Origin: Marivivens sp. LCG002
GTDB taxonomy: Bacteria > Pseudomonadota > Alphaproteobacteria > Rhodobacterales > Rhodobacteraceae
Assembly (NCBI RefSeq): GCF_030264275.1
Contig: NZ_CP127165.1
Coordinates: 2,282,001-2,346,000 of the forward strand
Reading direction: 5' to 3'
DNA: 64,000 nucleotides
Shown here: positions 1 to 64,000 of the stretch, piece after piece
Layout of the letters: every line of letters begins with the position of its first letter
Position numbering within the stretch: the first letter of the stretch is position 1
Notes under the pieces: generated by a model
Seen by the model: the letters and a program-made list of their open reading frames with translations, nothing else
Told to the model about the DNA's origin: nothing
Database searches by the model: none
Translations under genes and position numbers: made by a program

Positions 1-60
1 GGCCGCACCCAGCGGAGAGTTCGACCTTCGGCTGACGTTGGGTGATGGAACGCATAGCGA

Positions 61-2079
61 TCAGACCAACATCTCGACCAGCTCGTCTTGGGCACCGGAA
101 TTGCCGCTGCGGGCCAGCAAACTGGCGCTGTATCCGGTCGGAACACTGTGATCCAGGATCCCGATAACGGCAGCGATGAACGCCTCATCGTCCTCTGCTC
201 GGACAAGGCACGGATGATCGGGAATACCCTCGCCGCCAACGGGCGAAACAACTGTGGGGACCCCTAAATCGATTGTCTCGAACACCTTTATCTTGACCCC
301 CGACCCAAGCCGAAGAGGCGCAAGAGCGACCTCCGCACTCCCGAGGAGAGGCATCGGATCTTCGACAAACCCCGTAAAGGTGACATCATCTGCGGCGTGG
401 TGCAGGAGCCGTTTGCCCGGATGTGCGCCGACGACAAGGATATGCGCTTCGGGGCGTTGCCGTTTGATCTCTGGGAACAGGCTTGTAATCAGGTGGATCG
501 CCGCATCCTCGTTTTCCGCTCGCGCCATATTCCCCCAAAAGACCAGACGCCCCCTCACTGGCTTCGAGCGAGGCGTAGAGGCAAAAGTGCCGCGCACAAG
601 CTGCGCCGAAACAGGAACCAACGTTTTGCAGGACACCAGATCGCAATCCGTTTGACTGAGCGTTTCGACGTTGCACACACCGCGCCATGCGCGTTCTTCC
701 CAGCGCACTGTCCTCCAAGCCTCAAAGCCGAAGAGGAGCGAAAACCTTACACCGTTTTTCATGCGGCGCCGATAGAGGTTCGAGACAACATCATGTTGGC
801 GAAAGGTGAAAAGCGGCCAAAAGTCTTGGGGGATGGCGCCGAGACCCTGAGAGAAATCGGCAAAAAAATCTGTGAATTCGGGCGAGTTCATGTGCTTTGC
901 AACCTGTTGACGCGCCCGCCATCGCCGCGCTGAGGCAAAGGATGGAAGATGTGGATAGGCCAGCGCGCCCAAGATCCGGTCCTTGGGCCCAATCTCCAGC
1001 ACCTCGACCGTAAGGTTCTTCGGCCAGTCCGGCTGTGGTGGATCAAGCCGATCCAACCTGTTTCGAAACGCAAGAACATGGACCGTGGCATAGTCGCGGG
1101 CAAGTTGGAGCAGGTTTTGATAGGCCAGCTTCTGACCCGAGGAGGTTGCGAGAGAATTGGGATTGAAGCCGCAGACAAGGAAAAGATGACGCTCGCCTTT
1201 CGGTGAGGGTCGAAGCGGGTGCTGCCGCCAGTCCTGCACCGTTTGCGCCAGATGCGGGAAACAGGTTTCGAACCTCGCGATATCATGGGCAACGTCTTGA
1301 TTGATGATCGCCGCAAAGTTTGCCCCGATCCGCCCGCGCTCTCCTTTAAAAGCATGTCCGATGTTCACCCGCTTCAGGGGCTCCTTCACCCCTGCAAGAT
1401 CCAGAACCTCGCGCAACACGCGTTCAGGGTCGGCATGGAGACGCTCGAAGGGAATGACCCTTGTCCTGTCCGGCCCAAGGACAGTCTGCCAACGTGCGAT
1501 TTGCCCCGCATAATCCTGATAACGCCGCGTTCGGGTATTGCGAAGGTGGCGCAGCTGGTCAAAGGCCGTGGACCGCGCTCCACGATCGAAGCCCGTCTCC
1601 ATCCGAAGACCCGACCAAGCGCGTTCAGCGGGGTTCTTGGCGACAAACACCACGGCCAGTTCGGGACACAGCCGCGCGAGTGCACGAATACGCCAAATCG
1701 CCAAAGGCCCGTAGTCGGGTGCGACCTCCACCAGCGGACCACGCGCCGCGTCAAACCCCGAAAGATAACGGTGGATCGCCCAGACCCGCCCCCTGTCGAA
1801 ATGATGGGTTTCTTTTGCGTCGGGCAAAGCCACAAGTCCTTGAGCCCGCAATTCGCGATCGAGCCAGGTCGTGCCCGCCTTTTGCGCCCCGATGACAAAG
1901 AGGCGCGGCTTGGCCATGCCATTGAATCGCCTCGGGTAAAGCGGCAGCCATAGCACGGCCGCAAGTTCCAGACAGACAGCGACATACTGCAAACATTTCA
2001 CGAAAAGACCAATCGGCCCCGCGCTTTTGCGATAAGGGTTCGCGCCGAATGACGCCAGAATACGGTCGAAAAATATCAT
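61..2079 (-). CDS. Sulfotransferase - glycosyltransferase fusion protein
   Basis: 672-aa two-domain protein. Residues about 57-290 look like a sulfotransferase: the PAPS 5'-phosphosulfate loop reads GAQKAGTTWL and a later NPAERAWSG segment fits the 3'-phosphate site. Residues about 295-640 look like a GT-B, GT4-like glycosyltransferase, with PLRLGSGVKIKVFE and a following GVPTVVSP nucleotide-sugar segment. A hydrophobic stretch near residues 26-48 could anchor it in the membrane. The ATG at 2079 has a strong GGAGG five bases upstream and overlaps the flippase stop (ATGA). An internal ATG at 1917 would remove the anchor. It is the last visible gene of a minus-strand polysaccharide operon. I infer that it both extends and sulfates a surface glycan; substrates cannot be read from the sequence. 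The fusion is seen directly; the function is family inference. Confidence 0.75.
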   Translation of the reverse strand: MIFFDRILASFGANPYRKSAGPIGLFVKCLQYVAVCLELAAVLWLPLYPRRFNGMAKPRLFVIGAQKAGTTWLDRELRAQGLVALPDAKETHHFDRGRVWAIHRYLSGFDAARGPLVEVAPDYGPLAIWRIRALARLCPELAVVFVAKNPAERAWSGLRMETGFDRGARSTAFDQLRHLRNTRTRRYQDYAGQIARWQTVLGPDRTRVIPFERLHADPERVLREVLDLAGVKEPLKRVNIGHAFKGERGRIGANFAAIINQDVAHDIARFETCFPHLAQTVQDWRQHPLRPSPKGERHLFLVCGFNPNSLATSSGQKLAYQNLLQLARDYATVHVLAFRNRLDRLDPPQPDWPKNLTVEVLEIGPKDRILGALAYPHLPSFASARRWRARQQVAKHMNSPEFTDFFADFSQGLGAIPQDFWPLFTFRQHDVVSNLYRRRMKNGVRFSLLFGFEAWRTVRWEERAWRGVCNVETLSQTDCDLVSCKTLVPVSAQLVRGTFASTPRSKPVRGRLVFWGNMARAENEDAAIHLITSLFPEIKRQRPEAHILVVGAHPGKRLLHHAADDVTFTGFVEDPMPLLGSAEVALAPLRLGSGVKIKVFETIDLGVPTVVSPVGGEGIPDHPCLVRAEDDEAFIAAVIGILDHSVPTGYSASLLARSGNSGAQDELVEMLV

Positions 2080-3269
2080 GCCGGACCTCCTTGGTGTGCA
2101 ATCGCGCTACGGGCCCCGATCCAAAGTCGCAGCTCACTCCTGGACTGCACCGCAAATGTCGCAGCGGCTGCACCGATCGGGCCAAAGACCGCCGCCCCCA
2201 AGAGGATCATGGCCGCGCCAACCGCAAGGCTCTGGATCGATACCCGCGCCACCTGCGCTTCGGCGCCCGACATCGACAAAAAGAGCCCCGACGGCCCCGT
2301 GAGACCGTTGACCACCTGACCCAGCGCAAGGAGGAGCAAGACGATCTGCATGTCCTCTGCGTTCGGAGCAATGGCACCGAGCAACACACCACCCGCCACC
2401 ACAAAGACGCCGAAAAGCACGAGGGCCGGCACCCCCGCCATAAGGGCAGCGGTGCGCAAATCCGCGTTGATCGCACTCGCATTCCTCTCGGCATGGTGAC
2501 GTGCCAAGCGGGGTCCGACGGCAAGCCCTACGGCGCTGTGCACAAAGACGATGATCGAACCCAGCCGCGATGCCGCGAAATAGCCGCCCGCAACCTCGAC
2601 GCCGCAAAAGGCACCCACGGCGAGCGTGTCGAGATTGGCGAAAAGCGTGCCGCTGAGAGTGCTGATCCAAATCCGGTGGCGCACCCTTGCGACATCAGCG
2701 TCCATCGGGGCGCAATCTTCAAAATCTCGAAGCGACCGCATCTGGAGCGCGGCCATCAGAAAGATCGGCGGAATTGCCAAGACGAGGAGCATCGACGTTT
2801 GCTGCCCCTGAGGAAATGACATGACGACCCACACGCCGATCATCAGCAAGCCGCGCCACAAGATATCGCGGGGAACGAGCGCACGCACAAACGAACCGCG
2901 AGCCCGAAAAATCGCAGCCATGAGGTCGAGCGCCACATAGGCAGGCAAGATCACAAGACCCAGAGCGAAAATCCATTCCCGAAGCACCAATGCCCCGATC
3001 AAGGCAAAGAGCAAAGCCGCCGACAACGACTGGCGCAATGCCCTCCACACAAGGACGCGCGAGAAAAAGCCTTGCGAGATGTAACGCGTCAAGGTGAGCG
3101 GCCAGCCCAGCGCGCAAATCGGCGTCAAGAGGGCCAGCATCGCCATAACCGTGCCGAAATAGCCGAAGTCCTCGGCGGTAAAGGCACGCCCGACAAACGT
3201 CAGCGTCCCGAGCGACAGCGCCGCCGCGCATAGCCGAAGCACAAGACTGAGTGACCCGTCTTTCAGCAT
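2076..3269 (-). CDS. Polysaccharide flippase (Wzx/MATE-like)
   Basis: About 397-aa very hydrophobic protein with roughly a dozen predicted membrane segments, of the oligosaccharide flippase (MOP) type that moves lipid-linked repeat units across the inner membrane. The start MLKDGSLSLV at 3269 is chosen because it overlaps the stop of the upstream ligase/polymerase gene, which suggests translational coupling. The open frame continues upstream to 4076 only as a shadow of that gene. The stop overlaps the start of the sulfotransferase/glycosyltransferase gene by four bases. Neighbours (GT2, O-antigen ligase-like, GT4) support a surface-polysaccharide role. Confidence 0.8.
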   Translation of the reverse strand: MLKDGSLSLVLRLCAAALSLGTLTFVGRAFTAEDFGYFGTVMAMLALLTPICALGWPLTLTRYISQGFFSRVLVWRALRQSLSAALLFALIGALVLREWIFALGLVILPAYVALDLMAAIFRARGSFVRALVPRDILWRGLLMIGVWVVMSFPQGQQTSMLLVLAIPPIFLMAALQMRSLRDFEDCAPMDADVARVRHRIWISTLSGTLFANLDTLAVGAFCGVEVAGGYFAASRLGSIIVFVHSAVGLAVGPRLARHHAERNASAINADLRTAALMAGVPALVLFGVFVVAGGVLLGAIAPNAEDMQIVLLLLALGQVVNGLTGPSGLFLSMSGAEAQVARVSIQSLAVGAAMILLGAAVFGPIGAAAATFAVQSRSELRLWIGARSAIAHQGGPA

Positions 3270-4573
3270 GAGAGGTTCCCCTCCACATATCGGGCATAGG
3301 CCAGCATCCCCAAAGTCAGAGATGGGCCGACCCAAAGATAGAACGAGGTCAGGATACCGCCGTCCACAAGCCCCGCGACCAGAAGGAGCCCGAAGCAAAG
3401 CCGCGCTCGTCTTTGATCGGCAGAGCCTCCTTTGCGGAGCACCCATGCGATAAGTGTGACCATGCACCCCGTGCCCAAAACGCCCCCATACATCCCCAAT
3501 CGAAGAATGAGGCTTTTGGCGGTCAAAGCGTTTCCCGTTCGCAGATCCTCGCTTACCTCCCACAAATGGGCCAAATTGCTCACGCGCTGGGGAAAGAAAA
3601 ACACCTCGTTCGACCACCCGACCCCGACGAAGGGATGGTCTATTATGATCGAGAGCGCGGCCTTGTTGTATGTCGCGCGAATGAGAGCCGAGGGGTCTTG
3701 GGAAAGCGTGCTGATCCGTTCGAAAACCACGGGCGCGATGATGTCGCGCAGCGCGAGCATGGCCGCCCCGCCCAATAGTCCGATCACCATGATCCGCCAT
3801 CTGTTCGAGGGCCGCCCCCCGCGCCAGAGATAGAGGCCAACGACAACGGTCAACAGCACTCCGATCAAGGAGGCGGTGGCGAGGACGAGACCAAACCCCA
3901 CAGACAGAAGCCGCAGCGAAGGCAAGCCGGCAGCAGGATAAATGAACCACGGCACAAAGAGCAGCATCACAAGTTTTGCCAACTCTGCCGGTTCCATCGT
4001 CGGTCCCGTCAAGCGGCCGAAGCGGGCGATTGCAGGGCTTCCGTAATTGTCGCGCGCTCCCTCGACAATGGGCCAAAGCAGCGAATGAAGGCCGCCGCGT
4101 CCGACAAGCCCGCCGAATTGGATCACAGAGTAGAGACAGGTCAGCAAAAAGGCAGCGATGATGGCCGACTGGATCGCATTCCTCCCGATGAAAAAGGGCA
4201 GCGACATGCCGATCAGGACAAGGGCCAGCAGGACGATGGGAACAACCGCCGTTCGCAGCGACTTTGCCAAAGGCTCAAGGCCATATGCACTTAGTCCGAG
4301 GGCGGAAAACTGTGCTCCGTTCCAGAGCGTGAGCCCCGTGCAACAGAGCAGGAAAACGGCAACGACCCGCAGGACATCCCCGCCCTGTCCGCGCAAGAGG
4401 AACATGCGCGCCCCACCTTGCCACAGGATCATCGGAACAAGAAGGGGAAGCGCATAGAGCCCGAGGTTTGTGTCAAAGTTCCCGAGAAATCCCGGTTTTC
4501 GCCAAGCGCAAAACGGCAGGGCGAGAATGAACAGGATCGAAACGAACCGCGTCGGCGCCGCAAGCCTGATCAT
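3263..4573 (-). CDS. O-antigen ligase/polymerase-like membrane protein
   Basis: 436-aa protein with many hydrophobic helices and a Wzy/WaaL-type segment IIDHPFVGVGWSNEV, matching the HPxxGVG loop common in O-antigen ligases and polymerases. It would polymerise or transfer glycan chains on the periplasmic face of the inner membrane. The start at 4573 has the Shine-Dalgarno-rich sequence AAGGAGTGAGGTGA just upstream, even though this lies inside the 3' end of the GT2 gene, which overlaps by about 100 bases. Polymerase versus ligase cannot be decided from sequence alone. Confidence 0.75.
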   Translation of the reverse strand: MIRLAAPTRFVSILFILALPFCAWRKPGFLGNFDTNLGLYALPLLVPMILWQGGARMFLLRGQGGDVLRVVAVFLLCCTGLTLWNGAQFSALGLSAYGLEPLAKSLRTAVVPIVLLALVLIGMSLPFFIGRNAIQSAIIAAFLLTCLYSVIQFGGLVGRGGLHSLLWPIVEGARDNYGSPAIARFGRLTGPTMEPAELAKLVMLLFVPWFIYPAAGLPSLRLLSVGFGLVLATASLIGVLLTVVVGLYLWRGGRPSNRWRIMVIGLLGGAAMLALRDIIAPVVFERISTLSQDPSALIRATYNKAALSIIIDHPFVGVGWSNEVFFFPQRVSNLAHLWEVSEDLRTGNALTAKSLILRLGMYGGVLGTGCMVTLIAWVLRKGGSADQRRARLCFGLLLVAGLVDGGILTSFYLWVGPSLTLGMLAYARYVEGNLSC

Positions 4574-5447
4574 TCACCTCACTCCTTCTACCGACACTCT
4601 TGGCAACCGAGGCACGAAGCCCGCTTTGATACAGCACCCGCAACACACCGCTTGGCAGAATTCGCATGAACAGCCTTAACAAAGGGTAAATGTATGAGAG
4701 CGAGAGCATCCCTTGTTGGTTGAAGACCGCGCGCGCATACCATTTGCACTCTTGCAGGCCACGCCGAAGCGACGTGCGGCGCTTGAAGAAACCCGCACCG
4801 ACCCGCCAACTGAAAAGCGTCTGGGGCACGTTCGCCATTTCGACGCCAAGCTCCGACAGCCGCACAAGAAAAGCGAGATCTTCGGTCAGATAGGCGTCAG
4901 GATAGCGTAGCCTTTGATCCTTGAGCAGCGCGCGGCGAAAGCAAAAGGTCGGATGAAGAAGCGGGATAAGCCGCGTCAAGGACGCACGCGCCTCCGAAGG
5001 TGTGAGGGGATAGCTCCGCTGCCCACATACAGCTCCCGCTTCGTCGATATCCTGCACCTGACAGCCGACAAGCCCGACATCGGGGTGGGCGCGAAGATAG
5101 GCGATCTGTGTCGCAAAGCGGTTGGGAAGCGAAATATCGTCGGCATCCATTCGGAAGACGAACTCCTCCTCCCCCAAGAGATCGATCAAGACATTCAGCG
5201 AACGGGCAAGGCCCACGCAGGACGTGTTTTGCCGCACGATGAAAAAGCGGTGCCGATTGAGTTCAAGCCAGATCGTCTGTTCCGCGCTCAGTGGTCCATC
5301 ACAAGCGAGATAGATATGGATACCACCCGTCCCGCGTTGGGACTCCACGGACCGCAAGGCCGTTTCGAAGTATTCGATGGAATCGCTCCGATGCAATGTC
5401 ATCAGAACAGCAGCGCGCGGCAACCCAAGATCAGCAGAGTCGAACAT
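4473..5447 (-). CDS. Family 2 glycosyltransferase
   Basis: 324-aa GT-A fold enzyme. The N-terminal strand AAVLMTLHRS, the metal-binding FRMDADDISLPNRF (DxD-type) and the later LTEDLAFLVRLSELG (acceptor-side ED) are the expected GT2 landmarks. It has no membrane segments and would work on the cytoplasmic face, adding a sugar to the growing lipid-linked unit. It is the first gene of the visible minus-strand polysaccharide operon. The last ~34 codons overlap the following gene; that tail (after VNDQ) is not GT-like and may be dispensable. Its ribosome binding site lies in a perfect hairpin (5453-5473). Confidence 0.8.
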   Translation of the reverse strand: MFDSADLGLPRAAVLMTLHRSDSIEYFETALRSVESQRGTGGIHIYLACDGPLSAEQTIWLELNRHRFFIVRQNTSCVGLARSLNVLIDLLGEEEFVFRMDADDISLPNRFATQIAYLRAHPDVGLVGCQVQDIDEAGAVCGQRSYPLTPSEARASLTRLIPLLHPTFCFRRALLKDQRLRYPDAYLTEDLAFLVRLSELGVEMANVPQTLFSWRVGAGFFKRRTSLRRGLQECKWYARAVFNQQGMLSLSYIYPLLRLFMRILPSGVLRVLYQSGLRASVAKSVGRRSEVNDQACGADAVRFDPVHSRPAVLRLAKTGISREL

Positions 5448-5452
5448 GTGAA

Positions 5453-5473
5453 CCTCTCATTCAGGATGAGAGG
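5453..5473 (-). promoter_or_regulatory. Hairpin sequestering the GT2 ribosome binding site
   Basis: Read on the minus strand, CCTCTCAT - CCTGA - ATGAGAGG is a perfect 8-bp inverted repeat with a 5-nt loop. Its 3' arm contains GAGAGG, the apparent Shine-Dalgarno, five bases before the GT2 ATG at 5447. Either an RNA hairpin that restrains translation or a DNA operator would fit. Confidence 0.45.
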
Positions 5474-5531
5474 AAGGTGACCACGCTAAGGTTAATGAAC
5501 CGCTTACAAAAGGTTTTCAAAGGGTTAACGA

Positions 5532-7067
5532 CTAGGAAAGTGTCGAAAGGAATGCTGCCGCACTCTGGCGATAGGCAATCTGGGTCTCGGGCGCCAGCTT
5601 GTCCCACGTACGATAGACAGGCTGAAGCCTCGGGTTCCCGCCGAGTTTGTCACGATTGCGAACGAGGAAATCCCAGTAGAGCGGGTTAAAGGGACAGCAC
5701 CCTTCGCCGTGCTTCATTTTCACATCATAGGCGCAAGAGCCGCAGTAGTCGGACATTTTGTTGATGTAGTTCCCGCTGGAGGCATAGGGCTTGGACCCCA
5801 AAAGCCCGCCATCGGCAAATTGGCTCATGCCGATCGTATTGGGGGCCTCGACCCATTCAAACGCATCGACATAAACGGCCAGATACCATTCATGGACCTC
5901 TTTGGGATTGATACCGGCCAGCATCGCGAAATTGCCCGTCACCATGAGCCGCTGGATGTGATGGGCATAGGCCTCGTCCCGTGTCTGACCGATCGCGGCC
6001 GAAAGACAGGCCATCTTCGTCTCGCCGTTCCAATAGAACCAAGGCAAAGCTCTTTGGGCCTCGAAATGGTTTTGCTCGGTATAGTCGGGCATTTTGAGCC
6101 AGTAGATTCCCCTGATATATTCGCGCCAGCCGATAATCTGGCGGATATAGCCCTCGACCGCATTCAAAGGCGCTTTGCCCTCGTAATAGGCCCTCTCCAC
6201 CCGACGGCAGAGCAGCAACGGGTCCAAAAGTCCAACGTTGAGGTAAAGGGCAAGGAGCGAGTGATAGAGAAACGGCTCGTCTTTTAGCATGGCGTCCTGA
6301 TAGTCCCCGAAATTCGGCAATGCCTCGCGGACAAAGGACTCCATCACGGCTTCGGCCTGTTCTGCCGTCACTGCAAACCAGAACGGCTCCAGCGTGCCGA
6401 AGTTCTCGGGAAACCGCGCAGTGACCAGTTCGAGAACCTCTTTGGTAATCCCGTCAGGTTCAAATCGCAGCGGGCGCGGCATAAAGAGATCATCGCGCGC
6501 GGGCTTGCGGTTTTCTGCATCATAGTTCCATTGCCCGCCCTCGGGCTCGGCCCCCTGCATCAAGAGGCCCGTTTTTCTGCGCATGTCGCGGTAGAAATAT
6601 TCCATGCGGAGCTGTTTGCGGCCCTCGGCCCAGCGCTCGAATTCCTCATGCGAGGCGATAAACCGATCATCTGCGAGCATCTCGAGTTCGACGCTCTTCG
6701 ACTTTGCCCAATCGAGGAGAGCCTGTCGCAATCGGTATTCCGAAGGCTCGATGACCGTGATCCGCGATGCGCCCGTCTCGGCAACAAGACGGTCAAGCTC
6801 TCCGGTGATAGAGCCTGCGTTATCGGGATCATCGTATCGGGTATAGCGCACATCCCAGCCGTCCTTGCTCAACCGGTCTGCAAAGTGCCGCATTGCGGAG
6901 AAGATAAAGGCCAGTTTCTTTTTGTGGTGGGGCACATAGGACGCTTCCTCACGGACTTCTGCCATGAGAACACAAGCATGAGCGGAGGCGCCTGCCCGAA
7001 GCGCCGCGCCGCCCAAGCTAAGCTGGTCGCCCAACACGAGAATGATCTGATCGATAGAGATGGTCAT
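5532..7067 (-). CDS. FeS-containing (6-4) photolyase / bacterial cryptochrome (PhrB/CryB type)
   Basis: 511-aa protein of the FeS-BCP branch of the cryptochrome/photolyase family, which repairs (6-4) photoproducts using blue light and FAD and carries a 4Fe-4S cluster. The N-terminal Rossmann-like part begins ILVLGDQLS. The C-terminal FAD domain includes GYIRQIIGWREYIRGIYW, HIQRLMVTGNFAML and the CGSCAYDVK...CCPFNPLYW cysteine cluster typical of the FeS branch, with a further cysteine upstream in KMACLSA. Length is normal for the group. It is a single gene on the minus strand between the polysaccharide operon and the chemotaxis pair. Whether it repairs DNA or mainly signals light cannot be told from the sequence. 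Confidence 0.9.
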   Translation of the reverse strand: MTISIDQIILVLGDQLSLGGAALRAGASAHACVLMAEVREEASYVPHHKKKLAFIFSAMRHFADRLSKDGWDVRYTRYDDPDNAGSITGELDRLVAETGASRITVIEPSEYRLRQALLDWAKSKSVELEMLADDRFIASHEEFERWAEGRKQLRMEYFYRDMRRKTGLLMQGAEPEGGQWNYDAENRKPARDDLFMPRPLRFEPDGITKEVLELVTARFPENFGTLEPFWFAVTAEQAEAVMESFVREALPNFGDYQDAMLKDEPFLYHSLLALYLNVGLLDPLLLCRRVERAYYEGKAPLNAVEGYIRQIIGWREYIRGIYWLKMPDYTEQNHFEAQRALPWFYWNGETKMACLSAAIGQTRDEAYAHHIQRLMVTGNFAMLAGINPKEVHEWYLAVYVDAFEWVEAPNTIGMSQFADGGLLGSKPYASSGNYINKMSDYCGSCAYDVKMKHGEGCCPFNPLYWDFLVRNRDKLGGNPRLQPVYRTWDKLAPETQIAYRQSAAAFLSTLS

Positions 7068-7122
7068 CGGCCTCAGATAGCGCCACGGGGCGGCCGATCC
7101 AGAGAGGCGCGCTCAATGAACG

Positions 7123-7158
7123 AAAAAACGCCGAAGCGGTGTCCCCGTTTCGGCGTTT
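7123..7158 (-). terminator. Rho-independent terminator after the MHYT gene
   Basis: On the minus strand AAACGCCGAA pairs with TTCGGCGTTT across a short loop and is followed by a T run (six A's on the plus strand at 7123-7128). It lies just past the stop at 7181 and ends the MCP-MHYT transcription unit. Confidence 0.75.
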
Positions 7159-7180
7159 CCAATGGTTAGTAGTGATGTGT

Positions 7181-7981
7181 TTACTTCACGCCAGCACGCT
7201 TGGGACTGAGTTCCGAGGCAAGAACCACGGCCAAACCCAAGAGAATGGAAATGAACGAGGTGCCGGCGGATAGGAGCTCGACATAGGCACCACCGATAAA
7301 ACCGCTGAACTCACCGCCCTCGCAAAACACACTCGCCCGCATCGCGACATAGTGCATGGTGGCAATCGCCGCGCCCATGACGACCGAACCGATCAGCGAC
7401 GACAGGACGGGATTATCCTGCCCCAATTTGTTCGCAAGAACGAAACGGGTCGAAATGGACAAGGCCGCAAGAACAACCGCCCCAACCACAGAGGCAAGCA
7501 GCATATCGACACGGAAATACATGATGGCAGAGGACTTCATCGCGAACATGCCGATGTAATGCATCGATCCGATCCCCGCTCCGAAGAACACCCCGCCGAC
7601 AGCGATATGCATCGCGTTCACCGTTTTGCGGGAAATGACCCAGAGCGCGAGATAGCAGGCAAGCACGACCGGCACGATCGAAACGAGTGTGATCGGAACG
7701 TCATAGGCGACGGGCACGGGAAGGATGAAAGCCATCATCCCGATAAAATGCATCGCCCAGACACCTGCGCCAAGAACGGCAGCCCCTGACCAGAGCCATG
7801 CGGACTTGTTCACAATATCTTCGGCAACCGAAATCTTGCGCGAGATTTCAAGCGTCACATAGGACGCCATGATAGACAGCAGGATGGACAGAACCACCAT
7901 GGGCATACTGTATTCACCCTCAAGCACGCCTGTGAGTTCCGACGGCGATAGTGAGAGATTGATGATACCGAAGAGCGTCAT
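7181..7981 (-). CDS. MHYT-domain integral membrane sensor
   Basis: 266-aa protein built almost wholly of membrane helices with three MHYT-like motifs (AMHFIGMMA, SMHYIGMFAM, TMHYVAMRA). MHYT domains are proposed to bind copper and sense oxygen, CO or NO. There is no attached GGDEF or kinase output domain, unlike many MHYT proteins. Its ATG overlaps the stop of the upstream chemotaxis receptor (TAATG), so the two are translationally coupled, and the receptor may supply the output. That partnership is inferred from the coupling. Confidence 0.85.
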   Translation of the reverse strand: MTLFGIINLSLSPSELTGVLEGEYSMPMVVLSILLSIMASYVTLEISRKISVAEDIVNKSAWLWSGAAVLGAGVWAMHFIGMMAFILPVPVAYDVPITLVSIVPVVLACYLALWVISRKTVNAMHIAVGGVFFGAGIGSMHYIGMFAMKSSAIMYFRVDMLLASVVGAVVLAALSISTRFVLANKLGQDNPVLSSLIGSVVMGAAIATMHYVAMRASVFCEGGEFSGFIGGAYVELLSAGTSFISILLGLAVVLASELSPKRAGVK

Positions 7982-9855
7982 TACGCGGCTTCCTTCTTGC
8001 GGTTCGAATGTTTGAACATATCGACACGTTCTTTGACCGTCATACTTCTTTGCAGAAGGCTGACCGACGCCTCTTTGACCTGCTCGGTTTCCTCGATATC
8101 GACCGAAGCCCCTTTGCTGATCGAGCCCGAGGTGCTGCTTGCCACGTCGACACTTTGCTTTTGCTCGCTGATCGCCTGAACGATTTGGCGGATATCGTTG
8201 TCGGCCCGCGTCACCTGTGCCGCGATTTGCCCAAAGGCGTCGCGCGTGCTTTCGGTCGCCGCCGCCCCGCGCTGGACGCTGTCGAGCGATTTCTGGATCA
8301 GCTCTTCGGTCTGGCGCACAGCCTCTGTCGAACGTTTTGCCAAAGCGCGCACTTCGTTTGCAACGACGGCAAAACCCTTGCCGTGAATGCCCGCACGTGC
8401 GGCCTCGACGGATGCGTTCAAGGCGAGGATATTGGTCTGGAAGGCGATGTCGTTGATGGCTTTCATCACCATGGCGATATCTTCGGCAGAGTTTGAAATC
8501 TCGGCCATCGTGGCGACCATTGCATCGACCTGATGGTTCCCTTCACTCGCAAGCGCTTGGGCCATGCTGACCGACCCAGCGGCGGCCTGCGCGGCTTCGA
8601 CGACCATTGTCGCCTGCCCGCTGGTCTCGTGAAGCATGGACGAGAGTTCCTCGACGCTGGCGGCACGTGTTTCCGCCTCGGCCGCGAGATTATTGGCAGC
8701 CCCCGCAAGCGAGTGCGAGAGTTCGGCCATTTTCGACGCGCCGAAAGCAGAATCGGCGACAAAGCTCTCGAGCACCTCGAGAAGGGCGTTGAGTGCGCGC
8801 GCGGATTCTCCGATCTCGTCATCCGTTTCGACCCGCACTCGGCGAGAAAGATCCTTGTCGGCCACGATTTGACGAAGGGTCCGTTCGAGACCCTTGAGCG
8901 GGCCGAGGGTGCTTCTGACATAGAGGGTCATGAAAAGCACGAACGCCAATGAGCTTGCTTGCACGATCGCCGTCAACACTTTGACAAATTCCGACCTCGC
9001 CCCCATCAGCGAGTCATAAGGCACCTGAATGACAAGCTCGAAGGGCTCACCCGCAAAGGTCATCGGCCGCACAAGCTCGAACACCTTGCCGATGGAATGA
9101 TCCTGTTTGATCAAGATCCCCGCATCCGCATCCAGAGCGGTATCGACCTCTACCGTCGGCTCGAAGTCGATCACATTCGAATACTCGATGTCGGAGCGTC
9201 GGCCGAAGCTCACTGCAAACTCGTCGCTCAGCGTCTCGATCGACTTGGCGCTTTTCAGGAAAAGCGAAGGATCAAGACTTGCTACGGCGAAAAGTCCCTG
9301 TTCGAATTGAACAGCGAGAACCAGTCTCTCGGAGCCGATGCCCGTAAAACGCACGTCACCGGGTTTGGAGCGAAGCTCGAACAATGTCGCCGTTGCGAAG
9401 TCCCGACCATCTTCTGCCAAGGCAAGCAACTGCCCCGAAGCGTCCATGATTGCCGCATCTTTGAATTCCTGGTGACGCACGATAAACGCGCCAAGGATCG
9501 CGTCCATTTCGGACAGATCGGTGACCGTATAGGTTGCGGCCCCCATCGAACCGACGTTCTCGACGAGATCGGACTCGATTTCGAGAAGTTGGTCGGACAG
9601 AACCTCCGCAACAGCCTCGAGCCGTTGCGCACTCGAACGCTCGAGCCAACTTGTCAGGCTGTTATAGGTCAACAGGACGGTGGCCATCGCACTTAGAACC
9701 GTCAACAAGAACACGAAAATAGGGAGCCGTAGCGATATTCGTTTTCCCAGAAGCAATTGGCGTTCCTTTATTTTTCTTTGCCAATCAATTGGCGCCTGTC
9801 TGAGAACGGCCTCGAATGTGAATAGTTTAGCCGGTTTGAAGGCTAAGTCGGCCAT
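7981..9855 (-). CDS. Methyl-accepting chemotaxis protein
   Basis: 624-aa receptor: an N-terminal membrane helix near residues 43-65 ([19 protein letters not shown]), a large periplasmic sensor region, a second membrane helix near residues 290-312, a HAMP linker ([13 protein letters not shown]) and a cytoplasmic signalling domain with the hairpin tip [20 protein letters not shown] and [11 protein letters not shown]. It would control CheA in response to a periplasmic ligand that cannot be read from the sequence. It ends in a TAATG overlap with the MHYT gene. Confidence 0.92.
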
Positions 9856-9947
9856 CAGGACTTAACTTTTGGCTAGGAGCTTGCGGGCGAATGGACAAAG
9901 GACGTCAACGAAATCGTGACCTCGCAGCTCACGAAATACATTTACAC

Positions 9948-9963
9948 ATATTGTTTTTAATAT
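9948..9963. promoter_or_regulatory. AT-rich inverted repeat upstream of the rhodanese operon
   Basis: ATATT-GTTTTT-AATAT lies about 30 bases before the rhodanese start within a very AT-rich promoter region that contrasts with the GC-rich surroundings. Short AT-rich palindromes of this kind are typical of ArsR-family sulfur-responsive repressors (BigR/SqrR group), which often control rhodaneses. No such regulator gene is in the window, so this is a suggestion. Confidence 0.35.
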
Positions 9964-9993
9964 ATATCAAGGTCAAACATTGAGGAGATACCC

Positions 9994-10344
9994 ATGGACT
10001 ATACTTCCAAATTCCAGACGATGGCCGATGCTGCACGTGCACGCGTGGACGAGGTCGCCCCTTCCGAGGTCGAAGCGCTCATGGCTTCGGGCGCGGTTGC
10101 TCTCGACATCCGCGACCCCGATGAACACGCAAATGGCCACATTCCCGGATCGATCAACCTTAGCCGCGGTAAGCTCGAGATGAATGTCGAAGGTATCGTT
10201 GCCGATCTGGACGCTACCATTCTGTGCTATTGCAACGCCAACAACCGTGGCGCTCTTTCTGCTGCAAGCCTCAAAGACATGGGCTACCGGAATGCCAAGT
10301 TCATCGCAGGCGGGCTGAACGCCTGGAAAAAGCTTCAGGGCTAG
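9994..10344 (+). CDS. Cytoplasmic rhodanese-like sulfurtransferase
   Basis: 116-aa single rhodanese domain with ALDIRDPDEHANGHIPGSI and the active-site loop CYCNANNRGALSA, whose Cys lies in the usual CxxxNR position. It would move sulfane sulfur from a persulfide donor to an acceptor. GAGGAG seven bases before the ATG supports the start. It forms an operon with the next rhodanese three bases downstream. Confidence 0.85.
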   Translation: MDYTSKFQTMADAARARVDEVAPSEVEALMASGAVALDIRDPDEHANGHIPGSINLSRGKLEMNVEGIVADLDATILCYCNANNRGALSAASLKDMGYRNAKFIAGGLNAWKKLQG

Positions 10345-10347
10345 ACG

Positions 10348-10794
10348 ATGAACCGTCGCACGCTTTTGACGCTCGGAGTTGCGGGGCTGGCCGCCGTAGG
10401 TGCAGGGCTGTTCTTACCGTCGCTGGGCGGAGCAGAGAATATCTCGACCCTGACCCTCTCGGGCGAGGCGCTTGCCCGCGCCGAAGACATCGTTCTTGTG
10501 GACATCCGCCGCGAGGAGGAGTGGAAGCAAACAGGTGTAATCGAGGGTGCGCATCTTGTGACCTATGCGGGCGCGCAGGATTTTCTTGCCAAGGTCGGAC
10601 CTCTGGTCGGACAAGGGCAAAAGCTCGCTTTGATTTGTCGCTCGGGCAATCGAACCTCTCAAGCCGCGCGCCAGATCGCACCATTGGTCGACTTCGAAGT
10701 GATCGATGTGTCGGGCGGTATGCTCCGCGTCGCAGGTGAGGGCTATGCGCCCGTTGCGCCAACCAAAGCACAGGGATGTGCAAGCTGTAATTGA
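10348..10794 (+). CDS. Exported rhodanese-like protein
   Basis: 148-aa protein with a twin-arginine-like, hydrophobic N-terminus (MNRRTLLTLGVAGLAAVGAG) followed by one rhodanese domain: VLVDIRREEEWKQTGVIEGA and the active-site loop ICRSGNRTSQAA (CRSGNRS type). It ends GCASCN, a possible metal or persulfide site. It is the likely periplasmic partner of the preceding cytoplasmic rhodanese, so the pair could shuttle sulfur across the membrane; that is inference from location. Confidence 0.82.
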   Translation: MNRRTLLTLGVAGLAAVGAGLFLPSLGGAENISTLTLSGEALARAEDIVLVDIRREEEWKQTGVIEGAHLVTYAGAQDFLAKVGPLVGQGQKLALICRSGNRTSQAARQIAPLVDFEVIDVSGGMLRVAGEGYAPVAPTKAQGCASCN

Positions 10795-10797
10795 AGG

Positions 10798-10825
10798 AAG
10801 GCGGGCCGAGATTGCCCGCCTTTTT
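10798..10825. terminator. Terminator shared by the rhodanese operon and the convergent AraC gene
   Basis: GGCGGGC - loop - GCCCGCC followed by TTTTT, starting a few bases after the rhodanese stop and ending at the stop of the convergent regulator gene. Confidence 0.85.
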
Positions 10826-10826
10826 C

Positions 10827-11678
10827 CTACACGCGAAACGCTTTGCGATAGGCGCTTGGCGTTATGCCTTTGAGTGCGCGGAACTGGCGATTGAAATTCG
10901 CCAAAGCACCATAGCCGACGTCTGCAGCGATATGCGCAATCGGCAGCTCGGTCGCGACAAGCTGCGCCGCAGCGGCCCCGATCCGCAACGCCATCAGATA
11001 TTCGGTCACGGTCTGTCCTGTCTGCTTTACAAAGAGCCGATGCAGCCCCGAAACCGATAGAGCGGCAATCGCGGCAAGCTCTTCCAGTTCGATCCGTTGC
11101 TCGAAGTGACTGTGAAGATAGGTCAGAACCCGTTCGATGCGGTCACGGTTGACCCCGTGCGCTGTGCGCTCGACCGCCGTGCTTGCCAATGCGGTCGAGT
11201 CCCCATCTGCAAGACGGACCAGAATCTTGAGCAGCACCAGAAAACGGTCCTGCGGATCGCTGTCGAAGAACGCTTCGATGAGGGGTCTGACCTCCTGCGA
11301 AACCCGAGGCGAGAAGGCAAGACCGCGTCCACCCCTTTGCGAGAGCCTTTTGAGAGGTTCCCATTCGGGCAATCCGTGAAAACGGTCGAGCCAATCCTGA
11401 CCGAACCAGATGACCAAAGCGCGGTGGGGTCCGCTCGCGATGCGCGCCCTGCTCATCCATGTATGCGGCAAGTTCGGACCGACGAGCACCAGATCCCCAT
11501 CCGTGTAATCTCCGATATGGTCCCCGACGAACCGCTGGCCCGTGGAGTTGAGCGTCAAGGTCAGCTCCCATTCGGGATGATGGTGCCATTGGAACGGGAT
11601 TTCCCCCTCGAGCCGCCTGTTCAACAGAGCAAGCGACGAGTCCTCTGTCCAGGGTAGGTTCTCGAGATAGGGCCTCAT
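10827..11678 (-). CDS. AraC-family transcriptional regulator
   Basis: 283-aa regulator. The N-terminal cupin-like sensor has FQWHHHPEWELTLTL, and the C-terminal double HTH (residues about 185-280) has ELAAIAALSVSGLHRLF and IAADVGYGALANFNRQFR, typical AraC signatures. It is divergent from the PhyH-type dioxygenase with about 110 bases between the starts, so that gene is the obvious target. The effector is unknown. Confidence 0.88.
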   Translation of the reverse strand: MRPYLENLPWTEDSSLALLNRRLEGEIPFQWHHHPEWELTLTLNSTGQRFVGDHIGDYTDGDLVLVGPNLPHTWMSRARIASGPHRALVIWFGQDWLDRFHGLPEWEPLKRLSQRGGRGLAFSPRVSQEVRPLIEAFFDSDPQDRFLVLLKILVRLADGDSTALASTAVERTAHGVNRDRIERVLTYLHSHFEQRIELEELAAIAALSVSGLHRLFVKQTGQTVTEYLMALRIGAAAAQLVATELPIAHIAADVGYGALANFNRQFRALKGITPSAYRKAFRV

Positions 11679-11790
11679 CCCGCAAATTCCTTATCACATA
11701 TGCCAGAATAGTATCACAATCTGACAGCTAGATACAACATTTCGACCTATGCCGCGTTATCTTGAACCAAGGCAAAAGGGAGGAATTGCC

Positions 11791-12732
11791 ATGCAACAGG
11801 CCATTACTGGGGCGGACATCAGCCATCCGGTCTCGTCCAAAGTCACAACGCAGCTCAAAGACATCCAGAAGACCATGCCGCTCCGCGTGCTCTCTGAAGA
11901 GGATTGGCAGCACTGGATCACCAAAGGCTATGTGATCGTGCGCAATGCAATCAGCGCCGAGGCCGCCAAGCGGCTCGAGGATGTGCTCTGGGAGTTCGAC
12001 GAAAAGGACCCGAATAATCCCGACACATGGTACGAACCGCAGCGCCGTCCCCATGTGCGCCCCGAGCTGAACAACGTCGGGATGACCGAGATCTATCACC
12101 ACCAGTATATGTGGGACAATCGCATGACCCAGCGGGTCTATGATGCCTTTGTCGATATCTGGGACCGCGAGGATCTTTGGGTTGCGATCGACCGCGCCAA
12201 CATCAACCCGCCGAAAAAGGTCAAAGGCAATCCCGATGGATTTATCCATTTCGACGTCGACATGAACGCCCGCCCCTTCCCCATCGGGGTCCAAGGTGTG
12301 CTTTCGATCCGCAAGCAGGACATTGAAACGGGCGGCTTTCAGGCGGTGCCCTACTTGTTCCAGAACTACGAGGAATGGGTCAAAACCCAGCCCGCCGACC
12401 GCGATCCGATTTGCCCTGACATGACGGGCTTATGCCGCGAGAACGTTGATCTCGAACCCGGAGATTTGATGATCTTCAACTCGCTTCTGGCCCACGGCGT
12501 GCGCCCGAACCACTCGGATGGCCGCGTGCGCATGGCGCAGTATATCTCGATGTTCCCTGCCGAGCAGGACAACGAAGCCGAGCGTCTGGAACGGGTGCGA
12601 CTTTGGACTGATCTTGAACCGCCCGCACGCCCCGACTTTCCCGGCGATCCCCGCGAATGGGAGAAAAAGCACTATGGTCGCCCTTATCTCAACGCGCTCG
12701 GGCGTAAACTCCTGGGGCTGGATCTTTGGTGA
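11791..12732 (+). CDS. PhyH-family Fe(II)/2-oxoglutarate dioxygenase
   Basis: 313 aa from the ATG at 11791, chosen because GGGAGGAATTGCC precedes it; an in-frame ATG at 11749 lacks a good site. The iron-binding HxD is in IHFDVDMN and the distal histidine in LLAHGVRPNHSDGR, whose arginine would hold 2-oxoglutarate. It would hydroxylate a small molecule in the cytoplasm. It lacks the ectoine-hydroxylase signature, so despite the nearby ectoine genes I do not call it EctD. Divergent AraC regulator upstream. Confidence 0.8.
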   Translation: MQQAITGADISHPVSSKVTTQLKDIQKTMPLRVLSEEDWQHWITKGYVIVRNAISAEAAKRLEDVLWEFDEKDPNNPDTWYEPQRRPHVRPELNNVGMTEIYHHQYMWDNRMTQRVYDAFVDIWDREDLWVAIDRANINPPKKVKGNPDGFIHFDVDMNARPFPIGVQGVLSIRKQDIETGGFQAVPYLFQNYEEWVKTQPADRDPICPDMTGLCRENVDLEPGDLMIFNSLLAHGVRPNHSDGRVRMAQYISMFPAEQDNEAERLERVRLWTDLEPPARPDFPGDPREWEKKHYGRPYLNALGRKLLGLDLW

Positions 12733-12877
12733 TCTGAAACCTGCGCATCGTTTAATTGCGGACATCCATTAATGATTTCCGCCAAAGTTGACCCAAGGGC
12801 ACCCCAGCCGACGCTTGACAGTTTGTCGCGGTTGAGGGAGCACTTGGGTCTGATTTTTTAGATCCCTCCGAGTTTCC

Positions 12878-14725
12878 ATGTTTTCGTTCTTTGAAAAGCG
12901 CGTCAGCGCCTATCCCCAAGATCCGCCGAAAATGCCTCCTGCGACCTTCTGGGGGTTCATGCGGCATTATTCGAGCGGTGTGATCTTCTGGCTTATCCTT
13001 GTCGGGATCGGTGCGGGGGCGATTGCGCTTTTCGAGGTCGTTCTGGTCGGTTGGATCGGTGAGTTGGTGAACAATATCGCCTCGACCCCGCGCGAGGTTT
13101 TCTGGGAGGAACAGAGGCGAACCATCCTGTTCATGGGTCTTGCCCTTGTGATCGGAATGCCGATCCTCAACGCCCTGACCTCTCTCATCCTGCACCAGAC
13201 GCTTATGGGGAATTTCCCGCAGCGGGTGCGCTGGATGGCCTATCGCTATTTGCTGCGCCAGTCGGTCGGCTTTTTCCATGATGAGTTCGCGGGCCGCATT
13301 GCGCAGCGCGTCATGCAAACCGCACTTGCCGTGCGCGAAGTCGCCCTCAAGATCATGGACGTCGGGAGCTATGTCACGATCTATTTCCTCGGCGCGCTGA
13401 CCCTTGCCGCAAGTCAGGATTGGCGGCTCGCTGTGCCCTTTGCGGTCTGGTTTTTGCTCTACGCTGTGATGCTGTCGCACTTCGTGCCGCGCCTCGCCAT
13501 CGTCGCGGCGGATCAGGCGGACGCCCGAAGCATGATGACGGGCCGCATCGTCGATAGCTATACCAACATCGCCACGGTCAAGCTCTTTTCCCACGCCGAC
13601 CGCGAAGAGCGCTGGATGCACGAGGGCATGGACCGCTTTCTCGGCACTGTATACCGCCAAATGCGGCTTTCCACGGGTCAGGACATCATCCTCAACCTTA
13701 TCAACGTCTGGCTGGTGGCAAGCGTGACGGGTCTTGGCATCTGGCTTTGGACCCAAGGACGGATCGAAGTCGGGGCGGTGGCGATTGCCGTGCCGTTGGC
13801 GATCCGCCTCAACAATATGGCCCATTGGATCATGTGGGAATTCGCGGCGCTCTTTGAGAACATCGGCACTGTGCGCGACGGGATTTCGAGCCTTGCTTTG
13901 CCGCGCGCCATCACGGATGTCCCCGATGCCAAGCCGCTTGCGGTAACGAATGCAGTGGTCGACTTCAACGACGTGACCTTCCGTTACGAGCGTGCCAAGG
14001 GCGAGCGTCCCTTGGCGGTTCTCGACGGTCTGAACCTCCATCTTAAATCGGGAGAGAAAATCGGATTGATCGGCCGCTCCGGCGCAGGCAAATCCACGTT
14101 GATCAACCTTCTTTTGCGGTTCTACGATGTGCAGGGGGGCAGCATTACCATCGACGGTCAGGATATCCGCACCGTGCCGCAGGAAATGCTGCGCGCCGCA
14201 ATCGGCGTGGTGACACAGGACAGCTCGCTCCTGCACCGCTCAGTGCGTGACAACATCACCTATGGCCGTCCCGACGCCACAGATGAAGAGATCATGGATG
14301 CCCTACGTATGGCCGAAGCCGACGGCTTTGTGCCGCATCTCACCGATAGCCAAGGCCGCAAGGGGCTTGATGCCCATGTCGGCGAGCGGGGTGTGAAACT
14401 TTCGGGGGGCCAGCGCCAGCGCATCGCCATCGCCCGTGTCGCTCTCAAGAACGCGCCGATCCTCATTCTCGACGAGGCGACGAGTGCACTCGACTCGGAG
14501 GTCGAGGCCGCGATCCAGTCCCGTCTTGATGCCCTTATGGAAGGCAAGACCGTGATCGCGATTGCGCACCGCCTTTCCACCATCGCGGCGATGGACAGGC
14601 TCATCGTCATGGATCAGGGGCAGATCGTCGAGCAAGGCACCCACGCCGAACTTTTGGCGCAGGGCGGCCTTTATGCTTCGCTTTGGAAACGTCAATCGGG
14701 CGGCTTCCTCACTCCCGACGAATGA
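12878..14725 (+). CDS. ABC transporter half-molecule (fused permease and ATPase)
   Basis: 615-aa exporter-type (ABCB/MsbA-like) protein: about six membrane helices in residues 25-320, then an NBD with Walker A GRSGAGKST, Q-loop VTQDSSLL, signature LSGGQRQRIAIAR, Walker B ILILDEATSALD and H-loop IAHRLST. It would act as a homodimer or pair with another half-transporter. The substrate is unknown. It follows the dioxygenase by 145 bases and may be transcribed with it; no clear Shine-Dalgarno is seen. It ends in a strong terminator. Confidence 0.88.
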   Translation: MFSFFEKRVSAYPQDPPKMPPATFWGFMRHYSSGVIFWLILVGIGAGAIALFEVVLVGWIGELVNNIASTPREVFWEEQRRTILFMGLALVIGMPILNALTSLILHQTLMGNFPQRVRWMAYRYLLRQSVGFFHDEFAGRIAQRVMQTALAVREVALKIMDVGSYVTIYFLGALTLAASQDWRLAVPFAVWFLLYAVMLSHFVPRLAIVAADQADARSMMTGRIVDSYTNIATVKLFSHADREERWMHEGMDRFLGTVYRQMRLSTGQDIILNLINVWLVASVTGLGIWLWTQGRIEVGAVAIAVPLAIRLNNMAHWIMWEFAALFENIGTVRDGISSLALPRAITDVPDAKPLAVTNAVVDFNDVTFRYERAKGERPLAVLDGLNLHLKSGEKIGLIGRSGAGKSTLINLLLRFYDVQGGSITIDGQDIRTVPQEMLRAAIGVVTQDSSLLHRSVRDNITYGRPDATDEEIMDALRMAEADGFVPHLTDSQGRKGLDAHVGERGVKLSGGQRQRIAIARVALKNAPILILDEATSALDSEVEAAIQSRLDALMEGKTVIAIAHRLSTIAAMDRLIVMDQGQIVEQGTHAELLAQGGLYASLWKRQSGGFLTPDE

Positions 14726-14753
14726 GGCTCGGCCTACCCCGAGCCTCGTTTTT
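14724..14753 (+). terminator. Rho-independent terminator
   Basis: GAGGCTCGG pairs with CCGAGCCTC and is followed by GTTTTT. It begins at the stop codon of the ABC transporter and separates it from the convergent aminotransferase gene. Confidence 0.88.
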
Positions 14754-14758
14754 CGGCA

Positions 14759-16129
14759 CTAGCCCAGAACTTTTTTCACAGCAGCAGCGGTAGCGCTGAC
14801 GACGGTGTCGATTTCTTCGCGGGTGATGCAGAAGGGCGGCGCATAGCCGATGATGTCGCCCTGCGGCATGGCGCGTGCGATGACGCCCATCTCTGCCATC
14901 GCGGCCGCAATCGACGGGCCGATCTTGCGGGATGGATCGAAGAAGGTGTTCGGCGCACGGCTCTCGACCAGTTCGACCGCACACATGAGCCCTTCGCCGC
15001 GCACTTCGCCAACATTGGGATGATCACCTAGCGCCTCGGTCAACGACGACTTGAGATAGGCCCCCATCTCGCCCGCGTTGGCAACCAGCCCCAGCTCGTC
15101 AATGAGCCTTAGGTTGGCAACCCCTGCCGCTGCCCCGATGGGATGGGCGGAATAGGTCCAGCCGTGGCCGATCGGGCCGTTTTCGTCCGTGCCTTGCTCC
15201 AGCACCTTCCAGACGCGATCCGACACGATCGAGCCCGACAACGGCGCATAGGCCGAAGTCAGCCCCTTGGCGATGGTGATGAAATCGGGCTCGATCCCGT
15301 AGTGGTCGGAGCCGAACATCGTGCCCAAGCGGCCAAAGCCCGTCACGACCTCGTCCGCGATCAAGAGGATGTCATACTTGCGAAGCACCGCTTGGATTGC
15401 AGGCCAATAGCCCGCAGGCGGCGGAACAATCCCACCCGTCCCCAGAACAGGCTCGCCGATAAAGGCGGCGATGGTGTCGGGCCCGTGGGCAAGGATCAGC
15501 TCTTCCAGACGCGCGGCGCATTGGGCCGAAAAAGCCTCTTCGCTCATCTCGGTCTTTTCACGGCGGAAGTAATACGGGGCGTCCGTGTGGATGACCTGTT
15601 CGAGCGGCAGGTCAAACTTTTGGTGGAACAGCCCAAGCCCCGTGAGCGATCCCGTCATCAGGCCCGAGCCGTGATAGCCGCGCCAACGGCTGATGATCTT
15701 TTTCTTCTCGAAGCGGCCAAGGATATTGTTGTAATACCAGACCAGCTTGATGTTCGTTTCATTCGCATCGGACCCCGAAAGGCCGAAATAGACTTTGGAC
15801 ATGCCCTTGGGGGCGCGATCCATGACCATTTTGGCCAGTGTGATCGACGCCTCGGTGCCGTGACCCACATAAGCGTGGTAATAGGCAAGCTCACGCGCCT
15901 GATCTGCAATTGCCTCGGCGATTTCAGGGCGGCCATAACCGACATTCACACAATAAAGCCCCGCAAAGGCGTCGAGAAGCCGTTTGCCGTCGCGGTCTTC
16001 GATGTGAACTCCTGCGCCGGTGCGGATCACGCGCGAAGGCGTTTCCCCGCGAGCATGCATGGCAAGATGGGTCGAGGGATGGAAAAAGTTCTCCCGATCC
16101 CAGAGTGCGATCTGGTCGTTATTCAACAT
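14759..16129 (-). CDS. doeD: Class III aminotransferase, likely diaminobutyrate transaminase of ectoine breakdown
   Basis: 456-aa PLP enzyme of fold type I, class III. It has LLIADEVVTGFGRLG before the PLP lysine in TIAKGLTSAYAPLSG, and the N-terminal YCVNVGYGRPEI. It is the last of three close minus-strand genes with doeB- and doeA-like genes 14 and 4 bases apart, so the natural substrate is 2,4-diaminobutyrate, giving aspartate semialdehyde. The family assignment is firm; the substrate is inferred from the neighbours, since related class III enzymes use beta-alanine, taurine or other omega-amines. Confidence 0.75.
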   Translation of the reverse strand: MLNNDQIALWDRENFFHPSTHLAMHARGETPSRVIRTGAGVHIEDRDGKRLLDAFAGLYCVNVGYGRPEIAEAIADQARELAYYHAYVGHGTEASITLAKMVMDRAPKGMSKVYFGLSGSDANETNIKLVWYYNNILGRFEKKKIISRWRGYHGSGLMTGSLTGLGLFHQKFDLPLEQVIHTDAPYYFRREKTEMSEEAFSAQCAARLEELILAHGPDTIAAFIGEPVLGTGGIVPPPAGYWPAIQAVLRKYDILLIADEVVTGFGRLGTMFGSDHYGIEPDFITIAKGLTSAYAPLSGSIVSDRVWKVLEQGTDENGPIGHGWTYSAHPIGAAAGVANLRLIDELGLVANAGEMGAYLKSSLTEALGDHPNVGEVRGEGLMCAVELVESRAPNTFFDPSRKIGPSIAAAMAEMGVIARAMPQGDIIGYAPPFCITREEIDTVVSATAAAVKKVLG

Positions 16130-16142
16130 TGCGATGTCCTTT

Positions 16143-17132
16143 TCAGTCTTCTACGGCAAGCACGGCAAGGCAATCGCCTGCCTGACAAATGCCGGGATGG
16201 TGACGCGCCATCAAAAGCCCGTCCCGTTGAGCGGTGACAGTGATCGGAGTGCGCCCTGTCTGGCGCATGTCCCAAATCCGCGCGATCGGCTCGCCGACCC
16301 TCACGGTGTCACCGAGTGAAATCAGAAACTCCACAAGCCCGCCTTCGGCGGTAAAGTGGAAACAGGCGTCATCAGGTTGGCTGAGGTGCCGCGTCGGCCC
16401 GACCTCTGGCTCGCCGTTCAGGATACCTGCATGGATCAAGAGATTGCGCACGCCTTTGCGCGCAATTTCGGTGGTATAGGGCGTCGCGGACCCCTGCCCG
16501 CCAAGCTCTGTCGTGACAAAGGTTTTGCCCTGTCCTTCGGCTGCATCATCATACATGCCCAGCGCGTCGATCTCGCGCATCTCTACACTAAAGGGTGCAT
16601 TGAAGGCATCCCGCGCCGCGCGGCAACGCGCGTGCTGCTCTGCGTCCTCGAGGATGTGCGAGGCGGCAAAGGGCAAGAAGTCGAGTGTCTTGCCGCCCGA
16701 ATGGAAATCGAGAACCACGTCGGCCATCGGCAGAAGTGTGCGCTGGAAATAATCGGCGATCTTTTGGGTCGCCGTCCCATCGGGGACCCCCGGAAAGGCG
16801 CGGTTCATATTCACCTGATCGATCGGCGAAACACGGGTGCCCGCCATGAACGCGGGATGGTTCATCGCGGGAATGATGATGACCCGACCGTAAATCTCTT
16901 CTGCGCCGAGCCTTGCAGCCAGATCGAAAAGAGCAAGCGGGCCTTCGTATTCGTCGCCATGGTTCGCGCCCGTCAGCAAAGCCGTCGGGCCAGATCCGTT
17001 CTTGACCACAGTCAAAGGGATCATCACCGATCCCCAAGCACTGTCGTTGCGGCTATAGGGAAGGCGAAGGTGCCCGTGCTGGACACCGTCCTTGTCAAAG
17101 TCGACGGTCGGGCTGATCGGGTTGGCGCGCAT
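16143..17132 (-). CDS. doeB: N-acetyl-diaminobutyrate deacetylase (DoeB/EutE-like)
   Basis: 329-aa zinc carboxypeptidase-fold enzyme of the succinylglutamate desuccinylase/aspartoacylase family. GANHGDEYEGP supplies the zinc His and Glu, DFHSGGKT the second His, and VTTELGGQG the catalytic-site glutamate region. In ectoine breakdown DoeB removes acetate from N-alpha-acetyl-diaminobutyrate. It sits between the doeA- and doeD-like genes with very short gaps. Confidence 0.85.
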   Translation of the reverse strand: MRANPISPTVDFDKDGVQHGHLRLPYSRNDSAWGSVMIPLTVVKNGSGPTALLTGANHGDEYEGPLALFDLAARLGAEEIYGRVIIIPAMNHPAFMAGTRVSPIDQVNMNRAFPGVPDGTATQKIADYFQRTLLPMADVVLDFHSGGKTLDFLPFAASHILEDAEQHARCRAARDAFNAPFSVEMREIDALGMYDDAAEGQGKTFVTTELGGQGSATPYTTEIARKGVRNLLIHAGILNGEPEVGPTRHLSQPDDACFHFTAEGGLVEFLISLGDTVRVGEPIARIWDMRQTGRTPITVTAQRDGLLMARHHPGICQAGDCLAVLAVED

Positions 17133-17135
17133 CGA

Positions 17136-18311
17136 TCAATCCTTGATGAACATCTGGCGCGGCGTGCGGCACAGACATTCAACGCCCGTTTCGGTGATAA
17201 CGATCGGCTCGGTGATCTCGAGCCCGCCGTCATCGAGCCAGAGTGCTGGCATGAAGTGGAAGGTCATACCGGGCTTGAGCACGGACATATCCCCACGGCG
17301 GAACGACATGGTGCGCTCGCCCCAGTCCGGCGGATAGGAAATCCCGATGGCATAGCCGCAGCGCCCGTCTTTGACAAAGCCATGCTTGTTGAGCGTCGCA
17401 TTGAAAGCATTGGCGATGTCTTCACAGTGATTGCCGGGTTTCGCTTGTTCCAAGCCCGCTTCAACCGCTTCGAGGACGGCCTTTTCCGCGTCGATATATT
17501 TCTGCGGCGGCTTGCCGAGGAAAAGCGTGCGTGATTGCGGGCATTGATAACGGCGGTAAGCCCCCGCAATCTCGAAAAAGGTGCTCTCGCCCGCCTTGAG
17601 CGGCGTGTCGTCCCACGTAAGATGCGGTGCGGTCGCGTCCATCCCCGAAGGCGCCATCGGCACGATCGCAGGATAATCGCCCCAATGACCCTCCGCCCCC
17701 ATGACGGAGGCATGATAGATGTCGGCGATCAACTCGTTCTTTTTCATCCCGAGTTCGGCCTTGTCGACCACGACCTGATGCATCTTTTCCACGATGCGCG
17801 CCGCGCGGCGCATATAGTCGAGCTCGGTCTCGGACTTGATCGCCCGTTGCCAGTTCACGAGACCCGTTGCGTCCTCGAACTGCACATTGGGAAGGTTCTT
17901 TTGCAGCGAGAGGAACGCAGAAGCCGTGAAGTAATAGTTATCCATCTCGAGACCGACACGCGCCTTGTCCAGACCGTGTTCCGCCAAAAGCCGCGACAGA
18001 TCCTCCATCGGATGCTTTGCGGGGTTCTGGACAAAGGTGTCGTCATATCCGCGGATATTGTCCTTGGCGAGCCAAGTGGTCAGCCCCGCCCCGATGGCAT
18101 CCATCGCACGGCCCCACCAAACGGGCTCGCCCTCGAGCCGCAGCAAAACGCCTTGGTGCACATAGAAGGACCAACCGTCATAGCCCGTGAGCCATGCCAT
18201 GTTCGAAGGGTCGGTCACAAAGACCGCATCAAGTCCGCGCTCGGACATCGAGGCACGCACGCGCGCGAGACGCGTATCATATTCAGCAAGGGTAAATGGC
18301 AAATCAGGCAT
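17136..18311 (-). CDS. doeA: Ectoine hydrolase (DoeA/EutD-like, M24 fold)
   Basis: 391 aa from the ATG at 18311, which has CGGAGG eight bases upstream; the frame stays open further upstream but only through the regulatory region. It has a creatinase-like N-domain (MAWLTGYDGWSFYVHQGVL) and a pita-bread M24 C-domain (FFEIAGAYRRYQCPQSRTLFLG). DoeA opens the ectoine ring to N-acetyl-diaminobutyrate. First gene of the doeA-doeB-doeD operon and divergent from an AsnC/Lrp gene, the arrangement known for ectoine catabolism genes. An Xaa-Pro dipeptidase is the alternative, made unlikely by the neighbours. Confidence 0.87.
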   Translation of the reverse strand: MPDLPFTLAEYDTRLARVRASMSERGLDAVFVTDPSNMAWLTGYDGWSFYVHQGVLLRLEGEPVWWGRAMDAIGAGLTTWLAKDNIRGYDDTFVQNPAKHPMEDLSRLLAEHGLDKARVGLEMDNYYFTASAFLSLQKNLPNVQFEDATGLVNWQRAIKSETELDYMRRAARIVEKMHQVVVDKAELGMKKNELIADIYHASVMGAEGHWGDYPAIVPMAPSGMDATAPHLTWDDTPLKAGESTFFEIAGAYRRYQCPQSRTLFLGKPPQKYIDAEKAVLEAVEAGLEQAKPGNHCEDIANAFNATLNKHGFVKDGRCGYAIGISYPPDWGERTMSFRRGDMSVLKPGMTFHFMPALWLDDGGLEITEPIVITETGVECLCRTPRQMFIKD

Positions 18312-18350
18312 GAGACCTCCGAGTATTTCCCCGATCCTAACTTCCATCTC

Positions 18351-18396
18351 TGCGTTTTTTCTGCAATTGATCGGGTAATGGTGCAGTTTTCCTGCA
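18351..18396. promoter_or_regulatory. Two AsnC/Lrp-type operator-like boxes between doeA and its regulator
   Basis: TGCGTTTTTTCTGCA (18351-18365) and TGCAGTTTTCCTGCA (18382-18396) match at 12 of 15 positions and start 31 bases apart, close to three helical turns. They lie in the short divergent region between doeA and the AsnC-type gene, where such a regulator would bind. No other copy was noticed nearby. Confidence 0.55.
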
Positions 18397-18429
18397 TAGA
18401 TTACACCGAAGTCTTTGGAAAAACCCAAG

Positions 18430-18885
18430 ATGGACAAGATCGACAAAAGAATCCTGCACCACGTTCAGCAGAACAATCAACTGACGCATGCGGAACTATC
18501 GGAATTGGTCGGGCTGTCACCGACCTCTGTTCAGCGCCGCTTGGCGAAATTGCGGGCCGACAAAGTCATCACGGCCGATATCTCGGTGGTCGATCCGAAT
18601 GCAGCGGGCAGGCCACTTATGATGCTGGTTTCGGTCGAGCTTGCCCGCGAGCGCGCGGATATCATCGACCGCTTCAAACGCTCGGTAAGAAGCTCTGCCG
18701 AAGTGATGAGCGCCTATTACGTCACTGGCGAGACCGACTTTCTCTTGATCGTCAGCGCCAAGGACATGGCCGACTACGAAGCCTTCACCCGCGAGTTTTT
18801 CTATGACAACCCCGATATCAAAGGGTTCAAGACCTCGGTGGTGATGGACAGGATCAAAGCGACATTCAATTTGCCGATGGCCTGA
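18430..18885 (+). CDS. doeX: Lrp/AsnC-family regulator of ectoine catabolism (DoeX/AsnC-like)
   Basis: 151 aa from the ATG at 18430; a TTG at 18415 is an alternative. The N-terminal HTH (LTHAELSELVGLSPTSVQRRLAKL) is followed by a RAM effector domain (SAYYVTGETDFLLIV). In related clusters the AsnC/DoeX protein responds to ectoine-derived diaminobutyrates. It is divergent from doeA, with the paired boxes at 18351-18396 in between. Confidence 0.85.
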   Translation: MDKIDKRILHHVQQNNQLTHAELSELVGLSPTSVQRRLAKLRADKVITADISVVDPNAAGRPLMMLVSVELARERADIIDRFKRSVRSSAEVMSAYYVTGETDFLLIVSAKDMADYEAFTREFFYDNPDIKGFKTSVVMDRIKATFNLPMA

Positions 18886-18933
18886 TTGATCTGTGACCGC
18901 ACAAAGCACGTATACCGATAAAGCGAGGGACCG

Positions 18934-19914
18934 ATGACCGACAAACGCCTCATGACCGCATTCTGGATTGCCTGTTGCGTTGCATTTCTGGGCACATGGT
19001 CGATCCTGCTTCTCGAACCGCTGCTCAGCCGTATCGAGCACCTGCCCGATACGGGCGCGGCGTGGTATTACTGGAAACTGCCCGAGCAAACGACCATGGG
19101 CCGGCTCACCGCTTGGGGGTTCTACGCGCTGCACCAGATGTTTTTCTGGGGCCTGATCTGGTGGGGCCAAAAACACCGCGACGCGCTGCGTAACCGCAAC
19201 AGCTTGCATCCCCTGAATGTCGTCGGCCTTTTCGGGATGCTTGGCTTCGGCGCATTGCACTATCTCCAGACGGCGGTTTGGTATGACGGGCTCGCACAGG
19301 ATACTTCGGTCTTTTCTTCGCAGCTTTCCGTAATTTTCCTCCTGATCATGGTCCTCATCATCGAAGCTCCGCGACGCGGGCTGGTCTTTGGATACGGCGG
19401 CGGTTGGCTGAAATCCGCACGCGAGGGACTTATCCGCACCCACGGTTACTATTTCGCATGGGCCGTGACCTACACCTATTGGTTCCACCCAATGGAAACC
19501 ACTTGGGGTCACCTGCTCGGCTTTTTCTACACCTTCCTTCTGATGATCCAAGGAGCGCTCGCCTTTGCCAAAATGCACACGAACCGTTGGTGGACGCTGA
19601 CGCTCGAAGTTTCGGTCCTGATCCACGGAGTGACTGTGGCATTGGTCGCAGGTCAGGAGTTCTGGCCGATGTTCTTCTTCGGCTTTGCTGCGATTTTCAT
19701 CGTGACGCAAATGCACGGACTGGGTTGGTCGCGTCTGGTGCGGGGCTTGATCCTCCTCGCGTTTGTGGGTGGCGTTGTGGCGGTCTATTCAGAGCGTGGA
19801 TGGGCAAACCTCAATGAAATCGCACGTATTCCCGTCATTGATTATCTTCTCGTTGTCATCGTCGGCGGCGCGATTGTGGCATGGAAGCGGTTTCGCCCGA
19901 AATCGGCGGCATAA
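18934..19914 (+). CDS. Polytopic membrane protein, unknown function
   Basis: 326-aa protein with about eight to ten hydrophobic helices rich in Trp, His and Tyr (for example FYALHQMFFWGLIWWGQ, ALHYLQTAVWYDG, YFAWAVTYTYWFHP). The several intramembrane histidines would suit a haem- or metal-binding role, but no family signature is recognised. It follows the AsnC-type gene by 48 bases on the same strand and might be co-transcribed. Confidence 0.6.
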   Translation: MTDKRLMTAFWIACCVAFLGTWSILLLEPLLSRIEHLPDTGAAWYYWKLPEQTTMGRLTAWGFYALHQMFFWGLIWWGQKHRDALRNRNSLHPLNVVGLFGMLGFGALHYLQTAVWYDGLAQDTSVFSSQLSVIFLLIMVLIIEAPRRGLVFGYGGGWLKSAREGLIRTHGYYFAWAVTYTYWFHPMETTWGHLLGFFYTFLLMIQGALAFAKMHTNRWWTLTLEVSVLIHGVTVALVAGQEFWPMFFFGFAAIFIVTQMHGLGWSRLVRGLILLAFVGGVVAVYSERGWANLNEIARIPVIDYLLVVIVGGAIVAWKRFRPKSAA

Positions 19915-19988
19915 CGAACGCCATCACAGGTTGACACCCGCGGCTTGACGCTGAAAAGTCGCGTCACCCAGCCGTACCCCAAGGTGTG

Positions 19989-20739
19989 ATGACAAAAGCA
20001 AGAGCCATACTTATCGCCGACGATTACGGGCTGGGTGAACGACATGACGCCGCAATCCGTAGTCTGCTTGCAAGAGGCGCCATCGATGCCACATCGGTGC
20101 TCGTGGAAACCTGCTCCAAAGCATCTGCCGAAGCCCTTCTCGACTGTATCGGCACCAAGAGGATCGGACTTCGTTTCAACCTGACCTATGGCGCACAGGG
20201 GGGGCCCACACCCAGAGCCGCAATATGGTTTTGCTCAAAGGCCTACTCGGTCTGGGAGCACGTCGAGCTCAAGCCGCGCTCGACCGACAACTAGATCTCT
20301 TCCGATCCTTGTTCGGCAGACTTCCTGACATATCGACGGTCACGAGCACTGCCACACCTATCCCACGGTCAACAGGATTGTTCTGCTGAAAGCCGCAGAA
20401 CTCGGGATTCCCGTGCGCTCGATCCGGCCGATCGCGCGACCGATCGGATTGAAAGAGCGGGTTCTCGCTCGATTGGGCACTCACGGCCACAAATTGGCCC
20501 AAGAGCTCGGGGTCGAGACAAATTGGGGATTTAGCGGGATCCTCCCTCTTGATGATCCCGAACGTGCAATCGCAGTTCTGGGCTCACAGATCGAAGCCGC
20601 AAATCGAGCGGCTCAAAGCAGTGGTGAAGATATCTGGGTCATGGTTCACCCCGGCGACGAACACGACCCCGTTCAGATACAAGGGCATTCCGCAAAACTA
20701 CGCTCTCTCGAGACCGAGTACCTGCTTTCAAGAGTGTAG
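19989..20739 (+). pseudogene. Broken ChbG/YdjC-type carbohydrate deacetylase
   Basis: The first frame starts ARAILIADDYGLG (the metal-binding DD of the family) and keeps similarity to about 20,270. The reading then continues in a second frame (LDRQLDLFRSLFGRLPD, about 20,278-20,330) and a third (HIDGHEHCHTYP, the second metal-site motif, from about 20,332 to the stop at 20,739, with WVMVHPGDEHD near the end). At least two frameshifts are needed to rebuild one protein, so the gene is dead unless the sequence has errors. It ends 80 bases before the left attachment site of the integrated element. Confidence 0.8.
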
Positions 20740-20819
20740 GTGGAAAGGGCTTTGGTGGCCCACATTTTCGAACGCCTGGCCACGCTCCACCCTTGCAGGG
20801 GACCTAATTCGTCATTCGG

Positions 20820-20840
20820 TAAAAGTGGTGCCCGGGGGCG
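20820..20840. repeat. attL: displaced tRNA-Phe 3' end
   Basis: 21 bases identical to 54450-54470 (core AAAAGTGGTGCCCGGGGGCG preceded by T). It includes the revcomp of the tRNA CCA end and acceptor/T-arm start, but no other part of a tRNA follows, so it is a remnant attachment site and not a gene. Confidence 0.92.
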
Positions 20841-21186
20841 AAGCTTATTACTGAATACAATTCAGACACTTAACAAAAAGTGGGACAGTTAAAACACGAT
20901 ACCTACAGCCACTTTTCTGACAGAATTGTCCCACTTAATAACTGTTAAAAAGTAGGCGCCCCGCAATTGGAAGCTGCGCCTCGACCTCAAATTGTGAAAT
21001 GCTAATCTATATCCTGCTTCGGCATGGTGAGCCTTTTTTTGCAAAATGACTTGACTGGGAAAGACCCGTTTCCGAAGCCCATACCCTAATACGACAAGAT
21101 CAACGGTCCACTCCATACAGCAGGCTACAAACTAACAACTCAGCTTTGATCCTCCCGGAGCGGAACGCACCCCTAATTGGGGCGGA
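20841..21186. other. Left-end non-coding region of the element with inverted arm-type repeats
   Basis: No credible gene. AGTGGGACA (20879-20887) and TGTCCCACT (20927-20935) form an inverted pair, and ACAGTTA/TAACTGT extends the symmetry. The same 9-mers recur inverted at the other end (54373-54409), so they are likely recombinase or excisionase binding sites. The rest, up to the end of the SNF2 gene, shows nothing I can assign. Confidence 0.6.
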
Positions 21187-24015
21187 TCAATCGACAGCAA
21201 GTATCCTAAACAAACCGCGAGCCATAATCGGAGTGCTATTGTCAAACATTTTAGCGATATCTTCGGACAGCAGCTTGGCGCGCAAGTCCGCCGCCTGTCG
21301 ACGCGCTTCAGCTCGCCGCCTCTCCGTTGCTAATTGTCCTTCAAGCATCTGCTGTTGTTTGGCATTCTGTGCCGCGTTTTTCTGCTGACAAAGACGCTTC
21401 TCAGTCATGACACTTCCTTTTACAAAGACTTCAGTATCAGCAGCCAAGACCGCTGTTCGGGCTTGAAAGTCCTTAAATACCCCTGCTCTCTTTTCCGCTA
21501 GCCTTTGCTTTTCTGTTCTGTGGAATTTACTGAAATGTTCGGAGAACACCGCAGTGGCTCGCTCGCATTTGGGTAGTCGAGGATATTTGGAGCCTGTTCT
21601 GGGTGTTCCCCTACCTGAGAGCAACTCACTCAGATTATCTTGATCCAGCTCTCTAGTTACTCCGTCATCTTGGATCACAGTCGCATCGATATAGAAAGAT
21701 GCGTCGAAGCGAAGCAGGAGCCATCGGCGATCCGCCTCAAGGCCGGCGAGAAGCCACTCGTCGATGCGTCTTAGGCCGTCGACACGACCGTGTTCCCAAA
21801 GGTCATCTTCCAGCACACGCAGGCGTGGGGCAGGCAGCCCAGACCCGGGTAGGAACGCCGCCACCGAGATCGCCACTGTGCAGCCCGAACAACAATCCCG
21901 GAGCGCTCCTTCCGGCAGTTCTACTCCGATCGGATGTTGCTGCGGAGAAGCAGGGCGCCCTTTAACTCCAGAACAAAGTTGGCCTATCAGATCATCATGC
22001 AGAGCATCTCCCGTGGAAAAGAAACGCGCTCTTTTTCCAACCTGATTTCCCTTTAGCTTCACGTCCTTCTTCGGATCATTGAGGCGCGAACGTTGAGTGC
22101 GTAGAATTTCCCCGTTTCGTTCATCCATGTCGCCCAAGACGAATAGAGGATCCGTTTCGAATCGAGGGTATTTGAGTAAACGGACCTTTTCGCCGTCGGC
22201 ACTCGACAAATCGTGAACACGAAACGCACCACCGTTAGAAAGATGATTCAGGACGGAAGCGGCATCCCTTTCGCCAGCTCGGACGAGATCCAGCAACTTT
22301 TCGGAAGGGACTTGGGGGAGCGCATCCATTGAGAGGAGCCGCCTCGATTGCTCCACCTCTGAGGTCAGCTCCTCCAAAAGCGCCAATTCGTTTTCGTGAT
22401 TGCCCAAGTAACCACTTGCTGCTCTCGCTACGGCATTCCCAAGACGCGAGATTGTCGCATCATCGAGATAAGGTAAAGGAGCATCAAAAACTCCGAGACT
22501 GTCCATGGCTTGCAATACCCGGTGATCTGGCGATTGCTCCACCGCCATTCGCCAGATCGTGATGTCCCCGATCGGTTTCCCGTCCAGAGCCCTTTTGAAC
22601 CCACCTGGACGTAGTCGATCCAATCGACCAATAAGCTGATCGACCCTCGCTATGCTCCAAGGCAGGTTGTAGAAAATCAGATCATTGGCGAAGTGGTGCA
22701 GGTTCAGCCCCGCCTCGACCACCTCTTCCAGAACAAGAAGCTTTGCGCCGCTGTGGATTGCACTAACGACGTCCACCATATCCGTGTTCTGTCCACCTCG
22801 CATCGTCGCTATGAGTTCATCTTCTTCAAGTTCGGGGAACATTCGGTAAAGCCTTGTCTCAAGGCTGTCGACTGTCGGAGTATCCCCGGCAACAATGATA
22901 GCACGCCGGTCTTCATCTCGCTCCCAGATACCGAGTAGCGTATCGCAAAGATCCTCGAAGAGTGTGTCCCCAGAGTCGGCCAGCGAGGCGTCAACACATT
23001 CACGGGTGTCGTTTTCAAGCACCGAGAACGTGTCGTGTCTGAGAGCTCGAAGCATAGTTTCCCTTGCCCAGAAAAGCTGTCTCACGGGTTGCCAAGGGGC
23101 ACCATCGACTTGCAAATTGTGCGATAGGTTTTCTTGAGCTAGGCGCCAGTTCGCCAAATTAACGCGCGCCATTTCCGCGTCGTTTGGCTTGGATATGATG
23201 GTCTTGATCTTGCGCTTGGGAGCCGTCTCCGGCCAGGCGGCCCGAGTCTGGCGCAGGATGCGACGGTTCTTCGCTACAGCCCACATTGCGGCTTCAGCAG
23301 ACATCTTGTTACTGGAGACCATCTCGTAGCAATCGCGACCGAGCACTTTCAGGACGTCGTCCATCTCCTGCCCGGACTGATTTGCAAGGTTGGCGCGATC
23401 CGTTTCAATCATCCCAAAGACAGCACGTGCCCACTCAGGGCTCCCCAATCGCGGGGTCGCTGTCAGTAGAAGAACATGCCGAAACGAGTTACCATTCCGC
23501 CCAGAACGGCAGAGGCCTGAGAGGAACCTCGCCTGTTCAAGGCTCAAAATATGGGGCTCATCGACAATCAACATATCATAGTTAGTAGGGTCCGGAACAA
23601 TCGGTTTCGACCGGACCAAGTCACTCTTGATGATGTGGACGTATCCGCTTCCGTCAGTGGTTTCAAATTCGGTGTCTTCCGTCCACATTTCTGCGGAAGT
23701 ATGTCCGCGCGCACAGAGTTCGACTTGCCACTGGTAGCTGATCCTTCGAGGCGCCACTATGGCAACCCGCAATGACGGATCCTCACGCTTCAGGACGTTC
23801 AACACCATCAGCGCCTGAACGGTTTTCCCCAATCCGACCTCATCTGCAATCAAATGTCTAATATCCGGCCCATCTAGTATCGTCAGGACGTTCTGTATCT
23901 GGTGCTCGTAAGGGTCCGCGGCAACTCCCAAAGCCCCCAGCCTTTCCCACGAGGCGGCATCCCCAATTCTTCGCAGAGCCAATGTGCTTAAGAGAAAACC
24001 AGTGTAATCATCCAT
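21187..24015 (-). CDS. SNF2/RapA-like helicase of the DISARM-related locus (DrmD-like)
   Basis: 942-aa superfamily 2 helicase. Motif I DEVGLGKTV (residues about 57-65), motif II VDEPH (about 150), motif III LLLTATPR, and motifs V/VI LVLEEVVEAGLNLHHF and DQLIGRLDRLR (about 460-475). After the two RecA lobes come some 450 residues with no domain I recognise, ending in a charged coiled-coil-like stretch rich in Lys, Arg and Gln. SNF2 proteins of this style (DEVGLGKT) are called DrmD in class 1 DISARM, where they assist DrmA/DrmB against phage DNA. It is downstream of the 970-aa gene with a 12-base gap, so the two form one minus-strand operon, divergent from the UvrD-DrmA-DrmB operon. Confidence 0.8.
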   Translation of the reverse strand: MDDYTGFLLSTLALRRIGDAASWERLGALGVAADPYEHQIQNVLTILDGPDIRHLIADEVGLGKTVQALMVLNVLKREDPSLRVAIVAPRRISYQWQVELCARGHTSAEMWTEDTEFETTDGSGYVHIIKSDLVRSKPIVPDPTNYDMLIVDEPHILSLEQARFLSGLCRSGRNGNSFRHVLLLTATPRLGSPEWARAVFGMIETDRANLANQSGQEMDDVLKVLGRDCYEMVSSNKMSAEAAMWAVAKNRRILRQTRAAWPETAPKRKIKTIISKPNDAEMARVNLANWRLAQENLSHNLQVDGAPWQPVRQLFWARETMLRALRHDTFSVLENDTRECVDASLADSGDTLFEDLCDTLLGIWERDEDRRAIIVAGDTPTVDSLETRLYRMFPELEEDELIATMRGGQNTDMVDVVSAIHSGAKLLVLEEVVEAGLNLHHFANDLIFYNLPWSIARVDQLIGRLDRLRPGGFKRALDGKPIGDITIWRMAVEQSPDHRVLQAMDSLGVFDAPLPYLDDATISRLGNAVARAASGYLGNHENELALLEELTSEVEQSRRLLSMDALPQVPSEKLLDLVRAGERDAASVLNHLSNGGAFRVHDLSSADGEKVRLLKYPRFETDPLFVLGDMDERNGEILRTQRSRLNDPKKDVKLKGNQVGKRARFFSTGDALHDDLIGQLCSGVKGRPASPQQHPIGVELPEGALRDCCSGCTVAISVAAFLPGSGLPAPRLRVLEDDLWEHGRVDGLRRIDEWLLAGLEADRRWLLLRFDASFYIDATVIQDDGVTRELDQDNLSELLSGRGTPRTGSKYPRLPKCERATAVFSEHFSKFHRTEKQRLAEKRAGVFKDFQARTAVLAADTEVFVKGSVMTEKRLCQQKNAAQNAKQQQMLEGQLATERRRAEARRQAADLRAKLLSEDIAKMFDNSTPIMARGLFRILAVD

Positions 24016-24027
24016 CTCGCATCGCCT

Positions 24028-26940
24028 TTAACGAACTGCGCGGTATCGTAGCGCGGCATACCGCACGGCCCGAGCGGTAAAACGGTCAGAAGCAAAACGC
24101 GCCAACAGGTTCCGCCAATCGGGGTTTTCAATTGTTTGGGACGGTTGAAGGAAAAGCGACAAGAGCGTTCTTAGGGCTTCAGGCGGAATGTGGCGACCGG
24201 TCCGTTGCACGTCTAGATGGCGGCTATTGAGTTCTGAAATAAGGTCATCAAAGCCGACCTCCAGATACGGCAATTGAAGCAAGCCGATAGACCGGGTAAT
24301 TGGCAATACCTTACGTGCGAGTGGGCGCATTAGGTCGGCTTCCCGCGCATCCTTTACTGCCTTTTGCCACTGGCCGTCAAAAACGATACAATCACCATCC
24401 ACAGTTATGCCATTGGCTTCCTCCAACTGAGATGCGAGACGTGTCCAAGCTTCGTTTACCGCATTATCTAACTCCGGCCACTCGTCCCCATCGGGGATTA
24501 GAACCACCGACACCGTCGGGAGCACTTTTCTGAACTCAACAAAGAGAAGTTCTGCAAGCACACTTAACTGATCTTGCGATAGTTCATCAAAGTTGTCGTT
24601 TCCGGCGGCAAGCTTTCGCTCAAGTGAGAAGCGAACCAGACTTCCATGAAAGCCTGAATTAGACAAATCCAACTTTTTTTCGATAGAATTCCAGTCGTTT
24701 CCGCATAAAGCTTCTACAATGCCAGCTTCAATGGACGCACCGACCCGACGTCTCATGCCATCGGCCACAAGACTCGTTGCACTCCCGGACTGCCAAGCGA
24801 CCAGTGCTTCCGATGCTGCGATCAAGCCATTGGAGTCACCTACCGAGCTTCTGTTTTTTCGGATACTTAGGGAGCTTGTCGCACCGATATCCGTTAGACT
24901 GATATGCTCGGAGTTGATGAAGAAACGCCCCATGGTCAGAGCCTCGTCGCCTTCAACGTCTGGCAGCAGGAGTTCTGCTGGCGCATCTTTGATCTCATCT
25001 TTCGAATGGGGCGAAATAGGGTTGCTGCTCAAATCAAAGGAAATGCTTCGGACACTCTGGCCATTATCGGAGGTCCAAGTTCTTTGGCTTTCATCAAAAA
25101 CCCAATCGAGATGTCGGGCCGACATCGAACGAGCCATCGACACCAAGCCCTCGACATTGGCCACAATCGTGGCAGATTTCCCGGAAGAGCTCCACCTTAG
25201 TGCTGCTTCTCGGATCGGGCTCATAGCTTCGATCGAAAATCCGACAACTGATGGAAGGGTTTCAATATAAAACTCGCTGCTTACGCGGTTGCCCTGAGAA
25301 TCCATAAGCGCCACATGCATGGAAGCTCCATCCAGTTTTGAAGGCGACTTCACGTCGAGCGAGCCCAATCCCACTCCAATGTCGTTCAAAGTAATCTGTT
25401 CAGGCGAAACCTCAATCCGAAGCGGCTCGACGCTGTTGCTCGGCCGGAACGCCAGCTTCGAGATTTGTTTGCTATGACCGTCTGAAATATGGAGGCTACA
25501 CGGTTCCTCGTCCGTTTCCAAACGGACCCAGTAACCAATTGGCAATGCCCGTGTGGACAAAATATCTCCGCTGTTAGATTTAACCTCCAAATTCACCGAC
25601 CCGACTAGCGCTTTCACCCAAACGTCATGTCCCTCAACCTGATACATTTCTTCATCCGATTGAACGAAAGTTGCCCCACCAAAAAATTCGACAAGCTCTT
25701 TCTGCGCGATCAGTATCCCATTCGCCAATAACTTTGCGGCACCCTCCGATGAGTTAGCCCTCATACCAAAAAGCGCGGCGCCCCAATTCTCCGGATCTGC
25801 ATTGCCCAAGCGCAATTCGAAAAAACCGGCATCATCCGGGAGCCGCGACCCAGAGAGGATTTGAGTCTGATAGCCATCGCTTTCTACATCGACAAACAGA
25901 AGGTTCTCAGACGGCAAAACAAGACTAGCTATTGTATCGTTGACCTCTATACCGCTTAGATCCGGAGTTGGCAGTTCTCGCGGACGACCAATGAATATCA
26001 GCCCTCCGGCGAGAAACTCTCGAAATGGCATCGAGCGCCCGGCGACACTCAGGATTGCATCCCTCCATTCGCCACCTGTGAGCACGTCGAGATAAGCAAA
26101 TTGCTCTGCATCAAGAGAAGGCCCACGAACAGCAAGGCCGACAGGCTCATCGTCACGCATCAATAACTGGTAAAGTGGCCTCGGCAGCCTGCGTGGTGCG
26201 GTATTCTGAGCCTGTCTCGCAGCACGCGCAGCAAGTGTCAGCCGCCGGACCTCTCGGTTTCCGCGTAGATCTTGTTCAAGCCGCTCCATGAACTTCGGCT
26301 CGACCCGAAGGCCCCTTGCAGTTCCATCAGCGAGCGCTCTGACAACTGAAACAGCGAGACTTTCATCCGTGAGCCATGCTTCGAGGCGCTTTGACGTCAA
26401 GCCGGTCGCAACCTCTCGCAACGTAGCCACGAATGCTGCGTTGAATACGGCAGAACTGCTGGCTCTAAGAGAATCCCTGACCAAACGTGCAAGCGGACTA
26501 TGGATCTCCCGGGACACTAACGCATTTCTGATAGGCCACGCGACGTGGCCGAAGGCTTGGGACCAACGATCATTGAGCGGATTTGCGATTTTGTAATCCC
26601 GGCTTAAGAGCTTGAAGACTGCCGTTATTTCCGGCCGTTGGGCGATACTGATTTCAGCCCCTAGTCCGCGCTCTGCAAACCCCCAGAATTCAGTCCCCGT
26701 GCCTCTATACTGATAGCCGAACTCTGTCAGTGCCACCCCAAGTGATAGCCGGTATGGCCGCCAGGTTTCTGACCTGAATCCTACCGCGCCTCCTCGCGCT
26801 CCGACGGCTCGAATGAGCTCAGAAATCTCAGAGACTTCGAGCCCGTGTTCAATAAGAAAAACCGATTCTTCGCCGCGCTCTAACGAAAGGGCTATAAAAT
26901 GCTCGCTCAATCGTTCTTCAAATAAAGAAAGTCTTTCCAT
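24028..26940 (-). CDS. Large protein of unknown function in the DISARM-related locus
   Basis: 970 aa from the ATG at 26940 (MERLSLFEERLSEHF). A TTG at 27087 would extend it to 1019 aa but would collide with the divergent gene. I recognise no domain, catalytic motif or membrane segment. The N-terminal ~300 residues look mainly helical, residues about 300-650 mainly beta-rich, and the C-terminal ~150 helical again. It is soluble-looking and too long for a simple adaptor. It shares an operon with the SNF2 helicase and a promoter region with the UvrD-like gene. By position it is a dedicated component of the locus, perhaps the phage sensor or an effector. Function unknown. Confidence 0.7.
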   Translation of the reverse strand: MERLSLFEERLSEHFIALSLERGEESVFLIEHGLEVSEISELIRAVGARGGAVGFRSETWRPYRLSLGVALTEFGYQYRGTGTEFWGFAERGLGAEISIAQRPEITAVFKLLSRDYKIANPLNDRWSQAFGHVAWPIRNALVSREIHSPLARLVRDSLRASSSAVFNAAFVATLREVATGLTSKRLEAWLTDESLAVSVVRALADGTARGLRVEPKFMERLEQDLRGNREVRRLTLAARAARQAQNTAPRRLPRPLYQLLMRDDEPVGLAVRGPSLDAEQFAYLDVLTGGEWRDAILSVAGRSMPFREFLAGGLIFIGRPRELPTPDLSGIEVNDTIASLVLPSENLLFVDVESDGYQTQILSGSRLPDDAGFFELRLGNADPENWGAALFGMRANSSEGAAKLLANGILIAQKELVEFFGGATFVQSDEEMYQVEGHDVWVKALVGSVNLEVKSNSGDILSTRALPIGYWVRLETDEEPCSLHISDGHSKQISKLAFRPSNSVEPLRIEVSPEQITLNDIGVGLGSLDVKSPSKLDGASMHVALMDSQGNRVSSEFYIETLPSVVGFSIEAMSPIREAALRWSSSGKSATIVANVEGLVSMARSMSARHLDWVFDESQRTWTSDNGQSVRSISFDLSSNPISPHSKDEIKDAPAELLLPDVEGDEALTMGRFFINSEHISLTDIGATSSLSIRKNRSSVGDSNGLIAASEALVAWQSGSATSLVADGMRRRVGASIEAGIVEALCGNDWNSIEKKLDLSNSGFHGSLVRFSLERKLAAGNDNFDELSQDQLSVLAELLFVEFRKVLPTVSVVLIPDGDEWPELDNAVNEAWTRLASQLEEANGITVDGDCIVFDGQWQKAVKDAREADLMRPLARKVLPITRSIGLLQLPYLEVGFDDLISELNSRHLDVQRTGRHIPPEALRTLLSLFLQPSQTIENPDWRNLLARFASDRFTARAVRYAALRYRAVR

Positions 26941-27087
26941 AAACAGCCAACTCGGCCCTATGCCGCCCCCAGTTGCGCGCAGTCTTACAAGAACCAGATG
27001 AAATTCAATCAAAAAAAATCCTTGAAGGGCAACTGCATTGTTGAAACTGTGGTGCCCAAACTGGGGCAGAAAATCTTTGAAACTCAA

Positions 27088-29385
27088 ATGACACTACGAC
27101 AGATTCTTGCCGATTTTCTGCGACACGAGTTATTTTCACTTGGATCTCTATCGCGATCTAAGTCCATCTCGGTGCTTACGGTCAAAGCGCAGACTCTTGG
27201 AGTTGAGAAAGCAATCTCCCACGCCTTGGCAATCGAGGTCCTTGATGACTTGGTTCTTACAGGCGACATTGGTGCATGGACGTCTTTTGGAGAACCGATG
27301 GTCCTCTTGCTTGATCGTCGGATGATGCCTGTTGATGGACAAGATACAATTATTCTCGGAGGACCGCCGATGGATGGAGACCCGTTTGGGATTCTCCGCC
27401 GAATTGCAACGGATACTGTATTCGAGCAGGAAGCGTTCGAATTCAGGCCAGAACTCTCGGAAGCAGAAACACAATCAATCGCAGCGCTGGTTGATTTAGG
27501 CGAATGGTCGCCTGCATTAGCACTATCACCGGGTCTCCGAAGGGTTTTGCTGCATCTGGGCTGCGAGCCGGACGGGAAACTCTCGCGACATGCGGACGAT
27601 TTCCTGAAAGAATGGTTGCAGACGGTCACTGCTCTGTCCCAAGGTGGCGGCTTGGACGTCAGCCAACAGGTTGTAGTTTCGCAAGAAAAGCATGCCCGGT
27701 TGGTCGTCACTGCGGGACCGGGTTGTGGCAAGACGCACACTGCAAGTGCGCGTGTGATCGAATTGGTGAAATCCGGTGTTAGCCCTGCAAGTATTCACTT
27801 GATTACCTTCACGCGTGTAGCTGCACAGGAAATCTCTGAAAGAGTCAAATCTGCCCTTGCCGATCAGGTGTATGGCGCAGGAATACAATGCTTTACGCTT
27901 GATTCTTTCGCATGGCATCTGATCGGTTCTATCGAAGACCAAGACACTTCGGGCGGGTTTGACAAGTCGATACTCCGTGCATCAGCCCTGCTTTCAGCTC
28001 GAGAACAAAGATTGCTCGACTGGGTTGGACGGATCGGTCACTTGGTTATTGACGAAGCTCAGGACGTTGTAGGGATCCGACAGAAACTCTCCATCCAGTT
28101 GATTGCCGCCTTGCCTGCATCAGTCGGCGTCACAGTGTTCGGAGATTGGGCACAGGCGATCTACGGAGCTTGGTCTGATCAAAACGCGAATGTCTCGCAA
28201 CCCGCAAGCAATTTACACGCGCATATATTGGCATCTGAGGGCTGGAAGAAACTTGAGCTCAGCTTCAATCACCGCGCCGGTTCGGCAAAACTAAAGGCGT
28301 TCGCCCTCGACGCGCGAGCATGCCTCGGCAACATCGAATTGCAGGCCAAAGAACGATACCTTTTGGTGCGCGAATTGCTTGAGAACGCGGCGTCGACGCA
28401 AGGAGCAGATTTGCTGGATCGGCGGATTCCTTGGAGTTTTGACAACCTGATACTAACCCGAAGCCGAATGGCGGCAGAAGCGGCCTCTGCTAGGTTGTCC
28501 CTACGCGGCCGACCACACCGCCTGAAGCTGTCCGGTCACACTCACGTAGTCGAACCACTGATCGGCGCTATCTGTGCCGGCAAGACAGTCGGCGAACCGC
28601 TAACGCAGGGCGATGTCGAGCAACGAATTGAGGCGCTTTCTCCGGCACCCTTTGGCTGGACCCCAGATGAAGCCTTTGTTCTTCTGAAGAGCGTGGCCGG
28701 GACGGGCAAAGCTGCCCCACGACTAAGTGACATTATCGTCAAGATCGAACAGAGTCCCGTGCATATCACTCATGACTATATCGGACAATCAGGCCCTTTG
28801 ATCGGCTCGGTTCATGGCGCAAAAGGCAAAGAAGCGGAAGACGTGTTCTTTCTGATGCCGCCGATCCCGAATTACGAAGACGTCGACTGGGACGAAGAAG
28901 CGCGAGTCCTCTTTGTTGCTGGAAGCCGTGCATCGAAACGACTTCATCTCGGAAGAACCCGTCAGGTTTTCGGCCGCGTGGAACAAGACGGAAGCAGGTG
29001 GATTTCCGGGCAGGATGGCGGACTGGCCCTTTCTGGGAGTGATGGTCTTACCCCACTGCCCGGTCGCGGCCCAGTAGACGCTATCTGGGGAGCAACTTTC
29101 GATCAGCCTCTCTGCACTTTCAGAAGAGAGAGCGTCACCTCTGAGTGGCAATTAGTGCTACAGAATGGCCATGCTGTCGCAACAGCAATTGATCCTCTCG
29201 CGATGAATCTCAACTATCTGGCAAATGAAGCGCTCAGTCTTCCCTTTGGATCCCTGAGAGTTGCGGGTGCGACTACCGTTGCGACAACGAGACGGGACGG
29301 GAAACCAATCGGGGTCGCGCTCCTGCCTGTCTTGCAGGGCACTGTCAGGAGCGGTTCCCAATCCAGTGAAAAGAGGATTACATGA
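27088..29385 (+). CDS. UvrD/Rep-like superfamily 1 helicase of the DISARM-related locus
   Basis: About 765 aa from the ATG at 27088; an ATG at 26998 would give 795 aa, and neither has a clear Shine-Dalgarno. Motif I AGPGCGKTHTA (about residue 210), motif Ia ITFTRVAAQEI, motif II LVIDEAQDV (about 320), motif III FGDWAQAIYGAW, motif V GSVHGAKGKEAEDV (about 573) and motif VI EEARVLFVAGSRASKRLHL. All the core residues are present, so an ATP-driven 3'-5' translocase is expected. The first ~190 residues have no recognised domain. Its stop overlaps the DrmA-like start by four bases (ATGA). A UvrD-type helicase is not part of the classic DISARM set. Confidence 0.8.
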   Translation: MTLRQILADFLRHELFSLGSLSRSKSISVLTVKAQTLGVEKAISHALAIEVLDDLVLTGDIGAWTSFGEPMVLLLDRRMMPVDGQDTIILGGPPMDGDPFGILRRIATDTVFEQEAFEFRPELSEAETQSIAALVDLGEWSPALALSPGLRRVLLHLGCEPDGKLSRHADDFLKEWLQTVTALSQGGGLDVSQQVVVSQEKHARLVVTAGPGCGKTHTASARVIELVKSGVSPASIHLITFTRVAAQEISERVKSALADQVYGAGIQCFTLDSFAWHLIGSIEDQDTSGGFDKSILRASALLSAREQRLLDWVGRIGHLVIDEAQDVVGIRQKLSIQLIAALPASVGVTVFGDWAQAIYGAWSDQNANVSQPASNLHAHILASEGWKKLELSFNHRAGSAKLKAFALDARACLGNIELQAKERYLLVRELLENAASTQGADLLDRRIPWSFDNLILTRSRMAAEAASARLSLRGRPHRLKLSGHTHVVEPLIGAICAGKTVGEPLTQGDVEQRIEALSPAPFGWTPDEAFVLLKSVAGTGKAAPRLSDIIVKIEQSPVHITHDYIGQSGPLIGSVHGAKGKEAEDVFFLMPPIPNYEDVDWDEEARVLFVAGSRASKRLHLGRTRQVFGRVEQDGSRWISGQDGGLALSGSDGLTPLPGRGPVDAIWGATFDQPLCTFRRESVTSEWQLVLQNGHAVATAIDPLAMNLNYLANEALSLPFGSLRVAGATTVATTRRDGKPIGVALLPVLQGTVRSGSQSSEKRIT

Positions 29386-32300
29386 ACATTGGCGACAATC
29401 ATATGGACGCACGCCAGCGTGTTGTGGATCGACTGCATGAAGACTTGGTGGGCCCCTATAGCGAAGATGAAATTCTCCGCGATAGCCCGGCCGAAGTTTA
29501 TTTCTCAGGGATACTATATGCTCAGAAGACCCCTGTTTCGAGCATCGAACCCGAAGATGCCACGATAGTAAGCGATGACGATGACGAAACATCAGACAAG
29601 ACCCCACCAAACACGTTTCGACCAAGTTCGATGGGCGTTTCGTTTGCGATTGCGCCAAAGGACGGCAATGAGGCACTGATCGCGATTTCAGTTTCGGTCG
29701 GCACCTACGAAGCGCACGCCACGGAAAACTCGAGCAAGGGAAACCCCTTCAATTGGCATCGGCACCAGAAAAATAAGACCTTCTCAGTCGAATTGAGCGA
29801 TCGAACTCCAAGCGAAATCACGCCTATTTCTGAGATACCCGGGCTGGGATATTGGGTGCGATGCAGGAGGCATAAGAAGCTCTTCCTCGTAACGGTCATG
29901 CTGGTGAACCAACAGACGAATTCCAAGTCGGCTGACGCAGTCGCACGTGATACCGCAAACTTTTATCAAGCCCGTTTCAGTTTAGAGGCAGACCCCGATT
30001 TTGGTCTGATTGTGCCCAAACCGTCAGTGCATCAGAAAAGTGCTGATCCGGAAATTCAGTCAAATTCCATGCTCTACAGGGATGCGCCGGAGTATGCGGT
30101 CGGTCACACCTGCTCAGTGAGCTGGAGACAAGATCAGGATAGCGCTGTTACTCTGTCTTCGGAATGGTTGCCCACGGTGGAGGTTCCAATCGCGAGCGCA
30201 AGCGGCGATGAGGAGTTTTTCAGCAATCTCGCCGGCCAAGGGGAAAGCTTTGTCCTTGGGGCGGAATGGCTGTCCGAAGCTGACGGCTCTGAGGTCGTGG
30301 TCGGCCTCGCTGAATTTTGCCAGTGTTACTCTGACTGGATTGCGGCACAGGACTTGAGGATCGCCTCCCTAACTCCTGAACACCATGAAACCGCCCGAAG
30401 GCACTTAGACGCCTGCCGGCAAGCATTGAACCGAATGTTGGAGGGTGCGAAACTACTCGCCAACGATCCCGAAGCCCTGTTGGCCTTCAGGCTCGCAAAC
30501 CGAGCTCTGTGGCTCCAAAACGAATGGAAACGTCGAGGCGCCCCAGAAATCCGGCCCCTTGTGTGGCGACCATTTCAGTTGGCGTTTGGACTTCTGTGCC
30601 TCAGTTCTACCAGTAACCCAACGGACACGGACCGCGCAGTTATGGACTTGCTCTGGTTTCCCACCGGCGGCGGCAAGACAGAAGCATACCTTCTCCTAGC
30701 TGCATATGTCGTGTTCTTACGTAGGCTGAAAGCTCGTGGTGCGGCAGCGGGCGCCGGAGTAACTATTTTTATGCGCTATACGCTCAGGCTGCTGACCGCC
30801 CAGCAATTTCAACGCGCTGCTTCCATGATCCTCGCATGCGACATGCTGCGCCGCGGGGATGAAAAATGTCCGGGCATTCAACTTCCGGATCATTTCCAAT
30901 CAGATGCTTCTATTTCTATCGGTCTTTGGGTAGGAAAGGACACAAGCCCAAATACAGTGAAAAAGGTGGGCGAGGACGGTTCACCTGCGCAAGTAGCGGA
31001 TTGTCCCATTTGTGGCGAAAAACTTGATTGGTCTGTGGACAATAACGGTGAAAGAGTTCTCGCAACCTGCTCCGATGAGACATGTTCGGCCAACGGAGAT
31101 GCTGGTCACCTGCCCTTTTGGACGGTTGATGAAGACGTCTACCGCGAACTTCCTTCACTGCTGATCGGCACGGCCGACAAGTTCGTCCAAATTGTCAGCA
31201 AGCCAGAAACCGGCAGGCTTTTTGGGTTGGCGGACGCCCAACGCAACCCACCGGATCTGATTATTCAGGACGAACTGCATCTGATCTCTGGGCCATTGGG
31301 AACTATGGCAGGGCTTTTTGAAACGGCCATCGACGCGCTTTGCTCGCACAAGGGACATAGGCCCAAGATCATCGGATCTACAGCAACAATCAGGCGAGCT
31401 GACGATCAGATCAGATCTCTCTTCAACCGGGAATCGTCTCAGTTTCCTCCACCCGGCATCGATCAGTCGAATTCCGGTTTCGCATACACAAAACAGGACA
31501 GCCCGGGCCGACTGTATGTGGGGATAACGTCCGCTGGTCGGACGGCCAGTTACATCTATCAGGCAATCTCTGCCTCTCTCTTGCAAGCGGCCTCCGATCC
31601 GGGCTTCGTCGGCGCCGACGCGGACAAATACTGGACGCTTGTCGGCTATTTCAACTCGCTGCGGGAACTCGGCAGTGCCTCAATCATCATGCAGGACGAC
31701 GTTACGCACAGCATTCAGCTGATTTCTGAGCGTCGAGCTGAAAAAGAGCGACACTTACAGCCACCCACCGAACTCACCAGCCGGGTCAAGTCGGACAAAA
31801 TCAAAGAAGAGCTGAAGAATCTTGAACTGGACCGAAACAGTGGCGCCGCAGCTGACATTGTATTGGCCTCGAACATGATCTCCGTCGGGATGGATATCAG
31901 GCGCCTCGGCCTCATGCTCGTCAATGGACAACCCAAGACCATTGCAGAATACATCCAAGCGACGAGCCGCGTTGGACGCTCCAACGTGCCAGGGCTCGTC
32001 ATAACGCTCTACAACGCCAACAAGATGCGAGACCGTAGCCGATATGAGAGCTTCCCTACCTGGCATGGTGCGCTTTATCGCGATGTAGAAGCCACCGGGG
32101 TGACACCATTCGCTCCAAGAGCGCGGGATAAGGCGCTACATGCGCCTTTTGTGGCAATGGTCAGGCACCTTGTCCCGGAAATGCTTTATTCACCAAACGA
32201 TGCCCAAAAGTATCGGGCACGACTCGAAGATTTGATCGATAGGATCTGTGAGCGTGTCTCAACTATTGACGAACCCGAAGCCGAGGCAACGCGGAAAGAA

Positions 32301-32510
32301 CTTATTGACTTCCTTGAGAATTGGATCCGCCGGGGAAATCTGAAAGGCTATTGGGACGACTGGTCGGACGCAGCTCTGTTGATCTCTGCTGAAAAAGCGG
32401 CAGAGAGCCAAGCCTCGAATTTCTCGAAAGGCCTCGCCAGAGCGACACCGAACACACTGCGATCAGTAGAGGCGTCCACCAAATTTGTGATTACAGAGCA
32501 GAGCACATGA
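29382..32510 (+). CDS. drmA: DrmA-like DEAD-box helicase (DISARM core)
   Basis: 1042 aa. Walker A FPTGGGKTEAYLLLAAYVVF (about residue 426) and motif II QDELHLISGPLGTMAGLFE (about 628) are the very characteristic DrmA forms. A CPICGEKLDW...CSDETC zinc-binding pair lies between them (about 541-570), and SNMISVGMDIRRLG with QATSRVGRSN (about 830-866) supplies motifs IV-VI. DrmA with DrmB forms the DISARM core, which loads on and blocks incoming DNA with particular 5' ends. It overlaps the UvrD-like gene by four bases and precedes DrmB by 10 bases. Walker and DE residues are intact. Confidence 0.88.
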   Translation: MNIGDNHMDARQRVVDRLHEDLVGPYSEDEILRDSPAEVYFSGILYAQKTPVSSIEPEDATIVSDDDDETSDKTPPNTFRPSSMGVSFAIAPKDGNEALIAISVSVGTYEAHATENSSKGNPFNWHRHQKNKTFSVELSDRTPSEITPISEIPGLGYWVRCRRHKKLFLVTVMLVNQQTNSKSADAVARDTANFYQARFSLEADPDFGLIVPKPSVHQKSADPEIQSNSMLYRDAPEYAVGHTCSVSWRQDQDSAVTLSSEWLPTVEVPIASASGDEEFFSNLAGQGESFVLGAEWLSEADGSEVVVGLAEFCQCYSDWIAAQDLRIASLTPEHHETARRHLDACRQALNRMLEGAKLLANDPEALLAFRLANRALWLQNEWKRRGAPEIRPLVWRPFQLAFGLLCLSSTSNPTDTDRAVMDLLWFPTGGGKTEAYLLLAAYVVFLRRLKARGAAAGAGVTIFMRYTLRLLTAQQFQRAASMILACDMLRRGDEKCPGIQLPDHFQSDASISIGLWVGKDTSPNTVKKVGEDGSPAQVADCPICGEKLDWSVDNNGERVLATCSDETCSANGDAGHLPFWTVDEDVYRELPSLLIGTADKFVQIVSKPETGRLFGLADAQRNPPDLIIQDELHLISGPLGTMAGLFETAIDALCSHKGHRPKIIGSTATIRRADDQIRSLFNRESSQFPPPGIDQSNSGFAYTKQDSPGRLYVGITSAGRTASYIYQAISASLLQAASDPGFVGADADKYWTLVGYFNSLRELGSASIIMQDDVTHSIQLISERRAEKERHLQPPTELTSRVKSDKIKEELKNLELDRNSGAAADIVLASNMISVGMDIRRLGLMLVNGQPKTIAEYIQATSRVGRSNVPGLVITLYNANKMRDRSRYESFPTWHGALYRDVEATGVTPFAPRARDKALHAPFVAMVRHLVPEMLYSPNDAQKYRARLEDLIDRICERVSTIDEPEAEATRKELIDFLENWIRRGNLKGYWDDWSDAALLISAEKAAESQASNFSKGLARATPNTLRSVEASTKFVITEQST

Positions 32511-32520
32511 GGGCCATGGC

Positions 32521-35379
32521 ATGAAAGACGTTGGATCGATCCGCAGAAGTCAGATCATCGGACCCTTTGGGCCCGGCTCAATTGTCGACTTCAGGCTTTC
32601 TTCGTCTCGAGGAGCACTTCTTTCCGGCGTGATGCAGGGTCTTGAAGCTTGGGACGGCTATAGCGGCCCGAACAAGGGGCTGAATGACCCGAATTTAATC
32701 CGTGAGCCGCGTCTGGAAGCCAAACTCGCGATCAAAGGCTTTCGCCCCCCATTGATCGGACAATATACGTTCCAGAATGAAAAGCGTGAACGGGTCCTTC
32801 CGGTGCGTCGCTTCCCCGACTGGCAATCCTGCCCGGATTGTCACGTGATACAGAAGTCGGGAATGTGGGCTCCGTCACGCGGAGGAGACAGTCTTCACTG
32901 CGGCCATTGCGTGGGCCGACCCGCGGTTGTGCCCGTGCGTTTTGTCGCGATCTGTGAGCATGGTCATCTGAATGATTTCCCGTGGGATAAATGGATCAAC
33001 CACAAACCCGACTGCAAACAACCGCTCTTGAAGCTGATCACAGTTGGCGCCGGGATCGCTGGATTACGGCTCAAATGCACCGGCTGCTCTGAAACAAGGT
33101 CGATCGCCGAAGCTTTCTCTCCAAACGGCATACCCGGACATGCTTGTAGAGGGGGTCGTCCATGGCTCGGTGACTACGAGACCGGTTGCGAAGCACCTGC
33201 GAGGATAACGCAACGCGGCGCGAGTAACACCTATTTCCCGGTAGTCGAAAGCGCGATCACGTTGCCGGATTGGCGAGCTCATTTCTACGACCGCTTAGGC
33301 GCCAACCGCTCGGTATTGGAGGACTTTGATGATGATCGCGATATGCTACTTCGCATTGTTCAAAAGCGGGTCGCTCCTGAATGGGATGGAAGCGAAAGCG
33401 CGGAGGAAATCTGTGATTTGTATTTCGAAGCAAAGGACAAAGACGCCGAAGATGCTGTAGCCGATCTTAAGTTAGCCGAGTTTCGGATGCTGAGCACTGA
33501 TACACGTGGCTCTGAACTTGGGAAAAAGGATCTTCTGAATGCGGCTCAGGAAGTTCCAGAAACCCTACGTGGACTCGTGTCCTTTATCTCAAGTGTCGAA
33601 CGCCTCCGAGAGGTCCGCGCCCTAACTGGCTTCACTCGGCTCAAAGCTTCAGTAGCAGGAAAACCAGCGCCATTGCCCCTTTCGAAAAGTCCGAAAGATT
33701 GGCTGCCCGGAATAGAAGTGAACGGTGAGGGCATCTTCGTCGCGCTCGATAAATCAGCAGTGCAAGCTTGGGAAACCTCTCCGGCCGTGGAAACGCATAT
33801 ACGTCGCCTTCAATCGCAGTGGATTGATGCGAAAAATTCGGCAGGTGAGAATCCGACAAGCCTGCCGGAAGGACTAAGCGCGCGCTACATACTTATACAC
33901 ACTCTCGCACATGCACTCATTTCTGAACTTTCCTTGGAAAGCGGTTACTCGTCGACATCACTCCGGGAACGGCTTTACGTCGACTCCAACATGGCGGGAC
34001 TTCTGATCTACACATCCACGTCAGATGCCGACGGCACGATGGGCGGGCTATCGAGACAAGCTGCTCCATCACGATTTGAGCATAGTTTCTTGCGAGCCGT
34101 CAGCACTCAGGAACTTTGCTCCGCAGACCCGCTTTGTAGCGGTGGTCTCGCGAGCGACGGAGCGTCCGGCAATCACGCCGCCTGCCACAGCTGCGTTTTT
34201 CTGCCCGAGACCAGCTGTGAAAGCTTCAACTCTTTCCTTGACCGAACTCTGCTCTGCGCAAGCGACTTCGCCTTTTTTCAAGACTTGTCCGAAGGCAAGC
34301 CTCGGAAGAGAACAGCATCTCTCTCAACGAACGACTCAATTGCATCAATTTCAACCCCATCCCCCCACATGGAAGCTGTGAAGGTGGCGGAAGTTCCAGC
34401 TTTCCAGGACGAGTCGGGAATTATTGAATTCGGCAACACGCTCCGCTCTGATGATCTGATAAAATTGGACTTCAGTAGAATTGGATTTGCGACGCCCTCC
34501 GGAATGCTGCTGCTTTCGAGGCACATCCGACGTGCGGTGGATCGAGGCATTGTTGTGGGCCATGTCGGCGTAGAACCAAACGGCTATGCGGCGAACGTTG
34601 GTTTCTACGAGCACTGTGGGATCGAAGTCCCCCGGCGAGAAGCTTCCGGCGGAGAGAACTATCTGCCGCTGCAAGCCGTTGACCTAGACAAATGGCGTAG
34701 TGATGCCGAAAAAAGCTCTTTGAGCTTAGGTGAGTTGGCTGATCAACGAGTTGGCAGAATGGCCTTTCTGATCGCGCGTGCCACGAGGGGCAAACTTTTC
34801 GACCTTATGAAGTATTGCCTCCGTGAAATCGTCAGGAATGCATTGGAACACGGCAACGGGGATACGATGTGGATTAGCGGTCAATACTGGCCCGCGCGAG
34901 ACACGGTCGAGCTCTCGATTTTTGACAATGGCATCGGCATTCTTAGGTCTTTGCAACGAAACGAGAAATTTTCAAATATTGGAGACGACCTGAAGGCCTT
35001 ACGTCTCGCAGTTCTGCCGAGCACATCCGGCGTCCATAAACAGGAAAGCTCAAATAGAACGGGCCCAGAAACGACAGATGACCGATGGAAGAACTCTGGG
35101 TTCGGTCTCTATGTCACCAGTCAGCTTGCAAGAAGAAAAGGTTATTTCGTGATCGGCTCTGGCTCGAAGTTCCTTCGGATCGGGTCCCACAGATACGAGA
35201 AAGGGGATTTCTCCCTGCCAGGCACTTACGTATCCATGAATTTCTCCGTAGCGGATCTCCAAAGAGCGGCGGCCGAGGTCGGCGCGATCGTCAAGAAAGG
35301 CGAAAGCATTGCTCAACGCTATGTATCCAAGGATGCCGACGTCTTCGCATCAGCCGCATCCAAAGAGATCTTTCAATAA
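32521..35379 (+). CDS. drmB: DrmB-like DUF1998 protein fused to STAS-like and GHKL ATPase domains
   Basis: 952 aa. The N-terminus VGSIRRSQIIGPFGPGSIVD is the usual DrmB opening. Zinc-type motifs follow (CPDC...CGHC, CEHGH, CTGC). The DUF1998 core lies around residues 455-590 (YILIHTLAHALISELS, then CxxC-type cysteines in ADPLCSG...CHSCVFLPETSCE). Classic DrmB ends about here. This one continues with a STAS-like segment (about 635-725, IKLDFSRIGFATPSGMLLLS) and a GHKL ATPase (about 760-930): N-box REIVRNALEHG, G1 IFDNGIGI, G2 NSGFGLYVTS. The added half suggests ATP-dependent gating or signalling built into the complex; that is inference. Last gene of the plus-strand operon. Confidence 0.85.
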   Translation: MKDVGSIRRSQIIGPFGPGSIVDFRLSSSRGALLSGVMQGLEAWDGYSGPNKGLNDPNLIREPRLEAKLAIKGFRPPLIGQYTFQNEKRERVLPVRRFPDWQSCPDCHVIQKSGMWAPSRGGDSLHCGHCVGRPAVVPVRFVAICEHGHLNDFPWDKWINHKPDCKQPLLKLITVGAGIAGLRLKCTGCSETRSIAEAFSPNGIPGHACRGGRPWLGDYETGCEAPARITQRGASNTYFPVVESAITLPDWRAHFYDRLGANRSVLEDFDDDRDMLLRIVQKRVAPEWDGSESAEEICDLYFEAKDKDAEDAVADLKLAEFRMLSTDTRGSELGKKDLLNAAQEVPETLRGLVSFISSVERLREVRALTGFTRLKASVAGKPAPLPLSKSPKDWLPGIEVNGEGIFVALDKSAVQAWETSPAVETHIRRLQSQWIDAKNSAGENPTSLPEGLSARYILIHTLAHALISELSLESGYSSTSLRERLYVDSNMAGLLIYTSTSDADGTMGGLSRQAAPSRFEHSFLRAVSTQELCSADPLCSGGLASDGASGNHAACHSCVFLPETSCESFNSFLDRTLLCASDFAFFQDLSEGKPRKRTASLSTNDSIASISTPSPHMEAVKVAEVPAFQDESGIIEFGNTLRSDDLIKLDFSRIGFATPSGMLLLSRHIRRAVDRGIVVGHVGVEPNGYAANVGFYEHCGIEVPRREASGGENYLPLQAVDLDKWRSDAEKSSLSLGELADQRVGRMAFLIARATRGKLFDLMKYCLREIVRNALEHGNGDTMWISGQYWPARDTVELSIFDNGIGILRSLQRNEKFSNIGDDLKALRLAVLPSTSGVHKQESSNRTGPETTDDRWKNSGFGLYVTSQLARRKGYFVIGSGSKFLRIGSHRYEKGDFSLPGTYVSMNFSVADLQRAAAEVGAIVKKGESIAQRYVSKDADVFASAASKEIFQ

Positions 35380-35409
35380 TCTGTAGCGGCGTGTCCCAAC
35401 AGACACTGA

Positions 35410-35928
35410 GATATAGCTAAAAGTTGGTGATGGCCCCTGAGGGGCGGCATATCATGGCGTTGTTCACGCGCCGCAATTCTCATCTGAGAAAAGGATATGC
35501 CACATGACGACAAATACCATTACCCAATTGCCCGATCCACTGGGATTTTCGCCTGATCCTCTGACAGAGCTTTTACGGTCTGGAGCGCAGCGGTTGATTG
35601 AGCAAGCCGTCGAAGCCGAACTCGCTGTTCTGCTGGAGGCCTATGCATCCGACAAAACGGACGATGGCCGCTCGCGGCTGGTGCGCCACGATCACCTACC
35701 AGAGCGCGAGGTGATGACAGGGATTGGCGCGGTGCCAGTCAAGGTGCCGCGCGTGAGGGATCGGGGGTCCTCCGCCGAGAAAATTCGGTTCAGTTCGGCG
35801 ATCCTGCCGCCTTACCTACGCAAAGCCAAATCCATCGAAGAGTTGCTGCCCTAGCTCGACCACAAAGGCATTTCCACTGGCGACTTTCATGAAGCGCTCG
35901 CGGCGTTGCTTGGCCCCAATGCCGCAGG
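35410..35928 (+). pseudogene. IS256-family transposase remnant, 5' part
   Basis: The left end of an IS256-type element begins near 35,410 and its transposase at 35,504 (MTTNTITQLPDPLGFSPDPL). An in-frame TAG at 35,852-35,854 interrupts it (SIEELLP-stop-LDHKGISTGDFHEALAALLG), and the IS3-type element at 35,929 cuts it off. It is dead. Confidence 0.8.
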
Positions 35929-37142
35929 TGTAATGACCCACTGAAAATCTGCTCATGCTACAAAGGAGAAGGTAGCGATGAGTATGACAATGGACGACAG
36001 CATCAAACGGTGGACGGCGAAGCGTAAGACGGCGCTCGTCAGCGAGATCATTCAGGGCAAGACAACGGTGGCTGAAGCCAGCCGGTCGTTCGACCTAACG
36101 CCTTCCGAGATCGAGGGCTGGGTCGAGGACGCAAAGCGGGGCATGGAGAATTCCCTGCGTGCCAACCCGCTCGACATCCGAGAGCAATACGAGAAGCAGT
36201 TGAAGGATCTGCAGGAAGCTTATGGCGAGGCCATGCTGGAGCTGCGTGCGCGAAAAAAAGCTGCAAGCCCTGCTGGATGCGCAGGACGGGAATTGATCCG
36301 GAGTATCCAGCAGGGCTTGCTGTCAGAGGGTATCATGGTGTCGATCGCCAAGCTTTGTGCCTGGTTCGGCGTGCCACGGCGGACGGTCTATTACACGCCG
36401 ACCAAAGCTGCTCCGAAGGTCGATCCCCGCTTCGCAGATCCGATCAAGGAAATGATCGAGCAGGAGCCGTCATTTGGCTATCGCACGGTCGCGTGGCTGC
36501 TCGGCTTCAACAAAAACACGGTGCAGCGGATCTTCCAGCTCAAGGGCTGGCAAGTTCGCAAGCGCGCGATTGGTATGAGACCGAGGATCCAAGCGGTGCC
36601 CTCCGTCGCTACAGCGCCCAATGAGCGGTGGTCGACCGACTTGGCACGAGTCTGGACCGGCAAGGATGGCTGGGCCTCGCTGGCGTTGGTGATCGACTGT
36701 CACACGCGCGAGCTGTTGGGCTGGCATCTGTCCCGCTCGGGCAAGGCGACCACGGCCACTGCCGCGCTTGAGCACGCTTTGATTGCTCGCTTCGGGACGC
36801 TCGGCCGGGTCGAGCGGGAGTTCCTGCTGAGGTCTGATAATGGTCTCGTCTTCACAAGCAGACACTTCACGGCCTTGGTTCGCAGCTATGGTTTGAGGCA
36901 GGAGTTCATTACCCCGCACTGCCCCCAGCAGAATGGCATGGTTGAGCGCGTAATCCGGACCCTGAAAGAGCAATGCACTCACCGGCATCGCTTCGAAAGT
37001 ATCCAGCACGCGACGCGCGTCATCGGCGACTGGATCAGCTTCTATAATCACCGCCGCCCTCATCAGGCTCTTGCAATGCGCACGCCTGCCGAGGCATTCA
37101 GATTAGCGGCTTAACCTGAGCAGATTCAGCTGGGTCATTACA
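35929..37142 (+). mobile_element. IS3-type insertion sequence, copy 1 (full length)
   Basis: 1214 bp. It begins TGTAATGACCCA and ends TGGGTCATTACA; the terminal inverted repeats extend imperfectly for about 26 bases to TCTGCTCA. It is inserted in the IS256 remnant. No clear target duplication was found. An almost identical, decayed copy lies inverted at 46983-48195. Confidence 0.88.
35978..37114 (+). CDS. IS3-type transposase, OrfA and OrfB in one frame
   Basis: 378 aa. Residues 1-90 are the OrfA HTH part (IIQGKTTVAEASRSFDL) and the rest is the OrfB integrase core with D in WSTDLARVW, D in LLRSDNGLVF and E in QQNGMVERVIRTLKEQ: an intact DDE triad. At the A/B junction this copy has seven A's (GCGAAAAAAAGC) where the other copy has six. 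That puts OrfB in frame with OrfA and mimics the product of the -1 ribosomal slip normal in this family. GGAGAAGG precedes the ATG. Confidence 0.85.
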   Translation: MSMTMDDSIKRWTAKRKTALVSEIIQGKTTVAEASRSFDLTPSEIEGWVEDAKRGMENSLRANPLDIREQYEKQLKDLQEAYGEAMLELRARKKAASPAGCAGRELIRSIQQGLLSEGIMVSIAKLCAWFGVPRRTVYYTPTKAAPKVDPRFADPIKEMIEQEPSFGYRTVAWLLGFNKNTVQRIFQLKGWQVRKRAIGMRPRIQAVPSVATAPNERWSTDLARVWTGKDGWASLALVIDCHTRELLGWHLSRSGKATTATAALEHALIARFGTLGRVEREFLLRSDNGLVFTSRHFTALVRSYGLRQEFITPHCPQQNGMVERVIRTLKEQCTHRHRFESIQHATRVIGDWISFYNHRRPHQALAMRTPAEAFRLAA

Positions 37143-37400
37143 TCGCCGCCAAGTGATCTCTACCCCGCGAACATCTTACACATATAAGAGATAAAGGTGC
37201 TACTGATCCAAGTGGCAATATGTGCGGTCCGCACGAGTTCCGAGCCCCAAGAGAACTATGACAGTCAAATGGAATGTCATCGCCCACATAGATTTAACCA
37301 ATTGCGCGACATCACTGAATATATGCCATCCTTGCCTACCGCTCAGATATCCTATAAATGACCCGGAGAATAACAACTTTCCGGAAATTGGAGCCCGCCT

Positions 37401-38663
37401 ATGGAAATCAAGCGCATTGACTTTGCTTCTGCAATCCTAGCGAAGCGAAGCAACATGGGCCTGAACCAAAGGGAATTTGCAGAGCTTCTTGGACTTGGAG
37501 ATGGAGGTGAGCGAACAATCGGTGGATGGGAGCGAGGTGAACATATTCCAACAGCCGCTAAGATGGCTAAAATCAATGCGCTACCAGATCGCATTCCCTT
37601 TACCAGCCCCTATTCAAGCCAGCCTGACAAAGCTCTTTTTCGCTTCATCGACCTATTCGCCGGGATCGGTGGGATAAGATTGCCATTCCAGGAGCGCGGC
37701 GGGCACTGTGTGTTTACCTCTGAGTGGGACAAGTTCGCGCAAAAATCATACGCAGCAAATTATGGCGAGGTGCCCCATGGGGACATCACTAAGATAGCTG
37801 CTTCGGACATACCCGAGCATGACCTACTTCTTGCAGGCTTCCCTTGTCAGGCCTTCTCACAAGCAGGTCTTCGTCAAGGCTTCTGTGATACTCGTGGAAC
37901 CATGTTTTTTGAGATCCAACGCATACTTGCCTATCACAGGCCCAAAGCCTTTTTACTCGAAAATGTTAAGCAGCTCCGCGGTCATGATAAAGGGCGAACG
38001 TTAGCCACCATATTATCCATATTGCGTGGCGAAGACGTTCCCGCCATTCCCGATGATGTTCCGATGAGTGAAGACGCCCGAAAGAGCCTTGGAACCCGCC
38101 TAAATTACCGCGTGGGATTTAGTGTGCTAGCCGCCCGCAACTTTGGTGTGCCGCAAAACAGAGAGCGCGTCTATATCATCGGTTTTGATCGAGAGCAGGT
38201 GAGTGAAGCTAATGCAAGAGACCTGCCGAGAGAAATCTTCGAGCAACTTGAAAAGCGCAAGAGTGATACCAAGCTGGGAGACATCCTTGAGACGAACGCG
38301 TCTGTCGATCCCAAATACACGATATCTGATCGCCTACTTGCAGGTCACAAGCGGCGCCTTCTTCAGCATAAAGCCAAGGGGAATGGCTTCGGTTATAGCC
38401 TCTTTAACCGTGACAGTGCCTACTGCAACACGATCAGCGCACGCTACTATAAAGACGGAAGCGAGATCTTAATTGATCAGTCAGACATAGGCCGAAACCC
38501 TCGTAAGCTCACCCCTCGCGAATGCGCACGCATTCAAGGCTTTCCCGAAGAGTTCAATGTCGATGCTGTCTCCGACGTGCAGAACTATCGCCAGTTCGGG
38601 AACTCAGTATCCGTTCCAGTGATCCGCGCTATTGCCGAGGAGATGACAGGTTACCTAAGGTGA
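37401..38663 (+). CDS. C5-cytosine DNA methyltransferase with N-terminal HTH
   Basis: 420 aa. Residues about 10-60 form an XRE-like HTH (GLNQREFAELLGLGDGGERT). The methylase follows: motif I FIDLFAGIGGIRLPFQ, motif IV LAGFPCQAFSQAG with the catalytic Cys, motif VI FLLENVKQL, motif VIII QNRERVYIIGF, motif IX LTPRECARIQGFPEEF and motif X RQFGNSVSVPV. All ten-motif landmarks needed for activity are present. The HTH fusion suggests autoregulation, a common trait of type II C5 methylases. Start supported by GGAG nine bases upstream. It precedes the McrB/McrC-like pair and is most likely the modification enzyme for them. Confidence 0.9.
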   Translation: MEIKRIDFASAILAKRSNMGLNQREFAELLGLGDGGERTIGGWERGEHIPTAAKMAKINALPDRIPFTSPYSSQPDKALFRFIDLFAGIGGIRLPFQERGGHCVFTSEWDKFAQKSYAANYGEVPHGDITKIAASDIPEHDLLLAGFPCQAFSQAGLRQGFCDTRGTMFFEIQRILAYHRPKAFLLENVKQLRGHDKGRTLATILSILRGEDVPAIPDDVPMSEDARKSLGTRLNYRVGFSVLAARNFGVPQNRERVYIIGFDREQVSEANARDLPREIFEQLEKRKSDTKLGDILETNASVDPKYTISDRLLAGHKRRLLQHKAKGNGFGYSLFNRDSAYCNTISARYYKDGSEILIDQSDIGRNPRKLTPRECARIQGFPEEFNVDAVSDVQNYRQFGNSVSVPVIRAIAEEMTGYLR

Positions 38664-38749
38664 CTACCTATTGCGCATAGCGACTTGAAGAACGCACGCA
38701 AAAGGCGAATATTACCGAGTATCCTCAAGCAACACTAAGGAGTTGTTTC

Positions 38750-40513
38750 TTGGCCATATCTCTAGATTCGCTCACGCCAGCTGATGCTATGCATTTTCTG
38801 TGCTTTGCCTTGGCTCAATCGGAAGATCCCCACCGTGCACTTGGTTATCAGACACAGAACGAGGCTTTCGAAGATATAGCAAATCGATTTGGTTCTAAGG
38901 CCAACACAGTAAAGAACAACCGGGACTCTTTTGACCGATTTACAGATAGCGCAAGAGTCGGATGGAAAAGTGAATTAAGACCTGCACTATCGAAGATCTA
39001 TGAAGCGGTTAAGGAACTTTCTCGCGATGAAATCTTCGATCTTAGCCGCACCATTTTGCAAATGTCTTGGTATACTCCTATGAGCTCTGCACCTAAAGAC
39101 GATCAAGCTACCACACCGCTGAAAGACATCTTTGGGCTATCGAATACAAACGATAATTTGATTAAAGTTCGAGAGCCCTACCTTGGCGCAGCTATTACCT
39201 TTAGCAATACACACTCACGAAATAATGACGCATGGTTCGTATTGACTGCTGACCAGATCAAACAAAGTCTTATCGATATCCTGCCTCAACGAGCAAAATT
39301 CCCCGAGCATTATAATGAAGGAATTTACCGAGCGTTATTTGCAGAGCACTTAACAGATGATGTGGCAAGATACATGGCAAGCGTGCAAACTATGCCATTT
39401 TTTGAAGTCCTATCTAAAGTAATCCACTATTCTGGGCGATCAGACGATCGAATTTCTAAGAAAATAGACCTAAGCGAAGACTCCATCAGGCAAGCAATTC
39501 TTGAACTTGAGCAGCTTGCCGTCAAGGGAACCCCCGCAGCCAACAGTATGAGTCGCGAGGGTTCAAGAAATGAACATGCAACTTCAGTAATAGGGACTAA
39601 TCGGATCTATTACGGCGCACCCGGCACTGGTAAATCGTATGCAGTCAATGCATTGGTTGGCGAGGCGAATGTCATACGGACTGTGTTCCACCCCGACACT
39701 CAAAATAGTGACTTCTTTGGTTGCCTAAAGCCTGCGATGGATGGTGACAAAGTAACCTATCACTTTGCCCCAGGCCCGCTTAGTCGCGCCCTGAGTGCAG
39801 CCATGATTGACACAGCGCATCAACATTATCTTGTAATTGAAGAATTGAACCGCGCTCCCGCTGCGGCAGTCTTCGGGGAGTTGTTCCAACTACTTGATCG
39901 CGACGATAGTGGAGCTGGCGAATACGAAGTCGACTTTCCAAATGGCGAGAGTAGAGACTGGTTCAAATCTAAAGGCTATGGATCGGAAAAGCTGGTGATG
40001 CCGGCCAACCTTTCAATAATAGCGACAATGAACAGCGCCGATCAAGGCGTCTACCCGCTCGACACTGCATTCAGAAGACGCTGGGAACAGCAGTATCTAC
40101 CTTTGTATGAAGGCAACGGCCCACAGGGAGATGTGTCAACATATGTTGCCCCAGGTCAGGAAATTCGTTTGAGTTGGAAGACCTTTGTGCAAGAACTCAA
40201 TAACTGGCTTATAGAGCTGGATCTAGCCGAAGACCGACTGCTTGGGCTTTGGTTTGCGAAGGAGCGAGAACTAGGGAAGCACGTTCCAGCAAAGATCTTG
40301 CTTTACCTATGGGATGACTTGCTACGCCACGAAGGACGCGAGCGTCTCTTTGCTTCCCACATCAAGACCTATGGCGGATTGGATCAAGCCATCAAAGCAG
40401 GTAAGCCGATATTCATTGAGGGATTTCTCAATGCGCTGAAGGCAAGACTTCCATCATCAGCTGCCAATTTTACACCGGCACCAGAGGAGACAACTGATGC
40501 AAAGGGGCAATGA
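38750..40513 (+). CDS. McrB-like AAA+ NTPase of a restriction system
   Basis: 587 aa starting at TTG 38750, with AAGGAG about seven bases upstream. The N-terminal ~280 residues are likely the DNA-recognition part. The AAA+ domain has Walker A YYGAPGTGKSYAV (about 288), Walker B YLVIEELNRAPAAAVFGEL and the McrB-type IIATMNSADQGVYPLDTAFRRRW (sensor 1 and arginine finger). It powers DNA translocation for the McrC-like nuclease. With the upstream C5 methylase it resembles LlaJI/BsuMI-type restriction systems rather than stand-alone methyl-dependent McrBC. Confidence 0.85.
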   Translation: MAISLDSLTPADAMHFLCFALAQSEDPHRALGYQTQNEAFEDIANRFGSKANTVKNNRDSFDRFTDSARVGWKSELRPALSKIYEAVKELSRDEIFDLSRTILQMSWYTPMSSAPKDDQATTPLKDIFGLSNTNDNLIKVREPYLGAAITFSNTHSRNNDAWFVLTADQIKQSLIDILPQRAKFPEHYNEGIYRALFAEHLTDDVARYMASVQTMPFFEVLSKVIHYSGRSDDRISKKIDLSEDSIRQAILELEQLAVKGTPAANSMSREGSRNEHATSVIGTNRIYYGAPGTGKSYAVNALVGEANVIRTVFHPDTQNSDFFGCLKPAMDGDKVTYHFAPGPLSRALSAAMIDTAHQHYLVIEELNRAPAAAVFGELFQLLDRDDSGAGEYEVDFPNGESRDWFKSKGYGSEKLVMPANLSIIATMNSADQGVYPLDTAFRRRWEQQYLPLYEGNGPQGDVSTYVAPGQEIRLSWKTFVQELNNWLIELDLAEDRLLGLWFAKERELGKHVPAKILLYLWDDLLRHEGRERLFASHIKTYGGLDQAIKAGKPIFIEGFLNALKARLPSSAANFTPAPEETTDAKGQ

Positions 40514-41744
40514 GCCTCTTATTCTCCAAGACCGCATGAGCAGAGCTAGCTTGGGACAGCATTCCGAATCCATTCTTGACGCTATGCGTAAGCGCAACAT
40601 TGGAAAGTTGGACAGGAACGAGCGAGTGCAGTTCTGTGGACTTATCCGGGACGATCAAGGGCAACTCGCAGTTTTCCTACCACGTGCAATCGGGGAGCTA
40701 AGCCTAGATAACGCTAAGCTTACCATGTCGGCACTAGCCCGCTTCGGGCGTAATACCTCGCATCGCGACTTTCAGTCCGATGGTGAACATGGCAGCACAG
40801 GAATTCTCTCGGTCATCAGTCGACTAGCCGCAGACTTTCGTCAAAATGGTTTATTTTCTGAAAGGCAGCGCATCCGAGCGAAGAATATCGGCAAGCCGGA
40901 CTGGAAGCGCACAGTTTCGCGTGAGCGCGCCTACGCTCTTGATGGGGTCGGCGACGTTTTCCCCGATATCGCAACCACCCGCACAATTGATAGTGGCGAG
41001 ACGTTACTCGCGCAAATCCAAGCCGCGGTGTTGACAGAAATAATCGAAGACCACGGTTGGTGGATTGAAGGTATTCGATCACGACGGGCAGATCTTCGCT
41101 TGCAAAAGTATCCAAGCATCAAGCGCACTATCTGGGCGTCTCAACTCGATACATTGCTCCCAAGACTATACTCGTCACGTTCAATCTTCTTGGCGACATT
41201 CCTCGCTATGTATTTACGTGAAAACCGCGCATCAAACAGTGGTAGTCTTGTTTTTGGGATCGAGGATTTTCACAACCTGTGGGAGGGAATGCTTCGTCAA
41301 ATATTGCGAGGTGTCGAACCTAAATGGAATGAGCGTCTCCCACGTGCGAAGTATATTCATCAATCAGGCCAAAGCACTGATGCACCGGATCGCGGAATGC
41401 TCACCGACATTATCCTAAGAGACAAGACAGGATTGGCAATCGTAGATGCCAAATACTACTCAGCCTCATCAGGAGGAGACGTTCCTGGATGGCCAGACAT
41501 CGCTAAACAAATGATCTATGAACAAGCCGTTCGCTCGGTCGAGCCCACTACAAATATCCGGAACTATTTTGTGTTCCCGATTGAAGAGGGAGAGCTAGGA
41601 ACTTTCCAACACGTAAAAATGCATGATCGCGCTAACCAAGCCGTCAGTGGCTTCCCAACGATCGGATGCCTCTATATTCCAATGAAAAGCGCATTATTAG
41701 CATACTTGGAAGGAGGCCCTTCTATAGACTTGCCAGCACCCTGA
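40497..41744 (+). CDS. McrC-like restriction nuclease subunit
   Basis: 415 aa, overlapping the 3' end of the McrB-like gene by 17 bases (coupled). The PD-(D/E)xK core is visible near residues 300-320: LTDIILRDKTGLAIVDAKYY, with metal-binding D and DxK. Upstream FGIEDFHNLWEGMLRQIL fits the McrC helical region. It would cut unmodified target DNA when driven by the McrB-like motor. Confidence 0.85.
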   Translation: MQRGNEPLILQDRMSRASLGQHSESILDAMRKRNIGKLDRNERVQFCGLIRDDQGQLAVFLPRAIGELSLDNAKLTMSALARFGRNTSHRDFQSDGEHGSTGILSVISRLAADFRQNGLFSERQRIRAKNIGKPDWKRTVSRERAYALDGVGDVFPDIATTRTIDSGETLLAQIQAAVLTEIIEDHGWWIEGIRSRRADLRLQKYPSIKRTIWASQLDTLLPRLYSSRSIFLATFLAMYLRENRASNSGSLVFGIEDFHNLWEGMLRQILRGVEPKWNERLPRAKYIHQSGQSTDAPDRGMLTDIILRDKTGLAIVDAKYYSASSGGDVPGWPDIAKQMIYEQAVRSVEPTTNIRNYFVFPIEEGELGTFQHVKMHDRANQAVSGFPTIGCLYIPMKSALLAYLEGGPSIDLPAP

Positions 41745-41944
41745 TGCAGGGATCAAGTGTATTTAGACGCAGACGCAAGACAATTGAAACGAAGCCAACG
41801 CCACCGGAGAAGTTTTCATGTCGCCAGTATGACCTTTGAGGTCATTACCTGAGGTGGAAGAGACAAATAATTTCCTTGAGAAGGTAATCCCTTTACTATC
41901 TGCTAGTGTAGCATTGTAGCAACATCTTTTGGATGAAATCTTAG

Positions 41945-42777
41945 GGTCAGGATTCATAACCAGAACATTACGTCAGCAGCCAAAGCGCATGCCAACAGGA
42001 AGACCTTGGGGCACCTGTCATAGCGTGTTGCGATGCGACGCTAGTCTTTTAGCCGGGCGAAACTGTTCTCGATCTTTTTGGCGCTTGCGGTATCGGGCTT
42101 CGTCATGCGGGATCGGAACCTTGCGGCTCTTTCGTGAAGGGGTGCATGGAGCGATCCCCTTGCCTTCAAGGGCTACGCGACACCAGTCTGCATCTTATCC
42201 AAGGTCTGCGAGCATGTGTTCAGCGGGAGGAAGGCCGACCAGCAGTGCCCGCGCGCCGATGTAATCGCTCCGCGCTGGCCGGCAGTAAGAAACATCCGCA
42301 GCGGACGGCCAGCCGCGTCGGTCACCGCGTGCAGTTTCGAGTTCATCCCGCCCTTGGTGCGCCCGATCAGGCGGCCACGCCCCCTTTTTTCAACCCCAGG
42401 CTTGAGGCGGTGCGGTGTGTCTTCAGATGCGTCGCATCGATCATCAGGGTGTCAGTCCTGCCGCCCTGATCGGCCAGCTCCCGAAGCATCCGGGCGAAGA
42501 TGCCTGTCTCGCTCCACCGCTTCCATCGGCTATAAAGGGTCTTGCGCGGCCCACACTCTGCAGGCGCATCACGCCTCCGTAGGCCATTGCGGTTGATGAA
42601 TAATATGCCGCTCAACACTCTCCTGTCGTCCACCCTAGGCTTACCAGGGGACTTTGGGAAAAAGGGTTCCAGCTTGGACATCTGCGCATCACTCAGCCAG
42701 TTAAGATCCCTTATTTCACCGCCCCGTTTTCGGAGCCGTGAATCGAGCGGCGCAGCCGAAATCAATGCATCCTGACC
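41945..42777 (-). mobile_element. IS5/IS427-group insertion sequence, decayed
   Basis: 833 bp with imperfect terminal repeats GGTCAGGATTCAT / GGTCAGGATGCAT (revcomp) and a TTAG duplication on each side (41941-41944 and 42778-42781), the expected target type for this group. It carries a first transposase part at 42367-42765 (132 aa, IRDLNWLSDAQMSKLEPFFP...), while the second part, towards 41,980, is split by several frame changes. Confidence 0.82.
41980..42765 (-). pseudogene. IS5-family transposase, frameshifted
   Basis: The intact first part reads SDAQMSKLEPFFPKSPGKPR and then LMIDATHLKTHRTASSLG, the start of the DDE domain. The second part (GRTKGGMNSKLHAVTDAAGRP region near 42,300-42,370) loses its frame several times before the end. 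It is not functional as one protein unless rescued by frameshifting, and there are too many breaks for that. Confidence 0.75.
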
Positions 42778-42781
42778 TTAG

Positions 42782-43113
42782 GGTAGCGGTAAGAAACTTT
42801 GACACAGTTAAACCTTTAAATCGTTAACAACAGAAACATTTTGCTACTGTTTTCGATTCATTTAAGAAAATCAACGACAAGCTCTGATATTTCGCACGTG
42901 TTCGAATTCTTGCTAGTCTAGCCCTTCAAATATCTAACTACTCTCTTCGCACTTACTCCATTGGTTCAAAAGTGCGCTGCAACGTTTCATCTTACTTGAT
43001 CGTTTCTCAGTGCAATGGGCATTTATCGCGTGATCGCACACCAACGAGACCGAGATTACCAAGACCTGTCTGCTATGAACCACAAAGATTGACGGTCAAA
43101 TCGACAACAACAT
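42782..43113. other. Non-coding gap, nothing assigned
   Basis: AT-rich stretch between the IS5 copy and the convergent end of the membrane-protein gene. No ORF with coding character, no tRNA-like or obvious hairpin structure seen. Confidence 0.5.
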
Positions 43114-44040
43114 TCAACGGTTCCAATCACTCCAAAGATCGGAAAGCGTTCTCCAAGACATTTTTGCTGCGTCAGAGCCGCGCTCTGCTAGTGCAGCTGA
43201 TTTATCGATAGCCATCACCCCGAATGCCCAGAGGTCTGCGCTTTCAATGGCACCTATTTCTTCCAATGATGGCATCGCCCCCCGAGCTTGCATGTATGCC
43301 TCGCCAGGAGCGGTCTTCGCCCACTCCCAAATTTCGGTTTTCGTAGGAACTTTCATGCCACAGACTGTCGGATCGATCTCATCTGGGCGTTCATCAGGAA
43401 ATATGGAATAATACAATTCATTGGAGTCCTGAGCCATTTCGCACAAATCGTGGATATCGAGCGCCGTAACGCCGACAATTACAGTTGCCCCGAAATACGG
43501 GATTGCCTCTCCTGCCATACCAGCAATATTGCGCTTTCCCATGTTTTCAGTGCGGCTAGCTAGCCGCATTGTATTTTCGCGCATAGCTTCGCGAATGGTT
43601 CGCGATCCGTCGACAGTATCAATGCCAGTTTCAAATGCGCTACGTTGTGCTATTCGTATCATTCTGTCGGCTTGATCAAGCTCATCGCGCAACTGTCGTG
43701 TAATAGTTCGTTCGGTAGTTAAATCTTGTGTTGTGTGGACGAGCCTGTCGCGAGCCTCACGATGAGCCGCGCGCTCATTTGCAAGGTTCGCTGAAGTTTC
43801 TGCGAGCTCTCCTCTGACCTGTCGAATAGTCGCCTTTTGTTCGATCAGCTCATCCGCTTGACTCATGACCAACGACCTTTTGCCCGAAAATGCAGAAACA
43901 AATTTTGAAGCTGCCATCATAAGTCCATCACTGATGAAAAGGCCTATATTCAGCGACAATGACACAACGAGTAAGACACCAAGTATTGCTGTGCGCGCTA
44001 CGCGGAAAAACCTGAAAAATATTTTAAGTGAAGCGCTCAT
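43114..44040 (-). CDS. Single-span coiled-coil membrane protein, unknown function
   Basis: 308 aa from the ATG at 44040, chosen because GGGGA lies about seven bases upstream. One strong membrane helix near residues 18-40 (ILGVLLVVSLSLNIGLFIS), then a long charged coiled coil (about 60-140) with heptad-like EQKATIRQVRGELAETSANL, then a short hydrophobic patch (AGEAIPYFGATVIVGVTALD) and a soluble C-terminal part. It follows the DNA polymerase gene on the same strand with a 190-base gap. No family is recognised. A scaffold or phage-sensing membrane partner is possible but unproven. Confidence 0.65.
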   Translation of the reverse strand: MSASLKIFFRFFRVARTAILGVLLVVSLSLNIGLFISDGLMMAASKFVSAFSGKRSLVMSQADELIEQKATIRQVRGELAETSANLANERAAHREARDRLVHTTQDLTTERTITRQLRDELDQADRMIRIAQRSAFETGIDTVDGSRTIREAMRENTMRLASRTENMGKRNIAGMAGEAIPYFGATVIVGVTALDIHDLCEMAQDSNELYYSIFPDERPDEIDPTVCGMKVPTKTEIWEWAKTAPGEAYMQARGAMPSLEEIGAIESADLWAFGVMAIDKSAALAERGSDAAKMSWRTLSDLWSDWNR

Positions 44041-44233
44041 CTGAAAGTCCCCAAAAACACAATATTCCAACTATCGATCTTGATAGCAAACCCGCGTCTC
44101 ACAACGAGATTTTGGCTACTGAGTTAGTCCTTTGCTTGACCGTGACCATTAAAGCACTAAACCCGCAGATCGAGAAGGAGCACTCCGCCCCCCTGCTACA
44201 GGAAGCACCGAGGATCTTAGCAGTGCGCTACCT

Positions 44234-46804
44234 TTAGTTCTTCGAGAAGAGTGAACCTACCGCTTCTTCGCTTATGTCCGGCATCGCTCCCACATGCGCA
44301 GCCTTGAGAACCTTATTAAGAATTTCTTGGGTCATCTCAGAGCGCGGCGGCGGGGAAAATCTACTCCTTTTTGCATTCTTGATGTCATCTAGTTTGACCT
44401 CGAGACGCTTAGCAAGCAGAGCTTGCGGTATTAGATTTCCTTGGTCATCACGCGGATATAAGCCAAAGAGATCATGAGCGATCGCTCGGATGAACTGCCT
44501 GAAGGCAGCGGCCTCAACCCCTCCTCTCTGCTGAACATTAGAGACCCCAAATCGGACCCTTGCGATGCTCGCTCGCTTATTATCGCGCCGGACATTCTGA
44601 GCACTCTTTCGATAAGAGATGAACTCGTCATAATCCTTAGGCGCCCGAAAGCTCCCGTCAACACAAGGGATCCGCTTAAAGTCATAATCCACGTTAACAC
44701 TTCGATCTTCCTTTACCTCGACCAGATCAGCATACTTTCGATCATAAATAGATTGGGCAGAGCAAAGCCTTGTAAGCTCCCATTTCCCCATCTTGTCATC
44801 GTCCGCTAGGTAAGCTTGAATTTCTGGAGGGTTGAGCTTCATGCCCGCTCTCGCGCAGTGCTCTACCTTGCCACCATCCCTTAGGATGTAACCTCTTGTC
44901 TTGAATACTTCTACATTGTCACCGACATGCTTCACTTCAACCGGCATTGGTGCACAGCCCATATTTGCAAGACCAGCCGCTATCACCCCGATTGCTGGCT
45001 TCGCATCAATCGCTTCACGCAAGCCGGGCACATCATCGATACCCCTGCCCCTTTCAAAACGAATATTGGGAAAAACAGCTAGTGCACCATCAGTGGTAGC
45101 CGCGACGACGCTACCACCTGACTCTTCTATCGCATCAATTAACTCTACTAGAGCAGCTCGCACGGTGCCGGTAATCATCGAAGCATATGGAGCGAACGTA
45201 ATAGCCGACTGCCCTAGCTCTTCCGAAGTCTCAAAACTACGGACATTGCGTGGCTTAATTCCCTGCGCGAGCTTACCGTAGAAAGAGTTCGTCATCTCTT
45301 TGTAGGTTAACTCCTGTAGCGAGCCTTTGACCTCTGCACGGCGCTTTGTGACCAGCTCTTTCAGATAACTCGCAAATGCGAGCTCCACATCCCCCATGCT
45401 CGTATCAGCTAAGATCAATTCATGCCGAAGAACCCGTATCTCAGCATTCTTCTTTAAAGCGGCAAGGAGCTCATAGGTAGTAGCGTAACCAACACCTTCG
45501 AGTGGATATATTATACCTGCTTCTTCTGCATCAACAGGTATACAAGGCCACTTACAGTCCTCAGGGAACTTAAATGCAACACGTGCGACTGATACAACTA
45601 CAGAGTTTTTTTGCTGAGACTGAAGCTGTTGAACATGTGCGGTAAATGTAGAGGCATCGATTTCATCTTCTTTTTCATTTTCAATTAAGTCTTCCGAAAA
45701 TCTTAAGATTGGAAGAGCCGCCGCAACAGAGGGGTAGCAAGATGTGAAATCGATATCCAGGACAAGGCATCCTGCAAAACTCGCGGGGACAGCAACATTT
45801 AGCCCACCTGCGAAGGACTGCGCAAAGAGAGGTTCACTTAAAGTCCGTTCTTCAGACACTTCTAAGTCAATCTTCTTGTATTTACGCCTCTCCACTAATG
45901 AGAATACTCTTGCAAACTCCTTACTATCAGTGAAAGCGCGGTAGCCTGAGACAGCGAAGCCTCCTAGAGTAACAGGCATTGTATCAAGGCGGAGCACATC
46001 ATGCGCGAACTCCTTCATACGCTGATAATAAGCTAGGCAAATCCGGCAATCCGTGATGCCGTAGAGATCAAACAGATCTTCATCGACTATCGAGAGCTGG
46101 CGCATTTCGCGAATAGCACCTTCAGGGAGGCCTACTTTAGATATACCGACTGTCTCACCAAGGTATTCTAATTTACCCTTGCCTGTCGCAGCTAAGGTGG
46201 TTGTATCAAATACTCTTAGGCTAATTTGTCTTTCGTTTCTTTTGATATCAAGCGGATACTCGAAAAAGCCTAAGCTCAATGGGACTTTCCTTACTATCTT
46301 CAAGTAATTAGCAAGTTGGAAGCGATCAGAAAGTGCAGCCCATTCGGCTGTGCCGAAGTGACTTATCATGATAACTCCACCAAGATCATTCTTTCGATTG
46401 TATTGTAAGCTCCGAACGCTCAGCCCCAGAAGAGCAGCGATTGTATCAATGATTTGAGCAAGGCTTAATCGAACCCCTTTATCGACTTTGAAAATTAATT
46501 CTAAGAAACGGCCATCGGAACTTATCGCGGTGACCTGATAGCTAACAATATCGTTCTTCGCACCATCTCGCACGTATTCTGTGTCGAGCGAGAAAATAAG
46601 TGTAGCCCCTCTGGTGTTAAACCCAATCTTATGAGCCCATAGCGGAACTTTTACACTTTCACGATTAAATAAGCTATATACTCGAACTTTTGAACCCTTC
46701 GGGGCTCTTACTTTCGAAGCATTTTGCCCAATCAAAAAGGTATCGCAATCATCTGAGTAAGAAATTCCACATCGATCTACTCGGCCGCCTACAATATCCA
46801 ACAT
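44234..46804 (-). CDS. Family B DNA polymerase, candidate primer-independent PolB (piPolB)
   Basis: 856 aa from the ATG at 46804, with AAGGAAA upstream; a GTG at 46834 is less likely. Exonuclease: Exo I FSLDTEYV (D74, E76), Exo II in ISHFGTAEW (about 148-155), Exo III YGITD (Y248-D252). Polymerase: motif A DFTSCYP (D352), motif B KEMTNSFYG (K502-G510), motif C TTDG (570-573) in place of the common DTDS, and FKTRGYIL as KxY. About 150 residues separate motifs A and B, enough for a TPR2-type insertion. Length, element setting and the motif C change fit piPolB, the polymerase that defines pipolins; a protein-primed phage/plasmid PolB is the alternative. The catalytic aspartates D352 and D572 are kept. 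Confidence 0.83.
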   Translation of the reverse strand: MLDIVGGRVDRCGISYSDDCDTFLIGQNASKVRAPKGSKVRVYSLFNRESVKVPLWAHKIGFNTRGATLIFSLDTEYVRDGAKNDIVSYQVTAISSDGRFLELIFKVDKGVRLSLAQIIDTIAALLGLSVRSLQYNRKNDLGGVIMISHFGTAEWAALSDRFQLANYLKIVRKVPLSLGFFEYPLDIKRNERQISLRVFDTTTLAATGKGKLEYLGETVGISKVGLPEGAIREMRQLSIVDEDLFDLYGITDCRICLAYYQRMKEFAHDVLRLDTMPVTLGGFAVSGYRAFTDSKEFARVFSLVERRKYKKIDLEVSEERTLSEPLFAQSFAGGLNVAVPASFAGCLVLDIDFTSCYPSVAAALPILRFSEDLIENEKEDEIDASTFTAHVQQLQSQQKNSVVVSVARVAFKFPEDCKWPCIPVDAEEAGIIYPLEGVGYATTYELLAALKKNAEIRVLRHELILADTSMGDVELAFASYLKELVTKRRAEVKGSLQELTYKEMTNSFYGKLAQGIKPRNVRSFETSEELGQSAITFAPYASMITGTVRAALVELIDAIEESGGSVVAATTDGALAVFPNIRFERGRGIDDVPGLREAIDAKPAIGVIAAGLANMGCAPMPVEVKHVGDNVEVFKTRGYILRDGGKVEHCARAGMKLNPPEIQAYLADDDKMGKWELTRLCSAQSIYDRKYADLVEVKEDRSVNVDYDFKRIPCVDGSFRAPKDYDEFISYRKSAQNVRRDNKRASIARVRFGVSNVQQRGGVEAAAFRQFIRAIAHDLFGLYPRDDQGNLIPQALLAKRLEVKLDDIKNAKRSRFSPPPRSEMTQEILNKVLKAAHVGAMPDISEEAVGSLFSKN

Positions 46805-47029
46805 AATAATTTCCTTAACAAAGTTGCACGCCACAAAATCTGCTGGCGTTAACTATTTAGCAGGAAAGTATTAAATATGATTTTAGCCTACGCTTGGCCG
46901 GATAAGTAGTCGATCTTGAATAACGCGGATCACATCAAGAGGGCCGCGTTTTGCGGCTGATCGGGCGCGGCTTTGGCCGCCATGTATTGACCCAGCTTAA
47001 TCTGCTCAGGTTAAGCCGCTAATTTGAAT

Positions 47030-47900
47030 GCCTCAGCAGGCGTGCGCATTGCAAGAGCCTGATGAGGGCGGTGGTTGTTGTAGAAGCTGATCCAGTCACC
47101 GATGACGCGGGTCGCATGTTGGATGCTCTCAAAGCGATGGCGATGAACGCATTGCTCCTTGAGCGTTCGGATGACGCGCTCGACCATGCCGTTCTGCTGC
47201 GGGCAGTGCGGGGGTGATGAACTCCTGCTTCAGGCCATAGCTGCGGACTGGGGCCGTGAAGTGGCGGCTGGTGAAGACTAGGCCATTGTCCGACCTCAGC
47301 AGGAATTCCTGATCGACTTTGCTCAGTGTGCCAAATCTGGCAATCAAGGCGTGCTCGAGCGCGGCGCTGGCCGTTGTGGCCTTGCCGGTGCGGGACAGGT
47401 GCCAGCCCAGCAATTCGCGCGTATGGCAGTCGATCACCAGCGCCAGAGAAGCCCAGCCATCCTTGCCGGCCCAGACCCGCGCCAGATCCGTCGACCAGCG
47501 CTCGTTCGGCGCGGTGGCGACGGAGGGCACGGCCTGAATCCGGGGGCGCATACCGATTGCTGTTTGCGGACTGCCATCCCTAGAGCTGGAAAAATCTGCT
47601 GCACTGTGTTCTTATTGAAACCGAGCAGCCAGGCCACAGTCCTGTAGCCGAACGATGGCTCTTGCTCGATCATGGCCTTAATCGGCTCGGCAAAGCGGGG
47701 ATCGACCTTCGGAGCGGCTTTGGTCGGCGTGTAATAGACCGTTCGCCTCGGGATGCCGAACTAGGCGCAAAGCTTGGCGATCAACACTATGATACCCTCC
47801 GACAGCAAGCCCTGCTGGATACTCCGGATCAATTCCCGTCCTGCACATCCAACAGGGCTTGCAGCTTTTTTCGCGCACGCAGCTCCAGCATGGCCTCGCC
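47030..47900 (-). pseudogene. IS3-type OrfB transposase, degenerate
   Basis: Pieces of the integrase core lie in different frames: HTH-side fragment around 47,678-47,900, MIEQEPSFGYRTVAWLLGF at 47,673 downwards, WSTDLARVW...LRSDNGLVF in the frame 47,129-47,551, then a frameshift before the final NGMVERV segment. It also has an in-frame stop. Non-functional. Confidence 0.8.
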
Positions 47901-48146
47901 ATAGGCCTCCTGCAGATCCTTGAGCTGCTTCTCGTATTGCTCGCGGATGTCGAGCGGATTGGCCCGCAATGAGTTCTCCATCCCTCGCTTTGCGTCTTCG
48001 ACCCAGCCCTCGATCTCGGAAGGCGTCAGGTCGAACGACCGGCTGGCCTCGGCCACCGTGGTTTTGCCCTGAATGATCTCGATGACGAGCGCCGTCTTAC
48101 GCTTCGCTGTCCACCGTTTGATGCTGTCGTCCATTGTCATACTCAT
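47829..48146 (-). CDS. IS3-type OrfA
   Basis: 105-aa HTH protein nearly identical to the first 90 residues of the copy-1 transposase. The junction has six A's, so OrfA ends on its own (KLQALLDVQDGN) and OrfB would need a -1 slip. It may still be made, but its OrfB partner is broken here. Confidence 0.75.
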   Translation of the reverse strand: MSMTMDDSIKRWTAKRKTALVIEIIQGKTTVAEASRSFDLTPSEIEGWVEDAKRGMENSLRANPLDIREQYEKQLKDLQEAYGEAMLELRARKKLQALLDVQDGN

Positions 48147-48195
48147 CGCTACCTTCTCCTTTGTAGCATGAGCAGATTTTCAGTGGGTCATTACA

Positions 48196-48395
48196 GCAGC
48201 TCCCTGGCTCCAGCCCGGATAACCCCGGTCAGAGGATCGGGCGAAAATTCAGATGGCGGTTCGAACGGGAAAACAGTAAAATTGTGCATGGCGGCGTATG
48301 CTTTCTCTTCGAGATTGACGGCGTCTTGAACACCGCCATAATATGCCGCCTACTTCACCCCATCACCAACTTTCGGGCATAACTCCTCAGTCAAA
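48196..48395 (-). pseudogene. IS256-family transposase remnant, N-terminal fragment
   Basis: On the minus strand an IS256-type left end (GTTGGTGATGGGG..., near 48,380) leads to an ATG at 48,289 and about 31 codons (EFSPDPLTGVIRAGARELL) before the IS3-type copy 2 truncates it. It is similar in position, but not identical in sequence, to the remnant at 35,410. Confidence 0.7.
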
Positions 48396-48970
48396 GTCTT
48401 CGACGCCACACAGGGCAAGTTTGCTTTATCTGCCTGTCCATAGCGTTCAGGCTGAGCCTTGGATCATGAACTTGCCCCTTTTAGATCGGAAATTTGGGGA
48501 TAGCCGTAGAGGCATAGGTCTACGCCTAAACACGCGCTAGAGTCTGATATCGGCATCATCATCGATAGTGTCTGCCATCGTCGCCAGACCGCGACCTAAA
48601 AGTTATGGATCGTCAAAGTAGTGCTGCATGACCAAGTTTATAATTCTCTGGTCGCGCCGCAATGGCGATCCCTACCTCAACCTAAAGTATAGTCATAAGA
48701 GGCTAATGCTGATGGGAGGAAATGCAGCACTTTCTGGCGAGGCAACTGGGTAACTTTGCAAGCTGAGCTGTAGCCGCTGAGGTCGCTTCACATCCTGCTC
48801 GGCTAGCAAAAAGAATCGAGAAAAATCCGCTGCAGCATAAGTGTCCTACCAATTAGTTAATATCTTTAAGAAATCGGCAAACCTTTGTGGTTAGATTAAG
48901 TGTCGCAGATAGCGACCACCACAGGCTGACCTTCTGCGCTTAATTTTGTTCAGGAGGCGAAGTCCACTAG
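48396..48970. other. Non-coding gap before the recombinase block
   Basis: 575 bases without a convincing gene; short frames here have no coding character. It may contain the promoter for the HTH-recombinase operon. AGGAGG lies 13 bases before the start at 48,971. Confidence 0.5.
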
Positions 48971-49450
48971 ATGTTGGAAAATAAGAAAAATAGGCCAGAT
49001 CTAACGGCCATCACTAAAAATCACCCAAATTACGAAAGTTCAATGCTGCCTAGTCCCCTCGCGGGAAATGGGCTGTCGAACCAACTAACCGTGGAGCAAG
49101 CGGCTAAACACTTTAAACTAAGTGCCGCGACACTTCGCAAGAAAATACAAGCGAACGAAATCGAGGCTTTCAGCGTCGGAAGGCAATACCGCTTTACGTG
49201 GGCGAGTATCTGGGCGTGCGAGAGTGGTCATTTACCTCGCATCGGCAATCATGCGCGATACAAAGAGAACTTATTAGCCAAGTTAGATATAGCATTGGCG
49301 CTACAAATTAGCGTGCGAACTGTTGAGCGCTGGATTTTTGACGGCATGCCAACCCGTAATGTCTTCGGGAGCGTCCGCCTCAACCCACATGACGTCACTG
49401 ACTGGTTGCGCGGGCGACATATCGATCTACCCGATGGATGGTGGCATTGA
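48971..49450 (+). CDS. Double helix-turn-helix excisionase-like protein
   Basis: 159 aa with two MerR/HTH_17-like units: LTVEQAAKHFKLSAATLRKKI followed by VGRQYRFTWASIW (about 38-83), and LDIALALQISVRTVERWI followed by FGSVRLNPHDVTDWL (about 98-150). Each has the HTH then a beta wing, as in AlpA/Xis proteins. The duplication in one chain is unusual. It lies directly upstream of the recombinase pair and probably directs excision or controls these genes. Confidence 0.75.
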   Translation: MLENKKNRPDLTAITKNHPNYESSMLPSPLAGNGLSNQLTVEQAAKHFKLSAATLRKKIQANEIEAFSVGRQYRFTWASIWACESGHLPRIGNHARYKENLLAKLDIALALQISVRTVERWIFDGMPTRNVFGSVRLNPHDVTDWLRGRHIDLPDGWWH

Positions 49451-49716
49451 TGAGCCTAGTCTGTCGCACAAAAATAATATCTGAAACCACGACACGGGAA
49501 AACTATTCCCGCCAGTCGCACAAATGCCCCCAAACATCAATCGGCGTAATGTATGGGGGCGGTAATTCCAAATTCGGAATAATTCCGTCGGGATGTGCAA
49601 AATCGCGACTAATCCAGCGCGCACAGAACCTTTCAAATGAAGCTCCTCGTGATGCTGCTCAGCCGTCATCGTCTTTGGCCACGATGACGCCTTGGCATCA
49701 TCAAACAGGAGAACTT

Positions 49717-51639
49717 ATGAGAGCCCCATCAGAAACCAACAATATCAAAAGCGCTTGCATTGCAGACGTAATCAGCTGGGCAAAAGAGCGCAAGCTGTCC
49801 CGAGACGTAGTCTATGAGTTACTCAAGATTGCCCCCCGCCTTGCAATGTCTGAAGAGGACTTAGCCTGCATTCCAGCAGACCTCGAATATTTTGAAAAGA
49901 TAATCGTTCCGTCGCCCTACGGTTCAGTTTCGAACGCCTCAGACCTAGAGGCGGCGCGCAAGCGCGGCAACTCTCGTATTCGGAGCTGTCTCATAAAGTT
50001 CTGGGGCAAAGCTCCCAGCACCTCCACCCCTTCATCGGCTTCATACACAGCGCTTATCGAAGCGATAAAGAGCAAGGAAGGTATGATCAATCGAGGAGCC
50101 CACTTCTCGACTGGCACACACTTACCGCTTTACACGATACTAAGACTAGCACGCGTCCCTGCCGGCGAACTCGATCAAAATGAAATCAACTACATGTTTG
50201 AAGCTAGCACGAGCGAAGGTCGCAAGTCGCTCAAGAAGGCCGTAAAGCTATTCAATTTCTTACAGTCACATAAGTCCACCTGGCCTGAAATCACTCATCT
50301 ATTGCCTGCGGAAGAGCTGCAGGTTCCTAGGCGAAAAGAGAGAGCGTCAAGGATTTTTTGGATCGAATTTACAAACACATTCAGGACCAACGCTGAAAAA
50401 CTATTCGCGAATACGTTGGTCAATCCTGACGAGCTTGCGGCTTTAGTGAAAAAGATGATGGCCGAAGGCAAATCATCGGATGAGATCAACCAATTTGTTC
50501 ATGAACGAGTTTCCAAAAGAGACCGGATTTCCAAAAATAATAATACCGCGATAACGGGGTATAAGTCTTCGCTTACATGGCTCGCTCGCACTTATCTCAA
50601 GAGTAACACAATCCAAAGTCTCAATGACCCGCTCCAGCTCTTTGATAGAACGATCATCCAAGACACTATTGAAGCTCATCTCGAACGTTGCTCAACCTCT
50701 ATAAAATTCAAAGACCCAAGGCGAAGCTCAACCCTCAAATCTAAATTGGTGAATCTGCGAACGCTCGCCAAACACGGCTTGCGCTCCGAAAGCATTTCCG
50801 CAGACCTGGAGGCGCTCTTCGTCGCCTATGATGAATTCATCATAAAGCAGCGGGAAATGACAGAAGATGCTGATGCAATCTGCTCGGCACTTCAGCAAAA
50901 TCCGCGCCTAGCGGCTCGATTGGTAAACGCTCCGAGCGCGTTGGCAGAACTCGCAAGCGATAAATTGGTCGTGGCTCAGCAAGCAACAGACACGGCAAAG
51001 GAGATAAGCGCGCTCAGACTATTCGCTGTAGCGGCACTTTATGCAATTCAGTTGTGCAGGCCGCTCCGAACACGCAATTTGATTACCCTGCGCTATCGAG
51101 CCGCGGATCAGCTACCGACAAATCTGCGCTGGCTCAAAGAGGCCAAGAGCGCCGAAATTTACTTCCCAGCATTTGAGATCAAAAACAATCGACCAGTGAG
51201 AATTTCAATAACCGGCAAAGATGCGAAGATTCTATGGGACTGGCAAAAAGTCCATCGACGGCGGTTTATAGAACTAACCAACTTGGAGGATGGACCCTAC
51301 CTTTTCCCTGGTTCGGCCACACCCAGGCTGCAACGGAATGGTTCAGACCTACCCGCTGGGACCATGTCTCCCTCAGCATTTGGCGAGCTTTGGGCAAAGG
51401 GTGATCGAGTCATTGGACTTGGACTCACACCACACTCGTGCCGTCATGCGGTTGCAACGCTCATACTTGCCCACGAACCAGGCAATTATGCCAAGGCAGC
51501 GGCAGTGCTCGCCGACAGTGAAGATACCGTTCGTAAGCACTATGGCAAAGACAGCGGGGAAGCCGCTGCCCAATCAGTTCGCAGGCTGCTCCTGGCTGAA
51601 TACCCTAACATTTTCAAAAAGATCGGAGGGCAATTCTGA
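49717..51639 (+). CDS. Tyrosine recombinase 1 (large)
   Basis: 640 aa from the ATG at 49717, preceded by CAGGAGAACTT; the frame is open from 49438, with another coupled start at 49450 (733 aa at most), but the extra N-terminus looks non-coding. The catalytic domain at the C-terminus has R in CRPLRTRNLITL, HxxR in HSCRHAVATL and the Tyr in VRKHYGKDSGE. It overlaps the next recombinase (TGATG). The long N-terminal half (about 400 aa) is unassigned and may hold an extended DNA-binding part. Confidence 0.8.
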   Translation: MRAPSETNNIKSACIADVISWAKERKLSRDVVYELLKIAPRLAMSEEDLACIPADLEYFEKIIVPSPYGSVSNASDLEAARKRGNSRIRSCLIKFWGKAPSTSTPSSASYTALIEAIKSKEGMINRGAHFSTGTHLPLYTILRLARVPAGELDQNEINYMFEASTSEGRKSLKKAVKLFNFLQSHKSTWPEITHLLPAEELQVPRRKERASRIFWIEFTNTFRTNAEKLFANTLVNPDELAALVKKMMAEGKSSDEINQFVHERVSKRDRISKNNNTAITGYKSSLTWLARTYLKSNTIQSLNDPLQLFDRTIIQDTIEAHLERCSTSIKFKDPRRSSTLKSKLVNLRTLAKHGLRSESISADLEALFVAYDEFIIKQREMTEDADAICSALQQNPRLAARLVNAPSALAELASDKLVVAQQATDTAKEISALRLFAVAALYAIQLCRPLRTRNLITLRYRAADQLPTNLRWLKEAKSAEIYFPAFEIKNNRPVRISITGKDAKILWDWQKVHRRRFIELTNLEDGPYLFPGSATPRLQRNGSDLPAGTMSPSAFGELWAKGDRVIGLGLTPHSCRHAVATLILAHEPGNYAKAAAVLADSEDTVRKHYGKDSGEAAAQSVRRLLLAEYPNIFKKIGGQF

Positions 51640-52979
51640 TGAAACGATCAATCGCTGAGGCACGCCTCGCATCAACCCCCGCCTATATCCGAAAAGCGAT
51701 GCTTGAGGACCACGGCAAACTAGCAAATGGCGCTGTAGCTGTAATCGACCGATTTTTCTCGATTGTCACCGCGAGAAATGAACCAATTGACTTGCCCTCG
51801 TCCGCTAGTTTTCGTGATGCGGCAAGCTCTGAACCTACCTTCCGATTGCTACTGCGAACTCTCGTCTCATACGCTCCAAATGTTTCTACGGCCGAAGCTA
51901 TGGTCGTAAAAAATGAATGGGTCTCAAAGAGACCAAGTTGCTGTAAATCCGAGCAGAAAACGCAGCCGAGCTCCAACTCAGAAATTGAGGCCACAAGCTG
52001 GCCCAAACTCTGGCAAAGCTATTTGCCAGGCCTCAAAGCCGCAAAGTTGAAACCCGCGACATTGAAACGCAATATCGCAAGGATCAATGTCTGTTCAAGA
52101 ATAGTAAAGGAATACGACCTACCGAGCGATCTCTCGTTCATTACCGCTTACGAGATAACCAAAATACTATCTACGCAGCCAAAGCCTAAGAAGGCGATCA
52201 CGATCGCTGGCTATATTTATGCGCTTGTAACTTTGGGCCGTCACGGCGGTGCCGATCCAATAGGTCTGTCGGCGCTACAGTTTATCCATCAAGAACAAAT
52301 AGCGATTTCTCGTGGCCAGGATAAGGATAAATATTCTCGGATCCAGATGATGGTCGATCACGGCTCTTACCAAAAAATCGCTGAAACCATTGCGCGACTT
52401 AGATGTGCGGCGAACGAAGCCCCTTCACACTCGTATACCCGAAGCAAAATGCTCCAAAGCGCCGCAATTTGTGCTGTGGCGTTGAATATTCCTCCTCGCA
52501 CAAGTGATATGGCTAAATGGTCAATCGGCGAAGAACTCGTGAGGTCCGCCGATGGAAGTTGGACCCTAAGCTGGCGGCAGGAGAAAACAGACAGAGAAAT
52601 CTCTGGGGGTAGACTTTGGCCGGAAGTTGCTGAGATATTGGATGAGCATCTACTCTGTGGTCGTCCAAGAAGGTTTATTTCGGCGCGATACCACGAATGT
52701 GTGGGGCTAAACTGGCTGACCTTAAAGACGGATCAATACGCAGCGAAATGGCCTTCGTTGGTGTTCAAGGAAGCCGTTGGTATTCCCCTCCATGATCTAC
52801 GCACCCTGCTTGCCGACTTTCTTAGGCTGCATGAACCAGAAACAGCGGCCGATATCATTCAAACGTCTCTTGGTCATGCCACGAAATCAGCAGGTTCGGC
52901 GTATCGGAGCGATTGTGAAGGCGACCTAGCTGCAAGGTATTGGGCGACGATCCGTATGGAGATTGCCAAATGCAAATAA
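51639..52979 (+). CDS. Tyrosine recombinase 2
   Basis: 446 aa, with ATG overlapping the stop of recombinase 1 and GGAGGG eight bases upstream. Catalytic landmarks: R in PPRTSDMAKWS, HxxR in HDLRTLLADF, and H...Y in LGHATKSAGSAYR. The core-binding domain precedes it (about residues 120-210). It is likely to act with recombinase 1, the two being translationally coupled. Confidence 0.83.
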   Translation: MKRSIAEARLASTPAYIRKAMLEDHGKLANGAVAVIDRFFSIVTARNEPIDLPSSASFRDAASSEPTFRLLLRTLVSYAPNVSTAEAMVVKNEWVSKRPSCCKSEQKTQPSSNSEIEATSWPKLWQSYLPGLKAAKLKPATLKRNIARINVCSRIVKEYDLPSDLSFITAYEITKILSTQPKPKKAITIAGYIYALVTLGRHGGADPIGLSALQFIHQEQIAISRGQDKDKYSRIQMMVDHGSYQKIAETIARLRCAANEAPSHSYTRSKMLQSAAICAVALNIPPRTSDMAKWSIGEELVRSADGSWTLSWRQEKTDREISGGRLWPEVAEILDEHLLCGRPRRFISARYHECVGLNWLTLKTDQYAAKWPSLVFKEAVGIPLHDLRTLLADFLRLHEPETAADIIQTSLGHATKSAGSAYRSDCEGDLAARYWATIRMEIAKCK

Positions 52980-53048
52980 ACTCTACACAGCGATCAAGAC
53001 GAACGTCGCCAACTTGTTCACTCGATTTCCCAAGCTGGAGGTATGTGC

Positions 53049-53306
53049 ATGAGTGAACACGTAGATCAGAAAAGTTTTTATAGCCGTGGCGCACTACCTG
53101 TGCCCACGAAGCGAGGCCTGTCTCGAGACGAGGCAGCCGCCTACATTGGAATTAGTCCAACAAAATTCGACGAGATGGTCGCGGATGGCCGCATGCCTAC
53201 TCCCAAGCGCATCGACGCTCGACGAGTCTGGGACGTCCACCAATTAGACAGCTTCTTTGACAAGCTCCCTGGAAGCGAAACCGTCACTGACAATCCCTGG
53301 GATTAA
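53049..53306 (+). CDS. AlpA/Xis-like excisionase
   Basis: 85 aa from the ATG at 53049 (MSEHVDQK), seven bases after GGAGG; an ATG at 53043 is too close. HTH LSRDEAAAYIGISPTKFDEMV with wing RMPTPKRIDARRVWDV. Small winged-helix directionality factor next to the integrase, expected to promote excision or control int. Confidence 0.82.
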   Translation: MSEHVDQKSFYSRGALPVPTKRGLSRDEAAAYIGISPTKFDEMVADGRMPTPKRIDARRVWDVHQLDSFFDKLPGSETVTDNPWD

Positions 53307-53317
53307 GGTAATATTAT

Positions 53318-54367
53318 ATGGTTAAACGTTTGAAATACATTGCGATCGATAGAGATAGGCACGGTAACGAGCGGATCTATTTCCGCCGCCATGGCATCAA
53401 GACACGTTTGCGTGGTCCGTTCGGATCACCCGAGTTCTTGGCTGATTATCAAAAGGCGTTTGCGCTAGACGGTCGCAAGCCCGCAAAGCTAAAAGTAGTG
53501 TCTGGTCCAGAACCCACAAGCATACGTTGGCTCTGTATCCAGTATTTCAAAAGTTCACCCTTCACCTCACTCGACCCGCGCACACAAAAAGTGCGAAGAT
53601 CGATCCTCGAAAAATTCTGCCGCAATGGAGACGATGGCGCGAAGCCTTATGCCATGTTGCTACCTAGACATATTCGCATTCGACGCGATGAGATGTCAGA
53701 ATACCCTCAGGCAGCTAATGGTATGGTCAAGGCACTAAGGCAGCTCTACCGTTATGCAATCAACTACGATTTTCATGATACTAACCCCGCTGAAAAAGTT
53801 GAATATCTCAAGGGAAACCCCGAGGGATTTCACACGTGGACGCTCGCCGAGGTCGCTCAGTTCGAGGCGACACATCCAGTTGGCTCGATGGCGCGACTTG
53901 CATTAGGCCTTGCTCTTTATACCGGACAAAGAAGGTCAGACTTAGTCAACTTCGGCCCCAGTTCTATCCAGGACGGTTGGTTGGTCTTTCGGCAACATAA
54001 GGGCCGCAACTCAAAACCCGTCTACCTTGAAATTCCAATCATACCTGAACTTGCAAGCCTGATTGAAGCAACGCCTTCTAAAAGTGGAACTTTTCTGGCG
54101 ACCTCATTTGACAAGCCATTCACGTCAAATGGTTTTGGAAATCGATTTAGGAAGTGGTGCAACGAAGCAGGCCTATCACACTGCTCTGTCCATGGCTTGC
54201 GGAAGGCAGCAGCCTCGCGTCTGGCCGAGCTGGGGTGCACTGAGCAAGAGATCATGGCAATCACTGGTCACAGGACGAGTAAGGAAGTCGCCCGATACAC
54301 ACGGGCAGCATCACAAAAACTGCGTGCTGAGAGTGCCCTAAAGCGAATTAGCAATGGCGGTGAGTAG
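53318..54367 (+). CDS. Tyrosine recombinase 3, presumed tRNA-Phe integrase
   Basis: 349 aa of phage-integrase type. R in GQRRSDLVNF, HxxR in HGLRKAAASRL, H in TGHRTSKEVARYTR with the nucleophilic Tyr. It starts 11 bases after the Xis-like gene and ends 88 bases from the tRNA attachment site, the standard position for the enzyme that integrated the element. Length and motif set are normal. Confidence 0.88.
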   Translation: MVKRLKYIAIDRDRHGNERIYFRRHGIKTRLRGPFGSPEFLADYQKAFALDGRKPAKLKVVSGPEPTSIRWLCIQYFKSSPFTSLDPRTQKVRRSILEKFCRNGDDGAKPYAMLLPRHIRIRRDEMSEYPQAANGMVKALRQLYRYAINYDFHDTNPAEKVEYLKGNPEGFHTWTLAEVAQFEATHPVGSMARLALGLALYTGQRRSDLVNFGPSSIQDGWLVFRQHKGRNSKPVYLEIPIIPELASLIEATPSKSGTFLATSFDKPFTSNGFGNRFRKWCNEAGLSHCSVHGLRKAAASRLAELGCTEQEIMAITGHRTSKEVARYTRAASQKLRAESALKRISNGGE

Positions 54368-54372
54368 AAAAG

Positions 54373-54409
54373 TGTCCCACTAAAACTTTGGCGAAACCAA
54401 AGTGGGACA
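54373..54409. repeat. Right-end arm-type inverted repeats
   Basis: TGTCCCACT (54373-54381) and AGTGGGACA (54401-54409) with an inner ACTTTGG-CGAA-ACCAAAGT hairpin, just after the integrase stop. The same 9-mers occur as an inverted pair at the left end (20879-20935). The hairpin could also end the integrase transcript. Confidence 0.6.
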
Positions 54410-54449
54410 ATAAACGGAGCTAAGCCCCTGATACACATAAGAAAAATCT

Positions 54450-54470
54450 TAAAAGTGGTGCCCGGGGGCG
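54450..54470. repeat. attR: element/tRNA-Phe junction
   Basis: 21 bases identical to 20820-20840, covering the last 15 bases of the tRNA-Phe gene and 6 bases beyond its CCA end. The bases outside the repeat differ on both sides. Confidence 0.92.
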
Positions 54471-54530
54471 GAATCGAACCACCGACACGAGGATTTTCAA
54501 TCCACTGCTCTACCCCTGAGCTACCCGGGC
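54456..54530 (-). tRNA. tRNA-Phe (GAA)
   Basis: 75-nt cloverleaf on the minus strand. Acceptor GCCCGGG pairs with CCCGGGC, then A-CCA (CCA encoded); D arm GCTC...GAGC; anticodon loop TTGAAAA with GAA; T arm GGTTCGATTCC. Closely matches bacterial tRNA-Phe. It is intact despite serving as the integration site, because the element restores the 3' end. Confidence 0.97.
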
Positions 54531-54646
54531 ACTGGGAACATGGCGGTTTGCCGTGTTGGGTGTCGGCCTTCTAGACTCGCTGGATGGGACTGTCCAGATG
54601 CATTCGACGAAATTCCGAGCGCCTCTGACGTTTTTTTTCGCAAAGA

Positions 54647-57526
54647 CTATCGGGCCTTACGCGACATCGCATGGGCAATGCGAATTTGTCCCGAAAGATA
54701 CACGGTGCTGCGATATTCGCCGCCCCATTTGTTGACCGCGTCGGCATTACGCAGAGCCCCGATCAGCGTGCCGAGGACAGCCCGCGCTGCGCTGCGAAGA
54801 CGCGGGAAGGGCTTCAATCCGCGTGCAAGCCAAGGGCCGACGCGCCAGTAGGTCCAGATAAAGGCACGGCCCAAGGCGCTGTGCACCAGAATGTGGTCAC
54901 GCACATTGCGCAGATATTCCACATCGGGGTGATTGCCGTCCGCATAGGCCGCCGTTGCGACAAAGCATTCAGCCCCGGTGATGGTCTGTGCTTCCTCGGC
55001 CTCTGCTTCTTCGGCTTCTGCGTCGTCAAGGACACGCATGTAGTCTCCGTCGAGCGTATGGCCGTCGTTGGCAAGAGCGTTGCCGATAAAACGAAGCTCG
55101 TCGGCCTGCATCGATTGGGGTGTCGCGGAGAAATCGGCTTGAGCAAGACGGTCGAGATAGACGTCGAGAACATCCTCGTCGAAAGCATCGAGCATGTCGT
55201 CGACATTGTCACCGATCATGGCAAGCTGGAACAACAGCGTATCGGGGTTCACAGCATCAAGAAATTCGCCAAGCGCGTCCGAGTCGAGGGCGTTCATCAA
55301 TGCGGCCATATTGTCTGCATCGATGAGCGACGCCAAGGCGTCGATGTTGAGCGAACGGATCAGCTCTTGGGCTGCGCCCGCATCGAGGCCTTCGATATAG
55401 TCGGTGATGTCTTGCGGCTCGCCATCGAGAAGGAGACGTGCAACTTCGGGGTCGGCATTGATCTCGGCAGCGTAAGACGCGGCAAGATCGTTCGTATCTT
55501 CGCCAACAAGGTCATCGAGCAGCGGCGCAACCACGGCGGTGTCGCTGAAATCGCTGAACGCGGCCGAAATGGCATCAAGGCTGGAGGCTGCGCCGAGGAT
55601 GACGGTGTGACCGCCCTCTTCGTGCGAGAAAACAAGATCGTCACCTTGCACCGAAGCAAACTCCAGTGCATCTTCTGCTGTCGCATAGGCACGCATGAAG
55701 CTGAGGGTGTCGCCACGAGCAAGATCGAAACCTTCGATGGTCGTATCGCCCTCGGTCGATGCGATGATATGGGCAATGCCTTCAACGGGTTTGATCAGGT
55801 TGGTGCCGCCTTGGGCGACAAAGATATCCTCGCCGCGACCGCCGTAAACGGTGTCGTTGCCTTCGCCCGTGAAAAGAATGTCGTTGCCGTCACCCCCGTA
55901 AATGACGTCATCACCTTCGCCGCCATCAACGATGTCATCGCCACCACGACCGCGCAGGATATCATCCCCGAGGTTGCCGAAAATGGTGTCGTCCCAGCTC
56001 GTGCCTTCGAGCTCGTCGTCATAATCGCTTGCCGGATCGATAAGCTGATCGGCGCCCCACATGGTGGTGCCTGCGCCTGCATAGGTGAACTCGATCCGCA
56101 CGACGTCATAGGCCCCGAGCGAAACGTGATAATCCGAACCAGAGGTGAGTTCTGCCTCGGTCAGCGTGCGCAGATGGGCGGCAGCGTCTTTGGAGGTGGC
56201 GTCGCCCTCATCCTTGAGCGTATCGGGGTCGTCAACGGCAGAGAGCTGCTGTCCCCAGACACGTGAATAGTCTCCGACAAGATCGTTCAGATCGAGCGTG
56301 AGGTCGATCTCGTGATCCGAACGCGACGAAAGAAAGAATACCATTTTGTCGTCGCTGCCGAAGGCATGCAAAAGCACTTGGTCCTGTGCACCGTCGACGC
56401 GGGTCGAGTTGGTATACTCGCCGGGGAATTGAAGGTCGAGCGCGTAGGTCCCTTCGAGACCGAGCGACATCATGCGCACAACCTCGCCCGAGGGCGTCAG
56501 GTTCAGAGCCCAACCGCCCGGCACGGAGGAGTCGGGGGAAAGCGCAGCAAGACGATCCTGAAGCGACTGATAGGCGGTCCCCCAAAGAGACGCTCCGTCG
56601 ACCCCGTTTTCAAGCATCGTCTGGGTCATCTCGATCAACGTCGAGGCAGCTTGCATACCCATATCGGCTTCGTCGCCGAGACGGACGTTCCATTCCGAAA
56701 CATAATAATTCAGATCCCCGAAGCCTTCGGCGTTCTGAAAGTCGTCCATACGGTCGAAGTGCTTGGTCGAGGTATCTGCGGCTTGAAAGTCTTTGACGTA
56801 ATAGTGCTGTTCGACGGTATCGATCGCATCGCGTGCATCCAGATCAAGCTGCTCGATGATGTCCTGCGCGCCAGCCGCGTCGAACGAAAGCGAGGTCTGG
56901 ATAGCGATATCAGGCTCATTCCACTCTGCGTTTTCGCCGAGTTCGTCGCGATAGGTATCAAAGACGCGCTGGAGACCCTTTGCAACCGTATTGGCAAGTT
57001 TGCCATACTCGCTCGAGGTCATGCGATCCTGATACCAATACTCGTTTCCGATCGAGAACGTGTTGATATCGATCTGGCCGTAAGCGCCACGGATCAGCGC
57101 ATCGACGCGGTCCAGCAGATTATAGACGGCATAGTCCGATACGATCCGATCCCCGTCCGCATCCCGCTCGTCCGACAAGAGGCTCTCGGACGGGAGGACC
57201 CAATCAACGGAGGCATTGATCGAATTGGCATATTCGATAAAGCGGGGAACGTTGGTAAAAATGTCCGAACCGCGCTCGGCATCGACCGAAGGCTGACGCG
57301 ACCAAAATTTATCGCTTACCTCGTTGTCGGGCGAGAAAAGCTCTTCGGTGATCGTGCCGCCGGGAAACCGGAGCGAGCTCGTGCCCATTTTTTCGATGAA
57401 TTGATCATAAGCACCGCCTTCGACCAAATTATCGCGCGTGAACAGCGTGTTCATTCCGAAGAAGTCATTCGAAATAGCGTCTGAAGTGACGCTCGCAGAA
57501 CTGAATTTGAATGAAAGTGCGGACAT
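54647..57526 (-). CDS. Secreted RTX-repeat glycoside-hydrolase-like protein with CFI-box C-terminus
   Basis: 959 aa from the ATG at 57526, with GGAGGCGGG upstream. N-terminal ~430 residues resemble a clan GH-A (beta/alpha)8 glycosidase: SLRFPGGTITEELF, acid/base-type FSIGNEYWYQ and nucleophile-type YYVSEWNVR. A beta-sandwich follows, then calcium-binding RTX nonapeptides near 525-575 (GGEGDDVIYGGDGNDIL). The C-terminus has a CFI-box (CFVATAAYADGNHPDVEYLR then RDHILVHSALGRAF), a surface-sorting-like segment whose Cys may be processed. It would be exported by type I secretion and act on a polysaccharide. No transporter is adjacent. It stands directly beside the tRNA on the chromosomal side. Confidence 0.8.
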   Translation of the reverse strand: MSALSFKFSSASVTSDAISNDFFGMNTLFTRDNLVEGGAYDQFIEKMGTSSLRFPGGTITEELFSPDNEVSDKFWSRQPSVDAERGSDIFTNVPRFIEYANSINASVDWVLPSESLLSDERDADGDRIVSDYAVYNLLDRVDALIRGAYGQIDINTFSIGNEYWYQDRMTSSEYGKLANTVAKGLQRVFDTYRDELGENAEWNEPDIAIQTSLSFDAAGAQDIIEQLDLDARDAIDTVEQHYYVKDFQAADTSTKHFDRMDDFQNAEGFGDLNYYVSEWNVRLGDEADMGMQAASTLIEMTQTMLENGVDGASLWGTAYQSLQDRLAALSPDSSVPGGWALNLTPSGEVVRMMSLGLEGTYALDLQFPGEYTNSTRVDGAQDQVLLHAFGSDDKMVFFLSSRSDHEIDLTLDLNDLVGDYSRVWGQQLSAVDDPDTLKDEGDATSKDAAAHLRTLTEAELTSGSDYHVSLGAYDVVRIEFTYAGAGTTMWGADQLIDPASDYDDELEGTSWDDTIFGNLGDDILRGRGGDDIVDGGEGDDVIYGGDGNDILFTGEGNDTVYGGRGEDIFVAQGGTNLIKPVEGIAHIIASTEGDTTIEGFDLARGDTLSFMRAYATAEDALEFASVQGDDLVFSHEEGGHTVILGAASSLDAISAAFSDFSDTAVVAPLLDDLVGEDTNDLAASYAAEINADPEVARLLLDGEPQDITDYIEGLDAGAAQELIRSLNIDALASLIDADNMAALMNALDSDALGEFLDAVNPDTLLFQLAMIGDNVDDMLDAFDEDVLDVYLDRLAQADFSATPQSMQADELRFIGNALANDGHTLDGDYMRVLDDAEAEEAEAEEAQTITGAECFVATAAYADGNHPDVEYLRNVRDHILVHSALGRAFIWTYWRVGPWLARGLKPFPRLRSAARAVLGTLIGALRNADAVNKWGGEYRSTVYLSGQIRIAHAMSRKAR

Positions 57527-57553
57527 AATACCCGCCTCCGGTGCTGAAAACAC

Positions 57554-57860
57554 AGAGCTTGAAAAAATGCTCCGGCAGCGACACTCGCTACGTTTTCAAC
57601 CTAGAATGAGGGGCGGAATTACTTAATTATATCAGCAGGATAGACGGGATACCTTTGGGTGATATCTAGAGAATTCGAGGTAAATTGGTTACCCCTTTCC
57701 AGATGTTTATACTGGCTTGAAGAACACACGTGATCGACTTTGGAATAAAAATATATCCAAAGTGACAGGGTAATTGTTCCATCAGGAAGATTAGGGAAAA
57801 TTAACCATAAGGATATTCCACTTTGCACGGAAATAGAGCCTTATCTGCGAATGTTCGCGG
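57554..57860. other. AT-rich intergenic region
   Basis: Upstream region of the RTX gene and downstream of yacG. AT-rich relative to the flanks, so it probably contains the RTX promoter. No credible gene. Confidence 0.5.
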
Positions 57861-58043
57861 TTAATTAATGAGCCGCGAATCGTCGCCTTCAACCTCTGGG
57901 AGGTCTTCGGGATCAATCTCGTCACTCGCGGGGATTGAATAGCCCCCACCCAGCCACTTGGCCAAGTCGATATCCGCGCACCGCTTTGAACAGAACGGAC
58001 GATATTTCTGATCTGTTACTTTCGAGCAAATCGGACAGGCCAT
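57861..58043 (-). CDS. yacG: DNA gyrase inhibitor / zinc-binding protein YacG
   Basis: 60 aa. CPIC...CSKRC gives the four-cysteine zinc site and DLAKWLGGGYSIP is the YacG signature. YacG binds gyrase B and blocks DNA binding. Start overlaps the RNase E/G stop (ATGA). The order infA-maf-RNase-yacG is typical of alphaproteobacteria. Confidence 0.93.
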   Translation of the reverse strand: MACPICSKVTDQKYRPFCSKRCADIDLAKWLGGGYSIPASDEIDPEDLPEVEGDDSRLIN

Positions 58044-59074
58044 CAAAGCCCCCTGAGCGTCCGCACCAATGGCAGGCGTTCCCGCTTACGTTGGAGTTCG
58101 AAAAGCCCCATTTGCGTCCAACCGACCAAAGAGGTTTCGATCGGGTCATTCTTGAACGAGGCGCGCAACGATTGTTCAACCTGCTTGCGGTGCGCCTTGG
58201 ACATGGGAGCGAAATCGACCACGATCTGACCGCCCAGACCCCGAACGCGCAACGCACGCGGCAGGGCGCGCGCGGCGGCAAGGTTGGCCTTGAGCGCAGC
58301 ACCTGCAGAGGTATCGCCGCCCGTGTTCACATCCACAGCGACAAGCGCCTGTGTGCCTTCGACGAACATATAGCCTTCGCCGATGTCCACACGAGCGGTT
58401 TTGATGTCCTCGATCTGGTCCATCACGCCAAGATGCTCGAAGGACCCCGCCTCGGTGACGACTTCGGCGGTCGATGTCCACTCGCGCCAAGCAAGGATAT
58501 GCGGCCCGTCGCCTTCGGTCAGCGCCTCCGGCTCGGTGCCTTCAGCATCGCCGAGCACCGCTTCGGCAAGGTCCTGCATAGCGGCGATGTCTTCTGCGAT
58601 CTCGTCTTCATCTGCACCCTCGCAGCCGGATCGCAGGATCAGACCGTGTTCGGTTTCCATGACGCCATGCGCGATTTCAAGAAGGCGGTTGCGCTCGTCC
58701 TCGTCCTCGATTTGACGGCTTACATTGATACCGGGTTTTCCAGGCGTGATGATTGCGAAACGGCTTTTGAAAAGAACACGCTCCGTCACAGGAACAGCCT
58801 TGCCACCCTCCGCATATCCGGTGACCTGAACCAGCATCGACTGCCCCGGACGAAGCCCTTTGCTCTGACGCAAGAAAGCGGTGTCCCCATCGGGAAGGCG
58901 AAGCATCATACCGCCCTGCCCTTTGATCGGACGATCGCAGATTGCACGGAAAATCGCCCCCGGACGCGGCGCATCCGTATCGTCGATCAAAAGATCGTCG
59001 ATCTTGCCATCCACCATCAAAGCAGCGGCTTCGACATCACCAATGTGGTCGAGAACGATCGTGCGGCCCTTCAT
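58043..59074 (-). CDS. Short ribonuclease E/G-family protein
   Basis: 343 aa, much shorter than RNase E and shorter than RNase G. It has the RNase E/G catalytic domain features [20 protein letters not shown] (with metal-binding Asp and DVNTG) and [16 protein letters not shown]. The N-terminal S1-like part is reduced, and it ends soon after the catalytic core, without the zinc-link cysteines of RNase E. It likely processes rRNA or mRNA. Overlaps maf and yacG by four bases or fewer. Confidence 0.9.
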
Positions 59075-59676
59075 TCGGTATCTCCATAGAGCGGGTAACC
59101 CGCAGCCGTCAAAAGACCTGCGGTTTCAGCAAGCGGCAGACCGACGACACCGGTGAAGGAGCCGTTGATCCACGGGATGAACGCACCTGCGGGGCCTTGG
59201 ATCGCATATCCACCAGCCTTGCCGCGCCAATCACCGCTTGCGAGATAGGAATTCACTTCGGGATTGCTCAGGCTCTTCATGGCGACCGTCGTTACAACGT
59301 CCTTGAGCCAGACCTTATCCCCGCGCTTCACGGCAACCGCCGTGATGACGCGATGCCGCCGACCCGACAAAGCATGAAGGAATGCGGCGGCTTCTTTTTC
59401 GTCTTGGGGTTTGCCCATGATCCGCCGCCCCATCGCCACGGTCGTATCCGCGCAGAGCACGACTTCGTCGTCGGCACAGGCGACCGCAGCAGCTTTTTCG
59501 GCAGCGATACGGCGGACATAATCACGCGGGACCTCGCCTTTGTGCGGGTCTTCGTCGATGTCTGGGGGGCGCACGGCGCTCGGCGTTACGCCGATTTGCG
59601 CAAGCAGCTCCAGCCGCCGGGGTGATCCGGAGCCGAGAACAAGCTTGAGCCCAGGCGTAGCCCGGAGCACTGTCAC
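59071..59676 (-). CDS. maf: Maf-family nucleotide pyrophosphatase
   Basis: 201 aa. [18 protein letters not shown] is the diagnostic Maf start; [15 protein letters not shown] and [13 protein letters not shown] follow. Maf proteins hydrolyse dTTP/UTP or modified nucleotides to the monophosphate. Overlaps infA at its start and the RNase gene at its end. Confidence 0.94.
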
Positions 59677-59891
59677 TTGAAGCGATAGTTGATCCGACCC
59701 TTGGTCAGATCGTAGGGGGTCATTTCGACTTGCACCTTGTCGCCGGCCAGAACACGGATGCGGTTCTTGCGCATCTTGCCTGCCGTATGTGCGATGATCT
59801 CGTGGCCGTTTTCCAGCTCGACCCGAAATGTCGCATTAGGCAGGAGTTCCTTCACGACGCCGGGAAATTCGAGCAGTTCTTCCTTGGCCAT
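59673..59891 (-). CDS. infA: Translation initiation factor IF-1
   Basis: 72 aa. [20 protein letters not shown] and [21 protein letters not shown] are standard IF-1. Binds the 30S A-site during initiation. First gene of the tight infA-maf-RNase-yacG run. Confidence 0.97.
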
Positions 59892-59973
59892 GTGATCTCC
59901 ATAGTTGTGTGATCCGCCAGAGTCTGCGGACCGCGCCTAAATGCGCCCAGATTTACATATTTTCAAGGGTTAA

Positions 59974-60852
59974 TCAGCGCAGGTTCTCTGATTTCACATG
60001 CAGAGTGCGTTCATCCTGCTCGATCCAATGGGCAAAATTGCCGACTTGGCCCGTTTGGCGCGGGGCGCTGATGGCCTTTGGGTCGACCTCGGCATAGACC
60101 CAAGCGGCCTTGTCCGTATCACCCTGAGCGATGATCCCGTTGGACGGAAGCCCATGATCGGGCGGGCAAAAAAAGCCCGCGCGGCCCGTGCCTTGGTCCA
60201 GCACATCACAGTCAGGCACAGGGCCAAGGACGGGCGACTGGATGATAAGACACTGGTTTTCGATGGCACGAGCACGGCAGGATTGACGCACCCGCGTCTG
60301 GCCAGCGGCAAAATCGGTGGCCGAGGGGACAAGGATCATCTCGGCCCCTGCCTCGGTCATCGCACGCGCCTGCACAGGAAATTCGCTGTCATAACAGATG
60401 AGAATACCGATTTTACCGAGAGCGGTGTCGAACACCTTTATCTCGCGGCCTGCTTGGATTTCCATCTGGTTGCGCTCATAGGGCGTCAGGATCAATTTGT
60501 CCTGAAAGGTATGGGTTCCGTTCGGTGCCGCCAGATACGCGCGGTTCACGATCCGATCCCCGTCCGCCGCACAAAGCGATCCGGCAAGGATATGAACCCC
60601 GTATTTCCGCGCAAGACCGACATGAAGGTCAAGCCAGGCCTCAGACGCCGCGACCATCCGCGCGGCCCAGTCCTTGGCCGAAGTGTCCTCTTGCAGGCCG
60701 ATCAATGCCGCCTCGCAGCCGCCGTATTCGGGAAAGAGCAAAAGCTCGGCTTTTGCTTCGGCGGCCTCGCTGACCCAAGCCTCGATCTTGGCTGCAAGCG
60801 AAGCCCAGTCGGAATGCCATTCGGGGCGATATGCAGAGGCTGCGATTTTCAT
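59974..60852 (-). CDS. Carbon-nitrogen hydrolase (nitrilase superfamily)
   Basis: 292 aa from the ATG at 60852, which overlaps the end of the GNAT gene. Catalytic triad visible: Glu in LLFPEYGG, Lys in FQDKLILTPYE and Cys in GILICYDSEFPV. It cleaves an amide; the substrate is not evident. The frame upstream to 60,915 is inside the GNAT gene. Confidence 0.88.
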   Translation of the reverse strand: MKIAASAYRPEWHSDWASLAAKIEAWVSEAAEAKAELLLFPEYGGCEAALIGLQEDTSAKDWAARMVAASEAWLDLHVGLARKYGVHILAGSLCAADGDRIVNRAYLAAPNGTHTFQDKLILTPYERNQMEIQAGREIKVFDTALGKIGILICYDSEFPVQARAMTEAGAEMILVPSATDFAAGQTRVRQSCRARAIENQCLIIQSPVLGPVPDCDVLDQGTGRAGFFCPPDHGLPSNGIIAQGDTDKAAWVYAEVDPKAISAPRQTGQVGNFAHWIEQDERTLHVKSENLR

Positions 60853-61436
60853 AGCTTTTTGATCCAGAATTGAAGCGGCTTTTCGGTTTGTTCGGCATGC
60901 CCGTGATCGGTCCATTTGAACCGCGCAACGGCACCATCGAGCATTTCATACCCGCGCTTGCGCCAGAATCCATCCAGAGGACGGTAGCCCGATGGCCGCG
61001 CAGGGTGATCATGGGGACGGATCACAGCACAAAAGGCGGAATATTTGCGCCCAAGCTCGCGCGCCTTGGCTTCTCGATGGTCAAAGAAGCGATGCCCGGC
61101 GCCCTGCCCGCGATACTCGGGCAACAGGACGGATTCAGCACAATAGAAGATATGCTCGAGCGGGATGCCGACGCTCTTGAACGGTTCGGCAAAATCCGAA
61201 GCGTGGTCCTCCATCGGGGTGCCTGTGGCCGCGCCGACAAGCCGTGTGCCGTCAAAGGCCCCGACCAGAACCGCGCCCGCATTATCACGATAGCTTTGCA
61301 GATAGCGGTGTTCATAGTCGAATGTGCCCGCGTAAAGATAGGGCCACTCGGCAAAGACCGTCATGCGCAGCCGCGCCACATCCTCGAGCGAGGCTTCGAG
61401 CGCCTCTCCCGTCAAGCGCCGGAAGTCCAAGGTCAT
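60849..61436 (-). CDS. GNAT-family acetyltransferase
   Basis: 195 aa from the ATG at 61436, overlapping the stop of the upstream NTF2-like gene. ESVLLPEYRGQGAGHRFFDHREA is the acetyl-CoA-binding motif A. The acceptor is unknown. Coupled to the amidohydrolase downstream, so the two may act on related amides. Confidence 0.85.
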   Translation of the reverse strand: MTLDFRRLTGEALEASLEDVARLRMTVFAEWPYLYAGTFDYEHRYLQSYRDNAGAVLVGAFDGTRLVGAATGTPMEDHASDFAEPFKSVGIPLEHIFYCAESVLLPEYRGQGAGHRFFDHREAKARELGRKYSAFCAVIRPHDHPARPSGYRPLDGFWRKRGYEMLDGAVARFKWTDHGHAEQTEKPLQFWIKKL

Positions 61437-61840
61437 TGCGAAACCTGACGTATCCAATCCGCAAGGTTGTAATAGGTGGTGACGCGCGTGATCTTGCCGT
61501 TCTCGAGCGACATGAACGAGCCCGCAGGAAGAACATAGGTCTGGCCATGCGCTTCGGGCAAACCGCTGTCCGTCACAAGATATTTGCCGTTGACGACAAA
61601 CTCGGCGGAGGCGCGCGTCCCGTCCTCATTTGCAAAAACGACGATCTCGGTCAGCGTCTCGTGATAACAGCGGCTCATGTGGTCACAGAACTCGGAAAAA
61701 AGCGCCTTGCCGCGGCGCACCTGTCCCTCGTTCACGTGGTGTGCGATGTCATCGGACAGCTCGGCCAGCATGCCGGCTTTGTCGCCTGCATTAAAAGCAC
61801 TGAAATACCGCGTCAGAACGGATTTTGCATCGGTCGTCAT
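61433..61840 (-). CDS. NTF2-like / SnoaL-type protein (ketosteroid isomerase-related)
   Basis: 135 aa, cone-fold: YFSAFNAGDKAGMLAELSDDIAHHVNEGQVRRG at the start and ITRVTTYYNLADWIRQV at the end. May bind or isomerise a small molecule. Overlaps its neighbours on both sides (ATGA). Confidence 0.78.
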   Translation of the reverse strand: MTTDAKSVLTRYFSAFNAGDKAGMLAELSDDIAHHVNEGQVRRGKALFSEFCDHMSRCYHETLTEIVVFANEDGTRASAEFVVNGKYLVTDSGLPEAHGQTYVLPAGSFMSLENGKITRVTTYYNLADWIRQVSQ

Positions 61841-62316
61841 GGATTTTCCCTTGCTGGTCCCCAGCGTTGTTCTAGCCGGGCTATGATTTGGTCACGGGTC
61901 TGCCGATAGCTGGCAAGCCGCGCTTCTCGCCCTTCTCCAAGACCCGTCGGGTCCATGATGGGCCAATACTCGACATCGAGATGGAAAACGCGGGTGAGTT
62001 CCAGCGCACGGCGTTGACTTGCGGGCGACAAAGCCAGCACGAGGTCGAACGACGAAAGATCGTCGCCCCATTGCTGCATTTCGTCGAACGAGCGCGAACG
62101 ATGGCGGGACAGCTCGACCCCGATTTCTTGGCACACCGCCACAGCGAAACCGTCGATTTCAAGATCGTTCTTCACACCGACGGATTGGATATAGCATTCG
62201 GTCCCATAGAACTTTTTCATGATCCCTTCGGCCATGGGGGAGCGGACGGAATTATGGTCACAACAAAAGAGCACCGACTGTGGCAAAGGATCGAAGCTTT
62301 TGTCGATGTCCGTCAC
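61837..62316 (-). CDS. Low-molecular-weight protein-tyrosine phosphatase / arsenate reductase-like
   Basis: 159 aa from GTG at 62316, chosen because GGAGGGTGAGCGCC precedes it and it begins just after the UPF0262 stop. The P-loop is CDHNSVRSPMAEG (Cx5R) and the general-acid Asp is in IMDPTGLGEG. It dephosphorylates small phosphotyrosyl substrates or reduces arsenate. No ars genes are nearby, so phosphatase is more likely. Confidence 0.83.
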   Translation of the reverse strand: MTDIDKSFDPLPQSVLFCCDHNSVRSPMAEGIMKKFYGTECYIQSVGVKNDLEIDGFAVAVCQEIGVELSRHRSRSFDEMQQWGDDLSSFDLVLALSPASQRRALELTRVFHLDVEYWPIMDPTGLGEGREARLASYRQTRDQIIARLEQRWGPARENP

Positions 62317-62321
62317 GGCGC

Positions 62322-62801
62322 TCACCCTCCGAAATGCAGAACGCAAATCAGTGTGAAAAGACGGCGTGCAGTGTCGTAATCGACCTCTGCCTTGCCCTCG
62401 AGCCGCTCTTGGAGAATGCGCGCACCTTCGTCGTGAATTCCGCGACGGGCCATGTCGATCGTTTCGATCTGGTTCGTCGGAAGGGTCTTTACCGCGTCGA
62501 AATAGCTTTCGCAGATCTGGAAATAGTCTTTCACCACCTGACGGAACGGCCCAAGGCTGAGATGGAACTCGGCAGCGGGATCGTCCGCTTCGGTCGTCAA
62601 AGCGAAAACCAGACGGCGATCACGGATCGAAAGCGAAAGTTTATAGGGACCTTCGGGCACGGGACGTTCATCACGTGCGGGAAGAATGATGTTGTTGGCC
62701 TCAAGAAGGTCAAAAATGGCGACACGGCGTTCCTGTTCGATCTCCGGTGTCGGAGGCGGCAGGGCGCTGTCGTCGAGTTCGATATGTATAATTCTGGACA
62801 T
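62322..62801 (-). CDS. UPF0262 family protein
   Basis: 159 aa. MSRIIHIELDDSALPPPTPE and FHLSLGPFRQVVKDYFQICE mark the UPF0262 family, confined mostly to alphaproteobacteria and usually beside hisD. Function unknown. Confidence 0.9.
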   Translation of the reverse strand: MSRIIHIELDDSALPPPTPEIEQERRVAIFDLLEANNIILPARDERPVPEGPYKLSLSIRDRRLVFALTTEADDPAAEFHLSLGPFRQVVKDYFQICESYFDAVKTLPTNQIETIDMARRGIHDEGARILQERLEGKAEVDYDTARRLFTLICVLHFGG

Positions 62802-62875
62802 GGGAGGAGCGGTCCTTGATCTATACTTTCAGTTAGCCCGCTCCACGCCCGGAGGCAATGCGACCCAAGCGCAGT

Positions 62876-64000
62876 TTATCCATTCAGCTTGTCGAGTCGA
62901 GCGCGAACGCTCAGCCCGTGGGCCTCAAGACTTTCCGACTGTGCAAGACGCTCTGCGCTCGGCCCTATTGCGGCGATGGCTTCGGGTGTCATGCGCGAAA
63001 GCGTAGTGCGCTTGAGAAAATCCATGACCGACAAACCCGACGAAAACCGCGCCGAACGCGCCGTCGGCAGAACGTGGTTGGGTCCACCGATATAGTCGCC
63101 GATGGCTTCGGGCGTCCAGGCGCCGACAAAGATCGCACCTGCGTGACGGATCTTCTCGCAGAGCGCATCCGCGTCATCGACGCAAAGCTCGAGATGCTCG
63201 GGTGCAATACGGTCGGACAGGCGCACGGCCTCGTCCATATCGCGCACGGTGATGACCGCGCCAAAGTCACGCCAGCTTGCCCCCGCAATCGCGCGGCGTT
63301 CCAGTGTTTCAAGCCGCTTGTCGACAGCAGCAGCGACCGCGCGGCCAAAGTCGGCATCATCGGTGATGAGGATGGATTGGGCACTTTCATCGTGCTCGGC
63401 CTGCGACAGAAGATCGAGAGCGATCCAGTCGGGGTCGTTGTCCTTGTCCGCAATCACGAGGATTTCAGACGGACCCGCGATCATATCGATCCCGACCTTA
63501 CCGAAAACGCGGCGCTTGGCTGCCGCGACAAAGGCATTGCCGGGGCCCGTGATCTTGTCCACGGGCGCAATGGTTTGGGTGCCATAGGCCAGCGCGGCAA
63601 TCGCCTGCGCTCCACCGATCCGGTAAACCTCGTCCACACCCGCAATGCGCGCCGCCAAGAGCACCAGCGGGTTTGCTACCCCATCAGGTGTCGGAACCAC
63701 GATGGCAAGACGCTCGACGCCCGCCACTTTCGCGGGGATCGCATTCATCAGGACCGACGACGGATAGGACGCGAGACCGCCCGGAACATAGAGACCCGCC
63801 GCGGACACCGCCGTCCAGCGCCAACCGAGCGACGCCCCGACCTCATCGGTCCAGCGTTTATCCTCGGGCATTTGCGCCGCGTGATAGGCGCGCACACGCG
63901 CAGCGGCGAGCTCCAGAGCCGCGCGATCCTCGGCGGAAACCTTGGCGCATTCGGCCTCGATTTCGGCTTCCGAAAACCGCAAGGTTTCAGGCGTCAGCTG
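62876..64000 (-). CDS. hisD: Histidinol dehydrogenase, 5' end beyond the window
   Basis: At least 374 codons; the true start lies past 64,000. GPSEILVIADKDND, AEHDESAQSILITDD and the zinc/substrate motif IAPEHLELCVDD are present, with YIGGPNHVLPT near the C-terminus. It carries out the last two steps of histidine synthesis, histidinol to histidine, with NAD. Full family length is about 430 aa, so roughly 55-60 residues are missing off the edge. Confidence 0.95.
   Translation of the reverse strand, partial: QLTPETLRFSEAEIEAECAKVSAEDRAALELAAARVRAYHAAQMPEDKRWTDEVGASLGWRWTAVSAAGLYVPGGLASYPSSVLMNAIPAKVAGVERLAIVVPTPDGVANPLVLLAARIAGVDEVYRIGGAQAIAALAYGTQTIAPVDKITGPGNAFVAAAKRRVFGKVGIDMIAGPSEILVIADKDNDPDWIALDLLSQAEHDESAQSILITDDADFGRAVAAAVDKRLETLERRAIAGASWRDFGAVITVRDMDEAVRLSDRIAPEHLELCVDDADALCEKIRHAGAIFVGAWTPEAIGDYIGGPNHVLPTARSARFSSGLSVMDFLKRTTLSRMTPEAIAAIGPSAERLAQSESLEAHGLSVRARLDKLNG

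Follow-up and report, generated by a model that had tools for sequence, protein, structure and literature searches.

A predicted new DISARM-lineage variant with an X-SNF2 gene pair on a tRNA-Phe island of Marivivens sp. LCG002

Described systems and layout of the locus

DrmE defines class 2 of the DISARM systems and is not among the PADLOC matches listed for the five proteins described below (these being the best 25 of 32 families for the SNF2 helicase and of 43 for the UvrD-like helicase). In DISARM operons a C5 methyltransferase is often linked, DrmC is dispensable and often missing, and the ATPase of Serratia DrmAB is reduced by 5-methylcytosine, as stated in the sections available of PMC9142583. 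According to the excerpted text of the preprint by Bell et al. (PMC12458937), class 1 DrmA carries an EVE-like domain at its N-terminus, and a DISARM-like cassette near McrBC led its authors to a survey of YprA proteins and hence to ARMADA. The CoCoNuT study (PMC11090510) reports, in the part available, that a DISARM-like system and predicted methyltransferases are frequent associates of McrBC branches. Druantia type III comprises DruH, a YprA-helicase partner of ~1000 aa in which Ig-like domains are enclosed by helical ends; its authors call the case for a sensor role of DruH indirect (PMC13192584).

The window, the whole 64,000-nucleotide stretch of Marivivens sp. LCG002 DNA analysed here, contains five ORFs in the order DrmB-DrmA-UvrD / X-SNF2, forming two divergent operons. 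Their features are as follows.

21187..24015, minus strand: SNF2/RapA-like helicase, 942 aa (Pfam SNF2-rel_dom and Helicase_C), second gene of the X-SNF2 operon
24028-27087, minus strand: full open frame of protein X, of an unnamed family; the likelier product is 24028..26940, ~970 aa
26998..29385, plus strand: UvrD-like SF1 helicase (Pfam UvrD-helicase, E=2.1e-22) with an N-terminal extension of ~200 aa
29382..32510, plus strand: DrmA, 1042 aa (PADLOC DrmA, E=6e-206)
32521-35379, plus strand: DrmB ORF, 952 aa (PADLOC DrmB, E=5.6e-77)
32521..34290, plus strand: DrmB part, ~residues 1-590, with a DUF1998/MZB domain and conserved cysteines (NCBIfam DrmB_fam)
34321..35379, plus strand: STAS-like and HATPase_c tail of DrmB (Pfam HATPase_c, PF02518)

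All five frames are open and helicase motifs were seen by eye. The PADLOC matches agree with the DrmA-like and DrmB-like identities proposed in the initial annotation, and the translational coupling of UvrD to drmA that it described corresponds to a gene overlap of 4 nt. X and SNF2 are separated by 12 nt in the window; an overlap of precisely 4 nt is seen in 15 of 39 relatives, and in the others the distance is longer or otherwise different and varies with the choice of start. No named system with this exact gene set appeared among the listed PADLOC and NCBIfam matches, and no description of it was found in the literature, searched by titles and abstract openings.

The locus resembles DISARM in its separate DrmA and DrmB and in an SNF2 helicase, as in class 1; a linked C5 methyltransferase similar to DrmMII may be a further point of likeness. 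It differs from DISARM in having neither DrmC (none found) nor DrmMI, in an SNF2 protein that is not called DrmD, in the additional UvrD and X, and in a DrmA that is shorter than Serratia DrmA at its N-terminal end and belongs to a clade of its own. The three kinds of helicase, SNF2/RapA-like, YprA-like and GajB/UvrD-like, are those of ARMADA type II, but the YprA chain of ARMADA fuses DUF1998 and a C-terminal nuclease, whereas DrmA and DrmB are separate genes in the window, and its SNF2 adjoins a PglX-like methylase, whereas the window SNF2 adjoins X, which has no methylase match (PMC12458937, same excerpt). As in CoCoNuT, a methyltransferase and a McrB-like gene lie near the locus, although the available part of PMC11090510 contains no gene-by-gene description of DISARM-like cassettes that can be matched to X or UvrD. 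Likeness to Druantia type I is seen at some loci, in which X, with or without SNF2, replaces DruB/DruC beside DruE, DruA and a DruD-like gene where in view, but DruA, DruD and DruE are absent from the window by the profiles built here. X is comparable to DruH as described above, but no sequence kinship was found.

The locus lies within a putative island bounded by direct repeats.

20820..20840, plus strand: left 21-bp direct repeat, putative att site, a perfect repeat of 54450-54470
53318..54367, plus strand: tyrosine integrase beside tRNA-Phe (Pfam Phage_integrase, E=2.6e-18)
54450..54470, plus strand: right 21-bp direct repeat, overlapping the 3' end of tRNA-Phe

The five genes start ~350 bp inside the left repeat, at one end of the island (20820-54470), and within the window the G+C content is 0.519 inside the island and 0.582 outside. 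An empty site was sought in five relatives: the left flank was not found beside tRNA-Phe in any of the loci examined, and in two of them the match is confined to 18-21 bp of the repeat itself. The island is thus called from three features: the repeat, the integrase and the reduced G+C.

The DrmA-DrmB pair, the accompanying helicases and protein X

DrmA aligns with the Serratia DrmA structure (7s9v_A, E=9e-137) from residue 220 of the latter onwards, and so the window protein is without the N-terminal part of Serratia DrmA; its score against NCBIfam DrmA, 885, is below the cut-off of 950. DrmB scores 463 bits against NCBIfam DrmB_fam (cut-off 240) and matches 7s9v_B (E=4e-71), with the cysteines aligned. 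These alignments establish clear homology of DrmA and DrmB to the Serratia DISARM pair of known structure. In a tree of 55 DrmA sequences, built by a quick method with SH-aLRT support and carrying a program warning of long branches, one group (SH-aLRT 95) comprises 33 of the 34 X-linked rows and sits inside a group of 38 (SH-aLRT 100) together with L051 and four X-less UvrD-DrmA-DrmB-NERD loci, while nine class 1 DISARM DrmA rows constitute a separate group (SH-aLRT 99). L051 is an X locus, yet its DrmA falls outside the X clade.

The clear homology to the solved pair, together with a C5 methyltransferase that is often linked, as in DISARM operons (PMC9142583, sections available), is what would be expected of an ordinary DISARM in which the activity resides in DrmAB, while X, SNF2 and UvrD only assist, without a distinct role. 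We regard this explanation as unlikely, given that DrmA belongs to a separate clade and misses the NCBIfam cut-off, that no DrmC occurs in the stretches seen, and that SNF2 accompanies X in 39/39 loci of the genome scan.

The initial annotation missed the C-terminal tail of DrmB, which matches Pfam HATPase_c with 28.0 bits (cut-off 26.4). What we take to be the N, G1 and G2 boxes are present in this tail, and the STAS-like stretch between it and the DrmB part is our own reading of the sequence. The fusion was found in no other locus examined, and none of the 68 plasmid records matching DrmB or the tail covers 80% of DrmB in one place. Plasmids (L012, L013 and L014) and same-family genomes (L066-L070) carry standalone STAS-like/HATPase relatives.

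The SNF2 protein had been likened to DrmD. The likeness holds for the helicase core, the only part across which the PADLOC DpdE and DrmD models match, but identity as DrmD is not supported: NCBIfam DrmD gives 79 bits, its cut-off being 610, and the DpdE model does better (131 bits, cut-off 500). RapA is the nearest solved sequence. For the UvrD-like protein the nearest PADLOC families are GajB helicases, and its AlphaFold2 model (pLDDT 80.8, the first 29 residues below 50) retrieves UvrD/PcrA/Rep-type helicases as the best Foldseek matches of the whole model. The true start may be near 27088. In ARMADA type II the UvrD/GajB helicase carries a RelE-like domain at its N-terminus; in the window protein residues 1-215 have no Pfam match, and the whole-model Foldseek search gave helicases. 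Neither Pfam nor that search returned a match for an N-terminal nuclease.

The start of protein X is more likely at 26940, giving 970 aa, since relatives align from there. As the initial annotation held, X belongs to no recognised family, with no match in Pfam, PADLOC or NCBIfam; likewise, seven relatives compared with PADLOC at E up to 10 yielded none. Its AlphaFold2 model (pLDDT 78.7, pTM 0.59) displays helices to ~246, an alpha/beta stretch to ~412, a beta-sandwich (Ig-like) region to ~660 and helices from 706, these limits being our own reading of the model, in which no enzyme fold was seen. The best Foldseek matches are tandem beta-sandwich proteins and are weak (best E=3.3e-4, TM ~0.1), and X has no recognised sensing domain. 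Several identities were considered and rejected. A methylase or nuclease is represented neither among family matches nor among the 50 fold matches listed, and comparison with PDB sequences gave one non-significant match, Abf2 (E=0.077). Comparison by hhalign revealed no similarity to E. coli DruB, DruC or a DruB-DruC fusion. Kinship with DruH would have supported a sensor role, but the sequence comparison found none (hhalign E=0.037, with one E. coli sequence, 0.053 and 0.11, at probabilities of ~1% and in differing places); a few N-terminal residues that by eye stand in like order in X and DruH are not counted as evidence.

Conservation of the five genes and recurrence of X-SNF2

A scan of one genome per species, queried with an alignment of X, recovered 39 loci, in which genes were called with family profiles built in this analysis and over limited flanks. 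The loci of the window's kind number 33 (L021-L053), and 29 of them show all five genes, the other four (L026, L034, L041 and L048) lying at a contig end or being incomplete; these counts are not independent, owing to near-copies such as L023/G505 and L030/G816. Among the five-gene loci, X is in two pieces in L046 and two UvrD genes are present in L051. X and SNF2 lie in this order on one strand in 39/39 loci, and in the 33 DISARM-type loci UvrD points away from X, L048 retaining a UvrD fragment only. Contigs L099 and L100 of a viral collection carry the same set, as do plasmid loci L005 and L006, in the latter of which SNF2 runs off the end of the record. The five genes co-occur and are conserved as a unit, which upholds the initial reading of a DISARM relative with a distinct gene set. 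X itself is rare, being present in 3/385 alphaproteobacterial genomes and 3/398 genomes phylum-wide, counts that each include the window's own genome and one of which used a single-sequence query. A DrmC profile built here matches only L108 and L114; within the limited flanks available, none was found in the window or in L021-L053.

Related arrangements were observed elsewhere. A sister arrangement, in which UvrD-DrmA-DrmB-NERD accompany a C5 methyltransferase but X is not in view, is found in L010, L011, L101 and L112; UvrD is only partly in view in L112, and an SNF2-like gene begins beyond NERD in L101. In L102, L104 and L105, DrmA-DrmB follow a NERD helicase and an unmatched protein of 906-1109 aa, with a C5 methyltransferase nearby; the large protein has no PADLOC match in the two loci tested (L102, L104). 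A DarT-family gene adjoins the NERD helicase in L006, an Azospirillum plasmid.

The remaining 6/39 X loci (L054-L059), like plasmid loci L007 and L008, place X-SNF2 next to a NERD helicase, a DruE-type helicase, which in L007 matches PADLOC DruE1 with E=0, and a gene with weak likeness to DruD (E=1.5e-5 in L007). A DruA relative is in view in 5/8 of these Druantia-type loci. Four further loci (L018/L144, L020/L145, L072 and L143) display DruA-X-(DruD)-DruE, with no SNF2 in the stretch fetched; DruD is named by PADLOC only in L020 (E=1.6e-126), that of L072 matches the L020 protein, and the others are weak or unlabelled. X occupies the place of E. coli DruB and DruC. Profiles of DISARM-linked and Druantia-linked X align with an hhalign probability of 99.9 (E=1.7e-34, 741 columns), by which the two kinds of X are related. 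The occurrence of X-SNF2 in both DISARM-like and Druantia-like loci suggests that bacteria mix and match system parts. The two divergent operons, initially taken as one DISARM relative, do constitute a distinct set, but they are better read as two modules because X-SNF2 is also found with Druantia type I-like genes.

It could be argued further that X-SNF2 and UvrD-DrmAB(-NERD) are two independent systems that share a divergent promoter region, as UvrD-DrmA-DrmB-NERD occurs with no X in view in the four loci of the sister arrangement and X-SNF2 accompanies Druantia genes in others. This appears improbable in view of the DrmA or DruE relative that lies beside X-SNF2 in 37/39 loci, the exceptions (L041, L048) still holding UvrD, or NERD and a DrmB piece, and of the head-to-head order kept in the 33 DISARM-type loci. 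A tentative proposal, to which we give somewhat less than even weight, is that X-SNF2 is a portable infection-sensing and loading module serving two YprA-family effectors, the split DrmA-DrmB and the single-chain DruE, with a shared trigger and a different effector and self-marking.

Methyltransferase, nuclease and proposed mode of action

The genes next beyond drmB form a LlaJI-type restriction set.

37401..38663, plus strand: HTH-fused cytosine-5 DNA methyltransferase (Pfam DNA_methylase, E=8e-96)
38750..40513, plus strand: McrB-like AAA ATPase of the LlaJI-type restriction system (Pfam AAA_5, PADLOC REase_II)
40497..41744, plus strand: LlaJI-family restriction endonuclease (Pfam RE_LlaJI, E=1.2e-26)

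The methyltransferase heads this set, and no other C5 methyltransferase was found in the genome. It matches PADLOC DrmMII (E=1e-99), the generic MTase_II model being better (1e-114), and the McrB-like gene scores 30.5 bits against NCBIfam McrB, far under the cut-off of 637. The initial annotation stated that no methylase is adjacent, which is correct for strict adjacency, but the methyltransferase begins 2.0 kb after drmB, with an insertion sequence between them, and such a gene is a recurrent partner in the related loci. Copies of the insertion sequence at 35929-37152 and 46973-48195 are inverted, 87% identical, carry an rve integrase core and flank the LlaJI-type genes; an 866-aa protein (44234-46834, minus strand) has a weak DNA polymerase B match (PF03175, E=4e-4, below the curated cut-off).

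C5 methyltransferases were identified in 35/38 genomes behind the X loci (the L024 genome being outside the count). They lie at most ~6 kb from one end of the system in 21/33 DISARM-type loci, are not close in 6/33 (L023, L034, L035, L039, L044 and L053, for which contig numbers were not all matched to records) and could not be judged in 6/33 (L024, L026, L027, L030, L051 and L052); linkage in L028 is by genome position only. A Vsr gene is often beside the linked methyltransferase. None of the six Druantia-type loci has a linked C5 methyltransferase, three of those genomes being without any, and the comparison of 21/27 with 0/6 gives a Fisher p=8e-4 that ignores kinship among loci. In five of the closest relatives (L116, L117, L118, L119 and L133), drmB is faced by a conserved convergent operon encoding a C5 methyltransferase, Vsr, 542-aa and ~280-aa proteins, a ZorD/DpdE-like helicase and an EcoRII-N domain protein.

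No nuclease domain was found by Pfam in any of the five proteins. A NERD-domain helicase is next to drmB in 19/33 relatives, corresponding to 19/22 loci outside the window's closest clade, and its gene is in pieces, fused or cut in L038, L048 and L051. Residues E22, D60 and E74-x-K76 of NERD are conserved in at least 93% of 30 sequences, a signature that we take to be the usual PD-(D/E)XK pattern; on this alignment, the nuclease motif appears intact in the relatives. NERD is absent from all ten closest-clade loci with the drmB side in view (L021-L025, L027-L029, L043 and L046; L026 is cut), and none was found in the window's genome. The window copy could accordingly be viewed as a decayed or regulatory remnant that no longer defends after NERD loss and HATPase-DrmB fusion, the latter found nowhere else, with an insertion sequence just downstream. 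We consider this very improbable: the five frames are open with helicase motifs present by eye, and the absence of NERD is common to the clade, since 9/10 close relatives' genomes also have none, the tenth giving a weak partial match.

The explanation that we favour, and consider rather probable, is that the locus is a new variant of the DISARM lineage, carried on a tRNA-Phe island and predicted to act against phages, with X-SNF2 in sensing and loading and the methyltransferase in self-marking. The five-gene set is probably an anti-virus system. As in Serratia DISARM, the DrmA-DrmB helicase would act on unmodified DNA that is entering the cell or replicating, while host DNA would be spared through 5-methylcytosine placed on it by the linked methyltransferase; such a C5 mark could serve both the LlaJI-type and the DrmAB systems. 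X and the SNF2 ATPase would form a sensing and loading module that switches on DrmAB here and the DruE helicase in Druantia-like loci, and UvrD may help unwinding. The cut is probably supplied by the NERD-domain helicase in relatives having it. In the window lineage, replication might instead be blocked by unwinding and translocation, or cutting might be left to the neighbouring restriction enzyme or host nucleases, and the HATPase tail of DrmB would have been added locally, for regulation. Against the self-marking role, the LlaJI-type pair would need the methyltransferase anyway, and the insertion sequence parts it from drmB. The relatives with no close methyltransferase (6/33), the lack of a sensing domain in X, the position of the L051 DrmA and the long branches of the tree also count against the favoured explanation.

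These observations describe a DISARM lineage with a NERD helicase, bearing the presumed PD-(D/E)XK pattern, in the place of DrmC, and a window lineage in which neither NERD nor DrmC was found; both are relevant to how DNA is cut in DISARM. The X-SNF2 pair, kept with either the DrmAB or the DruE helicase, would offer a direct handle on infection sensing in DISARM and Druantia.
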